Positions 1 to 64,000 of a stretch of DNA of 64,000 nt are shown here, one piece after another. Position 1 is the first letter of the stretch, and each line of letters opens with the position of its first letter. The notes under the pieces are model-generated. The model was not told the DNA's origin. It was given only the letters and a program-made list of their open reading frames with translations, and did no database searches. A program made the position numbers and the translations under genes. Source of the DNA: Candidatus Sulfopaludibacter sp. SbA3 (GTDB lineage: Bacteria > Acidobacteriota > Terriglobia > Bryobacterales > Bryobacteraceae); NCBI GenBank assembly GCA_945890485.1, contig CAMDCN010000008.1, positions 62,001-126,000 on the forward strand. Direction: 5' to 3'.

Positions 1-542
1 CGCTATTCCTGATGCGGGACCCAAAGGCTCGGATCCGTTTGGTTGTGCTCTCGGTGTCCGGATACTTCCTGGTGTCGTTCCTGATCATGCCGGCTCTCGA
101 TTCCTTCACCGGAGGTGCTCTCGGTCATCGGTTCGAAAGCACGAACCTGAGTCACCGCGACGAGCTCGTCTTCGCCGACCTCGCCATTTGGATGGAGAAC
201 CCGGTCGGGGGGAGCGGCCCGGGCGTCTCCAAATCGGTCCGTGCGTCGATGACCCATTCAAGCAGCATTGCCCATACCGAGTTCAGCCGCCTGTTGTCCG
301 ACCATGGCCTGTTTGGCATTGTAGCGATGGGGACCTTGTTCATCATGGGCCTGCGGATGCTGGTAATGGCGCAAACTGGCGGCCATCGCGCGTTCGTCGC
401 AGTGATGGTGTCGTGGAGTTTGATCTACATGGCGGTGAACGGAATGCGGCTGGTAGCACCTTCGCTACTGCTTGGTTTCGGAGCGCTCCATTGGAAGACA
501 TTGCTCTCGGATCGGGCATTCTACATCAAGGAGGAGGTATGA
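1..542 (+). CDS. O-antigen ligase/polymerase (Wzy-like), C-terminal part
   Basis: The reading frame is open from base 3, so the gene starts outside the window and only about 179 C-terminal residues are seen. It has a hydrophobic segment near the window edge, then a loop with the pattern ENPVGGSGPG and AHTEFSRLLSDHGLFG, followed by two more hydrophobic segments. The ENPxxGxGPG plus HxEFxxLLxxHGLFG pattern is typical of the periplasmic loop and last helices of the O-antigen ligase / Wzy polymerase superfamily, which act on lipid-linked glycans at the inner membrane. The stop overlaps the next gene by four bases (ATGA), so it is the upstream member of the polysaccharide operon. Ligase versus polymerase cannot be decided from this fragment. 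Confidence 0.75.
   Translation, partial: LFLMRDPKARIRLVVLSVSGYFLVSFLIMPALDSFTGGALGHRFESTNLSHRDELVFADLAIWMENPVGGSGPGVSKSVRASMTHSSSIAHTEFSRLLSDHGLFGIVAMGTLFIMGLRMLVMAQTGGHRAFVAVMVSWSLIYMAVNGMRLVAPSLLLGFGALHWKTLLSDRAFYIKEEV
528..534 (+). promoter_or_regulatory. Ribosome binding site of the methyltransferase
   Basis: AAGGAGG lies 4 bases before ATG at 539, inside the end of the upstream gene. It fixes the start at 539 although the frame stays open upstream to an ATG at 188. Confidence 0.75.
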
Positions 543-1384
543 TCACCAAGCTTAAGGTGGTGCCCTTCCGGCTGGAGGCCGCGCCGAAAACCGATCTGCC
601 GCGTGTTATCGGTCGATCCGAAGCGACTCTGCACTCTACTCCCCAGCGGTGGTTACAATCCTCGTTTGGGCTTCTGGATATCCACACCCGTCAGAAGTGG
701 ACGCTCCTGCGGCCGCTGCTGGGAGGTCTGCCCAGACGGGGTGTTCGCCTGCTGGACGCCGGCTGCGGTACCGGACGTTGGGCTCTCGAACTGGCCTCCT
801 ATCGTCCCCAATGGCAAATCGTGGGCGTCGACATGGACGAGCAATCGATTGCCGAGGCTCGTTCTCGGTCGCAGCGGCTTGGGCTCAAGAATGTCACCTT
901 TGAGCTATCGAGCTTCCTGGACTTCCAGCCCCCCGAGCGATTCGACGTGCTCTTGTCGATAGCTTCGGCCCACTATCTCGCCAGGGAGGGGAAGGCCCAG
1001 ATCCTGTTTTCCCGCTTCGCACAATGGCTGATACCCGGCGGGACGCTACTCCTATATGGGCCGCGGGAACCCGAACTGATCCCGGCACTCGGTTGGCTGC
1101 CGCCGCTCACCAATGATTGGGGATTCTCCCGTCTCCACTTGTTGGAACTCTGCCGTTCTAACGGGCTGGAAACCGCGACCGAAGGCGCCTACGGCCTCTT
1201 CCCCGTGATCGGCCGTACGGCAACTGTGGCGAAGCAAATCGCCATTGCCACGGACAAGAATCCCATCGTCCGTGCTGCTGCCTATCCGGTCGTTCTGGCG
1301 CTTGGATCCGTTGGGCTTTCCGCTCCACGAATCGAAGAGCCTTCTTCAGCCTGGCTGCTCGTGGCACGAAGGAGCGACGCATGA
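539..1384 (+). CDS. SAM-dependent class I methyltransferase
   Basis: This 281-residue protein has a Rossmann-type methyltransferase core. Motif I, LLDAGCGTG, is at residues 71-79 and the acidic residue that usually binds the SAM ribose lies in VGVDMD (residues 95-100). A post-I segment FDVLLSIASAHYL and the PGGTLLLYGP strand follow. The start is chosen from a strong Shine-Dalgarno site and the ATGA overlap with the upstream gene; its own stop overlaps the deacetylase start in the same way. Its position among glycan genes suggests that it methylates a sugar or a lipid-linked intermediate, but the substrate is inferred only. Confidence 0.85.
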   Translation: MITKLKVVPFRLEAAPKTDLPRVIGRSEATLHSTPQRWLQSSFGLLDIHTRQKWTLLRPLLGGLPRRGVRLLDAGCGTGRWALELASYRPQWQIVGVDMDEQSIAEARSRSQRLGLKNVTFELSSFLDFQPPERFDVLLSIASAHYLAREGKAQILFSRFAQWLIPGGTLLLYGPREPELIPALGWLPPLTNDWGFSRLHLLELCRSNGLETATEGAYGLFPVIGRTATVAKQIAIATDKNPIVRAAAYPVVLALGSVGLSAPRIEEPSSAWLLVARRSDA

Positions 1385-2268
1385 GCGGGCGGCCACTTCC
1401 CGGGCGCCTTCTGCTCTTCTGGGACTACGACACACAGTGGGGGGCTGACCGTTCCCGCAGTGGCGGCGGCCAGAAAGAGTGGGGGCCGGATGAGTTTGTG
1501 AACACCGACCGGCTGTTGACCATGCTGGATCAGTATCGAGTACCTTCCTGTTTCGCCGTCGTTGCGGCCGCCGCCAGACCCGGCTTGCGCCCCTATCACG
1601 ATCCTGAGCAGATCCGGGCCATTCATGCCGCCGGCCATGAGGTAGGCTGCCACTCCCTCCACCACGACTGGCTACCCGCTCTCTCTCCGTCCCAATTGCA
1701 CGACAATCTTTCGAGGAGCCGCGAACTGCTGGAAGGTTGCATCGGCGCCGCTGTCTGCACGTTCGTGCCGCCCTACAATCAGCCGTTTCATTATCCTGGC
1801 GCACTTTCGTTCAGCCGCTCGGAGCGCAACGAGGCGGGCCCCAATCATCTCGGCTTTTCCGCTCTGTGCCGTGCCCTGGCCGTCACCGGCTATCGCTTCT
1901 GCCGGGCCGCCTATCGCCCGATGCCACAGCGGATCATGGAGGCCCTTCTGCGCCGTTCCTGTGATTCTCCCGGGACGATTAAAAACATCGAAGGCGTATC
2001 CTGTCTCCGTCTGAACGCCGGTTGCGGCTTCACCGATCATGCCATCAATATGGTGCGGCGATGCGCTCGCGACGGCGGATATGCCGTTCTGTACGGTCAT
2101 CCTCATTCTCTCTCCGTTGATGGCCCGCAGTCGTTTGCTCACCTCGTGCGGGTCCTGGCTGTTGTGCGGGATCTGGTGAATCAGAAACAGTTGCAGGTGG
2201 TTCGGCCCAGCGAAATTGCGGTCCCTCCGCAGGCCGGCGTTGGGGAGGTGGCCCATGCACGCTCCTAG
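1381..2268 (+). CDS. Polysaccharide deacetylase (NodB-like, CE4 family)
   Basis: The 295-residue product carries the NodB homology pattern. The first acidic motif is WDYDTQWG near residues 14-21, and the metal-binding segment GHEVGCHSLHH is at residues 85-95, where H91 and H95 fit the HxxxH ligands. A C-terminal YGHPHSLS segment resembles the late histidine motif. CE4 enzymes remove N- or O-acetyl groups from polysaccharides, here presumably the glycan made by the operon. There is no signal peptide, so the enzyme would act on cytoplasmic lipid-linked intermediates or is exported otherwise. The stop lies 11 bases inside the next gene. Confidence 0.8.
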   Translation: MSGRPLPGRLLLFWDYDTQWGADRSRSGGGQKEWGPDEFVNTDRLLTMLDQYRVPSCFAVVAAAARPGLRPYHDPEQIRAIHAAGHEVGCHSLHHDWLPALSPSQLHDNLSRSRELLEGCIGAAVCTFVPPYNQPFHYPGALSFSRSERNEAGPNHLGFSALCRALAVTGYRFCRAAYRPMPQRIMEALLRRSCDSPGTIKNIEGVSCLRLNAGCGFTDHAINMVRRCARDGGYAVLYGHPHSLSVDGPQSFAHLVRVLAVVRDLVNQKQLQVVRPSEIAVPPQAGVGEVAHARS

Positions 2269-3331
2269 GCACGCCGCACTAAATGGTTCTAACGGTTCGA
2301 TTCTGGTGGTGGGAAACTTTCTGTCTGGGTCTGTCGACGTTCGTTGTGTCTGCGAAGACCTCTCGGAGCATCTACAGGAGTCGGGTTGGCGAGTGCAGCG
2401 AACTTCCACGATTCTCTCGCGGCCACTGCGCTTGCTTGACATGGTCTCGACGGCGTGGCGCCATCGGGACGGATATGAAATCGCCGTTGTCGACGTCTAC
2501 AGTGGTCTCTCGTTCCTCTGGGCCGAGGCTGTCTGCCAAGTTCTCTCCCGGGCCGGGAAACCATTTGTTCTTACCCTTCACGGCGGTAATATCCCGGCGT
2601 TCGCCCGGCGCTGGCCTTCGCGCGTGCGCCGGCTGCTCCGTTCGGCCGATTTGGTCACGGCGCCGTCCGCATATCTTCGGGAACAGATGCTCGCCTACCG
2701 GAACGAAATCGAACTGATCCCGAACGCGATTGACCTGCTCTCCTACCCCTACGTCCTCCGGCCAAAAGTAACGCCGCGGTTGATCTGGCTTCGAGCGTTT
2801 CACGAGATCTACAATCCGACGCTCGGGCCTCAAATCCTGTCGATTCTGGAAACAGAATTTCCGGACGTAGAACTCATTATGATCGGCCGTGACAAAGGCG
2901 ATGGCAGCTTGCAGCGCACGCGCCAACTCGCCCATCGGCTTGGCGTTTCACGTCGTTTGCAGACGCCTGGCGGCGTCCCCAAATGGGACGTTCCCGCGTG
3001 GCTGAATCGGGGGGACATCTTCCTGAACACCACCCGGGTCGACAATACTCCTATCAGCGTCCTGGAAGCGATGGCCTGTGGGCTTCCGGTTGTCAGCACC
3101 AACGTCGGCGGTATCCCGTATCTGCTCGATCATGGTCGCACCGCGCTCCTCACCGCCGACGACAATGCCGGCGAAATGGCCAACGCCATTCGCACTCTCC
3201 TCGTTGACCCGGCGACGGCGGCACGGCTCTCCGCCGCTGGGCGTGACCTCGTCACTGCCTTCAGTTGGCAACGTGTCCTGCCAAGGTGGCAGGACCTACT
3301 CAACTCTTTGCGCCATCGCCGCAGCCTATGA
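2255..3331 (+). CDS. Glycosyltransferase family 4
   Basis: The protein is 358 residues long from ATG 2255, which follows GGGGAGG; an upstream in-frame ATG at 2216 lacks such a site. It has a GT-B layout. The N-terminal half contains ILVVGNFLSG and a LTLHGGNIP segment. The C-terminal half contains the donor-binding pattern TPISVLEAMACGLPVV followed by GGIPYLL, which is the E-x7-E region of GT4 enzymes. It should transfer a nucleotide-activated sugar in the cytoplasm during polysaccharide repeat-unit assembly. It overlaps the deacetylase upstream and the CapK-like gene downstream (ATGA). Confidence 0.85.
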   Translation: MHAPRHAALNGSNGSILVVGNFLSGSVDVRCVCEDLSEHLQESGWRVQRTSTILSRPLRLLDMVSTAWRHRDGYEIAVVDVYSGLSFLWAEAVCQVLSRAGKPFVLTLHGGNIPAFARRWPSRVRRLLRSADLVTAPSAYLREQMLAYRNEIELIPNAIDLLSYPYVLRPKVTPRLIWLRAFHEIYNPTLGPQILSILETEFPDVELIMIGRDKGDGSLQRTRQLAHRLGVSRRLQTPGGVPKWDVPAWLNRGDIFLNTTRVDNTPISVLEAMACGLPVVSTNVGGIPYLLDHGRTALLTADDNAGEMANAIRTLLVDPATAARLSAAGRDLVTAFSWQRVLPRWQDLLNSLRHRRSL

Positions 3332-4731
3332 ACCCCATCTTTTACGAGATATACGGCAAGCTGCCACCATTGCTGCGTACCGTTCCGGCGACCTTGCGCG
3401 GTTACTATCTTCGTTCCTGGCGTTATGGTTCGGAGACGCCGCAAATCGTTGCCCAGGCCATCGAGCGCGAACAATGGACCTCCACGCAGTGGCAGGTGTG
3501 GCAGAGCGAAAGGCTGGCCCGTCAACTGCATCGTGCCGCCACGCGGGTCCCCTACTATCGCGAACAGTGGCGGCAGCGGCGGCTGCGGGGCGACAATGCC
3601 TCTTGGGAACTGCTCGCTAACTGGCCAGTGCTCGAGAAGAGTACCGTTCGTGAGGTGGGTCCGGCGCTGGTGGCGGACGATTGCGATCGGTCAAAGATGT
3701 TCGCTGATCGTACCAGCGGCACCACAGGCACCCCGCTCACCATCTGGCAGCGGCGCCCGGCCATTCGCAACTGGTACGGTCTGTTTGAGGCGCGCACCCG
3801 TCTTTGGTATGGCGTGTCGCGGTTCTCCCGTTGGGCAATCCTTGGGGGCCAAGCCGTCACTCCGCTGTCCCAACGAAAGCCGCCTTATTGGGTGTGGAAC
3901 CACGCGCTACAGCAGCTGTATCTATCCACCTTTCATTTGAAAGCGGAGTTCATTCCCGACTACGTCAAGGCTATCCGGCATCACCGCATTGAGTATCTGG
4001 TGGGGTACAGCGCCGCTCTTCATGTCTTGGCCCGCCATCTGTTGACCATGGGTGTTCGGCTCCCGATGAAAGTTGTCGTCACCAACGCGGAACCGCTGTT
4101 TCCGCAACAACGCGAAGCGATTGAAGAGGCGTTTTGTTGCCCCGTTCACGCCACCTACGGTATGGCGGAGGCAGTTGTGGCCGCTTCCGAGTGCGAGCAC
4201 GGTACGCTGCATCTCTGGCCGGACGCCGGCGTCGTTGAGGTTCTTTCTGACGGCGCTCCCGTCGCGCCAGGCCTCTCCGGAGACCTCGTTTGTACTGGGC
4301 TCCTCAACCCAGACATGCCGTTGATTCGCTACGCAGTCGGAGACCGAGGACGCCTCTCCGCTCAACCAGAGCCGTGCGCTTGCGGCCGAACGCTACCCCG
4401 CTTAGAGTCCGTGGAAGGCCGCACAAACGATTCCCTGCTCGCCCGTGACGGTCGCCGCGTGTTCTGGTTGAATCCTGTTTTCTATGGTCTGCCGGTTGTC
4501 GAAGCCCAGATCATCCAGGAGTCGCTGGACCTTGTCCGCATCCTCTACGTCGCTGCGGCCGGCTTTAACCACCAGGTGGCCCAAACCATTGTCAACCGGG
4601 TCCACAAACTAATCGGACCCGTAGAAGTCCGTCTGGAGTCCGTCGCCCAGGTGCCGAGGGAATCAAGCGGCAAGTTCCGCGCCGTGCTGTGCCGCGTCCC
4701 GAATCAGGTCGAGTCCGCAATCCATCGATAG
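3328..4731 (+). CDS. CapK/PaaK-like AMP-forming ligase
   Basis: This is a 467-residue adenylating enzyme of the phenylacetate-CoA ligase / CapK type. The P-loop-like TSGTTGTPL is at residues 129-137, ATYGMAEA lies mid-protein, and there is a C-terminal ESSGKFRAV segment with the catalytic-lysine context. A short Cys-rich stretch CACGRTLPRLESVEGR is typical of this family. The start at 3328 overlaps the GT4 stop (ATGA). CapK relatives are common in capsule and exopolysaccharide loci, where they may activate an acyl or amino-acyl group for glycan decoration. The substrate here is unknown. Confidence 0.8.
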   Translation: MNPIFYEIYGKLPPLLRTVPATLRGYYLRSWRYGSETPQIVAQAIEREQWTSTQWQVWQSERLARQLHRAATRVPYYREQWRQRRLRGDNASWELLANWPVLEKSTVREVGPALVADDCDRSKMFADRTSGTTGTPLTIWQRRPAIRNWYGLFEARTRLWYGVSRFSRWAILGGQAVTPLSQRKPPYWVWNHALQQLYLSTFHLKAEFIPDYVKAIRHHRIEYLVGYSAALHVLARHLLTMGVRLPMKVVVTNAEPLFPQQREAIEEAFCCPVHATYGMAEAVVAASECEHGTLHLWPDAGVVEVLSDGAPVAPGLSGDLVCTGLLNPDMPLIRYAVGDRGRLSAQPEPCACGRTLPRLESVEGRTNDSLLARDGRRVFWLNPVFYGLPVVEAQIIQESLDLVRILYVAAAGFNHQVAQTIVNRVHKLIGPVEVRLESVAQVPRESSGKFRAVLCRVPNQVESAIHR

Positions 4732-4742
4732 TGGGTACCCTC

Positions 4743-5732
4743 ATGTCCTCTCCCCTTGTGTCCATCGTCATCGCTTGCCGCAACGAGGCTCGCTATATCG
4801 AAGACTGCATCCGCGGTTTCCTCGGCGGCACCGTCCCCGACATTGAGGTGATCATCGTCGATGGCGATTCCGACGACGGGTCGGCCGCCATTGTCGAGCG
4901 CATCGCCACCCTCGAAGACTCTCGCGTTCGCCTGCTTCACAATCCGGCTCGCCGTACTCCCATGGCCTTCAATCTCGGAATCCGGGCGGCCCGGGGCCGG
5001 TTCATCTCCATCTTTGGCGCCCATTCCGTCCCGGCTCCCGACTGGGTACAGGCGAATCTCAATGCGCTAACGGCGCACCCTGAGGCTGCCGCCGTCGGTG
5101 GTTTGCTCAATACCATCAGTCACACTTTTATTGGCAAGGCTATCGCCGCGGCGCTCAGTTCGCCATTCGGTGTCGGAAACGTCCGCTTTCGCGTGGGTGG
5201 TCAACCTGGCCCCACGGATACCGTCGTATTTGGATGCTATCGCCGGGAAGTGTTCACGAAATATGGACTATTTGACGAAAGCTTCCTGACCAACCAAGAC
5301 GACGAGTTCAACCTGCGTCTGGTGTCAAACGGCGAAGTTCTCTACTTCGATCCCAGCATTCGGCTCGACTACAATGCCCGGCCCACCTGGGGCAAGGCGC
5401 TCAATCAGTACTGGCGATACGGTCGCTACAAGCTCAATGTCTTCCGCAAGAATGGACAGATTGGGAGTTGGCGCCAACTGGTCCCCGCCGCGTGGACTGC
5501 TTTCCTGGTCCTAGCCAGTATCGGAGCTCTGTTCGTTCCAGCGCTTCGCATGCCCGCCGTCATCGGAGTGGCTGTTTATCTCACCGCGGGGCTGGTGGCC
5601 ATGGCTGCCAAGATTCCGCAATATGGAATGGCCTGCCTTCTCTTCCTTCCCGTTGCCGCCTCCATCCACCTTGCCTACGGCATCGGCACGTGGCAGGGAC
5701 TCTTCCACAGTGACTATACGCAGCGTCACTAG
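4743..5732 (+). CDS. Glycosyltransferase family 2 (ExoA-like)
   Basis: The 329-residue protein begins with VSIVIACRNEARYIEDCI and the metal/nucleotide motif IIVDGDSDDGS (D40 and D42 region), followed by the acceptor motif NQDDEFNLRL, all as in GT-A family 2 enzymes of the ExoA succinoglycan type. The last ~80 residues hold two or three hydrophobic helices that would anchor it to the inner membrane. The start is uncertain: ATG 4743 is used, but a GTG at 4731 overlaps the CapK stop. It probably adds one sugar to the lipid-linked repeat unit. Confidence 0.85.
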   Translation: MSSPLVSIVIACRNEARYIEDCIRGFLGGTVPDIEVIIVDGDSDDGSAAIVERIATLEDSRVRLLHNPARRTPMAFNLGIRAARGRFISIFGAHSVPAPDWVQANLNALTAHPEAAAVGGLLNTISHTFIGKAIAAALSSPFGVGNVRFRVGGQPGPTDTVVFGCYRREVFTKYGLFDESFLTNQDDEFNLRLVSNGEVLYFDPSIRLDYNARPTWGKALNQYWRYGRYKLNVFRKNGQIGSWRQLVPAAWTAFLVLASIGALFVPALRMPAVIGVAVYLTAGLVAMAAKIPQYGMACLLFLPVAASIHLAYGIGTWQGLFHSDYTQRH

Positions 5733-5752
5733 ACCCAACAAATCGTAAGCTC

Positions 5753-7507
5753 ATGATCGTCACTCCCGCCGCTCCTCGCGTTGCGCCCTTCGTCTTGCCC
5801 ACGACCTGGCTTTGCGCGCTCTTCCTTGCTCTCGCCTTGTCTGCCGCCGTTGCTTTCGGTTGGCTCACGTGGGGTCGGTATACCAAGCTTGCGCTACTGG
5901 TTGTCGAATACGGCCTCGTGCTGCCGGCGACGATTGCGTTCTGGCGGGCCGAGTCGGCACGGTCCGTCGAGCGATCACTGCGAGGTTGGCGGATCGCGTC
6001 GGTCGTCTTCTATTGCTGCGTGGCCTTTCCGCTCGCCGCCTTCTTCGGCGAAGCCACTTACTCAGGGGACGAGAGTGCCTATATTTTTCAGGCCCGCCTG
6101 TTCGCCGATGGCAAGCTAACCGCTGACGCTCCGGGCGCCGGTCCGTTTCCATCGTCTTCCCCGCTTGCTGATCCCGCTGTACGTCATCGGGTGTTCCGCT
6201 TCCAGCACCATCTCATCCACGAGGACCGGTGGTTCGGAAAGTATCCGCCCGGTTGGTCCGCTCTACTCGCTCCAGCCATGATGGTGCATCTTGAGCGGCT
6301 TTTAAACCCGCTGGCCGGGCTCGCGATTTTGTGGGTGACATGGCGCATTGGCCTACTGATCTTCGGTGCCATCGTGGCCGACTTCGCCCTTTTGCTGCTA
6401 GTCGCCTCACCCTTCTTTACGCTCAGTTGCATCGACTACCTATCGCACGCTTCTGCCTGTCTACTCCTTGCCGTCGCTCTCTATTGCCTCCTTCTCGCTT
6501 GGCGGCGAAGCGTCCCGGAGCCCAGTGAACATGCGTCTCCTCGCCGCCCCGCCGGCTGGTATCTGGGCGGTATGATGCTGTCGCTCTTCCTTCTCTGTCT
6601 GGTCAGGCCCTACGTAGCCGCTTGGACAGGGACAATCCTGGGCCTAGGCGCCTTGTGGGTGATGCGATATCGAGTGCGGAGCTCGTTGCTTCTGGTCTGC
6701 GCCGGGGGCGCGACAGCGGCGACTGCCGTTCTTGCCCTCCTGTCCTTCAATAAATTGGTCACCGGAGCTTATTGGCCGTACACATATGCTCTTTACACTG
6801 GCACGGTCGACATTGCGGAGGTCGCCTTCTCTCCGTCACAGCTTAGGGCCAATTTCACGGCTCTGACGTCGGTGTCCCTGGGAGAGACCATTGTCTCCAG
6901 CTTTCCGTTCGTCTTCCTTCTTGCCGCATTTGCCGTCTGGCGGGACCGTCGGAGATCCAAACTTGTCCTGCTATTCGGTGCGTTGGTGGCCTCGCTCTTT
7001 TTTGCCTATCTGGGGCAAAGCCGATCCTCCTTCTCGCTCATCGGAGAACGCTACTACTTCGAGACATTTTTCCTCGTTGCGCTGCTCGCCGCATGGGGTT
7101 GGGCTCTGCTCTGGCAGCGCCGCCGCTACACCGCCGGAAGGGCGGTCCTGGTTGCCTTCCTGCTCCTACAGGCCATGCTCTATCCAGTCTTTCTGCGTCG
7201 TCTGATCCAGTCTCACGAACCCGCCCGCCAGGTTATGTCTGCCATACGCCATCTGCCCATCGACGGTGCCGTTGTCTTTCTGAAAAACAGCCTTCAATTT
7301 CGTGCCTTCGACCTGAATCCGAATGAACCAGATTGGGGGCGAGCGCCCTTGTTCGTGATGACGGATCCTGGCCCCTCCCTCCGTCCTGATGTTGCCTGCT
7401 CCCTCGGACGAAGCCGCTGGATTGAGGTCGGATACAGCGACTCGACCGGGCTTGCTCTCATCGGGCCAGCCTCCTCTGTCAACTGCTCTGCCTTGACGGG
7501 CAGATAA
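5753..7507 (+). CDS. GT-C-fold membrane protein, probable glycosyltransferase
   Basis: The 584-residue protein is strongly hydrophobic with about ten to twelve predicted membrane helices. After the first helices comes a periplasmic loop with YSGDESAYIFQARLFADGKL, the acidic first-loop pattern found in GT-C (GT39/ArnT-like) transferases that use polyprenyl-phosphate sugars. It starts 20 bases after the GT2 gene and continues the operon. A role in periplasmic modification of the polysaccharide or of a surface protein is inferred. I see no motif that identifies the donor. Confidence 0.65.
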   Translation: MIVTPAAPRVAPFVLPTTWLCALFLALALSAAVAFGWLTWGRYTKLALLVVEYGLVLPATIAFWRAESARSVERSLRGWRIASVVFYCCVAFPLAAFFGEATYSGDESAYIFQARLFADGKLTADAPGAGPFPSSSPLADPAVRHRVFRFQHHLIHEDRWFGKYPPGWSALLAPAMMVHLERLLNPLAGLAILWVTWRIGLLIFGAIVADFALLLLVASPFFTLSCIDYLSHASACLLLAVALYCLLLAWRRSVPEPSEHASPRRPAGWYLGGMMLSLFLLCLVRPYVAAWTGTILGLGALWVMRYRVRSSLLLVCAGGATAATAVLALLSFNKLVTGAYWPYTYALYTGTVDIAEVAFSPSQLRANFTALTSVSLGETIVSSFPFVFLLAAFAVWRDRRRSKLVLLFGALVASLFFAYLGQSRSSFSLIGERYYFETFFLVALLAAWGWALLWQRRRYTAGRAVLVAFLLLQAMLYPVFLRRLIQSHEPARQVMSAIRHLPIDGAVVFLKNSLQFRAFDLNPNEPDWGRAPLFVMTDPGPSLRPDVACSLGRSRWIEVGYSDSTGLALIGPASSVNCSALTGR

Positions 7508-7523
7508 CATCCCAGGTCACTTA

Positions 7524-8909
7524 ATGCGTCCCCTCGCCGTCGTGTTCTCACTCGTTGTTTCGAGCCTCATCCATGGGGCCGATTTCAACGTGACGCCTTT
7601 CGGCTCCCCGTCCGGTGACGGCTCGGAGGCCTTTCCATGGGACCTCGCTTCCGCACTCGCTCACCCCCCCGTGGTTGCTCCGGGCGATACCATTTGGCTC
7701 CGCGAGGGAACGTATCGTGGGTCCTTTACCAGCCAGCTCACCGGCACCGCTGCTCATCCGATTGTTGTCCGCGCAGTGCCGGAGGCTCGTGTTGTAATCG
7801 ATGCCGATCGCAATACTCTCGTGCCCGCTGTCCTGACTATCCGCGGAGCGTACACGTGGATCTGGGGCATCGAGATTCTCAACTCGAATCCCGATCGAGC
7901 CTATCCCTCCCTCGCTTCCGGACGGGCCACCGGGGTGGACATCTTCGGCAGCGGAGTCCGTTTTATCAATTGTCTTGTGCACGACAACGGAAGTGGTATC
8001 GGTTTCTGGGCCAACTCGCAAGATTCGCAGCTCTACGGTTCCATCGTCTATAACAACGGCTGGGACGGCCCTGACCGTGGACACGGTCATGCCGTCTATG
8101 CCCAGAACGAAATCGGCATTAAGCGCATCACCGACTCCGTCTTCTTCAATTCCTTCAGCCACGGAATCCACATATATGGATCGGAAGAAGCGGCCCTAAA
8201 TCATTTCCGGGTCGAGGGCAATATTTCCTTCAACAACGGGCTCCTGTCGCGTACCGGCATCACCCGGAACATCCTCCTCGGAGGGGGTACCGTGGCCAGG
8301 GACAATGTGCTGTCCGACAACTACACCTACTTTTCGCCCTCCCCGATTGTCGGGCAAAACAATATCGGCTATCGCGCCGGCTGCGACGGCGTAACCGTCA
8401 AACGAAACTACCTTGCCAACGGTGGACTGGTCGCCATCGAGTGCCGTAACTTCACGATTGAGGAAAACTTCTTCCACCCTTACATCTTTGGCTTTCCCAT
8501 CGAACAACTGCCGTCCAATATCTACGTCCGCACCCGCCCCACCGGCACCCGAATCTTTCTTCGTCCCAATGAGTATGAGCCCGGCCGTGCTCATCTCGCC
8601 ATATTCAATTGGGACCGTCACGACACTGTTTCTGTCGACCTCTCCTCGATCCTAAAGGTGGGTCAACCCTTTCAAATTCGAGACCTGCAGAATCCGCTAG
8701 GGCCGCCAGTGATTGGCGGGTCATTCTCAGGCCAAGCGCTCAGCATTCCCCTCAACCTCACCACGGTAGCCGGCCCGATAGGCGAACCTGGAGTCTCTCC
8801 CGCACACACTCCTTCCGAGTTCGGGGCCTTCCTGGTACTTCCCTATGCCGCGCCGGTTCGCAAACGCGGCGAGGACACCGGCGCCAGCCGCCTGTCCTCC
8901 AAACCATAA
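7524..8909 (+). CDS. Secreted right-handed beta-helix protein
   Basis: The 461-residue product has a signal peptide (MRPLAVVFSLVVSSLIHGAD) followed by a pectate-lyase-like beta-helix. It has the dense repeat character VHDNGSG, GHGHAVYAQN and SHGIHIYGSEEA, and many Asn residues in turn positions. It is the short paralogue of the two long minus-strand genes at 11289 and 14460; all share the N-terminal region around GDTIWLR-GTY and the NGWD/EGxDRGHGH block. Proteins of this fold inside exopolysaccharide loci are often lyases or epimerases, but I see no definite catalytic set. It sits in the operon 16 bases after the GT-C gene. Confidence 0.75.
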   Translation: MRPLAVVFSLVVSSLIHGADFNVTPFGSPSGDGSEAFPWDLASALAHPPVVAPGDTIWLREGTYRGSFTSQLTGTAAHPIVVRAVPEARVVIDADRNTLVPAVLTIRGAYTWIWGIEILNSNPDRAYPSLASGRATGVDIFGSGVRFINCLVHDNGSGIGFWANSQDSQLYGSIVYNNGWDGPDRGHGHAVYAQNEIGIKRITDSVFFNSFSHGIHIYGSEEAALNHFRVEGNISFNNGLLSRTGITRNILLGGGTVARDNVLSDNYTYFSPSPIVGQNNIGYRAGCDGVTVKRNYLANGGLVAIECRNFTIEENFFHPYIFGFPIEQLPSNIYVRTRPTGTRIFLRPNEYEPGRAHLAIFNWDRHDTVSVDLSSILKVGQPFQIRDLQNPLGPPVIGGSFSGQALSIPLNLTTVAGPIGEPGVSPAHTPSEFGAFLVLPYAAPVRKRGEDTGASRLSSKP

Positions 8910-8943
8910 CCCACTCCCCTCTTCAAAGGAACCAGGTATCGCC

Positions 8944-11265
8944 ATGAATCTCCTTCCGTCTTTCCTTGTTATCGCTTTGAGCGGATCGCTCCTGGCGTTC
9001 TTCCTGTTCCGAAGCTATCGCTCTGACGCTCGGCCCGTGCGCAGTTTGGTCGGACGATTGCTCCTCGCGGAGTTTAGACCGCAGGATCTAGGCGGGTTCT
9101 CTTACCGCTCGCTCGTCCTGATCAGCCTTTTCGGCCTCTTCCTCGAGTTGCTCATGATCCGCTGGGTCTCCTCTGAGATCCGGATCTTCGCCTATTTCAA
9201 GAATTTCGTCCTGATCGCATGCTTTCTCGGTTTTGGACTAGGCTCTCACTTGTCGAACAGGCCCATTCGTCTCGGCGTCATGCTGCTTCCCATCGCCTGG
9301 CTGGCACTGCTGATAAAACTGCCATTCCCGCCCCTCCGCCAACTGGTTAGCGAGTTGCCAGACTATCTGGGCGCCTTTTCGAGCGTTCATATCTGGAGCG
9401 TCCCTTCCATGTCGTTTACCCTCCAGTCGATCAAGACGCTGGCCGGAGCCATGGCTATCGTTGTGCCGATCTTTGCCATGATCGCCCTTCTGTTCGTGCC
9501 CGTCGGCCAACTGGTTGCCTGGTACCTCGAACGAGCCCGCCACGGTATCACGGCATATACCGTGAACGTTGGCGCCAGCTTGGCGGGCATCCTGCTCTAT
9601 ACTCTGCTGTGCTTCTACTACCAGCCCCCGGCCGTTTGGTTCCTCATCGGCGGGCTGACGCTGGCGCTCTTCCTGTTCCCGTTGCGCCGGCTCGCGGCGA
9701 CGGCCTTGCTGGTCTTTGTTCTATGCGCCGGACTCGCCCACATCTCGCCGGCCGGTAGGACAGTGCTTTGGTCGCCGTATCAGAAGCTGACAGTCTCCGA
9801 GTGGCGCGACAAGGATGGCAGCGTGATCGGCCACAACATCAATACCAACGACAGTTGGTATCAAGTGGTCATTAATCTCTCCAGCTCCTTCGTTGCTGCG
9901 CATCCGCACCTGCTCCGCGGAGTGCCCATCGAGTGGAACGCTTACAACATTCCATACCACTTTGTGGCCAACCCGCCCTCGGTCCTCGTCCTCGGCGCCG
10001 GCACTGGCAACGACGTCGCCGCCGCCGTGCGCAATGGTGCTGGCCGCGTGGTTGCTGTTGAGATCGATCCACTGATTCTGCAGGAAGGCAAGCGCCTCCA
10101 TCCGGAACAGCCATATGACTCCCCGAAGGTTCACGCCGTCCTGAACGATGCCCGTGCCTATGTCCAGAACAGCAGCGAACGTTTCGATCTCATCCTCTTC
10201 TCCTTGCTCGACTCCCATACCACTTCGTCCCACTTCTCGAACATCCGCATCGACAACTACGTCTACACGGTTGAAGCGTTGGCTGCCGCGAAGAAGCTCC
10301 TCAAGCCAGACGGATTGCTGGTTATGAAGTTCTGGGTCGACCGGCCATGGATCGCCGGGCGACTCCAAGCTTCCCTCACACAGGTGTTCGGGCAACCCCC
10401 GCTCCAGTTGGAAGCAGAACCGTCGTACACCACCGAAGGCAGCTTCTTCATCTCGGGATCCGAGGCGACGCTGCGCCGAGCCCTTGCCAATCCCCAATTG
10501 CGGGATTACGTCGACGGCCACAGCAAGATGAACATCACGCCCGCGCCGGTCACAACCGACGACTGGCCCTACTTCTATCAGGAAAAGCCAGGCCTGCCTG
10601 TGAGCGTAGCTTTGATCTCACTCATCATCGCCCTGGTATGCACGCTGGCCGTTCGTGGTACCGGCCAACTCGGCCTCACCGGGAGCAGTGCATTGGGACA
10701 CCGCACGCATTGGCACTTCTTCTTTCTCGGCGCTGCTTTCCTGCTGCTGGAAGCGCAAATCGTGAGCAAGATGGCGTTGCTGTTCGGCACTACCTGGATG
10801 GTGAATTCTGTCGTCATTTCCGCCTTGCTGTTGCTGATCATGCTCGGCAACACCATCGTCAGTCGCTATCCCCAAATCCCGGTACTGCTCCCCTTTGCCG
10901 GCATCTGGATCAGTGTCTTAGTTGCGTACTTCACACCTCTTGAGTCGCTCTTGTTTGAGTCGTTCTGGCTTCGCGCAGCCGCCGGTGGCATAGTCCTTTG
11001 CCTGCCTGTGTTGTTTGCCAGCCTCATCTTTATCCGTAGCTTTTCAGCCGTCGGTTTTCAGGGAGTGGCTCTAGGATCAAACCTGATCGGAGCACTCATG
11101 GGCGGGCTCGCCGAATCACTTTCTATGGCCACTGGCCTCCGGTCACTTGCTCTCGTGGCCGGACTTTTTTATCTGGCGGCATTCTTGTTCCGCATCCGGC
11201 AGGGGACGGTGGTCCCGGAGCCCCTGCTGGTGCGGGAGGAAGCTAGGGAGACTCACCCGGTGTGA
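8944..11265 (+). CDS. Membrane-embedded spermidine-synthase-like methyltransferase-fold protein
   Basis: The protein is 773 residues long from ATG 8944, which follows AAAGGAAC. It has about eight N-terminal membrane helices, then a soluble domain with the SAM/decarboxy-SAM fold motif VLVLGAGTGNDVAAAVRNG (about residue 345 on), VVAVEIDP and LNDARAYV, as in spermidine synthases. The C-terminal part (about residue 550 on) has another set of membrane helices. Such SpeE-fold integral membrane proteins are recurrent in bacteria and their reaction is mostly unknown. It closes the polysaccharide operon. Its stop lies in a hairpin shared with the convergent gene downstream. Confidence 0.75.
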   Translation: MNLLPSFLVIALSGSLLAFFLFRSYRSDARPVRSLVGRLLLAEFRPQDLGGFSYRSLVLISLFGLFLELLMIRWVSSEIRIFAYFKNFVLIACFLGFGLGSHLSNRPIRLGVMLLPIAWLALLIKLPFPPLRQLVSELPDYLGAFSSVHIWSVPSMSFTLQSIKTLAGAMAIVVPIFAMIALLFVPVGQLVAWYLERARHGITAYTVNVGASLAGILLYTLLCFYYQPPAVWFLIGGLTLALFLFPLRRLAATALLVFVLCAGLAHISPAGRTVLWSPYQKLTVSEWRDKDGSVIGHNINTNDSWYQVVINLSSSFVAAHPHLLRGVPIEWNAYNIPYHFVANPPSVLVLGAGTGNDVAAAVRNGAGRVVAVEIDPLILQEGKRLHPEQPYDSPKVHAVLNDARAYVQNSSERFDLILFSLLDSHTTSSHFSNIRIDNYVYTVEALAAAKKLLKPDGLLVMKFWVDRPWIAGRLQASLTQVFGQPPLQLEAEPSYTTEGSFFISGSEATLRRALANPQLRDYVDGHSKMNITPAPVTTDDWPYFYQEKPGLPVSVALISLIIALVCTLAVRGTGQLGLTGSSALGHRTHWHFFFLGAAFLLLEAQIVSKMALLFGTTWMVNSVVISALLLLIMLGNTIVSRYPQIPVLLPFAGIWISVLVAYFTPLESLLFESFWLRAAAGGIVLCLPVLFASLIFIRSFSAVGFQGVALGSNLIGALMGGLAESLSMATGLRSLALVAGLFYLAAFLFRIRQGTVVPEPLLVREEARETHPV

Positions 11266-11274
11266 GTTCTCCCT
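11245..11274. terminator. Bidirectional hairpin between convergent genes
   Basis: AGGGAGACTCAC (11245-11256) pairs with GTGAGT-T-CTCCCT (11262-11274), giving a 12-bp stem with one bulged T and a 5-base loop. It covers the stop of the + strand gene and lies 15 bases beyond the stop of the minus-strand gene at 11289. No long T-tract follows on either strand. Confidence 0.55.
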
Positions 11275-11288
11275 GAGCTGGGTGTTGT

Positions 11289-14177
11289 TCAGTAGACTTC
11301 GATGCCGTTTACCATGGGGTTCTCCTGCCGCTGCAGGAAATCGATCACCAGTTGACCGTTGTTCACCGGTACGTCGAACTCGTAATCGACTGCCCGGAAG
11401 CCACCTCCGGCCTCCTTGGCGATATCGAACCGGCTCAGTACAATCACTCCGTTGATCCGTACGTCAAAGATCCGTCGGCCAGGCGTCGCATAGTAGGTCT
11501 CCGCGAACCGGAGTTTCACCTTTCGCATTCCAGTCGGTACGTTCAGTCGATAGCTGAACGCTCCGAATCGGCAGGTCTGGTAGAGAGATTGCTCCGTTGT
11601 GCCGGCGATAGTCTGATGTGTCAGGTAGGTATTTCCTCCGCGAGCTCCCATATCTGAAAGCCACACGTTTCCCTGCCGGTCCGTGAATCCCGCTGCTCCG
11701 GCGTTGATCCGCATGGCGGAGGCCGGCCGGACGGGAGCCGGCTGCAAGGTCAACGTTGCCGTTGATGACTTGGTCGGGTCGGCCGCACTCACTGCTCGCG
11801 CGACCACGGTCTGCAACTGAACAATCGTCGATGGTGCTGTGTAGTCGCCATTCGGTGATATGGAACCGATCGCAGGGCTGAGTGTCCAGTTAACAGCGGT
11901 AGTCCCGGCATTTGTGACGGTCGCCGTCAACCGGATCGTCTGTCCAGGCTGAACCGCCGCCGCCGCCGGGGCCACTGAGATCGTTGTTACGGGGGGCGTT
12001 GCCGATCCACCTCCGGCGGGCACAATTTCGATCGCGTTTACTTGTGGATATTCCCGCTGAGTCACAAGGTCCAACTGGATCTGTCCATTGTTCACGGTGA
12101 CGGGAAACTCGCGTTCGATGAACCTCCGGAATCCTCCCGCGGCCGCGAAGATATCGAAGTTCCGCAGTACAGAGCGGCCCTGCAAATTCACCCCAAATAC
12201 CCGCTGCTGCGGAGAAGTGAAGTAAAGTTCGGCAAATTTCAATCGCACTGTATATCGTCCGTTGGCGATTGGGATTCCGTAGCTCAGGGAGCCATAGCGA
12301 AGCGTCCGCAGCGCCGCCGCCGCCTTGGGCGCCGCCACCGCTGCATCGATCTGATAAACACTGCCGCCTGTAAAGCCACGGTCTGCCTCCCATCGATCCC
12401 CGTTAGGATCAGTAAATGCTTCGCCGCCCGCATTGATTCGAACGGTCGTCGGCAGCACTACCGGACCCGGCGCCGGGTTGACCGTCACCATCACATCATC
12501 GGCCGCAGCACTCTGTCCATCGCTTGCGGTCAGCCGTAGGGTGTACTGGCCGGCTAAGCTAAATGCCGCCGCTGTGGAAGGGGCGTTCGGGGCCGAAAAG
12601 GTAACCGTTCCCGGACCCGCCAGCTTTGTCCACGCCATGGATAATGCTCCACTGGGTAGGCCATCGTCGTTGACCGTTCCGTTTAAGTTTGCCTGCGACG
12701 GAAGCCTGAGCGTTTGGTCCGATCCAGCCGCAACGGTGGGAGGACGGTTGGCGGGAGGCGGCGGCGTTACCGGCGGCGTTATTGGCGGTGTTGGTATCGT
12801 TGGCGGAGTCGTGCCCGATCCGGCGCGTTGAATGACGAATGCGCCGAACTCGCTCGACGTATGGATCTGAGCCACCCGCAGCGCGCCAATAGCCGGAGTG
12901 AAGCGTGTTCCGGTCATTGGAATGGAGACCGTGCCGTTATATGTTCCTGTGGCGATCGGTGCGTCCAGGAAGTTCTCGGCATCCCGAACCTCATAACGGT
13001 CTCCCGGATTCAGCACTCCGGTAAGCGCCACATTCACCGAGGCATGGCCGTCCCAGTTGTATACGGCGACATGAGCCCGTCCCGCCTCGTACTCGTTTGG
13101 ATAGACCAGGATACGGGTACCCGTCAGCCGGCTCTGCGGAAAGGTGTTGTTCGGGAACTGACTTCCCGCGAAATTTGAGGAAAAATGAACCGTGTTCCCC
13201 GAGATCTGCGCCCCGGCCGTACAACTGATCAGCATGTTCGCGCTGTTGGCGAAATAGTTGTCCTGCAGGCGGAGATTGGCACATCCGGCGCGATAGCCAA
13301 AGTTGTTCTGCCCCACCCGGCTGTCCGGACTAAAGTAGGTGGCGTTGTTCTTAACCACACCGTTCTGAGCTACTTTGTCGCCTCCTAGGAGAATGTTACG
13401 CGTGATCCCGGTCGCCGAGATTCGGCCATTGTTAAAGCCGATATTACCCTCGACTACAAAGTTATCGAGAAATGCCGTGCCGGAACCGTAAATGTGGATG
13501 CCGTGGCTAAACGCGTTGAAGTAGATGTTGTGCGCGATCCGCTTGGTGCCATTGCGATTCTGCCCATAAATGTTGTGCCCGTGCCCCCGGTCCGGCGCAT
13601 CCCAACCGTTGTTGAAGATCAGGTTGCCATAGATTTCTGAGTCATCGGCTCCGGCCCAGGTCCCCATGCCGCTCCCGTGATCGTGAATGATGCAGTTGAT
13701 TACCTTGATCCGCACGCCCTCAATATTCACTCCCGTGGGCCTGGCATTTGACGGGTTCGATCCGCTCGTTTCGAACTGTCTTTTGGGGTGCGAATTCCGA
13801 ATCTCCAGATCTCGAAACCAAGTGTCCCGGCCGTTGAGTTGCAGCGTCGCAGGCAAAAGGACGTCCGTGTTGCTATCGAGGATGGCGCGTTCTCCTGGAT
13901 ACGACCGTACTTGGATCGGCGCTCCCTGAGAGCCGGTCAAGCGGCTCGAAAACCTTCCGGTGTAGACGCCGCCACGCAACCAGATGGTATCCCCGGGCTT
14001 AACCGCCGAGGGATGGTTTAATGCCGTTTGGAGATCCCAAGGCCACGCCTGCGATCCATAGCCTCCGGGCGTACCCACGGGAGCGGCGTAAAAATCGGCT
14101 GCGCTCAACGCCAAGGCTCCCCAGGTCAGAAGCGCCGCCAGTCTCGGAACAGGACGAAAAGTGGGAATCAGTTCCAC
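11289..14177 (-). CDS. Secreted beta-helix protein with PKD/Ig-like and two malectin domains
   Basis: The product is 962 residues from a GTG start at 14177. This start is chosen because AAGGAG lies 7 bases upstream, and it leaves a normal signal peptide (LAALLTWGALALSAAD). An ATG at 14216 is in frame but lacks such a site. Order of modules: beta-helix (about residues 30-390), a ~60-residue linker sheet, a Pro-rich hinge (about 460-480), a PKD-like domain (about 480-570), malectin domain 1 (about 580-725), an Ig-like domain (about 735-820) and malectin domain 2 (about 830-962). Malectin modules bind carbohydrate, so the protein probably works on or sticks to extracellular glycan. It is paralogous to the genes at 7524 and 14460. 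Confidence 0.75.
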   Translation of the reverse strand: MELIPTFRPVPRLAALLTWGALALSAADFYAAPVGTPGGYGSQAWPWDLQTALNHPSAVKPGDTIWLRGGVYTGRFSSRLTGSQGAPIQVRSYPGERAILDSNTDVLLPATLQLNGRDTWFRDLEIRNSHPKRQFETSGSNPSNARPTGVNIEGVRIKVINCIIHDHGSGMGTWAGADDSEIYGNLIFNNGWDAPDRGHGHNIYGQNRNGTKRIAHNIYFNAFSHGIHIYGSGTAFLDNFVVEGNIGFNNGRISATGITRNILLGGDKVAQNGVVKNNATYFSPDSRVGQNNFGYRAGCANLRLQDNYFANSANMLISCTAGAQISGNTVHFSSNFAGSQFPNNTFPQSRLTGTRILVYPNEYEAGRAHVAVYNWDGHASVNVALTGVLNPGDRYEVRDAENFLDAPIATGTYNGTVSIPMTGTRFTPAIGALRVAQIHTSSEFGAFVIQRAGSGTTPPTIPTPPITPPVTPPPPANRPPTVAAGSDQTLRLPSQANLNGTVNDDGLPSGALSMAWTKLAGPGTVTFSAPNAPSTAAAFSLAGQYTLRLTASDGQSAAADDVMVTVNPAPGPVVLPTTVRINAGGEAFTDPNGDRWEADRGFTGGSVYQIDAAVAAPKAAAALRTLRYGSLSYGIPIANGRYTVRLKFAELYFTSPQQRVFGVNLQGRSVLRNFDIFAAAGGFRRFIEREFPVTVNNGQIQLDLVTQREYPQVNAIEIVPAGGGSATPPVTTISVAPAAAAVQPGQTIRLTATVTNAGTTAVNWTLSPAIGSISPNGDYTAPSTIVQLQTVVARAVSAADPTKSSTATLTLQPAPVRPASAMRINAGAAGFTDRQGNVWLSDMGARGGNTYLTHQTIAGTTEQSLYQTCRFGAFSYRLNVPTGMRKVKLRFAETYYATPGRRIFDVRINGVIVLSRFDIAKEAGGGFRAVDYEFDVPVNNGQLVIDFLQRQENPMVNGIEVY

Positions 14178-14184
14178 GTAGATT

Positions 14185-14190
14185 CTCCTT
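14185..14190 (-). promoter_or_regulatory. Ribosome binding site that selects a GTG start
   Basis: AAGGAG on the minus strand lies 7 bases before GTG 14177 and sets the start of the beta-helix/malectin gene downstream of an in-frame ATG at 14216. Confidence 0.65.
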
Positions 14191-14412
14191 GGTGGTGGAT
14201 GGTTGAAAGTGGTCAACTGGGAAACGCGAATACAGATGTAGTCGAGTTAGTGGAAAGGTACGGCGAGTGATTGCGAGGTGTTGATACTAGTAGTGAATCC
14301 CGGCGTGCGGATTCGAACAATTGGGGAATGACATTAACTTAGCGGGCGGCGAGCCTTAGGGGCGGGAAGTGAGTACGAAGTGATTACAGCGAGGTTCGGA
14401 AGTAAGTGGGGA

Positions 14413-14450
14413 GACTAACCCGCGGCGCCCGGAGCCGTCGCGGGTTAGTC
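14413..14450 (-). terminator. Perfect 12-bp hairpin after the malectin gene
   Basis: GACTAACCCGCG (14413-14424) and CGCGGGTTAGTC (14439-14450) are perfect inverted repeats around a 14-base loop. The hairpin starts 9 bases after the stop of the minus-strand gene at 14460, so it is best read as that gene's terminator, although no U-tract follows. The rest of 14191-14412 shows no gene. Confidence 0.6.
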
Positions 14451-14459
14451 TTGGCATGT

Positions 14460-17336
14460 CTATCTGATTTCGATCGCTCCGATACTTGGGTTTTCCACCA
14501 CCGGTTCAAATTCGATCAGAACTGTCCCCGTTGTCACGGCCACCGGGAACTCGCGATCCACCGCGGCGAAAGCCCCGCCGGCGGCCACGATATCAAACCC
14601 AGTCAGGACCCGGATCCCATTAATTCGGACATTAAAGACCCGGCGGCCAGTCTGGTTGTAGTAGTTTTCGGCAAACCGCAGCCGTACTGTCCGAGTGCCA
14701 TTTGTCACGGGCAACTGGTAACGGAAGGTGCCATAGCGGACGGTTTTGTACAAGCTCTGGTCAGTCGTATTGGCAATCGCGGCCGCGGTCGAATAGACTG
14801 CGCCACCCGATACGTTACTCTCGGATTGCCACACATTCCCCGCTGCGTCCGTATACCGAGGTCCGCCCGCATTCATTCGAATGGGTGTGAAGGCGGCCGC
14901 GGGCGGCGGTGCCGTTTGCTGTACGGTGATTTGGGCTGTCGCCCGCTTCGTCGGGTCCGCTACGCTCGTGGCCGTCACGGTTAGGACTGTCGAGGTCGCT
15001 ACCGTCGCCGGCGCTTGATAGAGTCCGCTTGCGCTGATGCTGCCCACCGCCGGGGAGATAGTCCAGGTGACGGCGAGATTCGTTGCGTTCAGCACTGACG
15101 CGGAGAACTGGCTCGCGGATCCGGCGGAGACTGTCGCTGTTGCCGGTGTCACGCTCACCGAGACGGCCGGCGCCGGTGTCGGCGCCGGGGCCGGTACCGT
15201 CGTCAGCGGCTGTATCTCGATGGCGTTGATCAGGGCATAGTCGATTTGCGAAACGAACCCAATGGCGATCTCTCCGCCAGATACGGATACGTCAAATTGC
15301 CGGTCGACAGGGGCGAATCCACCGCCAGCCGCGAAAACATCGAATGAGCTCAGCTTGGGTTGGCCGTTGATGTTCACTGAGAACACCCGGGCTCCGGCCC
15401 GCTGATGGTAGACTTCAGCGAACCGCAGGGTCACTCGATACGTGCCGTTAGCGACCGGTTGCCGGTATGTAAAATTGCCATACCTCACCGATTGATATGG
15501 GTCCATGCCTGACGGTCCGCCAATCTGACGAGTCACCGCAAAGGTCGAACCGCCGGAGAATCCTCGATCCGCCTCCCAAACTCTTCCGGAGGTGTCGGTC
15601 ACTCGACCGCCGCCTGTGTTCACGCGGATGGTAGCCGACGAGGTGGGCGGTGGTGTCGGCGCCGGATTCACCGTTACCTGGGTGGTTGCCGACGTCGAGA
15701 GTTGTCCATCGGAGGCCATTAGCCGCAATTGATAGGTACCTGCGCTCGAAAAGGCTACCCCAGTCGTCAAGCCGCTCGGATTGGTGAAGGTCACTGGTCC
15801 TGGGCCGCTGCTCATAGACCAGGATTGGGTCAGTGTGCCATTCGGTTGCCCGTCGTCACTGGTTGCTCCGGTCACCGTCGCTGTTGCTGGCAATGTGATT
15901 GTTTGAGCGGGACCAACGGTCACCGATGGTGGTTGGTTGGCGGGCGGCAAGATTACCGCACCTGAGGCTGGCAGTACGATAAAACTGCCGAACCGTACCG
16001 GCGTATGTAGCAGCGCGACTTCCGCGACACCCACCAGCTGGCTGACAGCGGTGCCCGTCATCGGTATCGTCACGGATCCTCCCTGGTAGAGTCCTGTGGC
16101 CACCGGAGGCCCATAAAAATTCTGGGCATCCCGGATTTCATACGCCGTGCCGGGCGTTAGGATCGAGCCCAAATTGACGTTCACGTTGCTCAAGTTGTCC
16201 CAGTTGTACACGGTCACATGACCACGGCCCCGCTCGTACCGGTTGGGCCGGATCAGCACCTGCAGCCCGGTCGGCTGCACAGTGGTGTATGTGTTGTTGG
16301 GGAACTGCCCGGCGGTCATACCGTTCAACGTGCCGTAAAACAGATTCCCGGTAAGCGTCACGCCTGTGCAGCTCAACTTCATCGCCAGGGGTGCGACGAA
16401 GAAGTTCCGCTCGGCCACCAGATTGTTGCATCCAGCGCCATATCCGATCTCGTTCCGCCCGGCGGAGCCGGAGAAGAAACTGGCGTTGTCCCGCAGCACC
16501 AGGTTGTTGGAGACCTTGCCCCCGCCAATGATGAACTGCGTCTTAGCCCCGGCCGAAGGGGAAAGCACTCCATTGTCGAATCCGGTGTTGCCTTCAATCA
16601 GGTAGTTGTCGAGGTATGCGTTCTCGGAACCATAGATGTGGATCCCATGGCTATACGACTTGAAGTAGATGTTGTCGGTGATCCGTTTCAACCCAAGCCG
16701 ATTCTGCGAGTAGATGCTATGCCCGTGGCCACGATCGCCCCCCTCCCAGCCGTTGTAGTAGATCAACGTGCCATAGATCTCAGAGTCGTCAGCGCCGTTC
16801 CACAACCCGAAGCCGCTGCCGTTGTCATGCACGACCATATTGATGATCTTGATGTTTGGCCCGAAGACATCGATGCCCGTCGGCCGGCTGCTGCCGAGAC
16901 GCCGGGTGGGGTTGCTGTTGGTGATTTCAATCCCCCAGAACCAGGTCCAGTTGCCATCGGCTGTCAGCACTGCCGGGGTCGATTCATTCGTGTTGGCATC
17001 GATCTTCGCCCGCTCGCCGGGATACTGCCGGACGATGATGGGCTGATTCACCGCACCGCGCAGTACGCTTCGGTACTTTCCGGGATAGGTTCCTCCGCGG
17101 AGCCAAATCGTATCGCCTGGTCGCACGATCGATGGGTGGTTCAGAGCGGTTTGCAGGTTCCAAGGGTTTTGCAGTTGGCCAGTGCCAGAGGGGGATCCGT
17201 TGGGCGCTACGTAGTATTCCGCAGCAACGGCGGAGAGAAGACTACCCAGGAAAGCAATGGCAAATCGGAAGGCAGGATGTCGGGAGGTGGAAACGGACGG
17301 AGTAAAGAGAGGGGAATCCGGACGGGATTGGTTCAT
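14460..17336 (-). CDS. Secreted beta-helix protein with PKD/Ig-like and two malectin domains (paralogue)
   Basis: The protein is 958 residues from ATG 17336; an in-frame ATG at 17390 is possible but has no spaced ribosome site. A signal peptide (FAIAFLGSLLSAVAAE) is followed by AEYYVAPNGSPSGTG and a beta-helix with VHDNGSG, GHGHSIYSQN and SHGIHIYGSENA blocks. After the helix come a PKD-like domain, malectin 1 (IRVNTGGGRVTDTSGRVWEA), an Ig-like domain, and malectin 2 (MNAGGPRYTDAAGNVW), the same order as in the gene at 11289. Both genes read leftward, away from the operon they adjoin. A role in binding or trimming the extracellular polysaccharide is inferred. Confidence 0.75.
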   Translation of the reverse strand: MNQSRPDSPLFTPSVSTSRHPAFRFAIAFLGSLLSAVAAEYYVAPNGSPSGTGQLQNPWNLQTALNHPSIVRPGDTIWLRGGTYPGKYRSVLRGAVNQPIIVRQYPGERAKIDANTNESTPAVLTADGNWTWFWGIEITNSNPTRRLGSSRPTGIDVFGPNIKIINMVVHDNGSGFGLWNGADDSEIYGTLIYYNGWEGGDRGHGHSIYSQNRLGLKRITDNIYFKSYSHGIHIYGSENAYLDNYLIEGNTGFDNGVLSPSAGAKTQFIIGGGKVSNNLVLRDNASFFSGSAGRNEIGYGAGCNNLVAERNFFVAPLAMKLSCTGVTLTGNLFYGTLNGMTAGQFPNNTYTTVQPTGLQVLIRPNRYERGRGHVTVYNWDNLSNVNVNLGSILTPGTAYEIRDAQNFYGPPVATGLYQGGSVTIPMTGTAVSQLVGVAEVALLHTPVRFGSFIVLPASGAVILPPANQPPSVTVGPAQTITLPATATVTGATSDDGQPNGTLTQSWSMSSGPGPVTFTNPSGLTTGVAFSSAGTYQLRLMASDGQLSTSATTQVTVNPAPTPPPTSSATIRVNTGGGRVTDTSGRVWEADRGFSGGSTFAVTRQIGGPSGMDPYQSVRYGNFTYRQPVANGTYRVTLRFAEVYHQRAGARVFSVNINGQPKLSSFDVFAAGGGFAPVDRQFDVSVSGGEIAIGFVSQIDYALINAIEIQPLTTVPAPAPTPAPAVSVSVTPATATVSAGSASQFSASVLNATNLAVTWTISPAVGSISASGLYQAPATVATSTVLTVTATSVADPTKRATAQITVQQTAPPPAAAFTPIRMNAGGPRYTDAAGNVWQSESNVSGGAVYSTAAAIANTTDQSLYKTVRYGTFRYQLPVTNGTRTVRLRFAENYYNQTGRRVFNVRINGIRVLTGFDIVAAGGAFAAVDREFPVAVTTGTVLIEFEPVVENPSIGAIEIR

Positions 17337-17492
17337 TGAATGCCTGTTACGTAAATTTTGTCGAACAACGGTAGTCGATTTTTCTTGCATTCTCTCTTGA
17401 GAACGCCTACCATTGGAACTAAATCTAAACGTGGATCCGCGTATCTGTCAACAGGTTTTGGCCTGGGAATGGCACGGCTCTACGTGTATACG

Positions 17493-17516
17493 CTCATAAA
17501 ATAGTACTTTTACGAG
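17493..17516. promoter_or_regulatory. Palindromic operator-like site upstream of the PEP-CTERM gene
   Basis: CTCATAAAA and TTTTACGAG form 9-base inverted arms with one mismatch around TAGTAC. In addition GTACTTTT recurs at 17504 and 17526, exactly 22 bases apart (about two helical turns). The site lies about 80-100 bases before the PEP-CTERM start in the divergent intergenic region. Binding by a regulator is inferred only. Confidence 0.3.
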
Positions 17517-17597
17517 CGCCTTCTGGTACTTTTCTCCTTTGTTATCTTGTATTTGCGGGTGCCATGTGGTATAGCCTCTGTATGAGGTATTTTTCTG

Positions 17598-18269
17598 ATG
17601 TTTACCCGCACACTGCTGCCGTTGGCTCTCCTTTGGGGCTTGCCGGCCTTTGCCATTCCTCTCTACCAAAACGATTTTGAGTCGCTGGATCTGACCGGTT
17701 GGTCCTCCGGCGAGATCTTCCTGGCTCCCAACGGGTCCACCCGCTTCCTCGGTTTGTTTGACCGGAATGATTCCACCACCTTCACCCTCGGGGGGCTCAT
17801 CACCGGCGAAACCATCAATTTCCAGTTCGACCTCTACATCAATAGAAGCTGGGACGGGAACACCTCCGCTTTCGGCCCTGATATTTTCACCGTGGAGGTT
17901 GAGGGTGGCCCGATTCTCTTACAGACGACGTTTAGCAATACCGAACTGCCGGGTTTCGAGCAATCCTTCCCGGATCCCTGGAATCCCAGTGCCCCTGCGG
18001 CTAATGCACCTCGAACGGGTGCGCTCGCCACAAACACCTTGGGTTTCATCACGGAAGGCGACACCACCTACCGGCTGACGCTGCCCATCACTCCTACCTC
18101 GTCGAACCTCGTCCTGCGTTTCTCTGGTTTCAATCTTCAGGACTTCACTGATGAAAACTGGGGGATCGATAACGTAATCGTCACTTCAGCGGTACCTGAA
18201 CCCTCCACTGCCTTCCTCCTCCTCGGAGGTTTAGGCCTGTTGGCCTTCCGGCGCCACTCCCGGCGCTAG
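17598..18269 (+). CDS. PEP-CTERM sorting domain protein
   Basis: The 223-residue product has an N-terminal signal peptide (MFTRTLLPLALLWGLPAFA), a ~175-residue beta-rich middle part beginning YQNDFESLDLTGW, and a C-terminal VPEPSTAFLLLGGLGLLAF segment followed by a basic tail RRHSRR. That tripartite tail is the PEP-CTERM signal recognised by exosortase, which removes it and releases or anchors the protein at the cell surface. Exosortase systems are normally linked to exopolysaccharide loci, which fits the neighbouring gene cluster, but no exosortase gene is in this window. The function of the middle part is unknown. Confidence 0.9.
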   Translation: MFTRTLLPLALLWGLPAFAIPLYQNDFESLDLTGWSSGEIFLAPNGSTRFLGLFDRNDSTTFTLGGLITGETINFQFDLYINRSWDGNTSAFGPDIFTVEVEGGPILLQTTFSNTELPGFEQSFPDPWNPSAPAANAPRTGALATNTLGFITEGDTTYRLTLPITPTSSNLVLRFSGFNLQDFTDENWGIDNVIVTSAVPEPSTAFLLLGGLGLLAFRRHSRR

Positions 18270-18356
18270 ACCCTCAGAACGCGGTCGCCATCCTCCGGCG
18301 GCCGCTCTATTTCTCCTCCCACAAAACCAAATTCACTCGGAAGCAAAGGAATCCCT

Positions 18357-20210
18357 ATGTGCGGAATCGTTGGCTACATCGGACATCAGAGAACCGTGCC
18401 CATTCTCCTGGACGGTCTGCGGAAGCTTGAATATCGCGGCTATGATTCCGCGGGTATCGCGGTCATCGGCCAGGACGGTAACTTGTCTGTGCGCCGTGCA
18501 TCCGGCAAGCTCTGCAATCTTGAGGAGGCGGTCCGCCGCTCCCCGATCGAAGGCAGCTACGGCATCGGACATACCCGATGGGCCACTCATGGCCGGCCGA
18601 CGGAGGTCAATGCCCACCCTCACGCGGGACCTGCCCGCGACGTCGTTCTGGTCCACAACGGGATTGTCGAAAACTATCTTTCCCTCCGCCGCGAGTTACA
18701 GGCCGAAGGCCACAAATTCGTTACGGAGACAGATACAGAAATCGTCGCCCACTTAGTCGAAAAATATCTGCGGGGTAACCTTGAAGAAGCCGTCCGTCAG
18801 GCTGTCAAACGCCTCAGCGGCGTGTTCGCTCTCGCCGTCCTGGCTCGTTCCGATCCTGGCAAAATCGTAGCTGCCCGCTCCGGTCCCCCCGTGGTCATCG
18901 GAGTAGGTAAGGAGGAGTTTCTCGTCGCCTCCGATGTGCCCGCCATTCTTACCCACACCCGCGACATGTTCTTCCTTCGCGATGGCGACATGGCCGTGCT
19001 CACCGCGCAGGCGGTCACTATCTCCGACTTTCAGGGCGCCGCCGTCGCCTGGAAGCCGACACGGATCTCCTGGGATCCCGCGATGGCCGAAAAGGGTGGC
19101 TACAAACACTTCATGCTCAAGGAGATCTTTGAGCAGCCCCAAGCCGTCCGGGATACCTTCCTCGGTCGAATTTCGCCCCGTTCCGGCGAATTGCACCTGG
19201 ATGAGATCGGTCTATCCGCAGATCAAATCCGCTCCTGCCGCCAGATCCGTATCGTCGCTTGTGGCACGAGTTGGCACGCGGCCCTCACCGGAAAGATCAT
19301 GATCGAGAAGTTGGCCCGTATTCCCGTCGAAGTCGACTACGGGAGCGAGTTCCGCTATCGCGATCCCATTATCGATGAAAATACGCTCACGGTCGTGGTC
19401 TCCCAATCCGGCGAAACTGCCGATACCCTGGCCGCCCTCCGCGAAGCCCGCCAGCGGGGCGCGCTCACTCTCGCCATTTGCAACGTAGCTGGCTCCATGA
19501 TCACGCGGGAGGCCGCCGGCAGTTTGCTCACACACGCTGGACCCGAAATCGGCGTCGCCTCCACCAAGGCCTTCACCTCCCAGGTAACCGCCCTCTTCCT
19601 GCTAAGCCTCCACCTCGCCCAACTCCAGGGCCGCCTCACGGAGGCGCAAACCCATCATCTCGTCACCGAACTCGGCCGCCTGCCCGCCAAGCTGCAGCAG
19701 GTGCTTTCCACCTCCGCGCAATGCGAGGCACTCGCCAAAACCCTTTTCCGTGCGACTGATTTCCTCTATCTCGGCCGCGGCATTCATTTCCCCATCGCCC
19801 TCGAGGGTGCGCTGAAGCTGAAGGAAATCAGCTACATCCACGCCGAAGGCTACCCGGCCGGCGAGATGAAACACGGCCCCAACGCCCTGATCGACGAGAC
19901 TCTCCCTGTGGTCGTCCTTGCTGCGTATGACCCCACCGACGACGCCTCCCGCCTCCGCTATGAAAAGACGCTCTCCAACATGCAGGAAGTAAAGGCCCGG
20001 GAGGGAATTGTTATCGCTCTTTGTAATGAAGGGGACGCGGACGTCCGCCAACTGGCGACGCATTGCATCGAAGTGCCCTCTTCCATCGAACTGTTGCTGC
20101 CCATTCTGGAAATGGTTCCCCTGCAGCTACTCGCCTATCATATTGCGGTTCGTCTTGGCTGCGACGTCGACCAACCACGCAACCTTGCTAAATCCGTTAC
20201 CGTCGAGTAA
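18357..20210 (+). CDS. glmS: Glutamine--fructose-6-phosphate aminotransferase (isomerizing)
   Basis: The 617-residue product is full length for GlmS, which makes glucosamine-6-phosphate, the entry to UDP-GlcNAc for peptidoglycan and surface glycans. It begins MCGIVGYIG, so Cys2 is the N-terminal nucleophile of the glutaminase domain (about 1-240, with [13 protein letters not shown] and HNGIVENY). Two SIS sugar-isomerase domains follow, with [16 protein letters not shown] and the later [17 protein letters not shown]. The C-terminus LAKSVTVE is the usual ending. The 87-base leader is too short for a glmS ribozyme. Confidence 0.97.
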
Positions 20211-20254
20211 CCACGCGCCGGTAACCAGCCTGGTGACGAGCGAACGCGGGCCGA

Positions 20255-21097
20255 TCACAATCTGAGCCGGAGTTTCACCAGAATGGGCGCTTCCGGTTTC
20301 ACCGCCACCCGGTACACCGTTTGTGGCGCCGGGTCCTCCTGAGTCAGTGCGCGCGTCCGCCCTGTTGCTGCCACTTGTTCCGCCCTCGTCCATGTCTGTC
20401 CCGCGCCTCCGGTCAGTTCAAACACGCTGGGTTTGGTGGTCTCCCATTTCTTCTCCCAAGCGGCCACCTGCGCCTCACTCAGCCGCAGCGCCTTGGGGCC
20501 TAGCTCCAGATCTGGCAGCGGCGCTTTCGTCAGTAGTAGCGTCAACTCCTCGCCGGTCTGGTCTGTCCGGCTACGGCGAAGGGAGAAGTAGTTCGGTTGA
20601 TCGTCCTGGCCGGGTATGTCGATCAGGCGCCCTGGCGAAATGGCGTTGTTCCCTTCGTGCGTCCGCGTTGTCGGGAAGATGAGGTAGGGCACGCCACGTT
20701 CGCCATTCGCGTACTGCTCCCGATCAACCACGTACAGATAGCCAGGTTCCGGCGACTCAATCGACAGCCGCACCTTATCGCCCGGCCTCAACCGGCCCGT
20801 TGACGAGATTCGCTCCGGAATCCATTCCTCGGTCTTCGATTCCTCCTGCACCAGGATCCGGGCTGCGGCCGAATCTCCGGCCACTGCTGGGCGCAACCGC
20901 CAGATGGTGACTCCCACCTGCCGTCCCCCCGTGGGACGAGGGCCAACGGTCGCCACGGGCTGATACTTCGGCTTGGGAGACGCGGCTGCCGTCGCTGCCG
21001 GACGCGCCTGCAGTACCTCCTCGGGAACGATTCCGCGGGTCGGAGACTGTCCCCATCCCGGCTGGCAGACCAACAAAAAACAAAGCCATCGTTTCAT
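20255..21097 (-). CDS. Secreted DUF4384-type protein
   Basis: The product is 280 residues from ATG 21097, chosen because GGAGGAG lies 8 bases upstream. It has a short signal peptide (MKRWLCFLLVCQPGWGQ), a Pro-rich stretch, then a beta-rich domain with LRPGDKVRLSIESPEPGYLYVVDREQYANG, PYLIFPT and a later TLLLTKAPLP. This order (GD.v.l.i.s...GYlYvv......LiFP) matches DUF4384. A similar domain forms the outer part of the kinase at 26317. It is the last gene of the ECF-kinase-CHAT run, 27 bases after the CHAT gene. DUF4384 proteins often accompany caspase-like proteases; no enzymatic role is known to me. Confidence 0.75.
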   Translation of the reverse strand: MKRWLCFLLVCQPGWGQSPTRGIVPEEVLQARPAATAAASPKPKYQPVATVGPRPTGGRQVGVTIWRLRPAVAGDSAAARILVQEESKTEEWIPERISSTGRLRPGDKVRLSIESPEPGYLYVVDREQYANGERGVPYLIFPTTRTHEGNNAISPGRLIDIPGQDDQPNYFSLRRSRTDQTGEELTLLLTKAPLPDLELGPKALRLSEAQVAAWEKKWETTKPSVFELTGGAGQTWTRAEQVAATGRTRALTQEDPAPQTVYRVAVKPEAPILVKLRLRL

Positions 21098-21105
21098 GGA
21101 CATCA

Positions 21106-21112
21106 CTCCTCC
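21106..21112 (-). promoter_or_regulatory. Ribosome binding site of the DUF4384 gene
   Basis: GGAGGAG on the minus strand, 8 bases before ATG 21097; it excludes the earlier in-frame ATGs at 21118 and 21103. Confidence 0.65.
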
Positions 21113-21124
21113 CATCATCCGGAT

Positions 21125-24103
21125 TCATCGCCAATCGCCCTGCTGAACGAACGCCGCCCAGAAGTACGGCGCGGCCCATTGCTTCTGCTTCCGCATCGCC
21201 AACTGCGCCTGCCGCAGAGCCGCCGCGGGCTGCAGATGCTGTTTCAACATCTGGCGGTACATCTGAACCATTAAGCTCGCTGTCGCCTGGTCGTTCACAT
21301 TCCAAAGACTCACCACGACGCGCCGGGCGCCCGCATTCAGGAACGCTCGCGGCAACCCCACCAGGCCTTCTCCGCGCACCTCCTGCCCCAAGCCCGTCTG
21401 GCACGCGCTGAGCACCACAAGGTCGGCGCGGAACGTCAGATCGTAGATGTCGTTCACGCGCAGAAAGCCGTCCTCGGCCTCGCCCTGCTCGTTACGAAAC
21501 GAGAGCAACAAAGCCGAGAGCCCGGGGCGCTCTGGGTCGATGTAGCCGTGCGTGGCGAAGTGCACATAGCGGTACTCGGCCAGGGATGGCGCCAGCGCCG
21601 CGGCCCGGCTGGCCCTTGCGCCAAGGGCGAACATGCTTTGCCCTTTCGGGACCAGTTTCCCGATTTGTTCGGCCTCCCGCCGCGTGTAGGGCAGTTGCGG
21701 AATCGTCGCCACGGCTATGGGACCACCGGACAAATGTTCCAGCATCCGCGTCGGCGCGGGGGCGCCGGTGAACACCGGATCGGCGAAAATGGCTAGGGAT
21801 CGTGTTGGCTCCCGCCGCACCCGGCCTTGCTCCCGCAACAACGCCAGAGTGGAGGCGGAAGGCAGGCTGATGGTCTCCATGGTCACCACCAAGGGATCTT
21901 CGACACCGGGCCGTGGCAGCATTGCGAACGGCACCCGCTGCAAGCCGCCATCCGCCACCACCACCAGGCGACTCCCGCACAGAACCTCCCTGGCCGGTGC
22001 CAGAATGGAATCGCTCAGCGCCTTGGCTGCTTCGGCGGTTGCGGCCGCATGCCGGGTGGGCAGAGCTTGCAGCAGAGCCTTGGTCTGGGCCTCCAAGATG
22101 GCGCGGCCCGGCAATGTGAAACTAGCAAAGCCGCTCCGGGTCACCGCCCACACGTAACTATTCTGCTCTCCGAGGGCGTATTCCAGCAGCACCGTGCCCG
22201 AGTCGAGTAACTCGGCCTGCACGCGCTCGATGGTCATCGGAGCCGGCTGCGTGACGGTGGCATATCTGGGGCTAGCCTTCCGGATGGACTCCTCCAAACT
22301 CCGTCGCTCGCGCTCCAGTTCCCGAATCTGAGCGAGCAACGGCTGCGCTTCCGGTCGGCCGTACACGGGCAAGAGCCGGGCCCCGAGCGAGTTTAGGTGT
22401 TCGCTCAGCTCCCGTTCCTTCGTTAGTAGCTCTTGGGCCGCGTCCATTCGAATGCCCGCGCCCGACTCCGTCAACATGTCCAGCAGCCCTCGCGCCCGCG
22501 CTCTCTCCGACATGGTGAATGCCGCCCCCTGCTCGCCCATGCGCATCAACAGCCCGATAGCGAATTCGTAGTCGCGCTGCCGTTCCGCAAGATAGAGCGT
22601 GCGAAGCTCCTGAACGGCTGCCTCGCGTCGAATTGCCTCCGCCAAAGCAAGAGACTTTTCGATCGCTGCCCGTGCTTGCGCCAACTGGCCTAGCGCAGCC
22701 TGCACTCGGGCCAAGGTTGCCGCGGCGCGCGCCTCGCCTGCGCGGTCTCCAATCTCCTGGAATTCCATCAGCGCCCTTTGCGCCCATGGCAGTGCCTGTC
22801 CTGCTTCGCCCTGATCGAGTTTGACAACGGCCAGCAACTCCCTCAGCAGGGCTCCCTGCCGAAGCTCCTGGATCTCTTGCGCCAACGATAACCCTTTCGC
22901 GATTACATCCTCCGCTTCGCGGAATCGGCCCACTCGGCGCAAGGCCTCTCCGTGGTTTCGGCTGGACCTCAACAACGACAACTTATCCCCGGCCGCCAGG
23001 TCGAGCGCCTCGGACCGGGCGATGTGGAGAAGCGCTTCCGTCGGTTGATTTAGCAGCAGCCGGGCGTAGCCCAGCGCTCCTTCTGTATCGGCTTCGCCCC
23101 GCTTATCGCCCACCGCTTTCCTCGCCGCCAAGGCACTGCTTAGGAGCGACTGCGCCTCCGCGATGTCGCCCAGCCCCAGGTGCGCCACCGCAAGATTATT
23201 CAACAGCAGTCCCTCTCGCCGGCGGTCTCCGGCTGCACGAATAAGCGGCAAACCCGATTGATAGTTCGACAACGCTGCCTGCCAATTTCCCAGGTTTCCT
23301 TCGAGGATGCCGAGGTTGTTCAGCACGAGTCCCTCGCCTGCCCGGTCGCCATTCGCCCGGTGCAGCGCCAAGGCCTGCTGATAGAACTCGCGCGCTTTCG
23401 TCGAGTCACCGAGCACCTCCCACATGCCCCCTTCAAAGTTCCTGATCGTCGCCAGCCGTCGATTGTCTCCGAGGACGGCAAACAGTTGCCCGGCCCGGGT
23501 CAGACTTTCGAGCGCCGGTCGAAACTGAGCTCCTGCCGCCCGCACGCTGCCGAAACCGTGGTGGATGATCGCCTGATAGTAGCGATCCCCCCTGCTGACA
23601 AAGTAGGGCAGGGCGGCGCTGTACTCCGTCAGAGCGGTGGATCTCGCTGCCGCCGTCCGAGTCCTCCGGGCTAACTCGCCTTTCTCGAAGTGGCCAAACG
23701 CCGCCGCTCGCGCTTGCTCCTCCGGTCCCGCCGGGCCCCATTTTACTACCCGGATCCGGCAGGAGCCGCTCCCATTGGTCTTCAGCTCCAAACGGTACTC
23801 GCCTGCCACCGGAGCAACATACACGATCGTTTCCGGGCCCCAAGCCCCATTGATGGCGTCGGCGGTGAACACGGCCCGGCCCTGTCCATCCTGCAACGTT
23901 GCGACCACGTCTGTCCCGGCTTGCATGACGACGATCTCCAGGCCGTCACCGGCGGCCAGTGTTCCCCGCAGAAGCACAGGGGCACTCCGGTTCACCTGGC
24001 GTTCCGCCTCCCATCCGGCGCGCAGCGGTTCTTCCTGCCCGTAGGTCAGGCCCGCCGTGAGCACTCCGCAGAGGGTCGAGAATCGCCAGGTGTACCGTCC
24101 CAT
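21125..24103 (-). CDS. Secreted TPR-CHAT caspase-like protease
   Basis: The 992-residue protein starts with a likely signal peptide (FSTLCGVLTAGLTYGQ). A beta domain of about 110 residues follows (RLELKTNGSG), then tetratricopeptide repeats from about residue 200 to 510 (for example LVLNNLGILEGNLGNWQAAL), a helical segment, and a C-terminal CHAT domain from about 650. The caspase-type dyad is visible: His852 in HFATHG and Cys901 in VLSACQTGLG. The ending (GLPRAFLNAGARRVVVSLW, then a helical tail) is typical of CHAT. CHAT domains are clan CD cysteine peptidases related to separases and caspases. The preceding gene stops 4 bases upstream. The signal peptide suggests action outside the cytoplasm. 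Confidence 0.88.
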   Translation of the reverse strand: MGRYTWRFSTLCGVLTAGLTYGQEEPLRAGWEAERQVNRSAPVLLRGTLAAGDGLEIVVMQAGTDVVATLQDGQGRAVFTADAINGAWGPETIVYVAPVAGEYRLELKTNGSGSCRIRVVKWGPAGPEEQARAAAFGHFEKGELARRTRTAAARSTALTEYSAALPYFVSRGDRYYQAIIHHGFGSVRAAGAQFRPALESLTRAGQLFAVLGDNRRLATIRNFEGGMWEVLGDSTKAREFYQQALALHRANGDRAGEGLVLNNLGILEGNLGNWQAALSNYQSGLPLIRAAGDRRREGLLLNNLAVAHLGLGDIAEAQSLLSSALAARKAVGDKRGEADTEGALGYARLLLNQPTEALLHIARSEALDLAAGDKLSLLRSSRNHGEALRRVGRFREAEDVIAKGLSLAQEIQELRQGALLRELLAVVKLDQGEAGQALPWAQRALMEFQEIGDRAGEARAAATLARVQAALGQLAQARAAIEKSLALAEAIRREAAVQELRTLYLAERQRDYEFAIGLLMRMGEQGAAFTMSERARARGLLDMLTESGAGIRMDAAQELLTKERELSEHLNSLGARLLPVYGRPEAQPLLAQIRELERERRSLEESIRKASPRYATVTQPAPMTIERVQAELLDSGTVLLEYALGEQNSYVWAVTRSGFASFTLPGRAILEAQTKALLQALPTRHAAATAEAAKALSDSILAPAREVLCGSRLVVVADGGLQRVPFAMLPRPGVEDPLVVTMETISLPSASTLALLREQGRVRREPTRSLAIFADPVFTGAPAPTRMLEHLSGGPIAVATIPQLPYTRREAEQIGKLVPKGQSMFALGARASRAAALAPSLAEYRYVHFATHGYIDPERPGLSALLLSFRNEQGEAEDGFLRVNDIYDLTFRADLVVLSACQTGLGQEVRGEGLVGLPRAFLNAGARRVVVSLWNVNDQATASLMVQMYRQMLKQHLQPAAALRQAQLAMRKQKQWAAPYFWAAFVQQGDWR

Positions 24104-24107
24104 TGCC

Positions 24108-24866
24108 CTACACCTCGGCCAGGGGCCACGTCGCCTGCGCCACCTCGCCTTCCTCGATGGGGCCGCGAGCGGATGCCTCCCAATCGTCCTCGTCGCGCGG
24201 CCCGCCGCTCAGGCTGGTGGCCACGCCCTCGTAGCCTCCCGTCACCGACGCATTCCCGGGCGAAGCGTCGATGCTGAAGAGCGCCGGGAAGCCACTGTAG
24301 CTTTTGTTGTTAAAGTTCCAGTGGAGTCCGGTTGCTGTGACGTCCACCGGGATTGGCGTCCCGTTCCCCTGCGGAGTGAATTGCACGCCGGAGCTGCCGC
24401 TTGCTGGCAGAGTTAGGGTACCGATCGGCGTGTTGCCTTCGGTGACGGTCAGCGTGGGGCCGAACTCGTATGCGATGGGGCCCGCCAAGCCGGACACGAC
24501 GAAAGGCACCGTGTCGATCGTCAGCCCAGTGCTGAAAGCATAGAGCCGCGTCTCCTGGTTGGGCCCCGAAACGAGGAGTACGGTAATGCCGTCAAACACC
24601 CAGTGCTGATCGGACTGGCCATTCAAGCTCACCGTCACGCTGAAGCCGGCAATCTGGCCGACGCGGTTTCGCTGCGACGAATAGCTGACTTGTTGCGAAC
24701 CGAAGGCGAGGTTCGTAAGCCGGACCCCCACCAGGTTGTTTCCGTTTGTGTCCACATCCAAAAAGAGACTGCCGAGGTAGCGGACACCTTGGCTCACTGG
24801 CCGCCCTTGACCTCTGGGCGGCGTCACGGTGAGTTCAAATTGAACTCTGGGAAATGCTAAAGACAT
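24108..24866 (-). CDS. Single-unit WEASARG-domain protein (unknown function)
   Basis: I do not recognise this 252-residue protein. It is a single copy of the domain that occurs twice in the upstream gene: it opens with PRVQFELTVTPPRGQGRPVS, contains SDQHWVFDGIT and TIDTVPFVVSGL, runs through HWNFNNKSYSGFPALFSID, and ends with an acidic stretch and WEASARG (residues 229-235), followed by a 17-residue acidic/hydrophobic tail. Composition suggests an all-beta fold. There is no signal peptide and no membrane segment. Its ribosome site AGGAGAA overlaps the stop of the upstream gene, and it ends 4 bases before the CHAT protease, so the three are translationally linked. A role as protease substrate or partner is inference. 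Confidence 0.75.
   Translation of the reverse strand: MSLAFPRVQFELTVTPPRGQGRPVSQGVRYLGSLFLDVDTNGNNLVGVRLTNLAFGSQQVSYSSQRNRVGQIAGFSVTVSLNGQSDQHWVFDGITVLLVSGPNQETRLYAFSTGLTIDTVPFVVSGLAGPIAYEFGPTLTVTEGNTPIGTLTLPASGSSGVQFTPQGNGTPIPVDVTATGLHWNFNNKSYSGFPALFSIDASPGNASVTGGYEGVATSLSGGPRDEDDWEASARGPIEEGEVAQATWPLAEV
24162..24860 (-). repeat. WEASARG-domain copy 3
   Basis: Opens LAFPRVQFELTVTPPRGQGR and ends WEASARG (codons at 24162-24182); forms nearly the whole single-unit protein. Confidence 0.7.
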
Positions 24867-24876
24867 AATGGTTCTC

Positions 24877-26295
24877 CTATAAATACCGGGTCTCTAAAAG
24901 CGGTTCGGGACCGCGTGCGGAAGCTTCCCAATCGTCATCGTCCTCGACGATCTGTTCGGTTGAACCAAGGAAGCCGATGGCTGGCTCCACTCCCTTTCTT
25001 GAGATCACGACGTCGAGAAAGAACGGGAATCCGGTATACACCTCGGGCGGATCTCCCCAGGAAATCGATTCTTCCCGCGCGGAAACCGGCAGCTTGGTGC
25101 TGCTTCCCGTGTAAACGAAATAGCCGCCCCTGGCGTTTTGGATCTTCAGCATGCCGATCTCTCTGCCACCGTGGATGACGGCAAATGTTCCGTTGAACGG
25201 TTTCGCGGGAGCAGGAAGGGCGGTCAGGTTGTACTCTTGCCCATTGATGGTCAGCGAGTAAGAAACCACATAGGTTTCGCCGCGCCACCGGAAGATCGTC
25301 AAACCGGCGAACTCCCACTCCGCCCCGTCGACTTGCACCTTGAACGGCCCCACCACGCCGTAATCGGGGCGCGTCGACCCATAGGTAGCCGGCGCGGTAA
25401 CGAAACTGCCGGAGGTGCTTTGCAGTGTTACGGTGGGAACCCCGTTGGGAGAGGCGAATGCGATGCTGCCCCAAAGGTTCACGCCGCTACTGACGGAAAC
25501 GGTATCACTCGGCGTGGGCGAAACCAACAAGCGGAACTGGCTCCACGGAAAGGGAAGGCGGGCCGGCTCCTGCGGGGAGGCTCCGATCTCGATTTCTGTA
25601 ATCGTTCCACGTGCGGACGCTTCCCATTCTTCTACATCGTTAGGGATCCCAGTGGAGAGCCCCAGGTAGCCCCCGCTGACCGCTATATTCCCCGGCGAAG
25701 GATCTAAGTCAAATATGGCAGGAAAGCCTGTATAGGTGCGGTTATCGAATACCCATTGGATGCCTGCCTGGGTAGGTGTTGCGGCGATCGGTGGGCGGTT
25801 GCCGAGCGGGACGAAGGCGACGCCTGACGTCCCGATAAGCGGCAAATGCAGTGTGCCAATCGGAATGCCCTTTTCGGTCACCGTCAACCGGAAATCGAAG
25901 CCCGATTCAACGGGGCTGCTGACTCCCGAAAGCACAAAGGGCACGCCGTCGATGGTCAGCGAGGAGCTGAAGGCAAGCAGCCGAAAACGGAAGTAGAGAA
26001 GCGTGATTCCGTCGAATGCCCAATGCTGGTCCGGTTGGCCTGCCTTTCTGACCGTCAGGCTAAAACCAGCAATTTCTCCCACGAAGAGGCGCGTCGACGA
26101 GTAGCTGATTGTTGCGCTGCCCGATAAGCCCGTGTCGAGGTCCACCTGAAGCGAGGTCGCTCCGGACCTGTCTGTTTTAAAGGTCAGTCGTCCGAGGAAA
26201 GGAATCCCGTCGCTGACGGGACGGCCCTGCTGCCGCGGTGGCGATATTGACATGCGCAGTTCCGCGCTTGGCTTGGGGTACGGCAATGAAGGCAT
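24877..26295 (-). CDS. Two-unit WEASARG-domain protein (unknown function)
   Basis: The product is 472 residues from ATG 26295. That start has GAGGAG 9 bases upstream and gives an N-terminus (MPSLPYPKPSAELRMSI) that aligns with the downstream single-unit protein; a GTG at 26316 abutting the kinase stop is the alternative. It holds two head-to-tail copies of a ~230-residue beta-rich domain. Unit 1 ends in VEEWEASARG (W at residue 224) and unit 2 ends in DDDDWEASARG (W at residue 456), with a 10-residue tail. Unit 1 resembles the downstream protein more than it resembles unit 2. No signal peptide, membrane helix or known catalytic motif is seen. I do not recognise the family. Confidence 0.75.
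   Translation of the reverse strand: MPSLPYPKPSAELRMSISPPRQQGRPVSDGIPFLGRLTFKTDRSGATSLQVDLDTGLSGSATISYSSTRLFVGEIAGFSLTVRKAGQPDQHWAFDGITLLYFRFRLLAFSSSLTIDGVPFVLSGVSSPVESGFDFRLTVTEKGIPIGTLHLPLIGTSGVAFVPLGNRPPIAATPTQAGIQWVFDNRTYTGFPAIFDLDPSPGNIAVSGGYLGLSTGIPNDVEEWEASARGTITEIEIGASPQEPARLPFPWSQFRLLVSPTPSDTVSVSSGVNLWGSIAFASPNGVPTVTLQSTSGSFVTAPATYGSTRPDYGVVGPFKVQVDGAEWEFAGLTIFRWRGETYVVSYSLTINGQEYNLTALPAPAKPFNGTFAVIHGGREIGMLKIQNARGGYFVYTGSSTKLPVSAREESISWGDPPEVYTGFPFFLDVVISRKGVEPAIGFLGSTEQIVEDDDDWEASARGPEPLLETRYL
24910..25557 (-). repeat. WEASARG-domain copy 2 (divergent)
   Basis: Opens LPFPWSQFRLLVSP and ends WEASARG (codons at 24910-24930). The middle part has drifted (WEFAGLT, SLTINGQEYNL, YTGFPFFLDV), but the ending motif is unchanged. 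Confidence 0.65.
25606..26286 (-). repeat. WEASARG-domain copy 1
   Basis: Opens LPYPKPSAELRMSISPPRQQ and ends WEASARG (codons at 25606-25626). Shares DQHW-FDGIT, SLTIDGVPFVLSG and YTGFPAIFDLDPSPGN with the copy at 24162. Confidence 0.7.
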
Positions 26296-26304
26296 AACGA
26301 CGGT

Positions 26305-26310
26305 CTCCTC
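26305..26310 (-). promoter_or_regulatory. Ribosome binding site of the two-unit WEASARG gene
   Basis: GAGGAG on the minus strand, 9 bases before ATG 26295. It supports that ATG over the GTG at 26316. Confidence 0.5.
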
Positions 26311-26316
26311 GCTCAC

Positions 26317-27933
26317 CTACTGGTGGCGCAGTTGTAGTAGTTGGCCCGCCATGCCGGGCAGGCCGGCTGGCAATTGTTGGAACAGTTGGCGAACCCTGGT
26401 TTCGCGTGTACCTTCCGCGCGTCCCGGTCCCGCAAGAAAGTCTTGCGGCCTTTCGGCCCAAACCACCCAGATCCGTTCAATTCCCGGATTCTGATCAAAT
26501 ACGAACCAACCTGTTATCGTGGCCGTTACCGGCTCGGCGGCCTGACCGGAAAGCGGATAGACGATCGACACTTCCGCCGGCGTCTCGGTAACGGCGTAGA
26601 AGTATCCCGGCCGGGCCGCACTCAGCCGCAAGCGAAACTTCCAGCCCGCTTGAAACGTATCGGTCGCCGCTGCCCGGTAAGGGAGCAATGCTGGATCCTT
26701 CTGCGCTTCAATCTCGAAGCGTAGCGCGGGCTGGCTACTGGCGGTCACCCAATGGGAAACTCCATAGGTGAGCGCCCCGGCCGCGACGGCCGATCCGCCC
26801 GCTAACAACCACCTCCGACTCACGCGCGCCGGTGGCGTCACTATCTCGCCAAGCCGTTCCGCAACCTCCTCCATGGAGCCGAGTCGAGCATTCCGGTCCT
26901 TCACCAAACATCGTTCTATCAGGTCGCCCAGCGGCCGAGGCGCTGCCGAGTTGATCGTTTCGACACGCGGCGGATGCTGGTTCATTACCTGGGAGAGAGT
27001 CGTCATCGCGTTCTTGCCCTGGAAAGGACGCCGTTTCGCCGTCATCTCGTAGAGAATCACCCCGAGCGCAAAGATATCCGCACGGCGATCGGCCGCCTGC
27101 CCGATGGCCACCTCCGGCGCCATATAGGTTGGCGTGCCTAGAATCAGATTCTGCTCCGTCGACTGTTCTCCACTGGTCGAAGTTACCTTCGCGATGCCAA
27201 AGTCCAGAACCTTGACGGATCCTCCTTCGGTGATCATAATGTTGGCCGGCTTTAAGTCCCGATGGACGATTCCCGCGGCGTGAGCGCTCGACAGCGCCAA
27301 TGCCGTTTGCCGAGCGATCTCCAGGAGTTCGGCTAGCGGCGGCGGATCCTGTTTCAAAAGCTCCGCGAGGGTTACCCCCCGAATGTATTCCATGGCAATG
27401 TAGTCAATCTCGCCTTCGTGACCGAACTCATAAATCGTGATGATATTCGGATGCGTAAGCGCGGAAGCCGCGCGGGCCTCGCGGGCAAACCGGCGCCTCT
27501 CGTCGTCCGACTCATGGCGCGCATTCAGCACCTTCAGCGCCGCCAAGCGGTCCAACCGTCCATCCCGCGCCAGATAGACGATGCCCATGCCTCCGGCGCC
27601 GATGCGAGCCACGATTTCGTAGTGGCCGAGGTGATGGCCCGCCGGCAACTCCTGGGAATGAGTGGCCGTGTCGGTGGCTCCGGCTGGGGACCTATCAATA
27701 AACGTGGCCGTTGCATCCACGCGTTCCAGCAACGAGTTCACCTCATCGAGGATTTCCCGGTCGCTGCCGGCCGCCGCGCGAACGTAGGCGGACCGCTGGA
27801 TAGCGGGGAGTTCCAGAGCGGCTTCCAAAATCTCGCGAACCCGCTTCCATTGCCGCGCATCAGGCGCCGGACCCATAGAGCCAGATAGTAACAGGAACTG
27901 TTGTGGTGCGGAAGTCATAGCCTGAATTCTCAT
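26317..27933 (-). CDS. Transmembrane Ser/Thr protein kinase with DUF4384-like outer domain
   Basis: The protein is 538 residues from ATG 27933; ATG 27876 (MGPAPDARQWKRV) is an equally possible start. A ~90-residue helical N-terminus is followed by a complete eukaryotic-type kinase domain (about 104-360): the Gly loop IGAGGMGIVY, Lys134, HRDLKPAN with Asp226, and DFG at 244-246. A single membrane helix lies near 375-395 (WLLAGGSAVAAGALTYGV). The ~140 outer residues contain WKFRLRLSAARPGYFYAVTE and SIVYPLSG, a DUF4384-like arrangement also found in the last gene of the run. It sits 60 bases after the ECF sigma gene, and its stop abuts a GTG upstream of the next gene. A sensor kinase that controls the sigma factor is the simplest reading. 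Confidence 0.9.
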   Translation of the reverse strand: MRIQAMTSAPQQFLLLSGSMGPAPDARQWKRVREILEAALELPAIQRSAYVRAAAGSDREILDEVNSLLERVDATATFIDRSPAGATDTATHSQELPAGHHLGHYEIVARIGAGGMGIVYLARDGRLDRLAALKVLNARHESDDERRRFAREARAASALTHPNIITIYEFGHEGEIDYIAMEYIRGVTLAELLKQDPPPLAELLEIARQTALALSSAHAAGIVHRDLKPANIMITEGGSVKVLDFGIAKVTSTSGEQSTEQNLILGTPTYMAPEVAIGQAADRRADIFALGVILYEMTAKRRPFQGKNAMTTLSQVMNQHPPRVETINSAAPRPLGDLIERCLVKDRNARLGSMEEVAERLGEIVTPPARVSRRWLLAGGSAVAAGALTYGVSHWVTASSQPALRFEIEAQKDPALLPYRAAATDTFQAGWKFRLRLSAARPGYFYAVTETPAEVSIVYPLSGQAAEPVTATITGWFVFDQNPGIERIWVVWAERPQDFLAGPGRAEGTRETRVRQLFQQLPAGLPGMAGQLLQLRHQ

Positions 27934-27993
27934 CGCTTAGGGCCTGCTTACCCTGCTTAGCGTGAAGACTTCCGCAACCTGGCCAATGCGAAA

Positions 27994-28557
27994 CTATTTT
28001 TTTTCGCGGCTCATTTCGCGCAGTAGCCACAGACGGGCCGACGCCCAATACCGGCGCACCGTGCGGGGCGCAATCCCGAGCGCGCAGGCGATCTCTTCGG
28101 TCGACAGGCCACCGAAAAATCGCATCTCCACTATCTGACTCTGCACGGAGTCCAGCTTCGCCAAATCCGCCAGAGCGTCGTCAAGCGCGATCAATTCCAT
28201 GGCTCGGGGAGCCCCCGGCGCGAGTTCTTCATTCAGTTCCATCATGGCCGCGCCGGCGCCGCGCTTTTCGGCATGCTTCTGGCGGGCGTGGTCCACCAGA
28301 ATCCGGCGGATCATCTGGCTGCTTACCGCGTAGAAGTGTGCGCGGTCCTGCCACTGCACTTCCGGCCCGCGGATAAGCCGCAGAAAGGCTTCGTTCACCA
28401 ACGCCGTGCTCTGCAGTGTGTGGTCGTCTCTTTCCCGTGCTAACTGCCGGTGCGCCAACCGGCGCAACTCCGTGTAGACCATGGGCGCCAACGCCTCCAG
28501 CGCGGAGGCGTCCCCGCCGCTCCACCGCCGCAGCAGTAGGGTCACATCCTCGCTCAC
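27994..28557 (-). CDS. ECF RNA polymerase sigma factor (TIGR02999-type)
   Basis: The 187-residue protein has sigma region 2 (SALVYTELRRLAHRQLARE-like start, then DDHTLQSTALVNEAFLRL and DRAHFYAVSSQMIRRILVDH) and region 4 with a helix-turn-helix (RFFGGLSTEEIACALGIAPR, TVRRYWASARLWL). Length and motifs match the TIGR02999 group common in Acidobacteria and Planctomycetes. Its GTG start overlaps the fucosidase stop (GTGA), so translation is coupled. No anti-sigma gene is next to it; a Ser/Thr kinase follows instead. Where most ECF factors have an acidic DAED stretch in region 2.2, this one has QSTA (S50, T51). The gene ends with a run of eight A before the stop. Confidence 0.92.
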   Translation of the reverse strand: MSEDVTLLLRRWSGGDASALEALAPMVYTELRRLAHRQLARERDDHTLQSTALVNEAFLRLIRGPEVQWQDRAHFYAVSSQMIRRILVDHARQKHAEKRGAGAAMMELNEELAPGAPRAMELIALDDALADLAKLDSVQSQIVEMRFFGGLSTEEIACALGIAPRTVRRYWASARLWLLREMSREKK

Positions 28558-30164
28558 TGTTTCTCGATCCGGCGTTCCGCGCCATAAATCGTCAGCAGCG
28601 GATGCTTAACCCATGCCCGGAATTCGTACACCCCGTTCGGACTCAATCCGGTTACGGGAAGTGAGAACTCTCCGGCCGCGGTCATCATCCGAGTAGGGCC
28701 CGGCTGCCACGGGATGGACCGGTCACTGGCATCCAGTCCCACGATGCTCCGGTAGTCGAAGCCTACCTCCAACCGTTCGACCTTCCCCATGTCGACCAGC
28801 CTTCCGGTTAACGTGGCGGCCGTGCCGCTCCAACGGCTGCCGCTTGTCTCCAGCCGGGGCGGGATGAACGTAGGCTTGGCGTTCGTGATCTTAAGCACGA
28901 TCGGGTTCGGCCACTTGCTGTTATCTTGCAGGCGGTGAGTGAACATCGCCCGGATGTGCAGCCCGTCCGGCTCCTGCCGGAAGGTTGGCGCGGGGTTCAC
29001 CTCCGGCCGATACTCCAGCACGCGCCCGTTCTGCCCCAGCACGGTTACCTTCGTCTCCGGTGTCGCAGCGACGCTCTTCAAGACGAAGTCCCGCCATTGG
29101 CCGCGCACCCACGGGGTGTCCTGCTTCACGATGGCGTACAAAGTATCCTCGTTTTTCGCTTTGGTGAACCAAATATTCTGTTCATTGGTGATGACCCACG
29201 GCCGGACGCCGTAGATGCTCTCCTGGTTCACTTGCATCCAAAGCGCCAGCTCCCGCAGCCGCTCTTCCTGCTCGATCGGTAGTTCTCCATCGGGCTTCGG
29301 GCCGACGTTGAGCAGCAGGTTGCCCCCCTTGGCTCGCGTCTCCACGAGAATGTCGATCACCCGTCCCCCGGACTTGTAGCTTTCGTTCTGCGGTTGATAC
29401 TGCCACGCCGTCCCCATCGTGAAGCATGCCTCCCACGCGCCATCGATGGGCACGCCAGGGACATACAGCTCCGGCGTCTGAATGGCGCCGCGAGTGACTA
29501 CGGTATTGGGCTGCAACTGCCAGGCGAGTTCGCGCAACTGGTGGGGCTCGCCATCGAGAAACACGTAGTCGATGGGGCCATACCTGGTCATCAGTTCGCG
29601 CATCTGTGCCAAATCGAGATCCATCAGTCCCGGGTTGTTCCGTGGCTGCACCGCCGGGATGTTGCGCTGGATATCGATCTTGTTCTTCCGGAGCCACCAG
29701 AAGTCGTCTGGCGAAAAGTACAGGCCCGGCCGAATCCCCTGGGCCGAGAACGCATCCAGCACCTCTTTCGTGATGTCCCGTTTGAAGGGAGTTTGCATCA
29801 CGCCGAAGTCCGTCGTCTTCGTATTCCACATGGCGAAGCCGGAGTGGTGTTTCGCTGTGAAGACGACATAGCGAATGCCCGCCAGTTTGGCCAGCGCGGC
29901 CCAATCCTGCGGATAGAACTTGCGCGGATTGAAGGTCTTCGGCAGGTCGTTGTAGAACCGGTCGGTATAGGCGGCATCCGCTCCGGCCAGGGAATGCGAG
30001 ATGACTACGCCGGTTTGCGAATCCACGCTCCAATGAATGAACAGGCCGAATCCGAGATCGCGAAAGGTCTCCAGGCGGTCCGCCTTGTTCAGTGACCCCG
30101 GTGGGAGGTCCGGCTGCGCCCAAGCCCCAAATGCCAGCAAACCGAATAGGAAGATGAGTCTCAT
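28554..30164 (-). CDS. Secreted alpha-L-fucosidase, GH29
   Basis: The 536-residue product has a signal peptide (MRLIFLFGLLAFGAWAQ) and a GH29 catalytic barrel. Visible motifs are GFGLFIHWS near the start, YVVFTAKHHSGFAMW, GLYFSPDDFWW, and YVFLDGEP, where the Asp before Gly fits the nucleophile position of GH29 (W/F-x-D-G). The GGNLLLNVGPKPDGELP block and the C-terminal beta-sandwich are also family traits. It should release alpha-L-fucose or related residues from glycans outside the cytoplasm. It lies 6 bases after the PQQ-like propeller gene and overlaps the ECF sigma gene by 4 bases. Confidence 0.9.
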   Translation of the reverse strand: MRLIFLFGLLAFGAWAQPDLPPGSLNKADRLETFRDLGFGLFIHWSVDSQTGVVISHSLAGADAAYTDRFYNDLPKTFNPRKFYPQDWAALAKLAGIRYVVFTAKHHSGFAMWNTKTTDFGVMQTPFKRDITKEVLDAFSAQGIRPGLYFSPDDFWWLRKNKIDIQRNIPAVQPRNNPGLMDLDLAQMRELMTRYGPIDYVFLDGEPHQLRELAWQLQPNTVVTRGAIQTPELYVPGVPIDGAWEACFTMGTAWQYQPQNESYKSGGRVIDILVETRAKGGNLLLNVGPKPDGELPIEQEERLRELALWMQVNQESIYGVRPWVITNEQNIWFTKAKNEDTLYAIVKQDTPWVRGQWRDFVLKSVAATPETKVTVLGQNGRVLEYRPEVNPAPTFRQEPDGLHIRAMFTHRLQDNSKWPNPIVLKITNAKPTFIPPRLETSGSRWSGTAATLTGRLVDMGKVERLEVGFDYRSIVGLDASDRSIPWQPGPTRMMTAAGEFSLPVTGLSPNGVYEFRAWVKHPLLTIYGAERRIEKQ

Positions 30165-30170
30165 AAAGTC

Positions 30171-31385
30171 CTAGCTTTCGATGCGAAACAGATGCTGGTC
30201 GCCCCGCAGGTAAATGGCGCCGCCGGAGATGGCGAGCGAAGCCAGCGTGCGTTCGCCGATTTCGCTCTTGGCAACTTCCTGATAGGCGGTTCCTGGTGTA
30301 ATCACCGTGCATTCGCCCTCTTCGCTCAGGAAGTAAATCTTCCCCCCGGCAAAGACCGGCGACGCCGAATGGTTGCCGCCAATTCGCTGCTGCCACACCA
30401 GCTTTCCGGACTTGGCATCGAGACAAGTCGTGACCCCGTTGTCACTGACCATGTACAGCTCGTTGCCAACGACAATGGGCGAGGGCGTCAGCGGCACCGT
30501 ACGAGGGAACGACCAAGCCACCTGCGATTGAGTCACATTACCCTGGCCTCCCGGCCGCACTGCGAAGAGCACCGGCTGAAAGAACCCAGAGCAGATATAG
30601 ACCAACCCATGCGCGTACACCGGGCGGGGTACGTTCGAGAAGCCTTCGCCGTATTCGATGTACCAAAGTTCCTTGCCCGTCCGCGCGTTGTAGGCATAGG
30701 CGTGATGCGCTCCCGGGCTGATGACCTGCGGCTGCCCCTCGACGGAGATCACCAACGGCGTCGTGTACGCTTGGTTGCCCTTGCCTCGCGGCGTCTTCCA
30801 GCGGATCTTGCCGGTGGCCGCATCCAAAGCCACGACGAACTGCGCATCGAAGCCATCACAACTGATGATGAGCAGATCCTCAAACAGTGCCGGCGAGCCT
30901 CCCGGCCCGTGCTGCGGCTCATACTTCAATACCTGTTTCCAGACGATCTCCCCTTTCGTATTGAGGCACGCTGTGCCGTAGAAGCCGAAGTGCGCAAACA
31001 GGCGGTCGCCCTGCACGATTACGGTTGGCGACGCGAAGCTATTTTTTTTGTGAATGCCCGGGCCTACGTCCTTGACCCGAAAGACTTCTGTATCGAGCGT
31101 GATCTTGCCGGACCCGGTGTCAACTCCAAGCAGGCGCAGAGAGGCGTTCTTCTCGGTAGCCGTCGTGAGATAGAGGCGATCCCCCACGATAGCCGGGCTC
31201 GACCAGCCGGAGCCCGGAATGGGGACTTTCCAGCGGACGTTTTTCGTCTCGCTCCAGGAGGTGGGCAAGCCCTCCTCCGACGAATGCCCCTGGCCGCCGA
31301 GACCGCGGAATTGAGGCCAGTCTTCCGCCAGTAGGGGAGCCGATAAGAGTTGACCGATTAGGGTACGCCGTCGCATTCCTCCCAT
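30171..31385 (-). CDS. Secreted PQQ-like beta-propeller protein
   Basis: The 404-residue protein opens MGGMRRRTLIGQLLSAPLLAEDW, a short export signal with a Tat-like RRRTLIG. Then come WPQFRGLGGQGHSSEEGLPTSW and WKVPIPGSGWSSPAIVGDRLYLTTA, the standard opening of Planctomycete/Acidobacteria PQQ-like repeat proteins. Repeats with the pattern A.d..tGk..W..... recur (DAATGKIRWKTP, NARTGKELWYIE, DAKSGKLVWQQR), which indicates an eight-bladed propeller. No quinoprotein dehydrogenase residues are obvious, so a scaffold or binding role is more likely. The start may be ATG 31376; GGGAGGA lies too close to it. It is divergent from the radical SAM gene with almost no intergenic space. Confidence 0.8.
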   Translation of the reverse strand: MGGMRRRTLIGQLLSAPLLAEDWPQFRGLGGQGHSSEEGLPTSWSETKNVRWKVPIPGSGWSSPAIVGDRLYLTTATEKNASLRLLGVDTGSGKITLDTEVFRVKDVGPGIHKKNSFASPTVIVQGDRLFAHFGFYGTACLNTKGEIVWKQVLKYEPQHGPGGSPALFEDLLIISCDGFDAQFVVALDAATGKIRWKTPRGKGNQAYTTPLVISVEGQPQVISPGAHHAYAYNARTGKELWYIEYGEGFSNVPRPVYAHGLVYICSGFFQPVLFAVRPGGQGNVTQSQVAWSFPRTVPLTPSPIVVGNELYMVSDNGVTTCLDAKSGKLVWQQRIGGNHSASPVFAGGKIYFLSEEGECTVITPGTAYQEVAKSEIGERTLASLAISGGAIYLRGDQHLFRIES

Positions 31386-31405
31386 TGGATCACAGGGGCG
31401 CCGCT

Positions 31406-33763
31406 ATGCTGGTGGGTATGGATTTGGCCGCCCCAGCCCCCAAGTCGCTTTGGATTGAGTTGACCTCTCGTTGCCCCTACGACTGTGTCTTCTGCTCACG
31501 GAAAAGCGAGCGCGGCGCCGGGCAGCATATGGACTTCGCGCTGTATGAATCGTTGCTCGGGCAACTCGACCGGCCAGAAGTCATCCGCTTGAACTACTCC
31601 GGCGAGTCCCTCCACTATCCGCAATTGGCCGCGGCGATCCGGCTGGCCCGCGGTACCGGAGCCACGACCGAGATCGTTTCGGCATTGGGTTCCGCGCCGA
31701 TGAGCGCCGTGGAGGCGCTGGTTGATGCCGGACTCCACCGGCTATCGGTCTCCATTCACTCGATGGAGTCGAGCCAATTTCGACAGATCTACGGTCGGGG
31801 TGACATCGCCGAGATTTGTGATCGGCTGGAGCATCTGGCGCGCTACAAGGCGGCACGCGGGTCCACCCTTCCCTTGGTCGACTTCGCCTTTGTGGCGATG
31901 GACAACAATCTTGCCGCCCTTTCGGACGTGGCCGACTATGCCGAGCGGAGTGGCATCCCGCATATCTCGATCCACCCGGTGATTCAACGTGGGTTCGCGA
32001 CCGGTTCCTTTTCGAGCGAACTCGACGAGTCAGGCGAAGTGCGAACGGAGTTCGCCGAGCGACTACTGCATCAGGTGGTGGCCGCCGAGGCCCAGCACCC
32101 CGGCGTGACGATTCAGGTTGCGCGGCCGGAGGATCCGGCGCCGCCCTCGCTGCGCGGCATCACCACTTGCGAACAAAACCCGTGGGACACCATCCACGTC
32201 CTGGCCGATGGACGTGTGGTGATTTGCGAAGTACAGGACCGGACCGAAATTGGCGATCTGCGCAGGGAGTCCTTGGCCGAGATCTGGCAGGGGCGCTCCT
32301 ATCAGGAGTTTCGCCGGAGATACTCCGACGGCGGGCACCCCGGCTGCCAGTCCTGTCCGTGGAGGCGGACGACTCCCGCCGGGATCCAAGATCGGATACT
32401 GGTTCGAGGTTGGCATCCCCCGCATGGAGACCCGTTGCATTGGGCAACGGCGAGCGCCGCGTTGGCGGTGGGCGGCCTGAACGGTGTCTCCGCCCTTCAT
32501 CTGGCTGGTGTGCTGCCGCCGGCGCCCCTCGGGGAAACGGCGAACAGGCTATCCATTGTGTCCGGTATGGCTGAGGCCGTGACGATTACGAACGAGGGCA
32601 GGGAATTACTGCCCTTTGCCATAAAGTTGGCGCCTGTGGATACGGTTCGCTTCGAAACGCGCTACCGCTATTCGCCGGCCGAACAAGGCGCCGGTTCTGA
32701 CATTCGCCAGCTCGGCTTTGGCCTAAGCGAATTCGCTATCGAGTACGCGTTGCCACGGCGTCAGCGGGTGAGCCGCCTGCTCGCCGTGCTGAAGCGGGCC
32801 GAGGGCGCGGCGAAGCTGCGGATGGCTAACCGGTGGCGGCGGCCGGAGGCTTCGGCCAACGGGGAGTTTGGCGTTTCCATCATCATCCCGTCGCGCGACA
32901 CCCCGGATCTGCTCGGCCCGACGCTGGAGGCGGCCGAGGCGGCCCGCCGCAATCTCGCCGAGCCGAGCGAACTGCTGGTGGTTTTGAGTGGCGCACCGGC
33001 GAATGTCGAATTGCCGCGCCGGTTTCCCGGCATAACGTGGTCTATCTCGGAGCAGCCTCTCGATTTCGCCGCCGCCGTCGAGAGGGGTCTGCGGCTAGCG
33101 CGGCATCCCTGGGTCTATCTGCTCAATAGCGACATGCGTCTCGATACCCGCGCTTTGGCCTCGCTCTTGCCGTTGCGCCGGAGCGACACGTTTGCCATCG
33201 GTTCGCGGATCCGCATGGAAGACAGAAGCCTGCGGGAGACGAATTGGACTGACCTCCGCCTGCCGCAGAGCGACGCCGTCGAACTCGTGGAGCGGGATCC
33301 ATCGGGCCTTCGCGAGCCCCGCGGTTGCTTCTACGTCGGGGGTGGCTCCGGCCTTTTCCGGCGCGCACAGTTGCGGAAGATGATCGGCCGCAGCCGCGCC
33401 TACGCGCCGTTCTACTGGGAGGACGTGGAATGGGGCGCGCTGGCGTGGCGATATGGCTATCAGTGCCTCTTCTGCCCCGAGTCGGAGGCGGTACACAGCC
33501 ATCGGCAAACCATCAGCCGCTATTTCAACGAGCGGGAGGTGGCTCGCGTCTTTGAACGAAACCGGCTGCTGTTCCACCTGCGTAATCTCAAGAGCATCGG
33601 CCAATTGGAGCAACGGCTGCTGTCCCTGGATGAGGTCACTTGGGCCGAACTATTCCAACCCGGTATCCTTACCCGGTTGGCCTGGTCGCGCTCGGTCACG
33701 TTCCTGGCCCCGTGCCGGGAGGAGATTCTGTTCGATCGTTGGAAGTTCAGACCAACCGTTTAA
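31406..33763 (+). CDS. Radical SAM/SPASM - glycosyltransferase 2 fusion protein
   Basis: The protein is 785 residues from ATG 31406 (AGGGG upstream; ATG 31385 or 31418 are alternatives). The N-terminal half is a radical SAM domain with CPYDCVFC (cluster Cys at 23, 27 and 30) and a SPASM-like region with CEQNPWD, VICEVQD and CQSCPW. After about 100 residues without a recognised motif (about 335-475), a GT-A family 2 domain begins at GVSIIIPSRDTPDLLGPTLE, with WVYLLNSDMRLD as the DxD-like site and FYWEDVEWGALAW as the acceptor motif. The fusion suggests a two-step modification, radical chemistry plus sugar transfer, on the same substrate. The substrate is unknown. The 3' end overlaps the convergent DinB-like gene by 17 bases. 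Confidence 0.82.
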   Translation: MLVGMDLAAPAPKSLWIELTSRCPYDCVFCSRKSERGAGQHMDFALYESLLGQLDRPEVIRLNYSGESLHYPQLAAAIRLARGTGATTEIVSALGSAPMSAVEALVDAGLHRLSVSIHSMESSQFRQIYGRGDIAEICDRLEHLARYKAARGSTLPLVDFAFVAMDNNLAALSDVADYAERSGIPHISIHPVIQRGFATGSFSSELDESGEVRTEFAERLLHQVVAAEAQHPGVTIQVARPEDPAPPSLRGITTCEQNPWDTIHVLADGRVVICEVQDRTEIGDLRRESLAEIWQGRSYQEFRRRYSDGGHPGCQSCPWRRTTPAGIQDRILVRGWHPPHGDPLHWATASAALAVGGLNGVSALHLAGVLPPAPLGETANRLSIVSGMAEAVTITNEGRELLPFAIKLAPVDTVRFETRYRYSPAEQGAGSDIRQLGFGLSEFAIEYALPRRQRVSRLLAVLKRAEGAAKLRMANRWRRPEASANGEFGVSIIIPSRDTPDLLGPTLEAAEAARRNLAEPSELLVVLSGAPANVELPRRFPGITWSISEQPLDFAAAVERGLRLARHPWVYLLNSDMRLDTRALASLLPLRRSDTFAIGSRIRMEDRSLRETNWTDLRLPQSDAVELVERDPSGLREPRGCFYVGGGSGLFRRAQLRKMIGRSRAYAPFYWEDVEWGALAWRYGYQCLFCPESEAVHSHRQTISRYFNEREVARVFERNRLLFHLRNLKSIGQLEQRLLSLDEVTWAELFQPGILTRLAWSRSVTFLAPCREEILFDRWKFRPTV

Positions 33764-34202
33764 CTATGGCGATCTGACCCGCGTGATAGAGCGTATGCTG
33801 AATTACGCCGTGCAGCAGAAAATAGACGTCATAAGGTTTTCCGGGAACAGCCGCGTCGAGGTCCGCCTTTTGGATCGAGGTGAGTAGCGCCTCGCAGGCG
33901 GCCTGGAGCCGTTCGCGCGAGGCGGCCCACCCTTCCGCCGGGGGCCAATCGTCGTCGCCGAGTAGCAGCGCGGGGTCGCCGTGAAGGCGCCGGTTCGCCG
34001 CTTCCATCCACGCGGCGATATGAAGCGTCAACTCCTCGATTGTGTGATTGCCGCCAGGTGGACGGGAGGCAGCCTGCTCCGGCGTCACCCCGACGAGGAG
34101 TTCGAGAACGGCATCGCCATGCCATGCTTCTCCGTAGACCGCCCTCCGCAGTTGATCCGCGATTCGATAGTTTTCCCGCATCTTCCCACCATCGTAGTCC
34201 AT
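33747..34202 (-). CDS. DinB-like four-helix protein
   Basis: The 151-residue protein is all helical and has the DinB/YfiT pattern: an early helix with GEAWHG, a middle NHTIEELTLHIAAWMEAANR, and a C-terminal LHGVIQHTLYHAGQIAIVK. The three conserved His would bind a metal ion. Members of this superfamily are often thiol-dependent transferases or hydrolases, but the actual substrate is rarely known. The start may be ATG 34181 instead of 34202. It is convergent with the radical SAM gene and divergent from the small secreted protein gene. Confidence 0.8.
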   Translation of the reverse strand: MDYDGGKMRENYRIADQLRRAVYGEAWHGDAVLELLVGVTPEQAASRPPGGNHTIEELTLHIAAWMEAANRRLHGDPALLLGDDDWPPAEGWAASRERLQAACEALLTSIQKADLDAAVPGKPYDVYFLLHGVIQHTLYHAGQIAIVKRLV

Positions 34203-34278
34203 GGGCCTTGCGCTGCCGGCGGAACAGGCGTAGTCTACCTGCGGTCCTGTTTAGACCGATAGACAAGGAGAATGAAAA

Positions 34279-34728
34279 ATGAAGAAAGTAACTTTGTTGT
34301 TACTTGCCGGAGTTCTTGCGGCTATGGCCGCCGACTTTTCCGGAACCTGGAAACTGAACGTCGCCAAGTCCAAAGCAGAGGGCATGCCCATGCCCAAGGA
34401 GCAAACGACAACCTACACTCCGAAGGGCACCGGCTATGAATACACGGCGAAGGGCATCGCCGCCACCGGCCAGCCGATCGCGGGTAGTTTCACGTATGTG
34501 GAGGATGGAGCGGAGGTAAAGACGACCGGCTTCCCCAACTGGGATTCGCTTGTAGTTACCGGCGGACAAGCGATGAAATCGACGGTTCAACTGAAACGAG
34601 GCGGCAAGGTAGTCGGGACCGTGACGCGAAGTTTGAGTGCTGATGGCAAAAGCCTGATGCTCGTAGGAAAGGTAACGTTGCCTGACGGAAAGACGGCTAC
34701 CTACAACTACCACTACGACAAGCAGTAG
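34279..34728 (+). CDS. Small secreted protein, function unknown
   Basis: The 149-residue product has a clear signal peptide (MKKVTLLLLAGVLAAMAAD) and a strong ribosome site (AAGGAG 8 bases before the start). The mature part starts DFSGTWKLNVAKSK and is rich in beta-prone residues and Thr, resembling lipocalin-like small secreted proteins frequent in Acidobacteria. I cannot name a function. It stands alone: it is divergent from the DinB-like gene and convergent with cinA, with 15 bases between stops. Confidence 0.75.
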   Translation: MKKVTLLLLAGVLAAMAADFSGTWKLNVAKSKAEGMPMPKEQTTTYTPKGTGYEYTAKGIAATGQPIAGSFTYVEDGAEVKTTGFPNWDSLVVTGGQAMKSTVQLKRGGKVVGTVTRSLSADGKSLMLVGKVTLPDGKTATYNYHYDKQ

Positions 34729-34743
34729 ATCACCCGGGGGCCG

Positions 34744-35967
34744 CTATCCAGCCAGCAATGTTTTGCGGAGCCAATCCAGAGATTGGATCACCGCTAGGCC
34801 GCGTACGCGGTGGCGGTCCCCGAATAGCTTCAACTGCCGGCAGTGGACATGCTGCGGCGTGGCGAGGCCCACATAGCAAAGTCCGGCCTGTTCGCCTTCG
34901 GCGTAGCCGGTCAGCGAGAGGGCGTAGGTAGCGCCAGTCAGGTCGCGCGCCCCTTGGGCCATCGCAATGGCGACGGGTTCGGAGACGGCGGTATGGGCGC
35001 TGAGCATGGCGGGGTCGACGCCGAGGAGCTTGGTCTTCATCGCGTCGGTATAGGTTTGAAACCCGCCCGCGTAGTAGGCGCTGCTGCCGGACGTTTCGGT
35101 GATGCGGCCGCCGAGCAGGCCGGCGGTGATGCTCTCGGCCGTGGCCAGGGTCGCGTTCTGTGCCAGCAGGAGACGGCCGACGGACTGTTCCAGTGTCGCG
35201 CCGTCCGAGCTGTAGATCCGATCGCCCAACAACGCAACGATGGGGTCGGCTACTGCGGCCAGCAGTTGTTCCGCCTCCGCTTCCTCGTCAGTCCGGGCGC
35301 GGAAATGGATGTGGACATCGCCGGGGGCGGCCAGGATCGTCGTCACCGGGTTCGTGTATTGGGTGTAAATGGGCGCGATCAACGCATCCAGGTCGCTTTC
35401 GCCGATGCCGGCGACGCGGTACCAACGGGTGCGAATTACAGACGGCGGAATCAGCTGGCGAAGCCGGGGAAGGATCTGATCCTGTACCATCGGCTTCAAC
35501 TCGCGCGGCGGGCCAGGAAGGAGCGCGACATAGCGACCCTCGGCCGGAGAGATCCAAAGGCCGGGAGCGGTGCCGTTCGGATTGGGAAGAACCTGCGCTC
35601 CCGCCAGGACGTTGGCCTGGCGCCGATTGTTGTCACTCGGGCTTCGCCCAAACTTGGAGAAGCGTTCGATAATCGCCTCCCAGATGGCGGGGTCGAAGTG
35701 CTGTTCTAGGCCGAGCGCGGCGGCGCAAGCGTCGCGGGTGACATCATCTTCAGTGGGGCCCAGGCCGCCGGTAAGGATGACGAGCTCGGATCGCGAGGAG
35801 CTACTGCGGATCTCGTTCGTCAGTCGCACGCGATCATCGCCTATGATGCACTTGGCGACGACTTCGATGCCGAGGTCGTTCAAGTGCTGTGTCAGGTAAA
35901 GCGAGTTGGTGTCGACTTTTCCAGGGGTGAGCAGTTCGCTGCCCACGGCGATGATTTCGGCATTCAT
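34744..35967 (-). CDS. cinA: CinA: NMN deamidase / competence-damage protein
   Basis: The protein is 407 residues from ATG 35967; the frame is open further upstream but the family N-terminus MNAEIIAVGSELLTPGK begins here. The N-terminal MoaB/MogA-like domain has GGLGPTEDDVTRDACA (a COG1058 signature) and PGPPRELKPMV. The C-terminal PncC-type domain (about 250 on) has TAESITAGLLGGRITETSGSS, DAMKTKLLGVD and a late YALSLTGYAE segment. CinA recycles NAD-related metabolites by deamidating NMN and hydrolysing ADP-ribose. It is the last gene of the rimO-yacG-pgpA run and starts 4 bases after the propeller gene. Confidence 0.93.
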   Translation of the reverse strand: MNAEIIAVGSELLTPGKVDTNSLYLTQHLNDLGIEVVAKCIIGDDRVRLTNEIRSSSSRSELVILTGGLGPTEDDVTRDACAAALGLEQHFDPAIWEAIIERFSKFGRSPSDNNRRQANVLAGAQVLPNPNGTAPGLWISPAEGRYVALLPGPPRELKPMVQDQILPRLRQLIPPSVIRTRWYRVAGIGESDLDALIAPIYTQYTNPVTTILAAPGDVHIHFRARTDEEAEAEQLLAAVADPIVALLGDRIYSSDGATLEQSVGRLLLAQNATLATAESITAGLLGGRITETSGSSAYYAGGFQTYTDAMKTKLLGVDPAMLSAHTAVSEPVAIAMAQGARDLTGATYALSLTGYAEGEQAGLCYVGLATPQHVHCRQLKLFGDRHRVRGLAVIQSLDWLRKTLLAG

Positions 35968-35971
35968 AGAC

Positions 35972-36997
35972 TTAAGAGATGGCGCGACCGGGAATACCGA
36001 CATCGAGCCGGTAGATCGTATTGGTGGTGGAGATGGCCATGGCGCCGGAGGGCGTAAAGGCGAGGCCAACCATGCCAGGGCCGCTGACGAACAGGCTGGG
36101 TTCCCGGTCCGGCGTCAGGCGTACGATGCCCCGCCGGCCACCGTGCGACGCGGCGACGTAGAGATTGCCTTCTATGTCGAACGCCAAGCCTTGGGGACGG
36201 CCCAAACCACGATAGAACACCTCCACTTCGCCATCACGCGAAATGCGGTGGACGCAGTCGTAGCTGGAGGTGGTGGGGCCGGTCACGTACAGGTAGCCCT
36301 CGGGACCGAATGCCAAGTGGTACGCCGCAATGGAGGGTTCAATGGTCGCGAAGACATAGATCTGACGATCTCGTGAAATCTTGAAGATGGTGCCGGAGCG
36401 GTCGCCGACGTAAAGGTTTTCGTCCTCGTCGAAAGCCAAGCCGGTGGCTACCCCCATGCCTTCGACGTACACGGCCATCTCCCCGCGGGGCGAGACTTCG
36501 TAGACGATACCCTCATGACGGGAAGAAACATACAGTATGCCGTCGCTGTCGAAAGCGAGGGCCGTCGCGTTCATGATGTCGGTGAGAAACGGCTGGGCGC
36601 CGTCCTTGGTGTCAATGCGATAGACGCTGACCGGCGTCCTCTGGCCGCGAGAGCCGGAAAACGTTGTGAAAATCTGACCAAAGCTATCGACAGCCGGGCT
36701 GGTGACCGGGTGCAGACCTTCGGCCAGCGGGATACCGATATCGCAAAACCACGGAGAACTGACCGTTTGGCCACTTGCGATCATCAACTCGCCGGTGGCG
36801 TTCTCCGGTACCCGGGCAATGACGAGCGAATCGGAGCCGACGACGATGGGAGCAAAACTTTCGCCGAGCAGCACGCGCGGCCGCGAGGCGTGGGCGAAAC
36901 CCTTGCCGCGAATGCGCAGTTCCCCACCGGGAATGGCTGCTTCCGGGGACACCTGAGAGATCTGCGGAGCGGGATCGGACACTTTGCGGGGGGGCAT
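35972..36997 (-). CDS. TIG-domain plus NHL-type beta-propeller protein
   Basis: The product is 341 residues from ATG 36997; the longer frame upstream runs through pgpA and is not real coding. The first ~85 residues look like an IPT/TIG immunoglobulin-like domain (ISQVSPEAAIPGGELRIRGKGF). The remaining part has repeated NHL/SMP-30-like blades (ALAFDSDGILYVSSR, GLAFDEDENLYVGDR, LAFGPEGYLYVTGP, GLAFDIEGNLYVAAS). There is no signal peptide. Its place inside a housekeeping operon, 16 bases after pgpA and 4 before cinA, is unexpected. A binding or scaffold function is likely; no catalytic residues are claimed. Confidence 0.75.
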   Translation of the reverse strand: MPPRKVSDPAPQISQVSPEAAIPGGELRIRGKGFAHASRPRVLLGESFAPIVVGSDSLVIARVPENATGELMIASGQTVSSPWFCDIGIPLAEGLHPVTSPAVDSFGQIFTTFSGSRGQRTPVSVYRIDTKDGAQPFLTDIMNATALAFDSDGILYVSSRHEGIVYEVSPRGEMAVYVEGMGVATGLAFDEDENLYVGDRSGTIFKISRDRQIYVFATIEPSIAAYHLAFGPEGYLYVTGPTTSSYDCVHRISRDGEVEVFYRGLGRPQGLAFDIEGNLYVAASHGGRRGIVRLTPDREPSLFVSGPGMVGLAFTPSGAMAISTTNTIYRLDVGIPGRAIS

Positions 36998-37013
36998 GAT
37001 TGGTAGTAAGGGC

Positions 37014-37463
37014 CTAATACAGATTGTTCCACCCGGCCACCTGCATGACAACCGCTCCGAAGACGCCGGCAAGCAAATCGTCGAAGATAATGCCATAGCC
37101 GCCAGGGAGCTTTTCCACACGGCGGATGGGCCAGGGCTTGGTAATGTCGAAGAAACGGAAGAGGACGAAAGCCAGCAGCCAGGCTTGCCAAGTGCTCGTA
37201 TGAACGGCTGCGGCAAGGGTGATCCACTGGCCGAGCACCTCGTCGATGACGACGTCCTGCGGGTCCTTTCGGCCGGTAACCCGGGCATGGACATCAGCGG
37301 CCCAGATGCCGGGGATGAGGAAGATCGCAGTCAGGATCCACGGAGAAACGGGGACCAGATAAGCCACGAGGAGCCCGCCGATGGCGCCGGCCGTGCCGGG
37401 GCCTTTGGGGAACCGTCCGCACCCGAACCAGGTAGCCAGCTGGCTAGCGATCTGATTCGTCAT
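37014..37463 (-). CDS. pgpA: Phosphatidylglycerophosphatase A
   Basis: The 149-residue integral membrane protein has the PgpA signature: [20 protein letters not shown] at the N-terminus, then [19 protein letters not shown] and [30 protein letters not shown]. The Asp and Glu residues in these motifs bind metal and catalyse removal of phosphate from phosphatidylglycerophosphate, the last step in phosphatidylglycerol synthesis. The start overlaps the end of yacG by 20 bases. Confidence 0.93.
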
Positions 37464-37623
37464 CCAGGTCCAGATTGGCGAGTTCGTTGGGACTCAGCGG
37501 CGTGGAGATCACATACTTTTCATCGGCCCAGTTGCCAAGGTCGACGAGTTTGCAGCGCTCGCTGCAAAAGGGCATGAAGGGGTCGCTCAGAGTGACTGGC
37601 TTCTTGCAGATAGGGCACTTCAT
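37444..37623 (-). CDS. yacG: DNA gyrase inhibitor YacG-like zinc protein
   Basis: This 59-residue gene was read by hand from the minus strand. It starts [12 protein letters not shown], has the zinc ligands CPIC (Cys3, Cys6) and CSERC (Cys19, Cys23), then [16 protein letters not shown], and an acidic end LDLDDESDR. This is the YacG pattern: a treble-clef zinc finger with WxxExY and an acidic tail. YacG binds GyrB in Escherichia coli and inhibits gyrase. It lies 6 bases after rimO and its last 20 bases overlap pgpA, so the operon is tightly packed. Confidence 0.9.
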
Positions 37624-37629
37624 GATCGG

Positions 37630-39078
37630 TTATCGATGGGGGAGCGCGTTCGGAGTGGAGTGGGCGGCCAGAATCGGGAAATGATGCTGCGCCGACTGGA
37701 TCGGGCTGCCGACGTCGACAAGGTTGCCGACGAGGTCGTAGTCATGGGCTTCGGTGACCAGGAGACGGCGGATCTGGCCAGCCGCGAGGACGCCTTCGCC
37801 GGGGTCGGAGATGTAGCAGACGCCATCGATTTCAGGCGCTTGCGTCGAGAGGCGCGCCTGCCAAAGCAAGTCAGACTCCGACGACGGCCCTTCCACCAGG
37901 ACGCTCATCTCCTTGCCAATCAGGGCCTGGTTGGCCTTCTTGCTGATCTTGCGCTGGATGGACATCAGGCGGCGTTTGCGGTTGTAGATGGTCTTTGCGT
38001 CCACCTTCTGATCAAGGTGATAGCTTTCGCTGGTCTCTTCATCCGAGTAGGAGAAGACGCCGAGGCGATCGAACTGGGCAGCCTGGACGAACTGGCAGAG
38101 CTCTTCGAAATCGCTTTCCGTCTCGCCGGGAAAACCGACGATCATCGACGTCCGAACGGCAACGCCTGGGATGGTTTTGCGGATGTTCTCAAGTAGCTTC
38201 AGGAACGCATCGCCATGCTGGCCGCGCTTCATGCGTTTGAGCACGTTGCGGGAGGCATGCTGAAGCGGCATGTCGATGTACTTGACGAGATGAGGATGGG
38301 CCGCGATGGCTTCGAGCAGAACCGGGGTGACGCGATTGGGATAGGCGTAGAGGAAACGAACCCACTTCTCGTAGGGCGTTTCGATCTCCGCGAGGCGCGT
38401 CAGCAGGGTAGCCAGGCCGTTCTTCAATCCGAGGTCTTCGCCGTAGCTGGTCACGTCCTGGCCAATCAGGTTAATTTCGCGGACGCCTTCGTCGAACAGG
38501 CGGCGCGCTTCAATGATGAGGCCTTCGAAGCGGCGGCTGCGGAACTGGCCGCGGAATTGCGGGATGACGCAGAAGGTGCAAGGGTGGTCGCAGCCTTCGG
38601 CAATCTTGATGTAGGCGTGGTGCTTTGGCGTCGTGCGGATGCGGGGCGAACCTTCGTGGTAGAGGAACGGCTCGAGCGGATTCTTCGCGGGTTCGAGGCC
38701 TTCGCAGAGCGCGGCGATGTTGGCGAGTTCGTTGGTGCCGATGACGGCATCGACCTCGGGCATGTTAGCGACAATATCGGCGCGGTGGCGCTCGACGAGG
38801 CATCCGGCGACGATTAAGCGTTGGGCGCGGCCGGTCTCCTTGTACTGGGCCATCTCGAGGATCGTGTCGATCGACTCTTTTTTGGCCGGGTCAATGAAGG
38901 AACAGGTGTTGACGACGATTACATCGGCGTCTTCGGGGTGGGGGGTGAGCTCGTGCCCTTTGGAGACGAGGTCGCCCATCATCACTTCTGAGTCGACGAG
39001 GTTTTTGGGGCAGCCGAGACTAACGAAACCGATTTTCAAGGTAGCTTTCAGTTTAGCATTCGGTCTCGGTGGAGCCAC
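37630..39078 (-). CDS. rimO: Ribosomal protein S12 methylthiotransferase RimO
   Basis: The 482-residue product has the three RimO domains. The N-terminal UPF0004 domain carries cluster Cys in SLGCPKN, NTCSF and AGCLVE. The radical SAM domain has GCDHPCTFCVIPQFRGQFRSR (C-x3-C-x2-C). A TRAM domain ends the protein. The SLGCPKNLVDSE opening and INLIGQDVTSYGED are RimO hallmarks that separate it from MiaB. It adds a methylthio group to a conserved Asp of ribosomal protein S12. The start is uncertain: GTG 39078 has no clear ribosome site, and a TTG a few codons downstream (LKIGFVSLGC) is possible. Confidence 0.93.
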   Translation of the reverse strand: MAPPRPNAKLKATLKIGFVSLGCPKNLVDSEVMMGDLVSKGHELTPHPEDADVIVVNTCSFIDPAKKESIDTILEMAQYKETGRAQRLIVAGCLVERHRADIVANMPEVDAVIGTNELANIAALCEGLEPAKNPLEPFLYHEGSPRIRTTPKHHAYIKIAEGCDHPCTFCVIPQFRGQFRSRRFEGLIIEARRLFDEGVREINLIGQDVTSYGEDLGLKNGLATLLTRLAEIETPYEKWVRFLYAYPNRVTPVLLEAIAAHPHLVKYIDMPLQHASRNVLKRMKRGQHGDAFLKLLENIRKTIPGVAVRTSMIVGFPGETESDFEELCQFVQAAQFDRLGVFSYSDEETSESYHLDQKVDAKTIYNRKRRLMSIQRKISKKANQALIGKEMSVLVEGPSSESDLLWQARLSTQAPEIDGVCYISDPGEGVLAAGQIRRLLVTEAHDYDLVGNLVDVGSPIQSAQHHFPILAAHSTPNALPHR

Positions 39079-39146
39079 TGTCTGGCTATCACGATAAGAT
39101 TATCGGCAGGTTGATTCGTAATGCCGAACAGCGGAAAAGAACGTAA

Positions 39147-39296
39147 AACGGGACGGCGGCAGGGGATCTGTCCGGCCCGACGTCAGCGGACGAGCTGAAC
39201 GAGATTGCCCTTCGTTGTGCTCGGCGCCCGGCGCTCTCGATGGCGAGCGAGGAAGAGATTCAGGGTTACGACGAGATCGGTGTACCGGCAAAATGA
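39147..39296 (+). pseudogene. Remnant of a VapB-type antitoxin (3' end)
   Basis: A stop at 39144 is followed by 49 codons reading about TSADELNEIALRCARRPALS and MASEEEIQGYDEIGVPAK. This resembles the tail of VapB/PSK-type antitoxins, which often end in a DEILGYDEHGLP-like motif. The N-terminal DNA-binding part is missing, and no start codon fits. The stop overlaps the next fragment's ATG (ATGA), which is the usual vapBC junction. The assignment rests on the motif and on the vapC remnant that follows. Confidence 0.5.
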
Positions 39297-39483
39297 CCGT
39301 CCTCCCATCCGTCCTTTCGACCATTGGGCAGGATGAGCCGGAACGGTCCGACTTCGTGCGACTCCTGGAGTGTGCTCCTCGACCGCTGCTTTCGCTCGTC
39401 GATCCGGGATGGAGATTATGGCATTCGTTCAGGAGCAACTCACAATTGCACTAACCGAATTCCGGCGTTATGGAAAGGGCCGG
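39293..39483 (+). pseudogene. Remnant of a VapC-type PIN toxin, deleted and frameshifted
   Basis: The first part reads MTVLPSVLSTIGQDEPERSD and FVRLLECAPRPLLSLV, matching the N-terminus of VapC (M-VxDSSVLxAILxxEPER..., ...APRPLLSAV). After about 39400 the match moves to another frame: GMEIMAFVQEQLTIALTEFR, then RYGKGR (39406-39483), which matches the VapC segment just before the GDCFAYALA motif. About 30 residues of the PIN core are missing between the two parts, and the catalytic GDCF end is absent. The first Asp of the PIN active site is also replaced (VLPSS-like context instead of VxDSS). The toxin cannot be functional. Confidence 0.65.
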
Positions 39484-39486
39484 CCG

Positions 39487-40560
39487 CTACCCCACCTCCT
39501 CATTAGCCCTTCGCAGCAGCCCTCTCATCGATGCGATGCAGTATGCCACTCCGGCTCTCCGCATCCCCACATCGCCAGCGAATTCCGGCACGTGATCCGG
39601 GACGATAATCCCATTGAAGCGGACCTCCCGTAGCGCCTTCATCACCTGATACATATCGACGTAGCCATCGTCCTGGAACGTCTCGACGAAGCGCGGCAGC
39701 GGCCCGGAGACGTTGCGGAAATGGACGTCGAGGATTTTCCCGCGGCGGCCGTAGTCGGCAATCATTCCGAAGATATCCTTGCCCATCTTGTTGCCGCCTT
39801 CCATCCACGTGCCGACGCAGAAGGTGAGCCCCCAGGCCCTGGAATTGCCCGCAATCTGCTCCGCGCGCGCGTAGCCGTCGGCGTGGACGAGTACCTTGGC
39901 CACGCCGTTCATCATCGCCAACGGCGGGTCGTCCGGGTGCAGGGCCAGTTTCACCCCGGCCTTCTCGGCGACCGGGAGCACGGCCTTCATAAAGTAGGTG
40001 TAGGTTGCCCATATCTCGTCGGCGGAGTACTCGCGGTCGAAGGCTCGTTTCTCCACCTTCGCGCGGAAGTCGGTTTCGGAGAACTCGCGGGCGCGGTAGC
40101 CACGAGGCGAATCGACCAGTGCCGTGGTGTAGGTATTGGCCGGGTGCCAGTCGTAGTCGGAGACCGGGATGCCGAGGCGTCCGCAGTCGCGGAGGAAGCG
40201 GCAGTACTTTTCGATGAGTTCGTCTCGGCGGCCGCGTCCGAGTTGCACGTCGAGATCGCGGTAGGTGTAGTCGACGGCGGAGAAGATTTCCATGCGGAAG
40301 CGGCGCAGGCGCTCCTGCGTGGCCTTCATGAAGTCGAAGGAGGCGTCGGCGCCGAACTCGATGCGGGCCCAGCGGATACCGAGTTGTTGGAGGAAGAGCA
40401 GATCGCCGTCGGACAGGCTCTTGATGGGCATGCGATGGGAGAGTTTGATGTTGGCGGGGTCGTACTCGTCGATCTTGCGGCCGGGGCCGCGCTGGTTGGG
40501 GAGTTGGGCGTGCAGAGCGGCGGTGGAAGAGGCGAGGGCGAACAGGCGGCGAGTCAGCAT
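39487..40560 (-). CDS. Exported mannonate-dehydratase-like protein (UxuA family)
   Basis: The 357-residue protein is a TIM-barrel enzyme of the mannonate dehydratase / sugar isomerase type. It has GVKLALHPDDPP, TFCVGTWMEGG, VHFRNV, FQDDGYVDMYQVMKALREV and PDHVPEFAGD, which contain the His, Cys and Asp residues that hold the metal in UxuA. UxuA removes water from D-mannonate in hexuronate breakdown. The N-terminus MLTRRLFALASSTAALHAQ is a Tat-like signal (TRRLFA plus hydrophobic stretch), which would export the protein; usual UxuA is cytoplasmic. No other hexuronate genes are nearby. Confidence 0.78.
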   Translation of the reverse strand: MLTRRLFALASSTAALHAQLPNQRGPGRKIDEYDPANIKLSHRMPIKSLSDGDLLFLQQLGIRWARIEFGADASFDFMKATQERLRRFRMEIFSAVDYTYRDLDVQLGRGRRDELIEKYCRFLRDCGRLGIPVSDYDWHPANTYTTALVDSPRGYRAREFSETDFRAKVEKRAFDREYSADEIWATYTYFMKAVLPVAEKAGVKLALHPDDPPLAMMNGVAKVLVHADGYARAEQIAGNSRAWGLTFCVGTWMEGGNKMGKDIFGMIADYGRRGKILDVHFRNVSGPLPRFVETFQDDGYVDMYQVMKALREVRFNGIIVPDHVPEFAGDVGMRRAGVAYCIASMRGLLRRANEEVG

Positions 40561-40573
40561 CGCCGGGATTCTA

Positions 40574-41239
40574 TCACTGCGAAGTGACGGGTTCGCAGAG
40601 GATGGTGATCTCCCCCACCTGGGTGGCGCAGTAGTGTTTGCGGTCTCGTGGATGGTTGATGAGCTGGATCAGCAGCCGGGAAGAGTCTAACCAACTAACT
40701 TGCGGGGAGACCTCGCTGGGAGGTTGGGCGAGGTAGGCCCAACCCCCATAGGCAATGGTCGCATTTGGAAACCAAGTTCTTCGCACCGCCACGGTTGCCG
40801 AGCCGGGGTCAAGCCCGTCGGTCACATTGAATCGAACGATGGCGGCGTGTCGACCGTCGGGTGAATAGATCGGACGCTCTCGCCGAACATCCAGAGGTTG
40901 CATCAGGAGTAGCGCGAGCAGCCAAACACCAGCAAATAGCGCGACGATTGCGGTGGAGAACACTATCGGAACCCGTAGCCAAGGAGAGGCAATCCGATAG
41001 CAATACCCGCAAACGGTAGCAAACGCCAACGGGATGGTTCCACGCTCGAAATACGGCCAGAAATCACTGAATTCGGCCGGTCCCGCTCCAGAGCCGGCAA
41101 ACCAAAAGACGGCAATGATGGCCGCACAATAACCCGAGAACCACCGCAGCACGGTGATGCGCTTGTAGGTGGCATACACAAAGACCGCCACGCTGACTGC
41201 GAGCAGCAGGACCAGGTAAGTGGATGGTTCCCACTGCAT
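40574..41239 (-). CDS. Membrane protein of unknown function
   Basis: I do not recognise this 221-residue protein. It has about four membrane helices in its first 115 residues (YLVLLLAVSVAVFVYA; FSGYCAAIIAVFWFAG; a weaker one; VFSTAIVALFAGVWLLALLL). A ~100-residue hydrophilic C-terminal domain follows, with YSPDGRHAAIVRFNV and two late Cys in HYCATQVGEITILCEP. The gene sits between two secreted-protein genes on the same strand, 12 to 13 bases from each. Confidence 0.65.
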   Translation of the reverse strand: MQWEPSTYLVLLLAVSVAVFVYATYKRITVLRWFSGYCAAIIAVFWFAGSGAGPAEFSDFWPYFERGTIPLAFATVCGYCYRIASPWLRVPIVFSTAIVALFAGVWLLALLLMQPLDVRRERPIYSPDGRHAAIVRFNVTDGLDPGSATVAVRRTWFPNATIAYGGWAYLAQPPSEVSPQVSWLDSSRLLIQLINHPRDRKHYCATQVGEITILCEPVTSQ

Positions 41240-41251
41240 CGGTTCGAGGCG

Positions 41252-44128
41252 CTACCGGCGAATGGTAATCACGATGGGATCGCTCTGCTCCGCGCGGCTC
41301 AAACTCCGGACCTGCAGCACCGCCGGACCCGGCTGCTGCGTTTCCGGAATCTGCGCCGAAATCTGGCCATCGGCCGTCTGAATCAGCGGTAGCGGTAATT
41401 CATTAATCACCACGCAAGATCCGCCAAGCACGGTCGGCGCAGGCAACGTATCGGCCACCGCCGGCGCCGCCAAGCGGGAACCAGTTATCGTGACAAACGA
41501 ACCCGGCCGGAAGTTCTGCGTCCCGTCGATCGAATTGACGACACCCCGCGTCCCCGTCGCGACCACAGGCCGCGGCGCGGTGCCATTGGCATAAACGGGA
41601 ATCACGCTCAACCCGCTCACCCCGATGCTATACGCGTTGCCTTGGCTATCCACGACCAACTGCCGAGCCGGTACATTCACGCGGGCCGCGCCGAATACGC
41701 TGAAGGCCGGGTTCTCCGGAGCCACCGCGATCACGGTTTCGGCGCCCGTTTCGATATTGACGAGTTCGAGCGTCGGCCGCGCGTCGTCGCGCGTCACGCT
41801 CGTCAGGTTCTGCCGCACCGGCGTCGTCATCCGCAGAAACCGCTTGTCGTCGATCGGATAAACACTCGCGACGTTGCGCTGGCCGTTCGAAACGATGGTC
41901 TGTGTCGGCGGCTGGCCGGGGGCCGGGGCGGGGCCAAACTGCGTGACGCCGGGGCGCTCACTGCCGCCTATGATCGCCAGGGACGAGCTCAGGATCAAGC
42001 CGTTTGCGAGAAAATATGCGCCGTCTTTCGACCCCGCCAGCGGGCCGAAATAGCTGACCGGCGCCTGATCATAGAGCTGCCGGCTGGCCGTATACGTGTC
42101 GGCGAGCGCGTCATAAAGATAGGCGTTCGAGTTGCCAGCCATCGTTAGAATGGCCTCGCCGCCCGGAGTGGCGACCATCGAGATGGGGCTGGTTACCGTC
42201 ACGGGAGTGATGTTGTTGGCCTGCCGAGGAGTCGCCTGGTTGCCGATGACGCGCCAAAAGCTGCCGTTCGACATCATGAACTGCAGGCCGGAGAGGCCGT
42301 ACGCTAACGCGATGGGCCGTATGGCCGCTTGCGCTCCCACACGCGGAATGGGCGGGAACTCAATCTTTCCAAACTCCCTTTGCGTATCGAGATCGATAAC
42401 CGTAATCGATTCGCCCCCCGAATCGCCAACGTACAGCGTGCTACCGTCCGGCGTCATCGCCATGGCATGGGGCAACTGACCGACTTCGATCGGCTCTACC
42501 AGCTTCTGCCGGCGAATATCAAAAACTTCTATGCGATTGAACCCGGCATTCGAAATATACAGCCGGCCCCGGGGCTCATCGAGCACCATATCCCACAGGC
42601 CTTCATTGTTATTCAAGGCCACGGGAATCGGGTAGATCACCCCGCGCTGATCGCGCACGCGGTAGTTCATATAAACCCGAATCGTGTTTGGGAAATTGAT
42701 CGCGTCGTTCGACGCAACGCTCACGTTCAGCGCCGTTCCGCCGCCGCCCGCGGCCGCCGTGAACAAATTCGTACCCGGCTGACGCACCACGCCGCTGCGC
42801 CCGGAATCCATCGTCAAAGTAACGGTCGACGGCGCCAAGCCGCTGGAGACCTGCATGATCAAGGCCGTCGTGGTGTTCGGAATGCTATAGCTCAATCGGC
42901 CTTTGCCGAGGTTGGTCATGCGAACGGTGGCGCGCGCCGCTCCCTTGTTGCACTCGTCGTTGGCGAGGAAGACCTGAGTGGTCTCCGGGTTCAGAATCGG
43001 GTAGTCGTAAATCGTCGACACGGGCAGATGCAAAAGGCCGGACTCGCTCAGCGCCCAAAGGTCGTCTCCGCTGGCATTCGAAACCATTTGGCCCAGAATC
43101 GACTCGCGCAGTTTGAGTCCGAGCCGTACGCCCAGATTCGTGGAATTCGTGACATAGAGCACGTTCGCCACCGGACGCGCGGTCGTTGCCGCCGTATTGA
43201 ACGAACTGTAGATCGTCTCGCCTTCCCGGTTGAACGCACTGCCGCCGAGATTACGCTGGATATTGAACGCCGGGTTTACGCCCGCACCTACAAAGAACGG
43301 GAGATTAGCCGTGCTCATCTGACCAACGACGGCCAGGGTGGCGGTGTCGTATAGGGTGGATCCCGCCATGAACCGGCTGCCATCGGGAGACATGGAGAGG
43401 ATGGTTGACTGGCCAGTGACGGTGCGGCTTTTCACGACCGTGCCGGAGGCGACCTCATACACGAACAACGTGGTTTGGGCTGCGTTGGTGGTCTGATTGA
43501 TCGCTACCATGCCAATCAGGAAACTTCCTCCGGGCGTCGGCAACAGTCGGCCGGGAAACGCCGTCGCCGGGCGGCCGGCGAAAACCGCGGGCAGCGGGTT
43601 CGGCGTCGTGATTGCCGGGGGGAAGGGAACTGAGTAGACCTGCTGACCGGACTGCTGCGTTCTGTCATAGAGCAGCAACGTATTTAGAGCGTTGTTTGTG
43701 CCTGTGCCTTGTGTCGTCACAAGTGCGCGCCCGTCGAATCCGACGGCGACACCTTCAGGCCGGGCGGGAAGCGAAACAGAATTCACGACGCTTTCCGTGC
43801 CGAGGTCGATGACGGAGAGGGAGGCGCTCTGAGTGTTGGTAACAAACAGATAGTTGTTGTCCGGCGACAACGCGGCAGCCAGGGGAAACTGGCCGACGGG
43901 AATGCGATTTACGATCCGCTTCTCGGCGGTGGAGAAGACGTCGACCCGGTTGGCGGCGGAGTTGACGAGGTAGAGCTTGCCCCGGATCTCGTCGAGCACC
44001 ACGTCCGACGGTGTTCCGCCCAGGCTGTAAACCGTACCGAAGGTTGCGCCGGTGTTCTGGGCCAAAAGCGCGGTGGCGGCCAGAAAAAGTGCGGCGGAAC
44101 AGCGGACGAGGGCCGATTGCAGGATCAT
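41252..44128 (-). CDS. Secreted YVTN-type propeller protein with Solibacter-type C-terminal domain
   Basis: The 958-residue product has a signal peptide (CSAALFLAATALLAQN). The N-terminal half contains YVTN-like blades (GKLYLVNSAANRVDVFS, NNYLFVTNTQSASLSVIDL), and a second set appears later (GRLYISNAGFNRIEVFDI, GSTLYVGDSGGESITVIDL), which indicates two propellers around a central beta domain. The C-terminal ~90 residues (RPGSFVTITGSRLA, LPAPTVLGGSCVVI, GQISAQIPE) match the TIGR03437 domain that is abundant in Solibacter. A cell-surface binding role is likely. The gene is divergent from the DUF192 gene. Confidence 0.75.
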   Translation of the reverse strand: MILQSALVRCSAALFLAATALLAQNTGATFGTVYSLGGTPSDVVLDEIRGKLYLVNSAANRVDVFSTAEKRIVNRIPVGQFPLAAALSPDNNYLFVTNTQSASLSVIDLGTESVVNSVSLPARPEGVAVGFDGRALVTTQGTGTNNALNTLLLYDRTQQSGQQVYSVPFPPAITTPNPLPAVFAGRPATAFPGRLLPTPGGSFLIGMVAINQTTNAAQTTLFVYEVASGTVVKSRTVTGQSTILSMSPDGSRFMAGSTLYDTATLAVVGQMSTANLPFFVGAGVNPAFNIQRNLGGSAFNREGETIYSSFNTAATTARPVANVLYVTNSTNLGVRLGLKLRESILGQMVSNASGDDLWALSESGLLHLPVSTIYDYPILNPETTQVFLANDECNKGAARATVRMTNLGKGRLSYSIPNTTTALIMQVSSGLAPSTVTLTMDSGRSGVVRQPGTNLFTAAAGGGGTALNVSVASNDAINFPNTIRVYMNYRVRDQRGVIYPIPVALNNNEGLWDMVLDEPRGRLYISNAGFNRIEVFDIRRQKLVEPIEVGQLPHAMAMTPDGSTLYVGDSGGESITVIDLDTQREFGKIEFPPIPRVGAQAAIRPIALAYGLSGLQFMMSNGSFWRVIGNQATPRQANNITPVTVTSPISMVATPGGEAILTMAGNSNAYLYDALADTYTASRQLYDQAPVSYFGPLAGSKDGAYFLANGLILSSSLAIIGGSERPGVTQFGPAPAPGQPPTQTIVSNGQRNVASVYPIDDKRFLRMTTPVRQNLTSVTRDDARPTLELVNIETGAETVIAVAPENPAFSVFGAARVNVPARQLVVDSQGNAYSIGVSGLSVIPVYANGTAPRPVVATGTRGVVNSIDGTQNFRPGSFVTITGSRLAAPAVADTLPAPTVLGGSCVVINELPLPLIQTADGQISAQIPETQQPGPAVLQVRSLSRAEQSDPIVITIRR

Positions 44129-44224
44129 AAGCGAGTTCGCTAGTCTAACCCATTAGCATCGCAAAAGTTTCCGTGGCCGGCGCAACATATTCCCGGTTGG
44201 TGGGTTGAAGAGGGAAATCTCATC

Positions 44225-44593
44225 GTGACCGTCAAACTGTCAGTGAAGAACTTGACTCGGGGCACTGTTGTCGCTTCCGAAGCCGACATCGCTGACACCA
44301 GCGCAAAGCGGCGCACAGGCCTGTTACCTAGAACAGAGCTGCTCCCCGGCGAGGGCCTGTGGATTGTTCCTTGCGAAGGTGTCCACACGTTCGCGATGAA
44401 GTTCCCGATCGACGTTCTGTATCTGAACAAAAAGCGGAAAGTCCTGAAAATTCGCGACAACATGAAGAAGAGCCGGATCTCGTTCTGCCTGACGGCCCAC
44501 TCGGTCCTTGAACTTCCCGCTGGAATGGCCGCCCAGACCGGCACGGTTGTGGGCGACGAACTGGAACTCGAGAAGCGCCAGGTGGAGCCATGA
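44225..44593 (+). CDS. DUF192 family protein
   Basis: The 122-residue protein begins at GTG 44225, preceded by GAGGG. It contains the DUF192 core: SAKRRTGLLPRTELLPGEGL, then GVHTFAMKFPIDVLYLNKKR and a late LELPAGMA. These are compact beta proteins that are widespread and not well characterised. This copy lacks a signal peptide. Its stop overlaps the start of the TPR lipoprotein (ATGA), so it leads the operon that continues into the tad pilus genes. Confidence 0.85.
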   Translation: MTVKLSVKNLTRGTVVASEADIADTSAKRRTGLLPRTELLPGEGLWIVPCEGVHTFAMKFPIDVLYLNKKRKVLKIRDNMKKSRISFCLTAHSVLELPAGMAAQTGTVVGDELELEKRQVEP

Positions 44594-45561
44594 GGCTGCT
44601 GTTGCTGGTGCTGGCCACCCTGGCCGCTTGCGGCTGCGGACGTCACCAGCACGCCGCCCGGATGCAGCGGCCGAAATTGCCGCCGATGATGCAGCAACAG
44701 GTGGTGAACGCGGTAAATGCCGGCGACGGAAACATCCGGGTCCGGCGTCTTCGCGAGCGGTTGGCGGCCGAGCCGCGCAACGTGACGGCGCGATTGGAAC
44801 TGGCGACGGAGTACGGCGCGATGGGCTATCCCGAACTCGAATTGGAGCACTGCCGGATCGCCGTCGAACGTTTTCCGGATTCGTCGATCGCTGTCGAGCG
44901 TCTGGCGAAAAGCCTGCGCAGGGCCGGGTCGCCGCAGCAGGCCGCCGAGGTGATCGCTGGTCTGGTGGCGCAGCAAGCCACGCCCACTCTCGAAGCACTG
45001 GCGTGGGCGGGGATTCTTCTCGATGAAGCTACTCGCTTTCGCGAAGGCGAGGCCATGCATCGCCGGGCGCTCGCCTTCGATGGGCGCCGCGACTACCTGC
45101 ACAACAATCTCGGCTACAATCTGCTCTTACAGGAGAGATACCCTGAAGCCGCCGAGGCCTTCCGGCGGGCACTCGAATTGAATGGGGCTTCCCTCACCGC
45201 CCGCAACAATCTCGGCCGGACTCTGGTACAGATGGGCCCGGCCACACCTTCGGCGGATGCGATTGCCCAGTTCCAGCGGGCCGCCGATCTGGCCATCGCG
45301 CACAACAACGCTGCGACGGCGCTGTATGAAAGAGGCGATTTGGCTGGGGCGAGGAAGGAGTTGGAGACCGCTCTGGAATATCGCCGCGATCTGCCTCAAA
45401 TTCTTGAAAATCTCCGGCTGGTAGCTGCTGACGACGGCCAGCCCATCGAGATGCCGCGGCCACGGCCCGGCTGGTTGCAGAAAGTCGGCCACGGAATTAA
45501 AGTAGCGTTCGGCACCCCGGACGTGCGACAAAAGACAGGGACGGCGGAAGCTGCCCGTTGA
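44590..45561 (+). CDS. TPR lipoprotein (TadD-like)
   Basis: The 323-residue protein has a lipoprotein signal ending LAAC (residues 11-14; MRLLLLVLATLAACGCG). The rest is largely tetratricopeptide repeats, such as LHNNLGYNLLLQERYPEAAE and ARNNLGRTLVQMG. A TPR lipoprotein is a usual part of tad loci (TadD), where it helps to place the secretin in the outer membrane. The gene lies 31 bases before the Flp pilin start, which supports that role, though TadD is normally closer to tadC. Confidence 0.72.
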   Translation: MRLLLLVLATLAACGCGRHQHAARMQRPKLPPMMQQQVVNAVNAGDGNIRVRRLRERLAAEPRNVTARLELATEYGAMGYPELELEHCRIAVERFPDSSIAVERLAKSLRRAGSPQQAAEVIAGLVAQQATPTLEALAWAGILLDEATRFREGEAMHRRALAFDGRRDYLHNNLGYNLLLQERYPEAAEAFRRALELNGASLTARNNLGRTLVQMGPATPSADAIAQFQRAADLAIAHNNAATALYERGDLAGARKELETALEYRRDLPQILENLRLVAADDGQPIEMPRPRPGWLQKVGHGIKVAFGTPDVRQKTGTAEAAR

Positions 45562-45592
45562 GAAGTACCCGTTGAGACGTAGAGGAATCCCC

Positions 45593-45781
45593 ATGATCAA
45601 ACAGATTTTGCTTCGGCTTTGGAAAGAAGAAGACGGCCAGGACCTTGTCGAGTACGCGCTGATTGTAGCTGCCGTCGGCTTGGCCCTGATCACCACGGTC
45701 AACCAGCTTTCGACCGCCATCGTTAGCCTCTATTCGTCGATTACCCAGGGTTTGACCTCGATCGGCGCCTCCGGCCAGTAA
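45593..45781 (+). CDS. flp: Flp-family type IVb pilin
   Basis: The 62-residue protein starts at ATG 45593 (AGAGGAA upstream; ATG 45572 is further out and lacks a site). The N-terminus MIKQILLRLWKEEDG is a short basic/acidic leader. GQDLVEYALIVAAVGLALIT is the Flp signature: the prepilin peptidase should cut after Gly15, leaving Gln1 with Glu5 and Tyr6 (E-Y pair) at the start of the hydrophobic stem. It is the major subunit of the Tad pilus encoded downstream. Confidence 0.93.
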   Translation: MIKQILLRLWKEEDGQDLVEYALIVAAVGLALITTVNQLSTAIVSLYSSITQGLTSIGASGQ

Positions 45782-45794
45782 GCCGTTCACGTCT

Positions 45795-47195
45795 ATGGAG
45801 CCGCGTCCGCCATCGACGATGGTCCGTTGGCTCCTGCCGGACTTGAGTCTACTGCTGGTCGCGGTGACGTTGTTTTATGCGCTGGTTCTGTATCAGGCGC
45901 CAACGCAATTTTTCCGCGATTCAGACGCCGGCTGGCACATTCGGAACGGCGAGCGGATTTTGGCGACGGGCACCGTTCCCCAAGTAGACCCTTGGTCATT
46001 TGCCCGGCCTGGCCAAGAGTGGTTTGCCTGGGAGTGGGGCGCGGATGTGGCCATGGCGTGGGCGCACCAGCAGGCCGGGCTGCGCGGGGTCGTTCTTCTC
46101 TATCTGGCACTAGTCGGGATTTGCTCCTGGCTTTGGATGCGCCTGCAATGGGTGTACGGCGGCTCTTTCGGTTTGGCCGCGCTATTTGCCGCGCCCCTCT
46201 TGACCACGGTGCAACTGCATTGGCTGGCCCGACCTCACGTTTTTGGCTGGGTGTGCCTTCTCGCAGCTCTCTACTTGGTGGAAACAGGACGCTACCGGTG
46301 GCTCATTCCGCTGGCCGTCGTCTGGGCCAATCTGCACGGCAGCTTTATCCTGCTGCCTGCGCTACTGGTCTGTTACGGCTTCCGCGTCAGGCGGTGCTGG
46401 CTGTGGGCCATCGGCGTATCCCTTGCGACGCTGCTGAATCCCTATGGCTGGCGGGTGCACGCGCACATCTGGAGCTACCTGCGGAATAACGAACTGCTTG
46501 ACCGTGTGGCCGAGTTCCAGACCTTCAATTTCCACTCGGAAGGCTCGGCGCAAGTGATGCTGGCTCTGCTTTTGGTGATGGCTGGGGCGATTTGTGCCTT
46601 GCAGGCCGGCCGCTGGCCCCACGCGCTGTGGATGCTCGGTCTGGTGATCCTCAGCCTGCGTTCCGCCCGAGGACTACCCGTGTTGGCGCTGGCGGGACTG
46701 CCGATGGCGAACGCGGCCCTGTCGCAGGTTTTGGCCAGCCATTGGCCCACGCAGTTTGCCTATTTTGCCCGGCTTCGGGCCTGGGACCGGCAGATTCACG
46801 GCGGCGCTTTGGCCGTGGGAATCGCCGTTGTCTTCGGCTTGGCGGCGATGGGGACGAATGCGGATTTCCCTTCCACGCAATTTCCGGTGGTGGCCGCCGC
46901 TCAGGTGCCTCCCTCCGCACGGCTCCTCGCGCCCGACAGCTACGGCGGCTACTTGATCTATCGCGGCCGTCAGGTGTACTTCGATGGCCGCAGCGACTAT
47001 TACGGGGCCGAATTCATGAAGGAGTACGTCAAACTCGTCGAAGTGCGGCCCGGCTACCGCGAGATCCTGGCTAAGTACGACTTCACACATGCGCTGCTGC
47101 CGGTTCGCTATTCGCTCGTCGAAGCCCTGACAACGCAAGGCTGGCGCGAGCGCTACCGGGATGAAGTTTCTGTAGTTCTTGAACGGAACTTCTAG
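45795..47195 (+). CDS. GT-C-like polytopic membrane protein inside the tad locus
   Basis: The 466-residue protein has about nine membrane helices. After the first helix comes a loop with FRDSDAGWHIRNGERILATG and DPWSF, an acidic first-loop pattern like that in GT-C polyprenyl-phosphate-dependent glycosyltransferases; the C-terminal soluble part has YGGYLIYRGRQVYFDGRSDYY. It is not a prepilin peptidase: no TadV/CpaA aspartate motifs are seen. It lies between the pilin and cpaB genes. Pilin glycosylation is a reasonable guess from the position, but the family is not clearly identified. Confidence 0.6.
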   Translation: MEPRPPSTMVRWLLPDLSLLLVAVTLFYALVLYQAPTQFFRDSDAGWHIRNGERILATGTVPQVDPWSFARPGQEWFAWEWGADVAMAWAHQQAGLRGVVLLYLALVGICSWLWMRLQWVYGGSFGLAALFAAPLLTTVQLHWLARPHVFGWVCLLAALYLVETGRYRWLIPLAVVWANLHGSFILLPALLVCYGFRVRRCWLWAIGVSLATLLNPYGWRVHAHIWSYLRNNELLDRVAEFQTFNFHSEGSAQVMLALLLVMAGAICALQAGRWPHALWMLGLVILSLRSARGLPVLALAGLPMANAALSQVLASHWPTQFAYFARLRAWDRQIHGGALAVGIAVVFGLAAMGTNADFPSTQFPVVAAAQVPPSARLLAPDSYGGYLIYRGRQVYFDGRSDYYGAEFMKEYVKLVEVRPGYREILAKYDFTHALLPVRYSLVEALTTQGWRERYRDEVSVVLERNF

Positions 47196-47249
47196 AGGTA
47201 TGCTGTGTTAATACTTTTTCCACGATGCGTGCCAATTGAAGGATAGGGA

Positions 47250-48218
47250 ATGGACCGGCAGAAGCTTCTGATGATCTTCGGCGGTGCTGCGGTAGCTGCG
47301 GCTCTGCTGACCTGGTTTCTCTATTCCGCCACTGTGGCGCCAAAGAGTGAAAAGCTCGTACAGGTGCTGGCCTCCAGCGCGAATCTTCCCGCTGGAACGC
47401 GGCTGCAAAAGATCCACTTCAAGAAGATCACCATGGCCGCCAAAGACGTGCCGCCGGGCGTGCTGCAAGATGAGAAAGCCGGGATCGATCGGACGCTGCT
47501 CTATCCGATGGGCCTGAATGAACCCGTCCTGGCCGGCCGGCTTTCGAGCGTCTCCGGCGCCGATGGCGCCGCCTCCATGATTGAACCCGGCAAACGGGCT
47601 GTCAGCGTTTCGGTCAACGATGCGTCCAGCGCCAGCGGCCTCATTCAAGCCCGCTCGCACGTGGATGTCCTGTTTACGAAGCCCGGCTCGATGCTCGAAG
47701 CCGTCACGACCACGGTGCTTGAAGATGTTGTCGTCCTCTCCGTTGGCCGCGTCGTCGAACCTGCCGGCGCCGCGCCCGTCGCCCCGACCGGAGGCACGGC
47801 CACACCGGCGCCGGTGAGCTCCAGCCAGAACCGGGCCGTTACTTTGTTGGTCACCCCGGAGCAGGCACGGATCCTGGAGCTAGCTAAGAATCAGGGCCGC
47901 GTCTCACTCGCCCTGCGCAATCCTAAAGACGAATCCAAGTCGGAAGCGGCGGAACCGCCGTCCGTCACGGCCGAATCCATCGACCCGGGCGGCGCCTACC
48001 GCTCCCAACGCCTGAAAATGCAGGCGCAGAACCGTCTGCGGTCCGTCCCGAATCTCCGCGATGACCAGGCGTGGGCCAAGCTCATCGGCGAAGATATCGA
48101 TCCGAACAAGCCCGCCGCTGCGCCCAGGCCGTCCGAGAAGAAAGAACCTCCGAAGCCGCGATTCACCGTCGACGTGTTTCGCGGGGACAAGCACGTGCAA
48201 GAGTCCTTTCAGGAATAG
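47250..48218 (+). CDS. cpaB: Flp pilus assembly protein CpaB
   Basis: The 322-residue protein has an N-terminal membrane anchor (LLMIFGGAAVAAALLTWFLY), a SAF domain (about residues 35-100; VLASSANLPAGTRLQKIHFK) and a CpaB/RcpC region with SVSVNDASSASGLIQARSHV and DVLFTKPGSM. CpaB is a periplasmic partner of the secretin in Tad pilus machines. The ~100-residue C-terminal extension is Pro- and Lys-rich and lies before the cpaC start by 11 bases. AAGGA precedes the ATG. Confidence 0.9.
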   Translation: MDRQKLLMIFGGAAVAAALLTWFLYSATVAPKSEKLVQVLASSANLPAGTRLQKIHFKKITMAAKDVPPGVLQDEKAGIDRTLLYPMGLNEPVLAGRLSSVSGADGAASMIEPGKRAVSVSVNDASSASGLIQARSHVDVLFTKPGSMLEAVTTTVLEDVVVLSVGRVVEPAGAAPVAPTGGTATPAPVSSSQNRAVTLLVTPEQARILELAKNQGRVSLALRNPKDESKSEAAEPPSVTAESIDPGGAYRSQRLKMQAQNRLRSVPNLRDDQAWAKLIGEDIDPNKPAAAPRPSEKKEPPKPRFTVDVFRGDKHVQESFQE

Positions 48219-48229
48219 CCCGCCTAACC

Positions 48230-49639
48230 ATGCGACCGAAGCCCCTCTCTCTTCTCCTTCCGCTGCTGTTGTTGTGTTCCATCGCATGGGGACAGGCTGG
48301 GCCGTCAAAGGAACTCACGCTTACTGTAGGCCGGGGCGAGCTCCTACAGTTTGAAGGCGACATCAAAACCGTCGCCGCCTCGGAGCCAAAGATTGCGGAC
48401 GTCATTGTGGTCTCCCCGCGAGAAGTGATGGTGAACGCCAAGGGCATCGGCAAGGCGACCATCGTGATCTGGGAAGACCGCGCCCTGCCCAAACGGTACG
48501 ACATCAACGTCATCGGCGACCCGCAGCAGTACGACCTGGTCCGCCAGGCAGTCCAGCAAGCCGTCGGCGATAGCGCCGTCACCGTGCAGGGCAACGTCGA
48601 AACCATGGTGCTCTCCGGCGCCGTAAAGTCACTGGAAGAATCGAAGCGCGCCGAGGCCGTCGCCTCCACTTACAGCAAGAAAGTCGTCAATCTCCTCTCC
48701 GTGCCGCCCCCGGCCGACCCGCGGCAGATCCTGCTCGAAGTGAAGTTCGCCTCGGTCGATCGGTCGGCGCTGCAGGAGATCGGCTTCAACTTCGTCTCGC
48801 GGAACTCGAAGATGCTCGGCCTCGGCAGCACCCAACAATTCGCGACACCCCGTTTCAGCCAACTGCAGTTTCAGGATCAGGAGTTCTCCAACTCGACGCT
48901 GAACTTCTCTGACCTCCTCAATCTCTTCGTCTTCCGGCCAGACCTGAACCTCGGCGCCACCATCCGCGCCATGCAGGCGCGCAACCTGCTCCAAGTCTTG
49001 GCCGAGCCGAATCTCATCGCGCTCGAAGGCAAGGAAGCCAGTTTCCTGGCCGGCGGCGAGTTTCCGTTCCCGACGCTCACCGCCACGTCCACCGGCGGCG
49101 CCACCGCCCCAGTCGTCACCGTCCAGTTCAAGAAGTTCGGCGTGCAACTCGACTTCACCCCGACGGTCACGGCCTCCGGCGGCATCCACTTGAAAGTCCG
49201 GCCCCAGGTCAGTTCGCTCGACTACGCCAACGCCGTCACGCTGCAAGGCTTCCTGATTCCTGCCGTCGCCACGCGCGTCGCTGAGACCGAAGCAATTCTG
49301 AAAGACGGGGAGAGCTTTGCTGTCGCTGGGCTCATCGATAGCCGAGTCATCCAAAGTCTCAGCCGCGTGAAGTGGCTCGGTGACGTTCCGATTCTCGGAC
49401 AACTGTTCCGCAGCCGGTCCATCCGAAAGACCAACGACGAACTCCTCGTCGTCGTCACGCCACGCTTCGTACGCCCCACCCCGGTCGGCGAAAAGGTTTC
49501 GCTGCCTGACACGGTGGAAGAGTATCTGCCCGCCACCAAGGACGACAAAGACGCCGGCCTGAAAAAGCCGAAAGCGAAAAAGAAGAAGTCCAGCCCGGAG
49601 TTCATCGGCCCCAGTGGACATCAGGAACCCAAGGAGTAA
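48230..49639 (+). CDS. cpaC: Tad pilus secretin CpaC (RcpA)
   Basis: The product is 469 residues from ATG 48230; the longer upstream frame lies inside cpaB. A signal peptide (LLLPLLLLCSIAWGQ) precedes the pilus-secretin N-domain with ELTLTVGRGELLQF, IADVIVVSPREVMVNAKGIG. A BON-like segment (YDLVRQAVQQAVGDSAVTVQ) follows, and then the secretin C-domain (LLQVLAEPNLIALEGKEASF, LAGGEFPFP, VVTPRFVRP). It forms the outer-membrane channel for the Flp pilus. The last 26 bases overlap the TadG-like gene. Confidence 0.92.
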   Translation: MRPKPLSLLLPLLLLCSIAWGQAGPSKELTLTVGRGELLQFEGDIKTVAASEPKIADVIVVSPREVMVNAKGIGKATIVIWEDRALPKRYDINVIGDPQQYDLVRQAVQQAVGDSAVTVQGNVETMVLSGAVKSLEESKRAEAVASTYSKKVVNLLSVPPPADPRQILLEVKFASVDRSALQEIGFNFVSRNSKMLGLGSTQQFATPRFSQLQFQDQEFSNSTLNFSDLLNLFVFRPDLNLGATIRAMQARNLLQVLAEPNLIALEGKEASFLAGGEFPFPTLTATSTGGATAPVVTVQFKKFGVQLDFTPTVTASGGIHLKVRPQVSSLDYANAVTLQGFLIPAVATRVAETEAILKDGESFAVAGLIDSRVIQSLSRVKWLGDVPILGQLFRSRSIRKTNDELLVVVTPRFVRPTPVGEKVSLPDTVEEYLPATKDDKDAGLKKPKAKKKKSSPEFIGPSGHQEPKE

Positions 49640-50915
49640 TCGGCCGGAAGGGTCGCGGCGCGGCCGCCGGCGGGGCAGTGTGTCCATGCAGGTGCTCGTC
49701 CTGATGGTGCCCGTTTTCTTCGGCTTCATGGGCTTTGCGATTGATCTGGGCCGGCTCTATATGGCCCGCAACGAACTGAAAACTGCTGCCAACGCCATGG
49801 CGATCGCGGCGGCGCAGCGCTTGAACGGAACCGAGGCGGCCATTGAAGCGGCGACGGCCTACGCGCAAATCCCGATCGACGCGACCGGCGGCGTGGCGAA
49901 CAAGTATGACTTCGGCGGCTCTACCATCGGCGAAACCAACGGCACATTGAACAGCGAGGCGCCCGTGCTGACGTTTTATGATGCTTCCTCCGCGGCCACG
50001 GGCGTCGAGGGATCCACCGGCGGCGAGGCGAGCGGTGCGACGGCGAAGCATGTCCGCGTGGTAGTCCGCGGTGAAGCGCCGACCCTCTTCTGGCGCTTCC
50101 TCGCTATCGGTCTGGAAGGCCGGGTCAATCTCGCGGCGCAGTCGGTCGCCGGGCAAAGCGCCCCAGTCTGCCAAGCCTGCGGCGTCGAGCCCATCGCGGT
50201 CCAGGCCGTGTCTATCGAAGATACTGTTGACTTCGGTTTCGTCCCCGGAACCCGCTATACGCTCGGCTATCTCTGCACGGGAGGCCCCACTCCTGGCGCG
50301 CTCGCCAACACGGATTCTCGCGTTCCATACATCATGCTCAATCGCCTGAACGAAAGCGCGACCTTCCTGACGGACGAACTCACGCAGCTTTACCGTATCG
50401 GTTCCCAAGGCCTTCCGCCCGCGTCGGATCCGGCGGTCTATTGCCTCCGCGTGAACGCGGAAGAACCCGTGTGGGTGAACGCCGCGCCGCTCGCCTGCAA
50501 CGCCAATCGGGTTGCCAACCAGGTCTCCACTTTCCTCTGCGGGCTCGCCGCCCGATTCGACAATGCCACCGTCCCCGCTGTCTGCAACGCGGTGGCCGAA
50601 TCCGACACCGTCATCGCCGCCAACCCCGCCGACTCGGACCTGGCCGATATTGAAGATTACACCGCCTATACAGGCAATAACCGGCGCATCATCACTGTGC
50701 CCATCGTCGAGACTGCGGCCGAATCCACCATGGTCGTCCTTGGCTTCCGGCAGTTCCTGATTGAACCCGCGGCAAACGATTCCACCGTCAACGCAGCCGA
50801 CCAGAATGGTCGTTTCGCGGCGCTCTATCTCGGCAGCCGCATCCCCGTTAAACAAGGTCGCATCGATGGCTGCACCCAAGCCGCCGGGCCTGGCAAGGTG
50901 GTGTTGCACCAATGA
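49614..50915 (+). CDS. TadG-like pilus-associated protein
   Basis: The product is 433 residues from GTG 49614, inside the end of cpaC. The basic stretch RRGRRRGSVSMQVLVLMVPV and the GFMGFAIDLGRLYMARNELK motif, followed by TAANAMAIAAAQRL, are the signature of TadG/TadE-type N-termini. The remaining 370 residues are extracytoplasmic and contain several Cys pairs (CQACG, YLCTGG, FLCGL), with no clear von Willebrand A domain. TadG is a minor Tad component of poorly known role. The stop overlaps the next gene by 4 bases. Confidence 0.82.
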   Translation: MDIRNPRSNRPEGSRRGRRRGSVSMQVLVLMVPVFFGFMGFAIDLGRLYMARNELKTAANAMAIAAAQRLNGTEAAIEAATAYAQIPIDATGGVANKYDFGGSTIGETNGTLNSEAPVLTFYDASSAATGVEGSTGGEASGATAKHVRVVVRGEAPTLFWRFLAIGLEGRVNLAAQSVAGQSAPVCQACGVEPIAVQAVSIEDTVDFGFVPGTRYTLGYLCTGGPTPGALANTDSRVPYIMLNRLNESATFLTDELTQLYRIGSQGLPPASDPAVYCLRVNAEEPVWVNAAPLACNANRVANQVSTFLCGLAARFDNATVPAVCNAVAESDTVIAANPADSDLADIEDYTAYTGNNRRIITVPIVETAAESTMVVLGFRQFLIEPAANDSTVNAADQNGRFAALYLGSRIPVKQGRIDGCTQAAGPGKVVLHQ

Positions 50916-51421
50916 GGCGGCGCGGAACCCAACGCGGAAACTCTCTGCTGGAAGCCGTGCTCTTCCTACCCGTTTTGATGATGCTGCTCTGGGGCCTCAT
51001 CGAGTTCGGCCGCATCAGCTATACCTTCTACACGCTCCACAAAATGCTGCAAACGGTAGCGCGCTACACGGCGCAGCAACCGGGTCTCAACTTCTGTGAT
51101 GAGTCCGATGTCCAACTAACCCAAGCGAAAACCTTCGCCCTCCGCGGAGCGGGCGAAAACGCCGGCGCCGACATCATCACCAACCTCACCGCCGACCAGA
51201 TCCGCATCCGCCTCGAACGCGTCGACCCCGACACATCGCAACTCGGCGAATGCGACTGCTCCGCCACCGGATGTGACATTGCCCAAGGCGGCCGCAACCC
51301 TGATTTCATTGTCGTTTCGTTTACTGACGGTTTCGCCATGCGGCCCAATATCCCGTTCTTCAATGCCACGGAGACGTTCGCTTTGCGGCCGCTCGTACGT
51401 ATGCCGGTAGGGGGCAACTAG
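50912..51421 (+). CDS. TadE-like pseudopilin 1
   Basis: The 169-residue protein has RRGTQRGNSLLEAVLFLPVL and MLLWGLIEFGRISYTFYTLHKMLQ, the TadE pattern with Glu at the fifth position after the Gly cleavage site (G|NSLLE). The C-terminal domain is extracytoplasmic, with Cys pairs (ECDCSATGCD). TadE-like pseudopilins are processed by the same prepilin peptidase as Flp. The stop and the next start overlap by one base (TAGTG). Confidence 0.87.
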   Translation: MRRRGTQRGNSLLEAVLFLPVLMMLLWGLIEFGRISYTFYTLHKMLQTVARYTAQQPGLNFCDESDVQLTQAKTFALRGAGENAGADIITNLTADQIRIRLERVDPDTSQLGECDCSATGCDIAQGGRNPDFIVVSFTDGFAMRPNIPFFNATETFALRPLVRMPVGGN

Positions 51422-51921
51422 TGAGCCGCCAAAAGGGACAAGCCTCGCTCGAATACGTCATCGTCTCGGCCGGTGTTCTCATACCGTTGACGTTCATGAT
51501 CGTCTTCTCCGCGCAACTCCTTTGGACCTGGCACTCCGTCGTCGAATGGACCCGCATCGGCGCGCGCTACGCCGTCACCCACTGCTATCAGAACGCGGGC
51601 GAGAACGTCCGCAGTTTCATGCGCGCCAACGTGCCCACGAACATGGACCAACTTGAGTTCCAATCCGGCGGAGCTACCATCGAAATCGACTACTTTCAGC
51701 GCGACCCCGAAACCGGCTCTCTCATCGAGTTCAACTGCTCTGGCGGCGACTGCTCCACCGAGTGTGTCCCCGACGCTGTCACCATTCGCGTTGCCGGCTA
51801 CCAGTTCCGCGCCTTCATGGCCTTCCTCGGCTTGCCGCCGGTGAGCCTTCCTAATTTCCAAACCTCTCTGCCGGTCGAAAGTGCCGGCTGCGATGCCGAA
51901 CTCGGCACCTGTACCCCGTAA
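51421..51921 (+). CDS. TadE/TadF-like pseudopilin 2
   Basis: The 166-residue protein begins at GTG 51421. KGQASLEYVIVSAGVLIPLT has a Gly-Gln-Ala-Ser-Leu-Glu cleavage motif (G|QASLE), with Tyr next to Glu as in Flp pilins, followed by a single helix. The C-terminal part has Cys in FNCSGGDCSTEC. It is the second pseudopilin of the locus, probably TadF-like, or a second TadE. A stop 18 bases before the CpaE start shows tight linkage. Confidence 0.83.
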   Translation: MSRQKGQASLEYVIVSAGVLIPLTFMIVFSAQLLWTWHSVVEWTRIGARYAVTHCYQNAGENVRSFMRANVPTNMDQLEFQSGGATIEIDYFQRDPETGSLIEFNCSGGDCSTECVPDAVTIRVAGYQFRAFMAFLGLPPVSLPNFQTSLPVESAGCDAELGTCTP

Positions 51922-51939
51922 GGAGACCTTCGAGACCGC

Positions 51940-53109
51940 ATGTCGTTTACATTGATGATCGCCTCCGCTGACGAGCAACTCCGGGAACTGGTGCGCGACG
52001 CCGTGGCCGCCACGCCCAGCGCCCGCGTCCTCACCGAGTTTGTCGATGTCTCGGCCAATCTCTATATCCGCGTCCTGCAGGAACTCGACCGTTTTCCCGA
52101 AGCCGCCCTCCTGCTCGATATCTCGGGCGACCCTGTCGGCGGTCTGAAGGCGCTAGAAAAGCTGCGCCAAGCCGTACCCGAACTCTACATCCTCGCCACG
52201 GACTACAGTGAGGACGGCGAGAGCATCCTCCTCACCATTCGCGCCGGCGCCACCGACTATCTCACCATGCCGCTCAAGCGCAGCGACCTGCGCGACGCCT
52301 TGCTCCGGCTCGACCGCGCTCCCCGCCGCGCCGTTAGCGGCGGCAGCCAACTCGGCAAAATCTATACCTTCCTCGGCGCGAAGGGCGGCGTCGGCACCAC
52401 GTCCCTCGCCGTCAACTTCGCCACCATTCAAGCGCAACGGAAAAAGCAGACCGTGCTCCTCGATCTCGATTGGTCCGCCAACGATGTCGCCATGATGCTC
52501 GGCGCCGCGCCGCAATATACACTCGCCGAAGTTGGCGAAAATCTCGACCGGATGGACCAGACGCTCTTCGAAGGTTTCGTCTCCCGAGACCCCGCGGGCT
52601 TCTTCTACGTCGGCCCGCCCGATGCCCTCGAAGCCAATCGCGGCGCGTTTACGGATTCCATGCTGCGCGAGTTCGCCACGTTCCTTGTTGAGAAGTACGA
52701 CTGCATCGTCATCGATGCCGGCCGCAATATCAACGACGATCTCGCCCTCGCCGCGCTCCAGGTTTCGACGTCCGTCTTCCTCGTCACGACGCAGGAGTTC
52801 CCCGCCGTCCGCAACGCCCAGCGCTACCTCGGCTACCTCATGCGCCTCGGCTTCACGCAGGACCAGATCCGGATCCTGATCAACAAGTACCAGAAGAAGC
52901 CCGCCGCGCAATACGCCACGCTCGACCAGGTGAAGCAGACCCTCGGCCAGCCGGTCTTCTACGGCATCCCCGAATCCGGCGCCGTGCTCGCGAGCATCAA
53001 CAAGGCCCGGCCCCTGGTCACCGACCGGCAGACCTTCGCCGAAATGGACAAGACGCTGCGGGCCTTTGCCGACAAGGCCACCGGCGTGAAACGGGAGCAG
53101 GCAGCGTAA
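51940..53109 (+). CDS. cpaE: Tad pilus localisation ATPase CpaE/TadZ
   Basis: The 389-residue protein has an N-terminal receiver-like domain (about 1-125; AALLLDISGD, ILATDYSEDG) without obvious phosphorylation set, and a MinD/ParA-type ATPase domain with deviant Walker A FLGAKGGVGTTSLAVNFA (about residues 144-161), VLLDLDWSAND and CIVIDAGRNINDD. TadZ/CpaE directs the Tad machine to a cell pole or site. AAGGAG lies 10 bases upstream of ATG 51940. Confidence 0.9.
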   Translation: MSFTLMIASADEQLRELVRDAVAATPSARVLTEFVDVSANLYIRVLQELDRFPEAALLLDISGDPVGGLKALEKLRQAVPELYILATDYSEDGESILLTIRAGATDYLTMPLKRSDLRDALLRLDRAPRRAVSGGSQLGKIYTFLGAKGGVGTTSLAVNFATIQAQRKKQTVLLDLDWSANDVAMMLGAAPQYTLAEVGENLDRMDQTLFEGFVSRDPAGFFYVGPPDALEANRGAFTDSMLREFATFLVEKYDCIVIDAGRNINDDLALAALQVSTSVFLVTTQEFPAVRNAQRYLGYLMRLGFTQDQIRILINKYQKKPAAQYATLDQVKQTLGQPVFYGIPESGAVLASINKARPLVTDRQTFAEMDKTLRAFADKATGVKREQAA

Positions 53110-53115
53110 CCCAGG

Positions 53116-54441
53116 ATGGCCACCCGCGCTCCAATTCGGCCCAACCCCGGCGCTACCACCGGCAACGCCCGGTGGCAGAGTATCCGGTCCAAGGTCCATG
53201 CCAAACTCCTGCTGCTGCTCACCCCGGACCAGCTCCGCTCGCTGAACAAAGACGGCGTCCGCGAACAGCTCGGCATCCATATTGAGCGCATCGTCCGCGA
53301 AGAGAACATCCCCCTCACGCAGGTGGAACGCGACCGCCTCATCGAAGAGGTGCTCGACGAAGTCTTCGGCCTCGGGCCGCTCGAAATCCTCTTCAAAGAC
53401 CCCACCATCAGCGACATCATGGTGAACGGCCCCGACTCGGTCTACGTCGAACGCAACGGCAAAGTTGTCGAAACGGAAATCCGCTTCAAGGACCAGGCGC
53501 ACTTGCGCATGATCATCGACCGCATCGTGTCGAACATCGGCCGCCGCATCGACGACTCCTCGCCCATCGTCGACGCCCGCCTCGCCGACGGCAGCCGCAT
53601 GTGCGCCGTCATTCCGCCGCTCTCACTCATCGGCCCGGTCATGTCCATTCGCCGCTTCGGCAAACGGCAGTTGACCATCGAAGATCTCATCAAGCTCGAA
53701 ACGTTCACGACAGGCATGTACCAGTTCCTCGCCGGGGCCGTCCGTGCCCGGCTCAATATCGTGGTCTCCGGCGGCTCCGGCTCCGGCAAAACCACGATGC
53801 TCAACACGCTCTCCCGCTTCATCCCGGAAGACGAGCGCATCGTGACCATTGAAGACACGGCCGAACTCACCCTGCAGCAGGAGCACATCGTCCGCCTCGA
53901 AACCCGGCCGATGAACATTGAAGGCGCGGGCGCCATCACGCAGCGAGACCTCGTCATCAATGCGCTTCGCATGCGCCCGGAACGCATCGTCATCGGCGAG
54001 TGCCGCGGCCCCGAAGCGATGGATATGATGCAGGCCATGAACACGGGCCACGACGGCTCCATGACCACCACCCACGCCAACACGGGCCGCGACGCCTTCT
54101 CGCGCCTCGAAACGATGGTGATGATGGCCAGCTCCTCCATCCCTGATCGCGTCATTCGCCAGATGCTCGCCAGCGCCGTCCAACTCGTCGTCCACTGCGC
54201 CCGGTTGACCGACGGCACCCGCAAGATTGTCTCCATTGCGGAGGTGGTCGGCATCGAAGGCGACCAGGTGAAGATGGAGGATATCTTCGTCTTCCAGCGC
54301 GAAGGAGTCTCCGCCGGCGGCCGCGTCCTCGGTCGCTTCAAAGGCACCGGCTACCGGCCCCATGTCGCCCAGCGCATCCGAGCCTACGGCACCAAACTGA
54401 ACGACACGATCTATGACGAAGTCCAGGAGGTCGTCGACTAG
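53116..54441 (+). CDS. cpaF: Tad pilus assembly ATPase CpaF/TadA
   Basis: The 441-residue protein is a type II/IV secretion ATPase of the CpaF type. It has an N-terminal domain with DPTISDIMVNGPDSVYVERN, then the Walker A NIVVSGGSGSGKTTMLNTLS, the Asp box (TIEDTAELTL), the Walker B (RPERIVIGECRGPEAMDMM) and the His box (GHDGSMTTTHANT). It powers Flp pilus extension and retraction. It starts 6 bases after cpaE. Confidence 0.96.
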   Translation: MATRAPIRPNPGATTGNARWQSIRSKVHAKLLLLLTPDQLRSLNKDGVREQLGIHIERIVREENIPLTQVERDRLIEEVLDEVFGLGPLEILFKDPTISDIMVNGPDSVYVERNGKVVETEIRFKDQAHLRMIIDRIVSNIGRRIDDSSPIVDARLADGSRMCAVIPPLSLIGPVMSIRRFGKRQLTIEDLIKLETFTTGMYQFLAGAVRARLNIVVSGGSGSGKTTMLNTLSRFIPEDERIVTIEDTAELTLQQEHIVRLETRPMNIEGAGAITQRDLVINALRMRPERIVIGECRGPEAMDMMQAMNTGHDGSMTTTHANTGRDAFSRLETMVMMASSSIPDRVIRQMLASAVQLVVHCARLTDGTRKIVSIAEVVGIEGDQVKMEDIFVFQREGVSAGGRVLGRFKGTGYRPHVAQRIRAYGTKLNDTIYDEVQEVVD

Positions 54442-55410
54442 ATGGGCTTCTTCTTCGTCGCCTTTCTCATCTTCAGCCTTGCCTTCCTCGCCGCCGGCTA
54501 CTACGTTTTCAGCGTGCCGCAGCAGCAGGCCGCCGATGTCCTCGGCTCCCGCCTGCGCGAACTCCGCGCCCGCAATGGCGCTCGCGCCACTGGCCGCGGC
54601 GACCTCGTCCGCCGCGAAGAGCGCGGTTCCTTCGCCTTCCTAGCCGACCTCTTTAGTTGGGGCGGCGTCGTGGGCCGCTTGCAGAAATCCATCCGCCAGG
54701 CGGACCTGAAGTATCAAGCCACGGACGTCATCGGCCTCTGCCTCATCCTGTTCGTCGTCTTCTTCCTTCTCCTGGGCCTGTTCATCCCGTCGATGCTGAT
54801 CCGCTTGCTGTTTTCCGGCCTTCTCGGCTTCGCTCCCATCGCCTATGTCCTGCGCCAGCGCGCCGCGCGCCTCGGCAAATTCGAGCACCAACTGCCGGAC
54901 GCGATTGACCTGTTCAACCGCTCCATGAAGGCCGGCCACAACATTCAATCGGGTCTCGAAACGATCTCTACCGAAGCCTCTGATCCCGTCAAGCAGGAGT
55001 TCAAGAAGCTGATGGAAGAGATGTCCCTCGGCTCCACCCTCGACGCCGCGCTGCATAATCTCGGCGATCGCGTGCCGCTCATCGATCTCAAGTTCTTCAT
55101 CACCGGCCTAATCCTCCAGCGCCAAACCGGCGCCAACATGGTCTCCGTCCTCGAAAATCTCTCGACGCTCGTCCGCGAACGTCTCGCCCTGCAGGAGAAG
55201 ATGAAGGCCGCCACCGCTCAGCAACGGTGGTCCGCCGCACTCCTCTGTGGCATGCCGATCTTCTTCGGGCTCGCGCTCTGGGTGATGAAGCCGGAGTACA
55301 TTGACGTCCTCGTCAACGACCCTGTCGGCAGCAAATTCTTCGCCTATGGCGTCATCTCCGAAGTCGTCGGCATCCTCGTGATCCGGAAGTTATCGAGTCC
55401 CAAGATATGA
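54442..55410 (+). CDS. tadB: Tad inner-membrane protein TadB
   Basis: The 322-residue protein has an N-terminal helix, two central helices (VIGLCLILFVVFFLLLGLFI region), a GspF/T2SSF domain (QLPDAIDLFNRSMKAGHNIQ; FFITGLILQRQTGANMVSVL) and a C-terminal helix. It is the TadB partner of CpaF in the inner membrane. It starts immediately after the cpaF stop and overlaps tadC by 4 bases. Confidence 0.93.
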   Translation: MGFFFVAFLIFSLAFLAAGYYVFSVPQQQAADVLGSRLRELRARNGARATGRGDLVRREERGSFAFLADLFSWGGVVGRLQKSIRQADLKYQATDVIGLCLILFVVFFLLLGLFIPSMLIRLLFSGLLGFAPIAYVLRQRAARLGKFEHQLPDAIDLFNRSMKAGHNIQSGLETISTEASDPVKQEFKKLMEEMSLGSTLDAALHNLGDRVPLIDLKFFITGLILQRQTGANMVSVLENLSTLVRERLALQEKMKAATAQQRWSAALLCGMPIFFGLALWVMKPEYIDVLVNDPVGSKFFAYGVISEVVGILVIRKLSSPKI

Positions 55411-56348
55411 TCACCGCGCTCTTCTTCGTCCTCTGTTTCGCCGTGGTCGCCGCCCTCCTCTGGAGCGGCTTTCAACTCTTGCAGCCGCCAGAAAATCCGC
55501 TGGATGACCGGCTCGATGAACTCATGTCCATCAGCCGAGGCGGTGCCGGCGCACAGAAGCGCCGCCAATTCGGCACGGGCTTTTGGGAGCGCTTTCTTTA
55601 CATCATCAATCTCGTGCCGGGCGTCGATAGCATCCTCGAAGAGAGCGAACTGCTGCTTCGTCAGGCGGGAATTCGCCGGCGTGAAGCCCTCGCCTACTAC
55701 GCGATGTTCAACCTTCTATTCCTGGTCGCGCTGTTGCTGGGCTCCTGGTTCGTCCAGCCCGACGACAAGCCGCTCCTCAGCCGTCTTCTGGGATTGGCCC
55801 CGGCCATCCTTCTCGGTTGGCTGTTGCCCAAGCAGGTGCTCTACCGCCTTATGAAGCGCTACCGGAACAAGCTCCAGGAGTCGCTCCCCGACACCGTAGA
55901 CCTCCTCGGCATCGTCCTCGGCACCGGCCTCGCCCTCGACCAAGCCCTCACCCGCGTCTGCGAGGAGATGCAGTTCATCTACCCCGAACTCTCGGCCGAA
56001 TTCTTCACCGTCGTCATGCAGGTGAAGGCCGGCCAGGATCGCTCGAAAGCCTTCCAGCAGCTCGTCCGCCGCACCGGCATCGAAGACATCAAGTCCCTCG
56101 CCGCCATGATCATTCAAAGCGAGCGCTTCGGCACCAGCCTCTCGCAGGCGCTAAAAGTCTACGCCGACGCGCTCCGCTCCCGCCGCCGTCTTCGCGGCGA
56201 AGCCATGGTCGGCAAGGCCGGCATCAAAATGGTCCTCGCGACCGTCGTCTTTATCTTGCCCGTGGTCTTCATCATCACGCTAGTCCCGGCGATGATCACC
56301 ATGCTCAACAATCTGAAAGGCGGTATCGGCGCCAGCGCCGGACGCTAA
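55407..56348 (+). CDS. tadC: Tad inner-membrane protein TadC
   Basis: The 313-residue protein has a T2SSF domain with LPDTVDLLGIVLGTGLALDQ and FGTSLSQALKVYADALRSRR, flanked by membrane helices (ITALFFVLCFAVVAALLW; VLATVVFILPVVFIITL). It pairs with TadB. It overlaps the upstream tadB (ATGA) and overlaps the convergent CoA-binding gene by 4 bases at the stop. It is the last tad gene visible. Confidence 0.93.
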   Translation: MITALFFVLCFAVVAALLWSGFQLLQPPENPLDDRLDELMSISRGGAGAQKRRQFGTGFWERFLYIINLVPGVDSILEESELLLRQAGIRRREALAYYAMFNLLFLVALLLGSWFVQPDDKPLLSRLLGLAPAILLGWLLPKQVLYRLMKRYRNKLQESLPDTVDLLGIVLGTGLALDQALTRVCEEMQFIYPELSAEFFTVVMQVKAGQDRSKAFQQLVRRTGIEDIKSLAAMIIQSERFGTSLSQALKVYADALRSRRRLRGEAMVGKAGIKMVLATVVFILPVVFIITLVPAMITMLNNLKGGIGASAGR

Positions 56349-56731
56349 ATGAACAGCCGCCGGTGAACCTTCAGCAGGCACTGGTCCTGCACCACTTCGA
56401 GGCCTTCCGGAATCTCCTCGCACGTGATGCCTTCCTGCAGCCACGCATAGCGCAAGCCGAGTTCCTTCATCTCGGCCAGCAACGCGGGCACCGCCTCCGA
56501 CGCCCGGAATACATTCACGAGGTCAATCGTATCCGGCACCGCGGAAAGCGACGGATACGCCTTCTCGCCCAGCACCTCTTTTTCAATCGGATGCACGGGA
56601 ATAATACGGTATCCCTTCCGCTGCATGTAAGCGGCCACGCCGTAAGCCGGCCGCTGCGGCCGGTTCGACAAACCAACCACAGCAATCGTCTTCACCCGTG
56701 TGAGCAGCTCCCGGATCGCCGCATCACTCAC
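56345..56731 (-). CDS. CoA-binding domain protein (YccU-like)
   Basis: The 128-residue protein is a Rossmann-fold CoA_binding-type protein: TIAVVGLSNRPQRPAYGVAA, GYRIIPVHP, and DLVNVFRASEAVPALLAEM, followed by AWLQEGI. This is the YccU/YneT family. The role is unclear; CoA or a nucleotide is bound. It overlaps the pseudouridine synthase gene by 8 bases, and so ends the scpA-scpB-rluB run. Confidence 0.88.
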   Translation of the reverse strand: MSDAAIRELLTRVKTIAVVGLSNRPQRPAYGVAAYMQRKGYRIIPVHPIEKEVLGEKAYPSLSAVPDTIDLVNVFRASEAVPALLAEMKELGLRYAWLQEGITCEEIPEGLEVVQDQCLLKVHRRLFI

Positions 56732-57467
56732 TGGTAGCCACCAGCTTCTCGAGCTTTAAAATCCGCCGGAACTTAGCCACTTCCTTCGGATTCAAAGACC
56801 GCCACTCCCCGTGCTTCAACTCGCCCAGCTCCAGGAACCCGATCTTCACCCGCTTCAACTTCTCCACCAGCCGCCCGAAATACCGGAACATCATGCGGAT
56901 CTGGTTCTGCCGCCCTTCAATGAGCTGCACCTCGTACCACGGGTTTTCTTGATTCTTCAGCATCTTCAGCCCGGCCGGCGCCGTGCGCTTCCCATGCAGC
57001 GGCACGCCACGCCGGAACTGATCTTCCTGCTCATGAGTCAGGTTGCCCGTCGTCTTCACCACGTAGGTCTTCACCAACTGGCTATGCGCGCTCATCACGC
57101 GGTTGGCAAACTCGCCATCATTGGTCAACAGCAGCAAGCCTTCCGAAGCGTAGTCCAATCGGCCCACCGGATACACCCGCTCCTTCAAGCCCTTCATCAA
57201 CTGGTTCACCGTCGGCCGCCCTTCGGGGTCGTACATCGTCGTCACGTACCCGGCCGGCTTATTCAGCGCCAGGTACAAAAAGCCCTTCGGCTTCTTGATC
57301 AACTTGCCGTCCACTTTAATGTGGTCCGTGTCCAGGTCCGCTTTCGACCCGAGCTCCACCACGATCTCGCCGTTCACGCTCACGCGGCCTTCGACGATCA
57401 ACTGCTCGGCCTTCCGGCGGCTCGTAATGCCCGCGCCCGAAAGAATTTTCTGTAATCGTTCCTGCAT
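56724..57467 (-). CDS. RsuA/RluB-type pseudouridine synthase
   Basis: The 247-residue protein has an N-terminal S4 RNA-binding domain (ERLQKILSGAGITSRRKAEQ, VSVNGEIV) and a pseudouridine synthase domain with YPVGRLDYASEGLLLLTNDG, which contains the catalytic Asp, and then KTYVV and EGRNQIR-like GRQNQIRMMF. The order scpA-scpB-rluB is common in bacteria, so RluB (23S rRNA) is favoured over RsuA. The first base of its ATG is shared with the scpB stop. Confidence 0.9.
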   Translation of the reverse strand: MQERLQKILSGAGITSRRKAEQLIVEGRVSVNGEIVVELGSKADLDTDHIKVDGKLIKKPKGFLYLALNKPAGYVTTMYDPEGRPTVNQLMKGLKERVYPVGRLDYASEGLLLLTNDGEFANRVMSAHSQLVKTYVVKTTGNLTHEQEDQFRRGVPLHGKRTAPAGLKMLKNQENPWYEVQLIEGRQNQIRMMFRYFGRLVEKLKRVKIGFLELGELKHGEWRSLNPKEVAKFRRILKLEKLVATSE

Positions 57468-58255
57468 TATGCTTCCACCTCAGGCGTAGGCGCGGGCGTC
57501 TCGGTCGACTCCGCCTCTCGCAAATCCAACGCCTCCGTGGTCGCTTCGGCTTCCTCTTCGCTAAACGCCAAGCGCCGCAGCTCTTCAAACTCCTTCAGCG
57601 ACGGCAACTCCTTCAGCGAGCTCAGGCCAAACTGCACGAGAAACTCTTTATTCGTTTTGTACAAAATCGGTTTGCCAATGACGTTCTTCCGCCCGGCCAC
57701 CTGCACCAGCTTCCGGTCCAGCAGCGTCTTCAATACGCCGCCGCCCTGCACCCCGCGAATCTCCATGATCTCGGGCGCCGTAATCGGCTGCTTATAGGCG
57801 ATCACGGCCAACGTCTCCAGCGCCGCCAACGACAGCTTCAGCGGCGGCTTCAGATTCTTCACGAACAGCCGGACCTGATCATGCAGTTCCGCCTTCGTCG
57901 CCATCTTGAACCCGCCCGCGATCTCTTTGATCTGCAGGCCGCGCTCTGGCTTGGCAAACTCCTCAACCAACTCGCCCAACAGCGCGTCAATTCGCGCCAA
58001 CGGCTGCCGCAACGCCGCGGCAATCTGCTTGGACTCCAGCGGCTCTTCCGTCACATAAATGACGGCTTCCAGAATCGCCTTCAACTCCACATCGGAGTAG
58101 TCCGCCACCGGCTCCGGCTCGGGATCGGAAACCGGTTCCGGCTCCGCCTCCATCTCTACCGCCAACTCCCCCACCGGCTCCACCAGAGCCTCCATCGCTT
58201 CCACTTCCGCGGCGGCCGTCTCGGCCTGATCCCGCGGTTCCAATTCGTCTGCCAT
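57467..58255 (-). CDS. scpB: Segregation and condensation protein B
   Basis: The 262-residue protein has a ~55-residue acidic N-terminal extension (many Glu, Pro; AVEMEAEPEPVSDPEPEPVA). The ScpB winged-helix part follows: VELKAILEAVIYVTEEPLES, LSLAALETLAVIAYKQPITA and GVQGGGVLKTLLDRKLV. ScpB binds ScpA and SMC to form condensin. A C-terminal acidic tail (EEAEATTEALDL) is also present. The gene starts 10 bases after scpA. Confidence 0.92.
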   Translation of the reverse strand: MADELEPRDQAETAAAEVEAMEALVEPVGELAVEMEAEPEPVSDPEPEPVADYSDVELKAILEAVIYVTEEPLESKQIAAALRQPLARIDALLGELVEEFAKPERGLQIKEIAGGFKMATKAELHDQVRLFVKNLKPPLKLSLAALETLAVIAYKQPITAPEIMEIRGVQGGGVLKTLLDRKLVQVAGRKNVIGKPILYKTNKEFLVQFGLSSLKELPSLKEFEELRRLAFSEEEAEATTEALDLREAESTETPAPTPEVEA

Positions 58256-58265
58256 AGCTTCCTAC

Positions 58266-59048
58266 TTAACTGTATTCTTCTTCTAACCGGGCGATCGCTT
58301 CGCCCTCGGGGAACGCTTCGTCGAAACGGTCCGTCTTCGCCAACCCAATATCGCCGAACGCTTCGGCCTGCACGAGCTTGATGGCCTGATTCTTCACCAT
58401 CTCCAAAATCGCCAGGAACATCGCGATCATCGCGTTCCGGCTCCGCTGCCGTTCAAACAGATCGGTCGCCGAAAGGCTCGATCCCTTCCGCAGATCCTTC
58501 ATCAGGTTCTTCAGGTAATGGATCATGTCCGGCACGGTGACGTCTTCCTTGGTGATCTCGAACTGTGGCCGATTCTTCGCCCGTTCAATCACCTTCTGCA
58601 GCGTCTGCACCAGGTCAAACAGCGTCACCGACAGGCCCTGCTCTTCTTCCGCCAGGAAGTCCTTCAACGCCGGATTCGACCACGCCGCCTCTTCCACCAG
58701 CCGCTTCTGCTGTAGCATCTCGGCGGCGTTCTTAAACCGCTCGTGCTCAATCAGCCGTTCCACCAGCTCCTGACGCGGATCCTCCTGCGGATCCATCTTT
58801 TCGAGCTCCGGGTCGCGCGGCAGCAGCGTCTTCGACTTGATGTGAATCAACGTCGCCGCCATGTAGACGAACTCCGCGCTCAGCTCGATATCCAGCGCGT
58901 TCGCCTTCTCGATGTACGCCAAATATTGCGAAGTAATCTTCGCAATCGGGATGTCGTAAATGTTGATCTGGTGCTTGCGAATCAGATCAAGCAGAAGGTC
59001 CAGGGGCCCTTCATACTGCTCGATATGGATTTGCAACGGAGACGACAC
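58266..59048 (-). CDS. scpA: Segregation and condensation protein A
   Basis: The 260-residue protein begins with the ScpA N-terminus (QIHIEQYEGPLDLLLDLIRK), followed by INIYDIPIAKITSQYLAYIE and LIHIKSKTLLP. The C-terminal winged helix has RNAMIAMFLAILEMVKNQAI, followed by KLVQAEAFGDI. It is the kleisin subunit that bridges the SMC dimer. It starts 6 bases after the S9 peptidase stop. Confidence 0.95.
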   Translation of the reverse strand: MSSPLQIHIEQYEGPLDLLLDLIRKHQINIYDIPIAKITSQYLAYIEKANALDIELSAEFVYMAATLIHIKSKTLLPRDPELEKMDPQEDPRQELVERLIEHERFKNAAEMLQQKRLVEEAAWSNPALKDFLAEEEQGLSVTLFDLVQTLQKVIERAKNRPQFEITKEDVTVPDMIHYLKNLMKDLRKGSSLSATDLFERQRSRNAMIAMFLAILEMVKNQAIKLVQAEAFGDIGLAKTDRFDEAFPEGEAIARLEEEYS

Positions 59049-59054
59049 TTCTAA

Positions 59055-61088
59055 TTAGGGTACCACCGTCACCGGCTTTTTCGTCCATTCCGTCACCCAG
59101 TCGAGGAACGTCTGGTACCACAACACCGTGTTTTGCGGCTTCCCAATCCAGTGTCCTTCGTCCGGAAAGGTCACCAGTTTCGAAGGTACTTTCTTCATCT
59201 GCAGCGCCGTAAACAGTTGCAGCCCCTGCCCCAGTGGCACCCGGTAATCCAGGTCACCGTGCAGCACCAGCGTCGGCGTCCGGAACTCATTCACGAAGTG
59301 GCTCGGCGACCATTTCGAATACGCGTCCGGGTTGTCCCAAGGCATTCCGCGGAACTCCCAGTTTACAAACCAAAGCTCCTCGGTCTCGCCCGCCATGCTC
59401 CGCAAATCATAAACGCCCGCGTGCGATACGAACGCTTTGAACTTCGGCGTATGCCCCAGCATCCAGTTCACCATGTAGCCGCCGTAGCTCCCGCCCGCCG
59501 CGGCAAACCGCTCCGGGTCCGCCCACGGCTGCGCGGCCACATGGTCTACCGTCGCCATGATGTCCTCGTAAACCTTCCCGCCCCAGTCATTGTTGATGTC
59601 GTCTGTGAACTTCTGCCCGTAGCCAGTCGACCCGCGCGGATTCGGCATCACCACCACGAACCCAGCCGCCGCGAAAATCTGCGGATTCCAGCGGTAGCTC
59701 CATGCCTCATTCCAAGCGCCTTGCGGTCCGCCGTGGATCAAAAACAGCACCGGGTACTTCTCTTGTACGGTAAATCCGGCCGGCTTCAACACGAAGCTCG
59801 ACACCTTGGCCCCCTCCGCGCCGTTCACCGTGATCTCCTCAAAGTTCGGCAGATTGTACTCGCTCGTGATCTCATCGTTCATCTTCGTCAGCGGCGAAAT
59901 CTGCCCGTCCGCCGAGTTCACCCGGTAGATCTCGGTTGGCCGGGACCCGCTCTGCTGCGTAAAGATGATCGTCTTGGCGTCCGGCGTAAACTGCACATCA
60001 TCATAGGTGGCGTTCCCTGAAACGATCGACCGTGCCCCGCCCGTTCCGCTCACCACGAACATCTGAATGCTCTGCCGCCCGCGGTCTTCAATCGTAAAGA
60101 ACAGCCGCGTCGAATCCGGCGTCCACGTCAGGCTCTGCACGTTCAGGTTGAGGTTCTCAGTCAGGTCGCGCACGCGGCCCTCGCTGCGCTTCATCAGAAA
60201 CAGCCGCCACCGGTCGGATTCATACCCGGCCGTCTTCTGCGCCCGCCACGCGATCCACTGGCCGTCCGGAGAATACGCAGGCGAAACGTCAGCCCCCGGC
60301 GTGCTGGTAATCTTGGTCGCCTCGCCGCCCTCCGGCGACACCGTGTACAGGTTGCTGTTCGTCGATAACGCCTGGTCGGCGTCCACATTCACGACGTAGC
60401 AGACCTCTTTGGAATCCGGCGCTACTGCGTACCCGTCCGGCCCGCCAAGGGAGAACGTCGGCACCTCGTGCGGCCCCGGTGTCAGGTCGCGCGATTCGCC
60501 CCCCTCCACTTGCACCACCAGCAAATGGCTCTTCCGCTTCGAGCGCCATTGGTTCCAGTGGCGGTAGAGCAGGGAAGTGTAGACGCGAGCCTTCGATTTC
60601 GCAGCTTTCTCCTCGGCCAATTTCTGCTCATTGCAGGCTTCGGTCGAGCACTCCGGAAAAACTTCGCTGACGAATAGCAGCCGTGTGCCATCCGGGAAGA
60701 ACGTCACCCCGCTGGCCTCGGTCGCAATCTTGGTCACCTGCCGCTGTTCCGTCCCATCGGCGTTCATCATCCAAATCTGCGACGATCCCGCCCGATCAGA
60801 AATATAAGCCACCTTCTTCGAGTCCGGCGCCCACCGCGGCCGTTCATTGCTGCCCTCGCTCGTCAACGCGAATGGTGTCCCGCCAGTCAGCGGGACAGAG
60901 AAGATCTGGCTCGTCTTCTTGTTGCCCTCCACGTCCACCGTTTGCACCGTAAACAGCACCGTCTTGCCGTCTGGCGACAATTGCGGGTCGGACAACCGTT
61001 TCATCCGCAACAACCCCGGCACATCAAACGGCTTGGCCGCCGTGAGGCTCACGGCGAGAGCGGCCCAAAGACAAAGAATCCGCAGCAT
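59055..61088 (-). CDS. Secreted S9 family prolyl oligopeptidase-like peptidase
   Basis: The 677-residue protein has a signal peptide (ILCLWAALAVSLTAA) and a WD40/TolB-like propeller (repeats such as RLSDPQLSPDGKTVLFTVQT, RPRWAPDSKKVAYISDRAGS). The C-terminal alpha/beta hydrolase domain has the serine motif GGSYGGYM, Asp in LHGDLDYRVP and His in DEGHWIG. This is the S9C acylaminoacyl-peptidase/DPP type. It is expected to cut peptides outside the cytoplasm. It is divergent from the gamma-carbonic-anhydrase gene. Confidence 0.9.
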   Translation of the reverse strand: MLRILCLWAALAVSLTAAKPFDVPGLLRMKRLSDPQLSPDGKTVLFTVQTVDVEGNKKTSQIFSVPLTGGTPFALTSEGSNERPRWAPDSKKVAYISDRAGSSQIWMMNADGTEQRQVTKIATEASGVTFFPDGTRLLFVSEVFPECSTEACNEQKLAEEKAAKSKARVYTSLLYRHWNQWRSKRKSHLLVVQVEGGESRDLTPGPHEVPTFSLGGPDGYAVAPDSKEVCYVVNVDADQALSTNSNLYTVSPEGGEATKITSTPGADVSPAYSPDGQWIAWRAQKTAGYESDRWRLFLMKRSEGRVRDLTENLNLNVQSLTWTPDSTRLFFTIEDRGRQSIQMFVVSGTGGARSIVSGNATYDDVQFTPDAKTIIFTQQSGSRPTEIYRVNSADGQISPLTKMNDEITSEYNLPNFEEITVNGAEGAKVSSFVLKPAGFTVQEKYPVLFLIHGGPQGAWNEAWSYRWNPQIFAAAGFVVVMPNPRGSTGYGQKFTDDINNDWGGKVYEDIMATVDHVAAQPWADPERFAAAGGSYGGYMVNWMLGHTPKFKAFVSHAGVYDLRSMAGETEELWFVNWEFRGMPWDNPDAYSKWSPSHFVNEFRTPTLVLHGDLDYRVPLGQGLQLFTALQMKKVPSKLVTFPDEGHWIGKPQNTVLWYQTFLDWVTEWTKKPVTVVP

Positions 61089-61135
61089 ACCCTTATTGTA
61101 GAGGAGGCCTGCGCGATAATATCGAAGACAGATTC

Positions 61136-61654
61136 ATGATTCGGCCATTTCGAGGGACCCATCCCACCATCGCCCCTTCGGCTTACGTCGATCCCGCCGC
61201 CGTTGTCATCGGCCACGTCACGCTAGGCGAGAAGGTCAGCGTCTGGCCGAATGCCACCCTGCGCGGCGACGTCAACAATATCTTCATCGGTGACGACTCC
61301 AACATCCAGGACAACGCCGTTGTCCACGTGGAACACGAATTATTCGAATGCCGCGTCGGCCGGCGCGTCACCGTCGGCCATTCGGTCGTCCTCCACGGCT
61401 GTGTCATCGAAGACGATTCGTTGATCGGCATCGGCGCCATCGTGTTGAACGGCGCCCGCGTCGGCCAAGGCTCGGTGGTCGCCGCCGGCTCGCTGGTACC
61501 CGAAGGAATGCAGATTCCCCCCGGCTCGCTCGTCATGGGCGTCCCCGCCAAAATCCGCCGCGAGGTCTCGGCCGAAGAGCAGGAACGCTTCCGCCTGAAC
61601 GCGGACCACTACGTCAACCTAGGACAAACTTACAAGAATGATCAAAGCAGTTAA
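61136..61654 (+). CDS. Gamma-carbonic-anhydrase-like protein
   Basis: The 172-residue protein is a left-handed parallel beta-helix with hexapeptide repeats (VVIGHVTLGEKVSVWPNATL, DNAVVHVE, VGHSVVLHGCVIEDDSLIGI). The His residues in VHVE, VGHSVVLHG occupy the zinc-ligand positions of the YrdA/PaaY/gamma-CA family. Carbonic anhydrase activity is possible but not certain in this family. It overlaps hisS by 17 bases. Confidence 0.87.
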   Translation: MIRPFRGTHPTIAPSAYVDPAAVVIGHVTLGEKVSVWPNATLRGDVNNIFIGDDSNIQDNAVVHVEHELFECRVGRRVTVGHSVVLHGCVIEDDSLIGIGAIVLNGARVGQGSVVAAGSLVPEGMQIPPGSLVMGVPAKIRREVSAEEQERFRLNADHYVNLGQTYKNDQSS

Positions 61655-62888
61655 GGGCACGCGGGACATCCTGCCGCCCCAATCCGGCGTGTGGAATCGC
61701 GTCGAAGCCACCGCCCGCGAAGTCTTCCGCACGTTCAATTACCAAGAGATCCGCACGCCCATTTTCGAAGAGACCGCCCTCTTCGCCCGCGGTGTCGGCG
61801 AAGAGACCGACATCGTTTCGAAGGAGATGTACACCTTTGACGATCGCGATGGCACCAAGCTCACGCTCCGGCCGGAGAACACGGCGTCGGTCATCCGCGC
61901 CTACATCGAACACCGTCTCGACCAGATCCCCGGCACCAAGCGCCTCTACTATCTCGGTCCGATGTTCCGCCGCGAGCGCCCGCAGAAAGGACGCTACCGC
62001 CAGTTCTTCCAAATCGGTGCCGAAGCCATCGGCCTTGAATCGCCCGTGCTCGACGCCGAAATCATCGAACTCGTTTCGACCCTGCTCGGCTCCTGCGGCA
62101 TCCACGATTCCCGCCTTCTCATCAACTCCGTCGGCGACCCCGAATCCCGCGCCCGCTACGTCGCGAAGTTGAAAGAGGAGCTCGCCGGTCATATCAATGA
62201 GCTTTCGGCGGACTCCCAACGCCGCGCTGTCACCAACCCCCTCCGCGTCCTCGATTCCAAGGACCCGCAGGATCAGCCCATCGTCGAAAAGCTCCCCAGC
62301 ATCCACGACTTTCTGAACGACGGTTGCCGCGACCACTTCGCCGCCGTCTGCCGCTATCTCACGGACCGGGGCATCGTCTACGAAGTCAACCCGCGCCTCG
62401 TCCGCGGACTCGACTACTACACCCACACGACGTTCGAATTCCTCCACGGTGCGCTCGGCGCGCAGAACGCCATCTGCGGAGGTGGCCGCTACAACGGCCT
62501 CGCCGAATCCCTCGGCTCCAAAGTCCCCGCGCCCGGCATCGGCTTCTCCATCGGCCAGGACCGTCTGCTGATGGCGGTGGAAGATGCCAAACCCGCCGGC
62601 TTCGATCCGAAGCCTCTCGATCTGTTCATCGCTCCCATGACGGAAGACGCGTTCCAACTAGGCGCCCGGCAAGCCAAGCAGCTCCGCGATGCCGGCTTCA
62701 GTGTGGAAGTCGCTCCGGCCGGCAAGTTTAAGAAGCTCCTCGAACTCGCGAGCAAGTCCGGTGCCCGCTTTGCGCTGCTCATTGGCGACGACGAAATCGC
62801 CAACGGCCGTTTCGGGCTCAAGAACCTCGCCACCGGCGAACAACAGGCCGTCGCCGCGTTTGACCTCGCGGCGCATCTATTAGGATGA
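61638..62888 (+). CDS. hisS: Histidyl-tRNA synthetase
   Basis: The 416-residue protein has class II motifs: IKAVKGTRDILPPQSGVW at the start, FDDRDGTKLTLRPENTASVI (motif 2 region), RRERPQKGRYRQFFQIGAEA, and the histidine-specific RGLDYYTHTTFE, then GGGRYNGLAESLG and GFSIGQDRL (motif 3). The C-terminal anticodon-binding domain has GFDPKPLDLFIAPM. The stop overlaps the OsmC gene (ATGA). Confidence 0.97.
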   Translation: MIKAVKGTRDILPPQSGVWNRVEATAREVFRTFNYQEIRTPIFEETALFARGVGEETDIVSKEMYTFDDRDGTKLTLRPENTASVIRAYIEHRLDQIPGTKRLYYLGPMFRRERPQKGRYRQFFQIGAEAIGLESPVLDAEIIELVSTLLGSCGIHDSRLLINSVGDPESRARYVAKLKEELAGHINELSADSQRRAVTNPLRVLDSKDPQDQPIVEKLPSIHDFLNDGCRDHFAAVCRYLTDRGIVYEVNPRLVRGLDYYTHTTFEFLHGALGAQNAICGGGRYNGLAESLGSKVPAPGIGFSIGQDRLLMAVEDAKPAGFDPKPLDLFIAPMTEDAFQLGARQAKQLRDAGFSVEVAPAGKFKKLLELASKSGARFALLIGDDEIANGRFGLKNLATGEQQAVAAFDLAAHLLG

Positions 62889-63352
62889 GCGAACACACAG
62901 CGGTAGTGGCGTGGCAGCGGTTAGACGGCGAAGTGTTCGTCGACAACCGCTATTCCCGCCGCCACAACGTGACTTTTGATGGCGGCGCATCCGTCGCCAT
63001 TTCCGCCTCCCCCCACGTGGTGCCTGTCCCTTTTTCCGACCCCGCCGCCGTCGACCCGGAGGAGCTCTTCGTCACATCGCTCGCCAGTTGCCACATGCTC
63101 TGGTTTCTCTCGCTAGCCGCCAAGGCCGGGTACGTCGTCGATCGCTACTGTGACGCCGCCAGCGGCATCCTCGGCCGCAACGCCGAAGGCCGGGAGGCGA
63201 TCACGGTAGTTACCCTCCGGCCCCACTGTCATTTTTCCGGCGCCAAGCTCCCCAACCCTGCCGACCTCGCCGCGCTCCACGATCGCGCCCATCACGCCTG
63301 CTTCCTCGCCAATTCCGTTCGCTCGGAGATCCGCATCGAACCGATTTTCTAA
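62885..63352 (+). CDS. OsmC/Ohr family peroxiredoxin-like protein
   Basis: The 155-residue protein has the OsmC fold with PEELFVTSLASCHMLWFLSL and HHACFLANSV. The two conserved cysteines, in ASCHM and HHACF, are in the positions that reduce organic hydroperoxides in OsmC/Ohr proteins. The protein has no signal peptide. Its last 110 bases and 35 bases of downstream DNA were duplicated in tandem after the stop. Confidence 0.9.
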   Translation: MSEHTAVVAWQRLDGEVFVDNRYSRRHNVTFDGGASVAISASPHVVPVPFSDPAAVDPEELFVTSLASCHMLWFLSLAAKAGYVVDRYCDAASGILGRNAEGREAITVVTLRPHCHFSGAKLPNPADLAALHDRAHHACFLANSVRSEIRIEPIF

Positions 63353-63387
63353 CGCGAAGGAAGACCCGTAGCCAGAGCGAATCCTCC
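63243..63387 (+). repeat. 145-bp tandem duplication, copy 1 (3' end of the OsmC gene)
   Basis: This unit covers the OsmC 3' end (including HHACFLANSV and the stop at 63350) and 35 bases after it. The next copy is offset by exactly 145 bases, with about 81% identity by eye (28 differences) and no gaps. Confidence 0.9.
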
Positions 63388-63532
63388 CCAAACTCCCCGG
63401 CCCTGCCGACCTCGCCGCGCCCCACCTTCGCTCCCGCCACGCCTGCATCTTCGCCAATTCCGTTCGATCAGAGATCCGTCCCAATCCAATCGTCTGACGC
63501 GAAGGAAGACTCGCTGCCGGAGCGAATCGGCC
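63388..63532 (+). repeat. 145-bp tandem duplication, copy 2 (decayed)
   Basis: Same length as copy 1 without any indel: GCCTG at 63296 and 63441, and the stop at 63350 and 63495, are each 145 bases apart. The duplicated coding frame is out of phase with the stop and is not translated. 63533-63702 shows no gene; it is C-rich and leads to aspS. Confidence 0.88.
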
Positions 63533-63702
63533 CCGCCTCCCAGCCCAAACACCGGCAAGACCCGCCTACTTCCTCCCCCAACCCCGCCCAGCCCGAACAA
63601 TCGGCTTTCCATTGCTCAGGGACGTGCACCGCCGGAACCAATCTGCGAAACTAAGAAGATTGCCATTTTTCGGGGCACTTCGCTTCGTTTTCTCATTTTT
63701 CC

Positions 63703-64000
63703 ATGCCTGAACAAGTACCTTTGGATTTCCTCGGAGACCTGCGCCGCACCCATTCGTGCGGCCAACTGCGCGCCTCGGACGCCGGCTCCCGTTCGCTCTT
63801 GATGGGGTGGGTGCATCGCCGCCGCGACCTTGGTGGGATCATCTTCATCCACCTGCGCGATCGCGATGGTGTCACCCAGATCGTTTTCGAGGCCGACGAA
63901 AAGTTCGCCGCCGTCCACGCCAAAGCCGGCTTACTGCGTAGCGAGTACGTGGTTGCCGTCGAAGGCAAGGTAGTGCTGCGCGACCAGGACACCATCAATC
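63703..64000 (+). CDS. aspS: Aspartyl-tRNA synthetase (N-terminal part)
   Basis: The frame starts at ATG 63703 and runs off the window after 99 residues. It reads MPEQVPLDFLGDLRRTHSCG, then VHRRRDLGGIIFIHLRDRDG and VTQIVFEADEKFAAVHAKAG, followed by LRSEYVVAVEGKV. This is the OB-fold anticodon-binding domain of AspRS (GWVhRRRDhGgliFiDLRDRxGxxQVVF). No ribosome site is obvious in the preceding 20 bases. The organism-specific type (discriminating or not) cannot be told from this part. Confidence 0.93.
   Translation, partial: MPEQVPLDFLGDLRRTHSCGQLRASDAGSRSLLMGWVHRRRDLGGIIFIHLRDRDGVTQIVFEADEKFAAVHAKAGLLRSEYVVAVEGKVVLRDQDTIN

What the first reader, a model, noticed from the sequence alone, without database searches (positions are those of the whole stretch)
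20255..28557. Candidate undescribed module: ECF sigma, transmembrane kinase, WEASARG proteins, secreted CHAT protease, DUF4384 protein
Six co-directional genes are linked by short gaps or abutting ends: ECF sigma factor, Ser/Thr kinase, two proteins of an unrecognised repeat domain, a TPR-CHAT caspase-like protease (His852/Cys901) and a DUF4384 protein. Seen: the order, spacing and motifs. Known: CHAT proteases and Ser/Thr kinases occur in bacterial regulated-protease and conflict systems, and kinase-controlled ECF factors exist. Inferred: an outside signal reaches the kinase, the sigma factor is switched on, and a protease plus its partner/substrate is made or activated. I do not recognise this exact set.
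Basis: partly seen in the sequence, partly recalled or inferred. Interest (0 to 1): 0.82.

Follow-up and report, generated by a model that had tools for sequence, protein, structure and literature searches.

The report
Kinase-sigma-protease module, fast-changing middle gene
A conserved set of soil-bacterium genes links a membrane sensor kinase, a gene switch it probably turns on, an exported-looking caspase-like protease and a secreted-looking protein related to the sensor, with a very fast-changing protein between them; the set looks real, but its job is unproven.

Summary
The six genes are there as described, at the stated coordinates, and homologue surveys support a module. Its core is an ECF sigma factor, a membrane Ser/Thr kinase, a CHAT protease and a DUF4384 protein.

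(1) The kinase's C-terminal, presumably extracytoplasmic, domain is a DUF4384 homologue. (2) The sigma factor has QSTA where ordinary ECF factors have acidic DxxD, the signature described for kinase-activated ECF43 factors; the threonine is kept in 15 of 17 related factors. (3) The WEASARG proteins fill a variable slot. In the family, WEASARG domains were found in 4 of 237 genomes, all 8 in this module. Elsewhere the slot holds orphan proteins that mostly keep W-x-A near the C-terminus (8 of 10 lineages; 0 of 47 ORFs upstream of other CHATs).

Most likely: envelope signalling by kinase-to-sigma activation plus an exported clan CD protease, with the slot protein as its diversifying partner or substrate. 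The kinase-sigma step rests on good homology. The partner step is speculative, because slot proteins mostly lack a visible export signal and CHAT has one. My library searches showed no description of this set.

The parts
27994..28557 (-). ECF sigma factor (TIGR02999/PF07638), 187 aa, GTG start; sigma2.2 acidic DxxD replaced by QSTA, Thr51 = predicted phospho-acceptor
   Evidence: motif alignment; ECF43 precedent
26317..27933 (-). Hanks-type Ser/Thr kinase (HRDLKPAN and DFG read by eye), hydrophobic stretch near residues 371-390, C-terminal DUF4384-like domain
   Evidence: DUF4384 homology (the window's own tail alone does not match PF14326)
24877..26316 (-). two-domain WEASARG protein (slot protein X); probable true start ATG 26295 (472 aa); W-x-A motif ends each domain; no visible signal peptide
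24108..24866 (-). one-domain WEASARG protein (second slot protein X, 52% identical to the first domain of its neighbour)
   Evidence: all-beta AF2 model
21125..24103 (-). exported-looking TPR-CHAT protease, 992 aa; His852 and Cys901 invariant in 10 aligned sequences
   Evidence: N-terminal hydropathy
20255..21118 (-). DUF4384 protein, 287 aa, signal-like N-terminus by eye; homologous to the kinase C-terminal domain
   Evidence: AF2 model
28554..30164 (-). alpha-L-fucosidase-family protein (PF01120) overlapping the ECF start by 4 bp; also next to the module in G001 and G006, not in G035 or G121: accessory neighbour, not core

Best explanation
It is an envelope signalling and proteolysis module. 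A membrane Ser/Thr kinase senses something outside through a DUF4384-type domain, probably together with the secreted DUF4384 protein of the same operon. It phosphorylates the ECF sigma factor on Thr51 of the QSTA motif; this supplies the negative charge that ordinary ECF factors carry in DxxD, so the factor binds RNA polymerase and drives its regulon, probably including this operon. The operon delivers an exported TPR-CHAT cysteine protease. The beta-rich slot protein (WEASARG here) is its diversifying partner, inhibitor or substrate. Shown by sequence: gene order and its conservation, catalytic residues, QSTA motif, kinase/DUF4384 homology, a variable slot with a frequent W-x-A element. Inferred: phosphorylation, membrane topology and export, DUF4384 partnership, autoregulation, and the whole role of the slot protein.
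For: The order recurs across genera and outside the class. Of 51 DUF4384 places tallied, 39 have a kinase nearby on the same strand (two of them partial; 37 with the DUF4384-like tail), 23 a CHAT match, 14 an ECF, 10 all three (contig ends lower the counts). Kinase C-termini against DUF4384 proteins: hhalign 97.3%, E 2.1e-11; 14 of 26 kinase tails match PF14326; CHAT, ECF and WEASARG profiles give nothing. The Thr is kept in 15 of 17 related ECFs; ECF43 factors EcfK and EcfP are phosphorylated there by Hanks-type kinases (PMC13147305, passages). CHAT His/Cys invariant in 10 sequences. C14 caspases stand between kinase and DUF4384 in three loci. X is the fastest-changing gene: G000 against G006 identity X 38%, CHAT 63%, kinase 67%, DUF4384 71%, ECF 74%.
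Against: CHAT looks exported and slot proteins mostly do not (crude hydropathy), so protease and slot protein may not meet. The slot is empty in G492, where the core is complete (53-bp gap between kinase and CHAT), so X is not essential. Many DUF4384-kinase pairs have neither CHAT nor ECF, and most CHAT genes are elsewhere: of 20 phylum CHAT loci fetched, 13 show no ECF, kinase or DUF4384 match in the stretch looked at. The Thr is missing in 2 of 17 ECFs, and phosphorylation of the equivalent Thr is not essential in EcfK (T51A still works). No expression or biochemical data.
Confidence: 0.5

Rival explanations
1. Craspase-like logic: the slot protein is a cytoplasmic inhibitor of the sigma factor (as Csx30 is of CASP-sigma), and CHAT cleaves it to release the sigma factor.
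For: TPR-CHAT, ECF sigma and a third protein sit together as in type III-E loci; Csx30 binds and inhibits an ECF-like factor and is cut by the TPR-CHAT protease Csx29 (PMC10028731, passages). Slot proteins look mostly cytoplasmic, like the sigma factor.
Against: The CHAT N-terminus is hydrophobic and export-like in 9 of 9 checked; the Csx29 model scores 13.5 bits against a cut-off of 300; no repeat array in 15-35 kb of the window; the QSTA motif points to kinase control instead.
Confidence: 0.15
2. Conflict or toxin-like module: slot proteins are polymorphic effectors or immunity partners, delivered or processed by CHAT, under diversifying selection.
For: Strong divergence, duplication (two X in G000, in G153 and in G106, where the order is X-CHAT-X-CHAT) and exchange of slot contents, with C70 papain-like peptidases among the genes between kinase and CHAT in G548 and G563.
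Against: No toxin or immunity family or fold recognised; PADLOC gives only kinase models, such as PD-T4-6, for the kinase and a TPR model for CHAT. No test of selection was made.
Confidence: 0.2
3. Loose neighbourhood: ECF-kinase pairs, kinase-DUF4384 pairs and CHAT genes are separately common in this phylum and sit together by weak selection.
For: The own genome has eight other CHAT loci, none with a DUF4384 match and one with a kinase match in the stretch fetched; 13 of 20 phylum CHAT loci show none of the partners; many DUF4384-kinase pairs lack CHAT.
Against: The same five-gene order recurs in several genera and outside the class; the kinase tail and the DUF4384 protein share a domain.
Confidence: 0.1

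Closest known systems
ECF43 sigma factor with Hanks-type kinase (EcfK/PknS of Xanthomonas citri, EcfP/PknT of Vibrio parahaemolyticus)
   Same: ECF gene beside a Ser/Thr kinase with a hydrophobic segment; sigma2.2 DxxD replaced by a QTTA-like motif with the threonine
   Different: Here the kinase tail is a DUF4384-like domain, and the operon goes on to a slot protein, a CHAT protease and a DUF4384 protein; EcfK controls a type VI secretion system (PMC13147305, abstract and passages)
Type III-E CRISPR Craspase (Csx29 TPR-CHAT, Csx30, CASP-sigma)
   Same: TPR-CHAT protease, ECF sigma and a third protein in one locus
   Different: No repeat array in 15-35 kb, Csx29 model far below cut-off, CHAT looks exported, a kinase is present
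Orthocaspases with an accessory DUF4384 domain (cyanobacteria)
   Same: A clan CD protease associated with DUF4384 (PMC7475262, passages); in three relatives a C14 caspase stands beside kinase and DUF4384
   Different: DUF4384 is a separate protein and a kinase domain here, not fused to the protease

Membership tests
Kinase-activated ECF sigma factor (ECF43-like mechanism) | ECF sigma encoded next to a Hanks-type kinase | tested here: met
   also in G001, G006, G035, G121, G470 and G492
Kinase-activated ECF sigma factor (ECF43-like mechanism) | acidic DxxD of sigma2.2 replaced, with a threonine at the phospho position (QTTA-like) | tested here: met
   QSTA here; Thr in 15 of 17 aligned ECFs; motif described in PMC13147305
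Kinase-activated ECF sigma factor (ECF43-like mechanism) | phylogenetic membership of group ECF43 | not tested
   only TIGR02999/PF07638 assigned
Kinase-activated ECF sigma factor (ECF43-like mechanism) | direct phosphorylation raises activity | not testable with these tools
   needs biochemistry
Type III-E Craspase | Csx29-type TPR-CHAT | tested here: not met
   CAS_csx29 model 13.5 bits, cut-off 300
Type III-E Craspase | CRISPR array nearby | tested here: not met
   no array among direct repeats in window 15000-35000; the rest of the genome was not scanned
Type III-E Craspase | Cas7-11/gRAMP effector | not tested
   no such model was searched in the genome; none among the ten window proteins scanned
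Catalytic CHAT (clan CD) protease | CHAT domain with His-Cys dyad | tested here: met
   PF12770 4.7e-68; H852 and C901 invariant in 10 sequences; activity not testable here
DUF4384 (PF14326) | match above the curated cut-off | tested here: met
   terminal gene: 27.7 bits, cut-off 27. The window's kinase tail alone does not match; its link is by profile comparison
NTPase-centred conflict systems (PMC8195603) | an NTPase of the STAND/AP-ATPase kind in the operon | tested here: not met
   none among the six proteins and four neighbours scanned; passages of the paper

The most novel reading that the evidence does not exclude
The slot protein is one hyper-diverging family of cargo beta-domains whose W-x-A element is the conserved handle. 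It is recognised, and perhaps cut, by the clan CD protease of the module, possibly serving as a C-terminal sorting tag that takes a protein without an N-terminal signal to the envelope, with the kinase-sigma pair controlling production.
Probability: 0.12. Interest if true: 0.85.

Novelty: new variant of a known kind. Interest (0 to 1): 0.6.

Why it matters
It ties two themes of bacterial regulation that are rarely joined, kinase-activated ECF sigma factors and caspase-like proteases, in one recurring operon of a common soil phylum. It gives DUF4384, a domain of unknown function, a testable role as a kinase sensor and secreted partner. The fast-changing middle gene offers a compact system for finding what a CHAT protease acts on.

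Tried and rejected
Rejected: WEASARG as an obligatory part (other X proteins fill the slot; the slot is empty in G492). WEASARG as a tag on unlinked proteins: a relaxed DNA pattern for W-[acidic or similar]-A-S-like gave 16 matches in the own genome against 8 for the reversed control, and the three spelling WEASARG are this locus (the other 13 were not looked at). The weak hit G035:C427 lies inside a frame that reads like an oxidoreductase (by eye) and was dropped; the profile search did not recover it. Plasmid spread: 12 plasmid records match the CHAT protein, all under 60% identity and all in cyanobacterial genera.

Led nowhere: Foldseek of the WEASARG model (pLDDT 79, pTM 0.74; the other four models have mean pLDDT 56-66) gave no E below 0.001 in PDB; the top hits were Phm7/CghA-like pericyclases at TM about 0.2, not a usable assignment. 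BFVD gave no E below 0.001 either, and PDB sequences no E below 0.009. Foldseek of the confident DUF4384 model (pLDDT 89, pTM 0.84) also gave no E below 0.001. WEASARG halves show no internal repeat. Promoter and terminator scan at chance.

Homology among X proteins is only suggestive. Single X against the WEASARG profile: best E 0.0017 (G106_X2), the other nine worse. A half-domain profile scored X above shuffles of the same X (combined p 3e-7; with G106_X2 added 3e-6), but shuffles keep only composition, G035 and G153_X2 do not stand out, and the W-x-A element may drive the result.

Motif caveats: W-x-A-[SG]-x-x-G was written down after seeing the WEASARG, G035 and G031 tails. Of the 7 lineages seen later (G106_X1, G106_X2, G121, G153, G185, G193, G470), 5 keep W-x-A (p 4e-5) and only 2 the exact motif (p 4e-4); G153 and G193 fail. 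Background and control ORFs are mechanical frames, not proven genes; in the control the longest upstream frame of 60 aa or more was taken for each of 47 CHAT genes, and CHAT genes without such a frame were left out. The G185 X has a run of N and an unsure start. The export statement is a hydropathy window plus reading by eye, no SignalP: 12 of 15 X at or below 1.16, G106_X1 1.52, G106_X2 1.56 and G035 2.26, against 1.59-2.68 for 9 CHAT, so G035 overlaps the CHAT range; DUF4384 was judged by eye only.

Limits of the surveys: genome searches score only a few best candidates per genome (3 for CHAT, 2, 6 to 11). The 11 module genomes are those whose CHAT domain scores 428 bits or more against the window's, the next locus having 379; G002 is partial and taken on synteny. 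The tally covers the loci fetched: seven DUF4384 matches (five phylum-level places, G037 and G003) were not in it, several rows lie at contig ends, and L230 counts a distant CHAT fragment. Of the 17 ECFs, three (L239, L240, L252) are on the strand opposite to the DUF4384 gene, and G492 (L202) keeps a Glu at the first motif position.
Full report
What is in the window. Pfam and NCBIfam give an ECF sigma of TIGR02999/PF07638, a PF00069 kinase, TPR plus CHAT (PF12770), and DUF4384 (PF14326, just above its cut-off); the two WEASARG proteins match nothing there, nor in PADLOC or PHROGs. The window's genome has 7.1 Mb in 35 contigs. A close relative, G001, is very probably the record titled MAG: Acidobacteria bacterium Ga0077553: contig LNFE01000123.1 and G001:C123 have the same length of 62004 bases.

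Is WEASARG tied to the module? With a profile of eight domains, 4 of 237 genomes of the family matched, with 8 domain matches in all, each in a module copy: G000 three, G001 two, G006 one, G002 two. But WEASARG is narrow: all four genomes are of one genus. An earlier single-sequence search found matches in 5 of 61 relatives, the fifth a weak hit inside an unrelated frame.

The slot. A CHAT profile was searched in 237 genomes of the family (104 had a match at 1e-60). The CHAT genes most like the window's are in 11 genomes: G000, G001, G002, G006, G031, G035, G106, G121, G153, G185, G193. The complete order ECF, kinase, X, CHAT, DUF4384 is seen in five: G000, G001, G006, G035, G121. G002, G031 and G185 are cut by contig ends. 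In G193 no ECF match was found in the stretch fetched. G106 has kinase-X-CHAT-X-CHAT-DUF4384 with the ECF last. In G153, X-X-CHAT stands apart from ECF-kinase-DUF4384 on another contig. An X frame lies directly upstream of CHAT in 12 of 12 of these CHAT genes that have upstream sequence; a thirteenth, in G185, begins at a contig end. The X proteins are 95 to 479 aa, have no Pfam or NCBIfam match above a cut-off, and outside the WEASARG group and the G153 pair share little detectable similarity. Outside the class, G470 has the full order with a 109-aa X frame that ends SWDASAGGQPGPHPKPQKKG, while G492 has ECF, kinase, CHAT and DUF4384 with no X. In G548 and G563 other genes fill the space, including proteins matching C70 papain-like peptidases.

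Results against a tight module. CHAT genes in general are not tied to these partners: of 20 phylum CHAT loci fetched, 13 show no ECF, kinase or DUF4384 match in the stretch looked at, and of the eight other CHAT loci of the own genome none shows DUF4384 and one a kinase.

The W-x-A element. Counting each X lineage once, 8 of 10 have W-x-A-[STGE] in the last 50 residues, against 31 of 1556 background frames, and against 0 of 47 frames upstream of other CHAT genes. The motif was chosen partly from the data; on the 7 lineages seen afterwards, 5 keep W-x-A (p 4e-5) and 2 the stricter form (p 4e-4). In the AlphaFold model of a WEASARG domain (mean pLDDT 79, pTM 0.74) the motif is the last beta strand, and in the two-domain protein it ends each domain. 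It could therefore be a conserved strand of one fast-diverging beta fold rather than a tag. Weak profile evidence favours distant homology.

The kinase tail. The last 190 residues of 26 kinases, compared with 39 DUF4384 proteins, give hhalign probability 97.3%, E 2.1e-11 over 95 columns, and 14 of the 26 match PF14326 directly, though the window's own does not. Comparisons with CHAT, ECF and WEASARG profiles give at most 1.3%. So the kinase carries, behind its hydrophobic segment, the domain that the operon also makes as a separate protein. Among 51 DUF4384 places tallied, 39 have a kinase nearby, 23 a CHAT match, 14 an ECF, 10 all three. The kinase-DUF4384 pair is thus the most persistent part. 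In three loci (L230, L234, L250) C14 caspases stand between the two. In the own phylum sample DUF4384 proteins of this kind were found in 18 of 396 genomes, in the order sample in 24 of 257.

The sigma factor. Where ordinary ECF factors have DxxD in sigma2.2, this one has QSTA, with Thr51. Of 17 related factors 15 keep the threonine; G121 (HSGE) and G153 (SSID) do not. Passages of PMC13147305 state that ECF43 factors typically lack the acidic residues, have a QTTA consensus whose threonine is phosphorylated, and are encoded with Hanks-type kinases. They also state that T51A alone leaves EcfK functional, a second site in the linker (T106) being able to replace it, so the threonine may not be the only switch. 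Works like ECF43: likely. Member of ECF43: not tested.

The protease. His852 and Cys901 are invariant in 10 aligned sequences. The N-termini of 9 CHAT proteins are hydrophobic like export signals, those of the X proteins mostly are not, with G035 an exception (a crude test). This separates the present system from Craspase, where Cas7-11 with the TPR-CHAT protease Csx29 cuts Csx30, an inhibitor of an ECF-like factor (PMC10028731, passages); the Csx29 model scores far below its cut-off and no repeat array lies in window 15000-35000. It also counts against the simple idea that CHAT cuts X.

Literature. DUF4384 occurs in 5 papers of the library, named as an accessory domain of cyanobacterial orthocaspases in the one read by passages (PMC7475262). 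Searches: DUF4384 with CHAT (2 papers, listing only); ECF sigma factor, threonine kinase, Acidobacteria and phosphorylation (none); CHAT, caspase, sigma factor, kinase and conflict systems (1, PMC8195603, passages); extracytoplasmic function sigma with classification, kinase, Planctomycetes and Acidobacteria (1, off the subject, listing only); TPR-CHAT, Csx30 and RpoE (6, listing; one read by passages, also found); ECF sigma with PknT and EcfP (1, passages); CHAT domain with protein kinase, operon, protease and Acidobacteria (none); Solibacter with sigma factor, protein kinase and ECF (1, PMC3174227, passages, which notes many Ser/Thr kinases and sigma-E homologues). None showed this set. Most subscription papers are not held, so this is absence in the library only.

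Verdict. A real, recurring arrangement, apparently undescribed in what I could search, built from known parts. The kinase-to-sigma step is a good inference; the role of the slot protein is open.

Noticed in passing
window 28554-31385: Fucosidase-family and PQQ-repeat genes run into the module on the same strand (4 bp overlap, 6 bp gap); the fucosidase keeps this place in G001 and G006.
   Followed up: partly
L057 3460-8029 and L051 6228-9972 (own genome): Other CHAT genes of the genome follow a small protein that may be a zinc-finger anti-sigma factor, one after an ORF that may be a sigma factor: perhaps a second sigma-CHAT layout (by eye).
   Followed up: no
L136 6077-11060 and L160 4490-9812 (reverse-complement coordinates): CHAT genes directly after a large kinase without a match to the DUF4384-like tail, a kinase-CHAT pair of another kind.
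   Followed up: no
L108 (G106): Tandem X-CHAT-X-CHAT unit with two different X proteins and the ECF gene at the end.
   Followed up: partly
L238 9790-10631 (G548): Two small ORFs that read like an antitoxin and a PIN-domain toxin sit between the second CHAT and DUF4384 (by eye).
   Followed up: no
L063, L064, L070, L071, L075 (same genus): A second, diverged DUF4384 family sits in a recurring neighbourhood with a protein of about 1900-2700 aa and one of about 690 aa.
   Followed up: no
window 7524-8909, 11289-14216, 14460-17390: Three proteins with similar N-terminal starts (PGDTIWLR seen in two) lie near what looks like a polysaccharide gene cluster (by eye).
   Followed up: no
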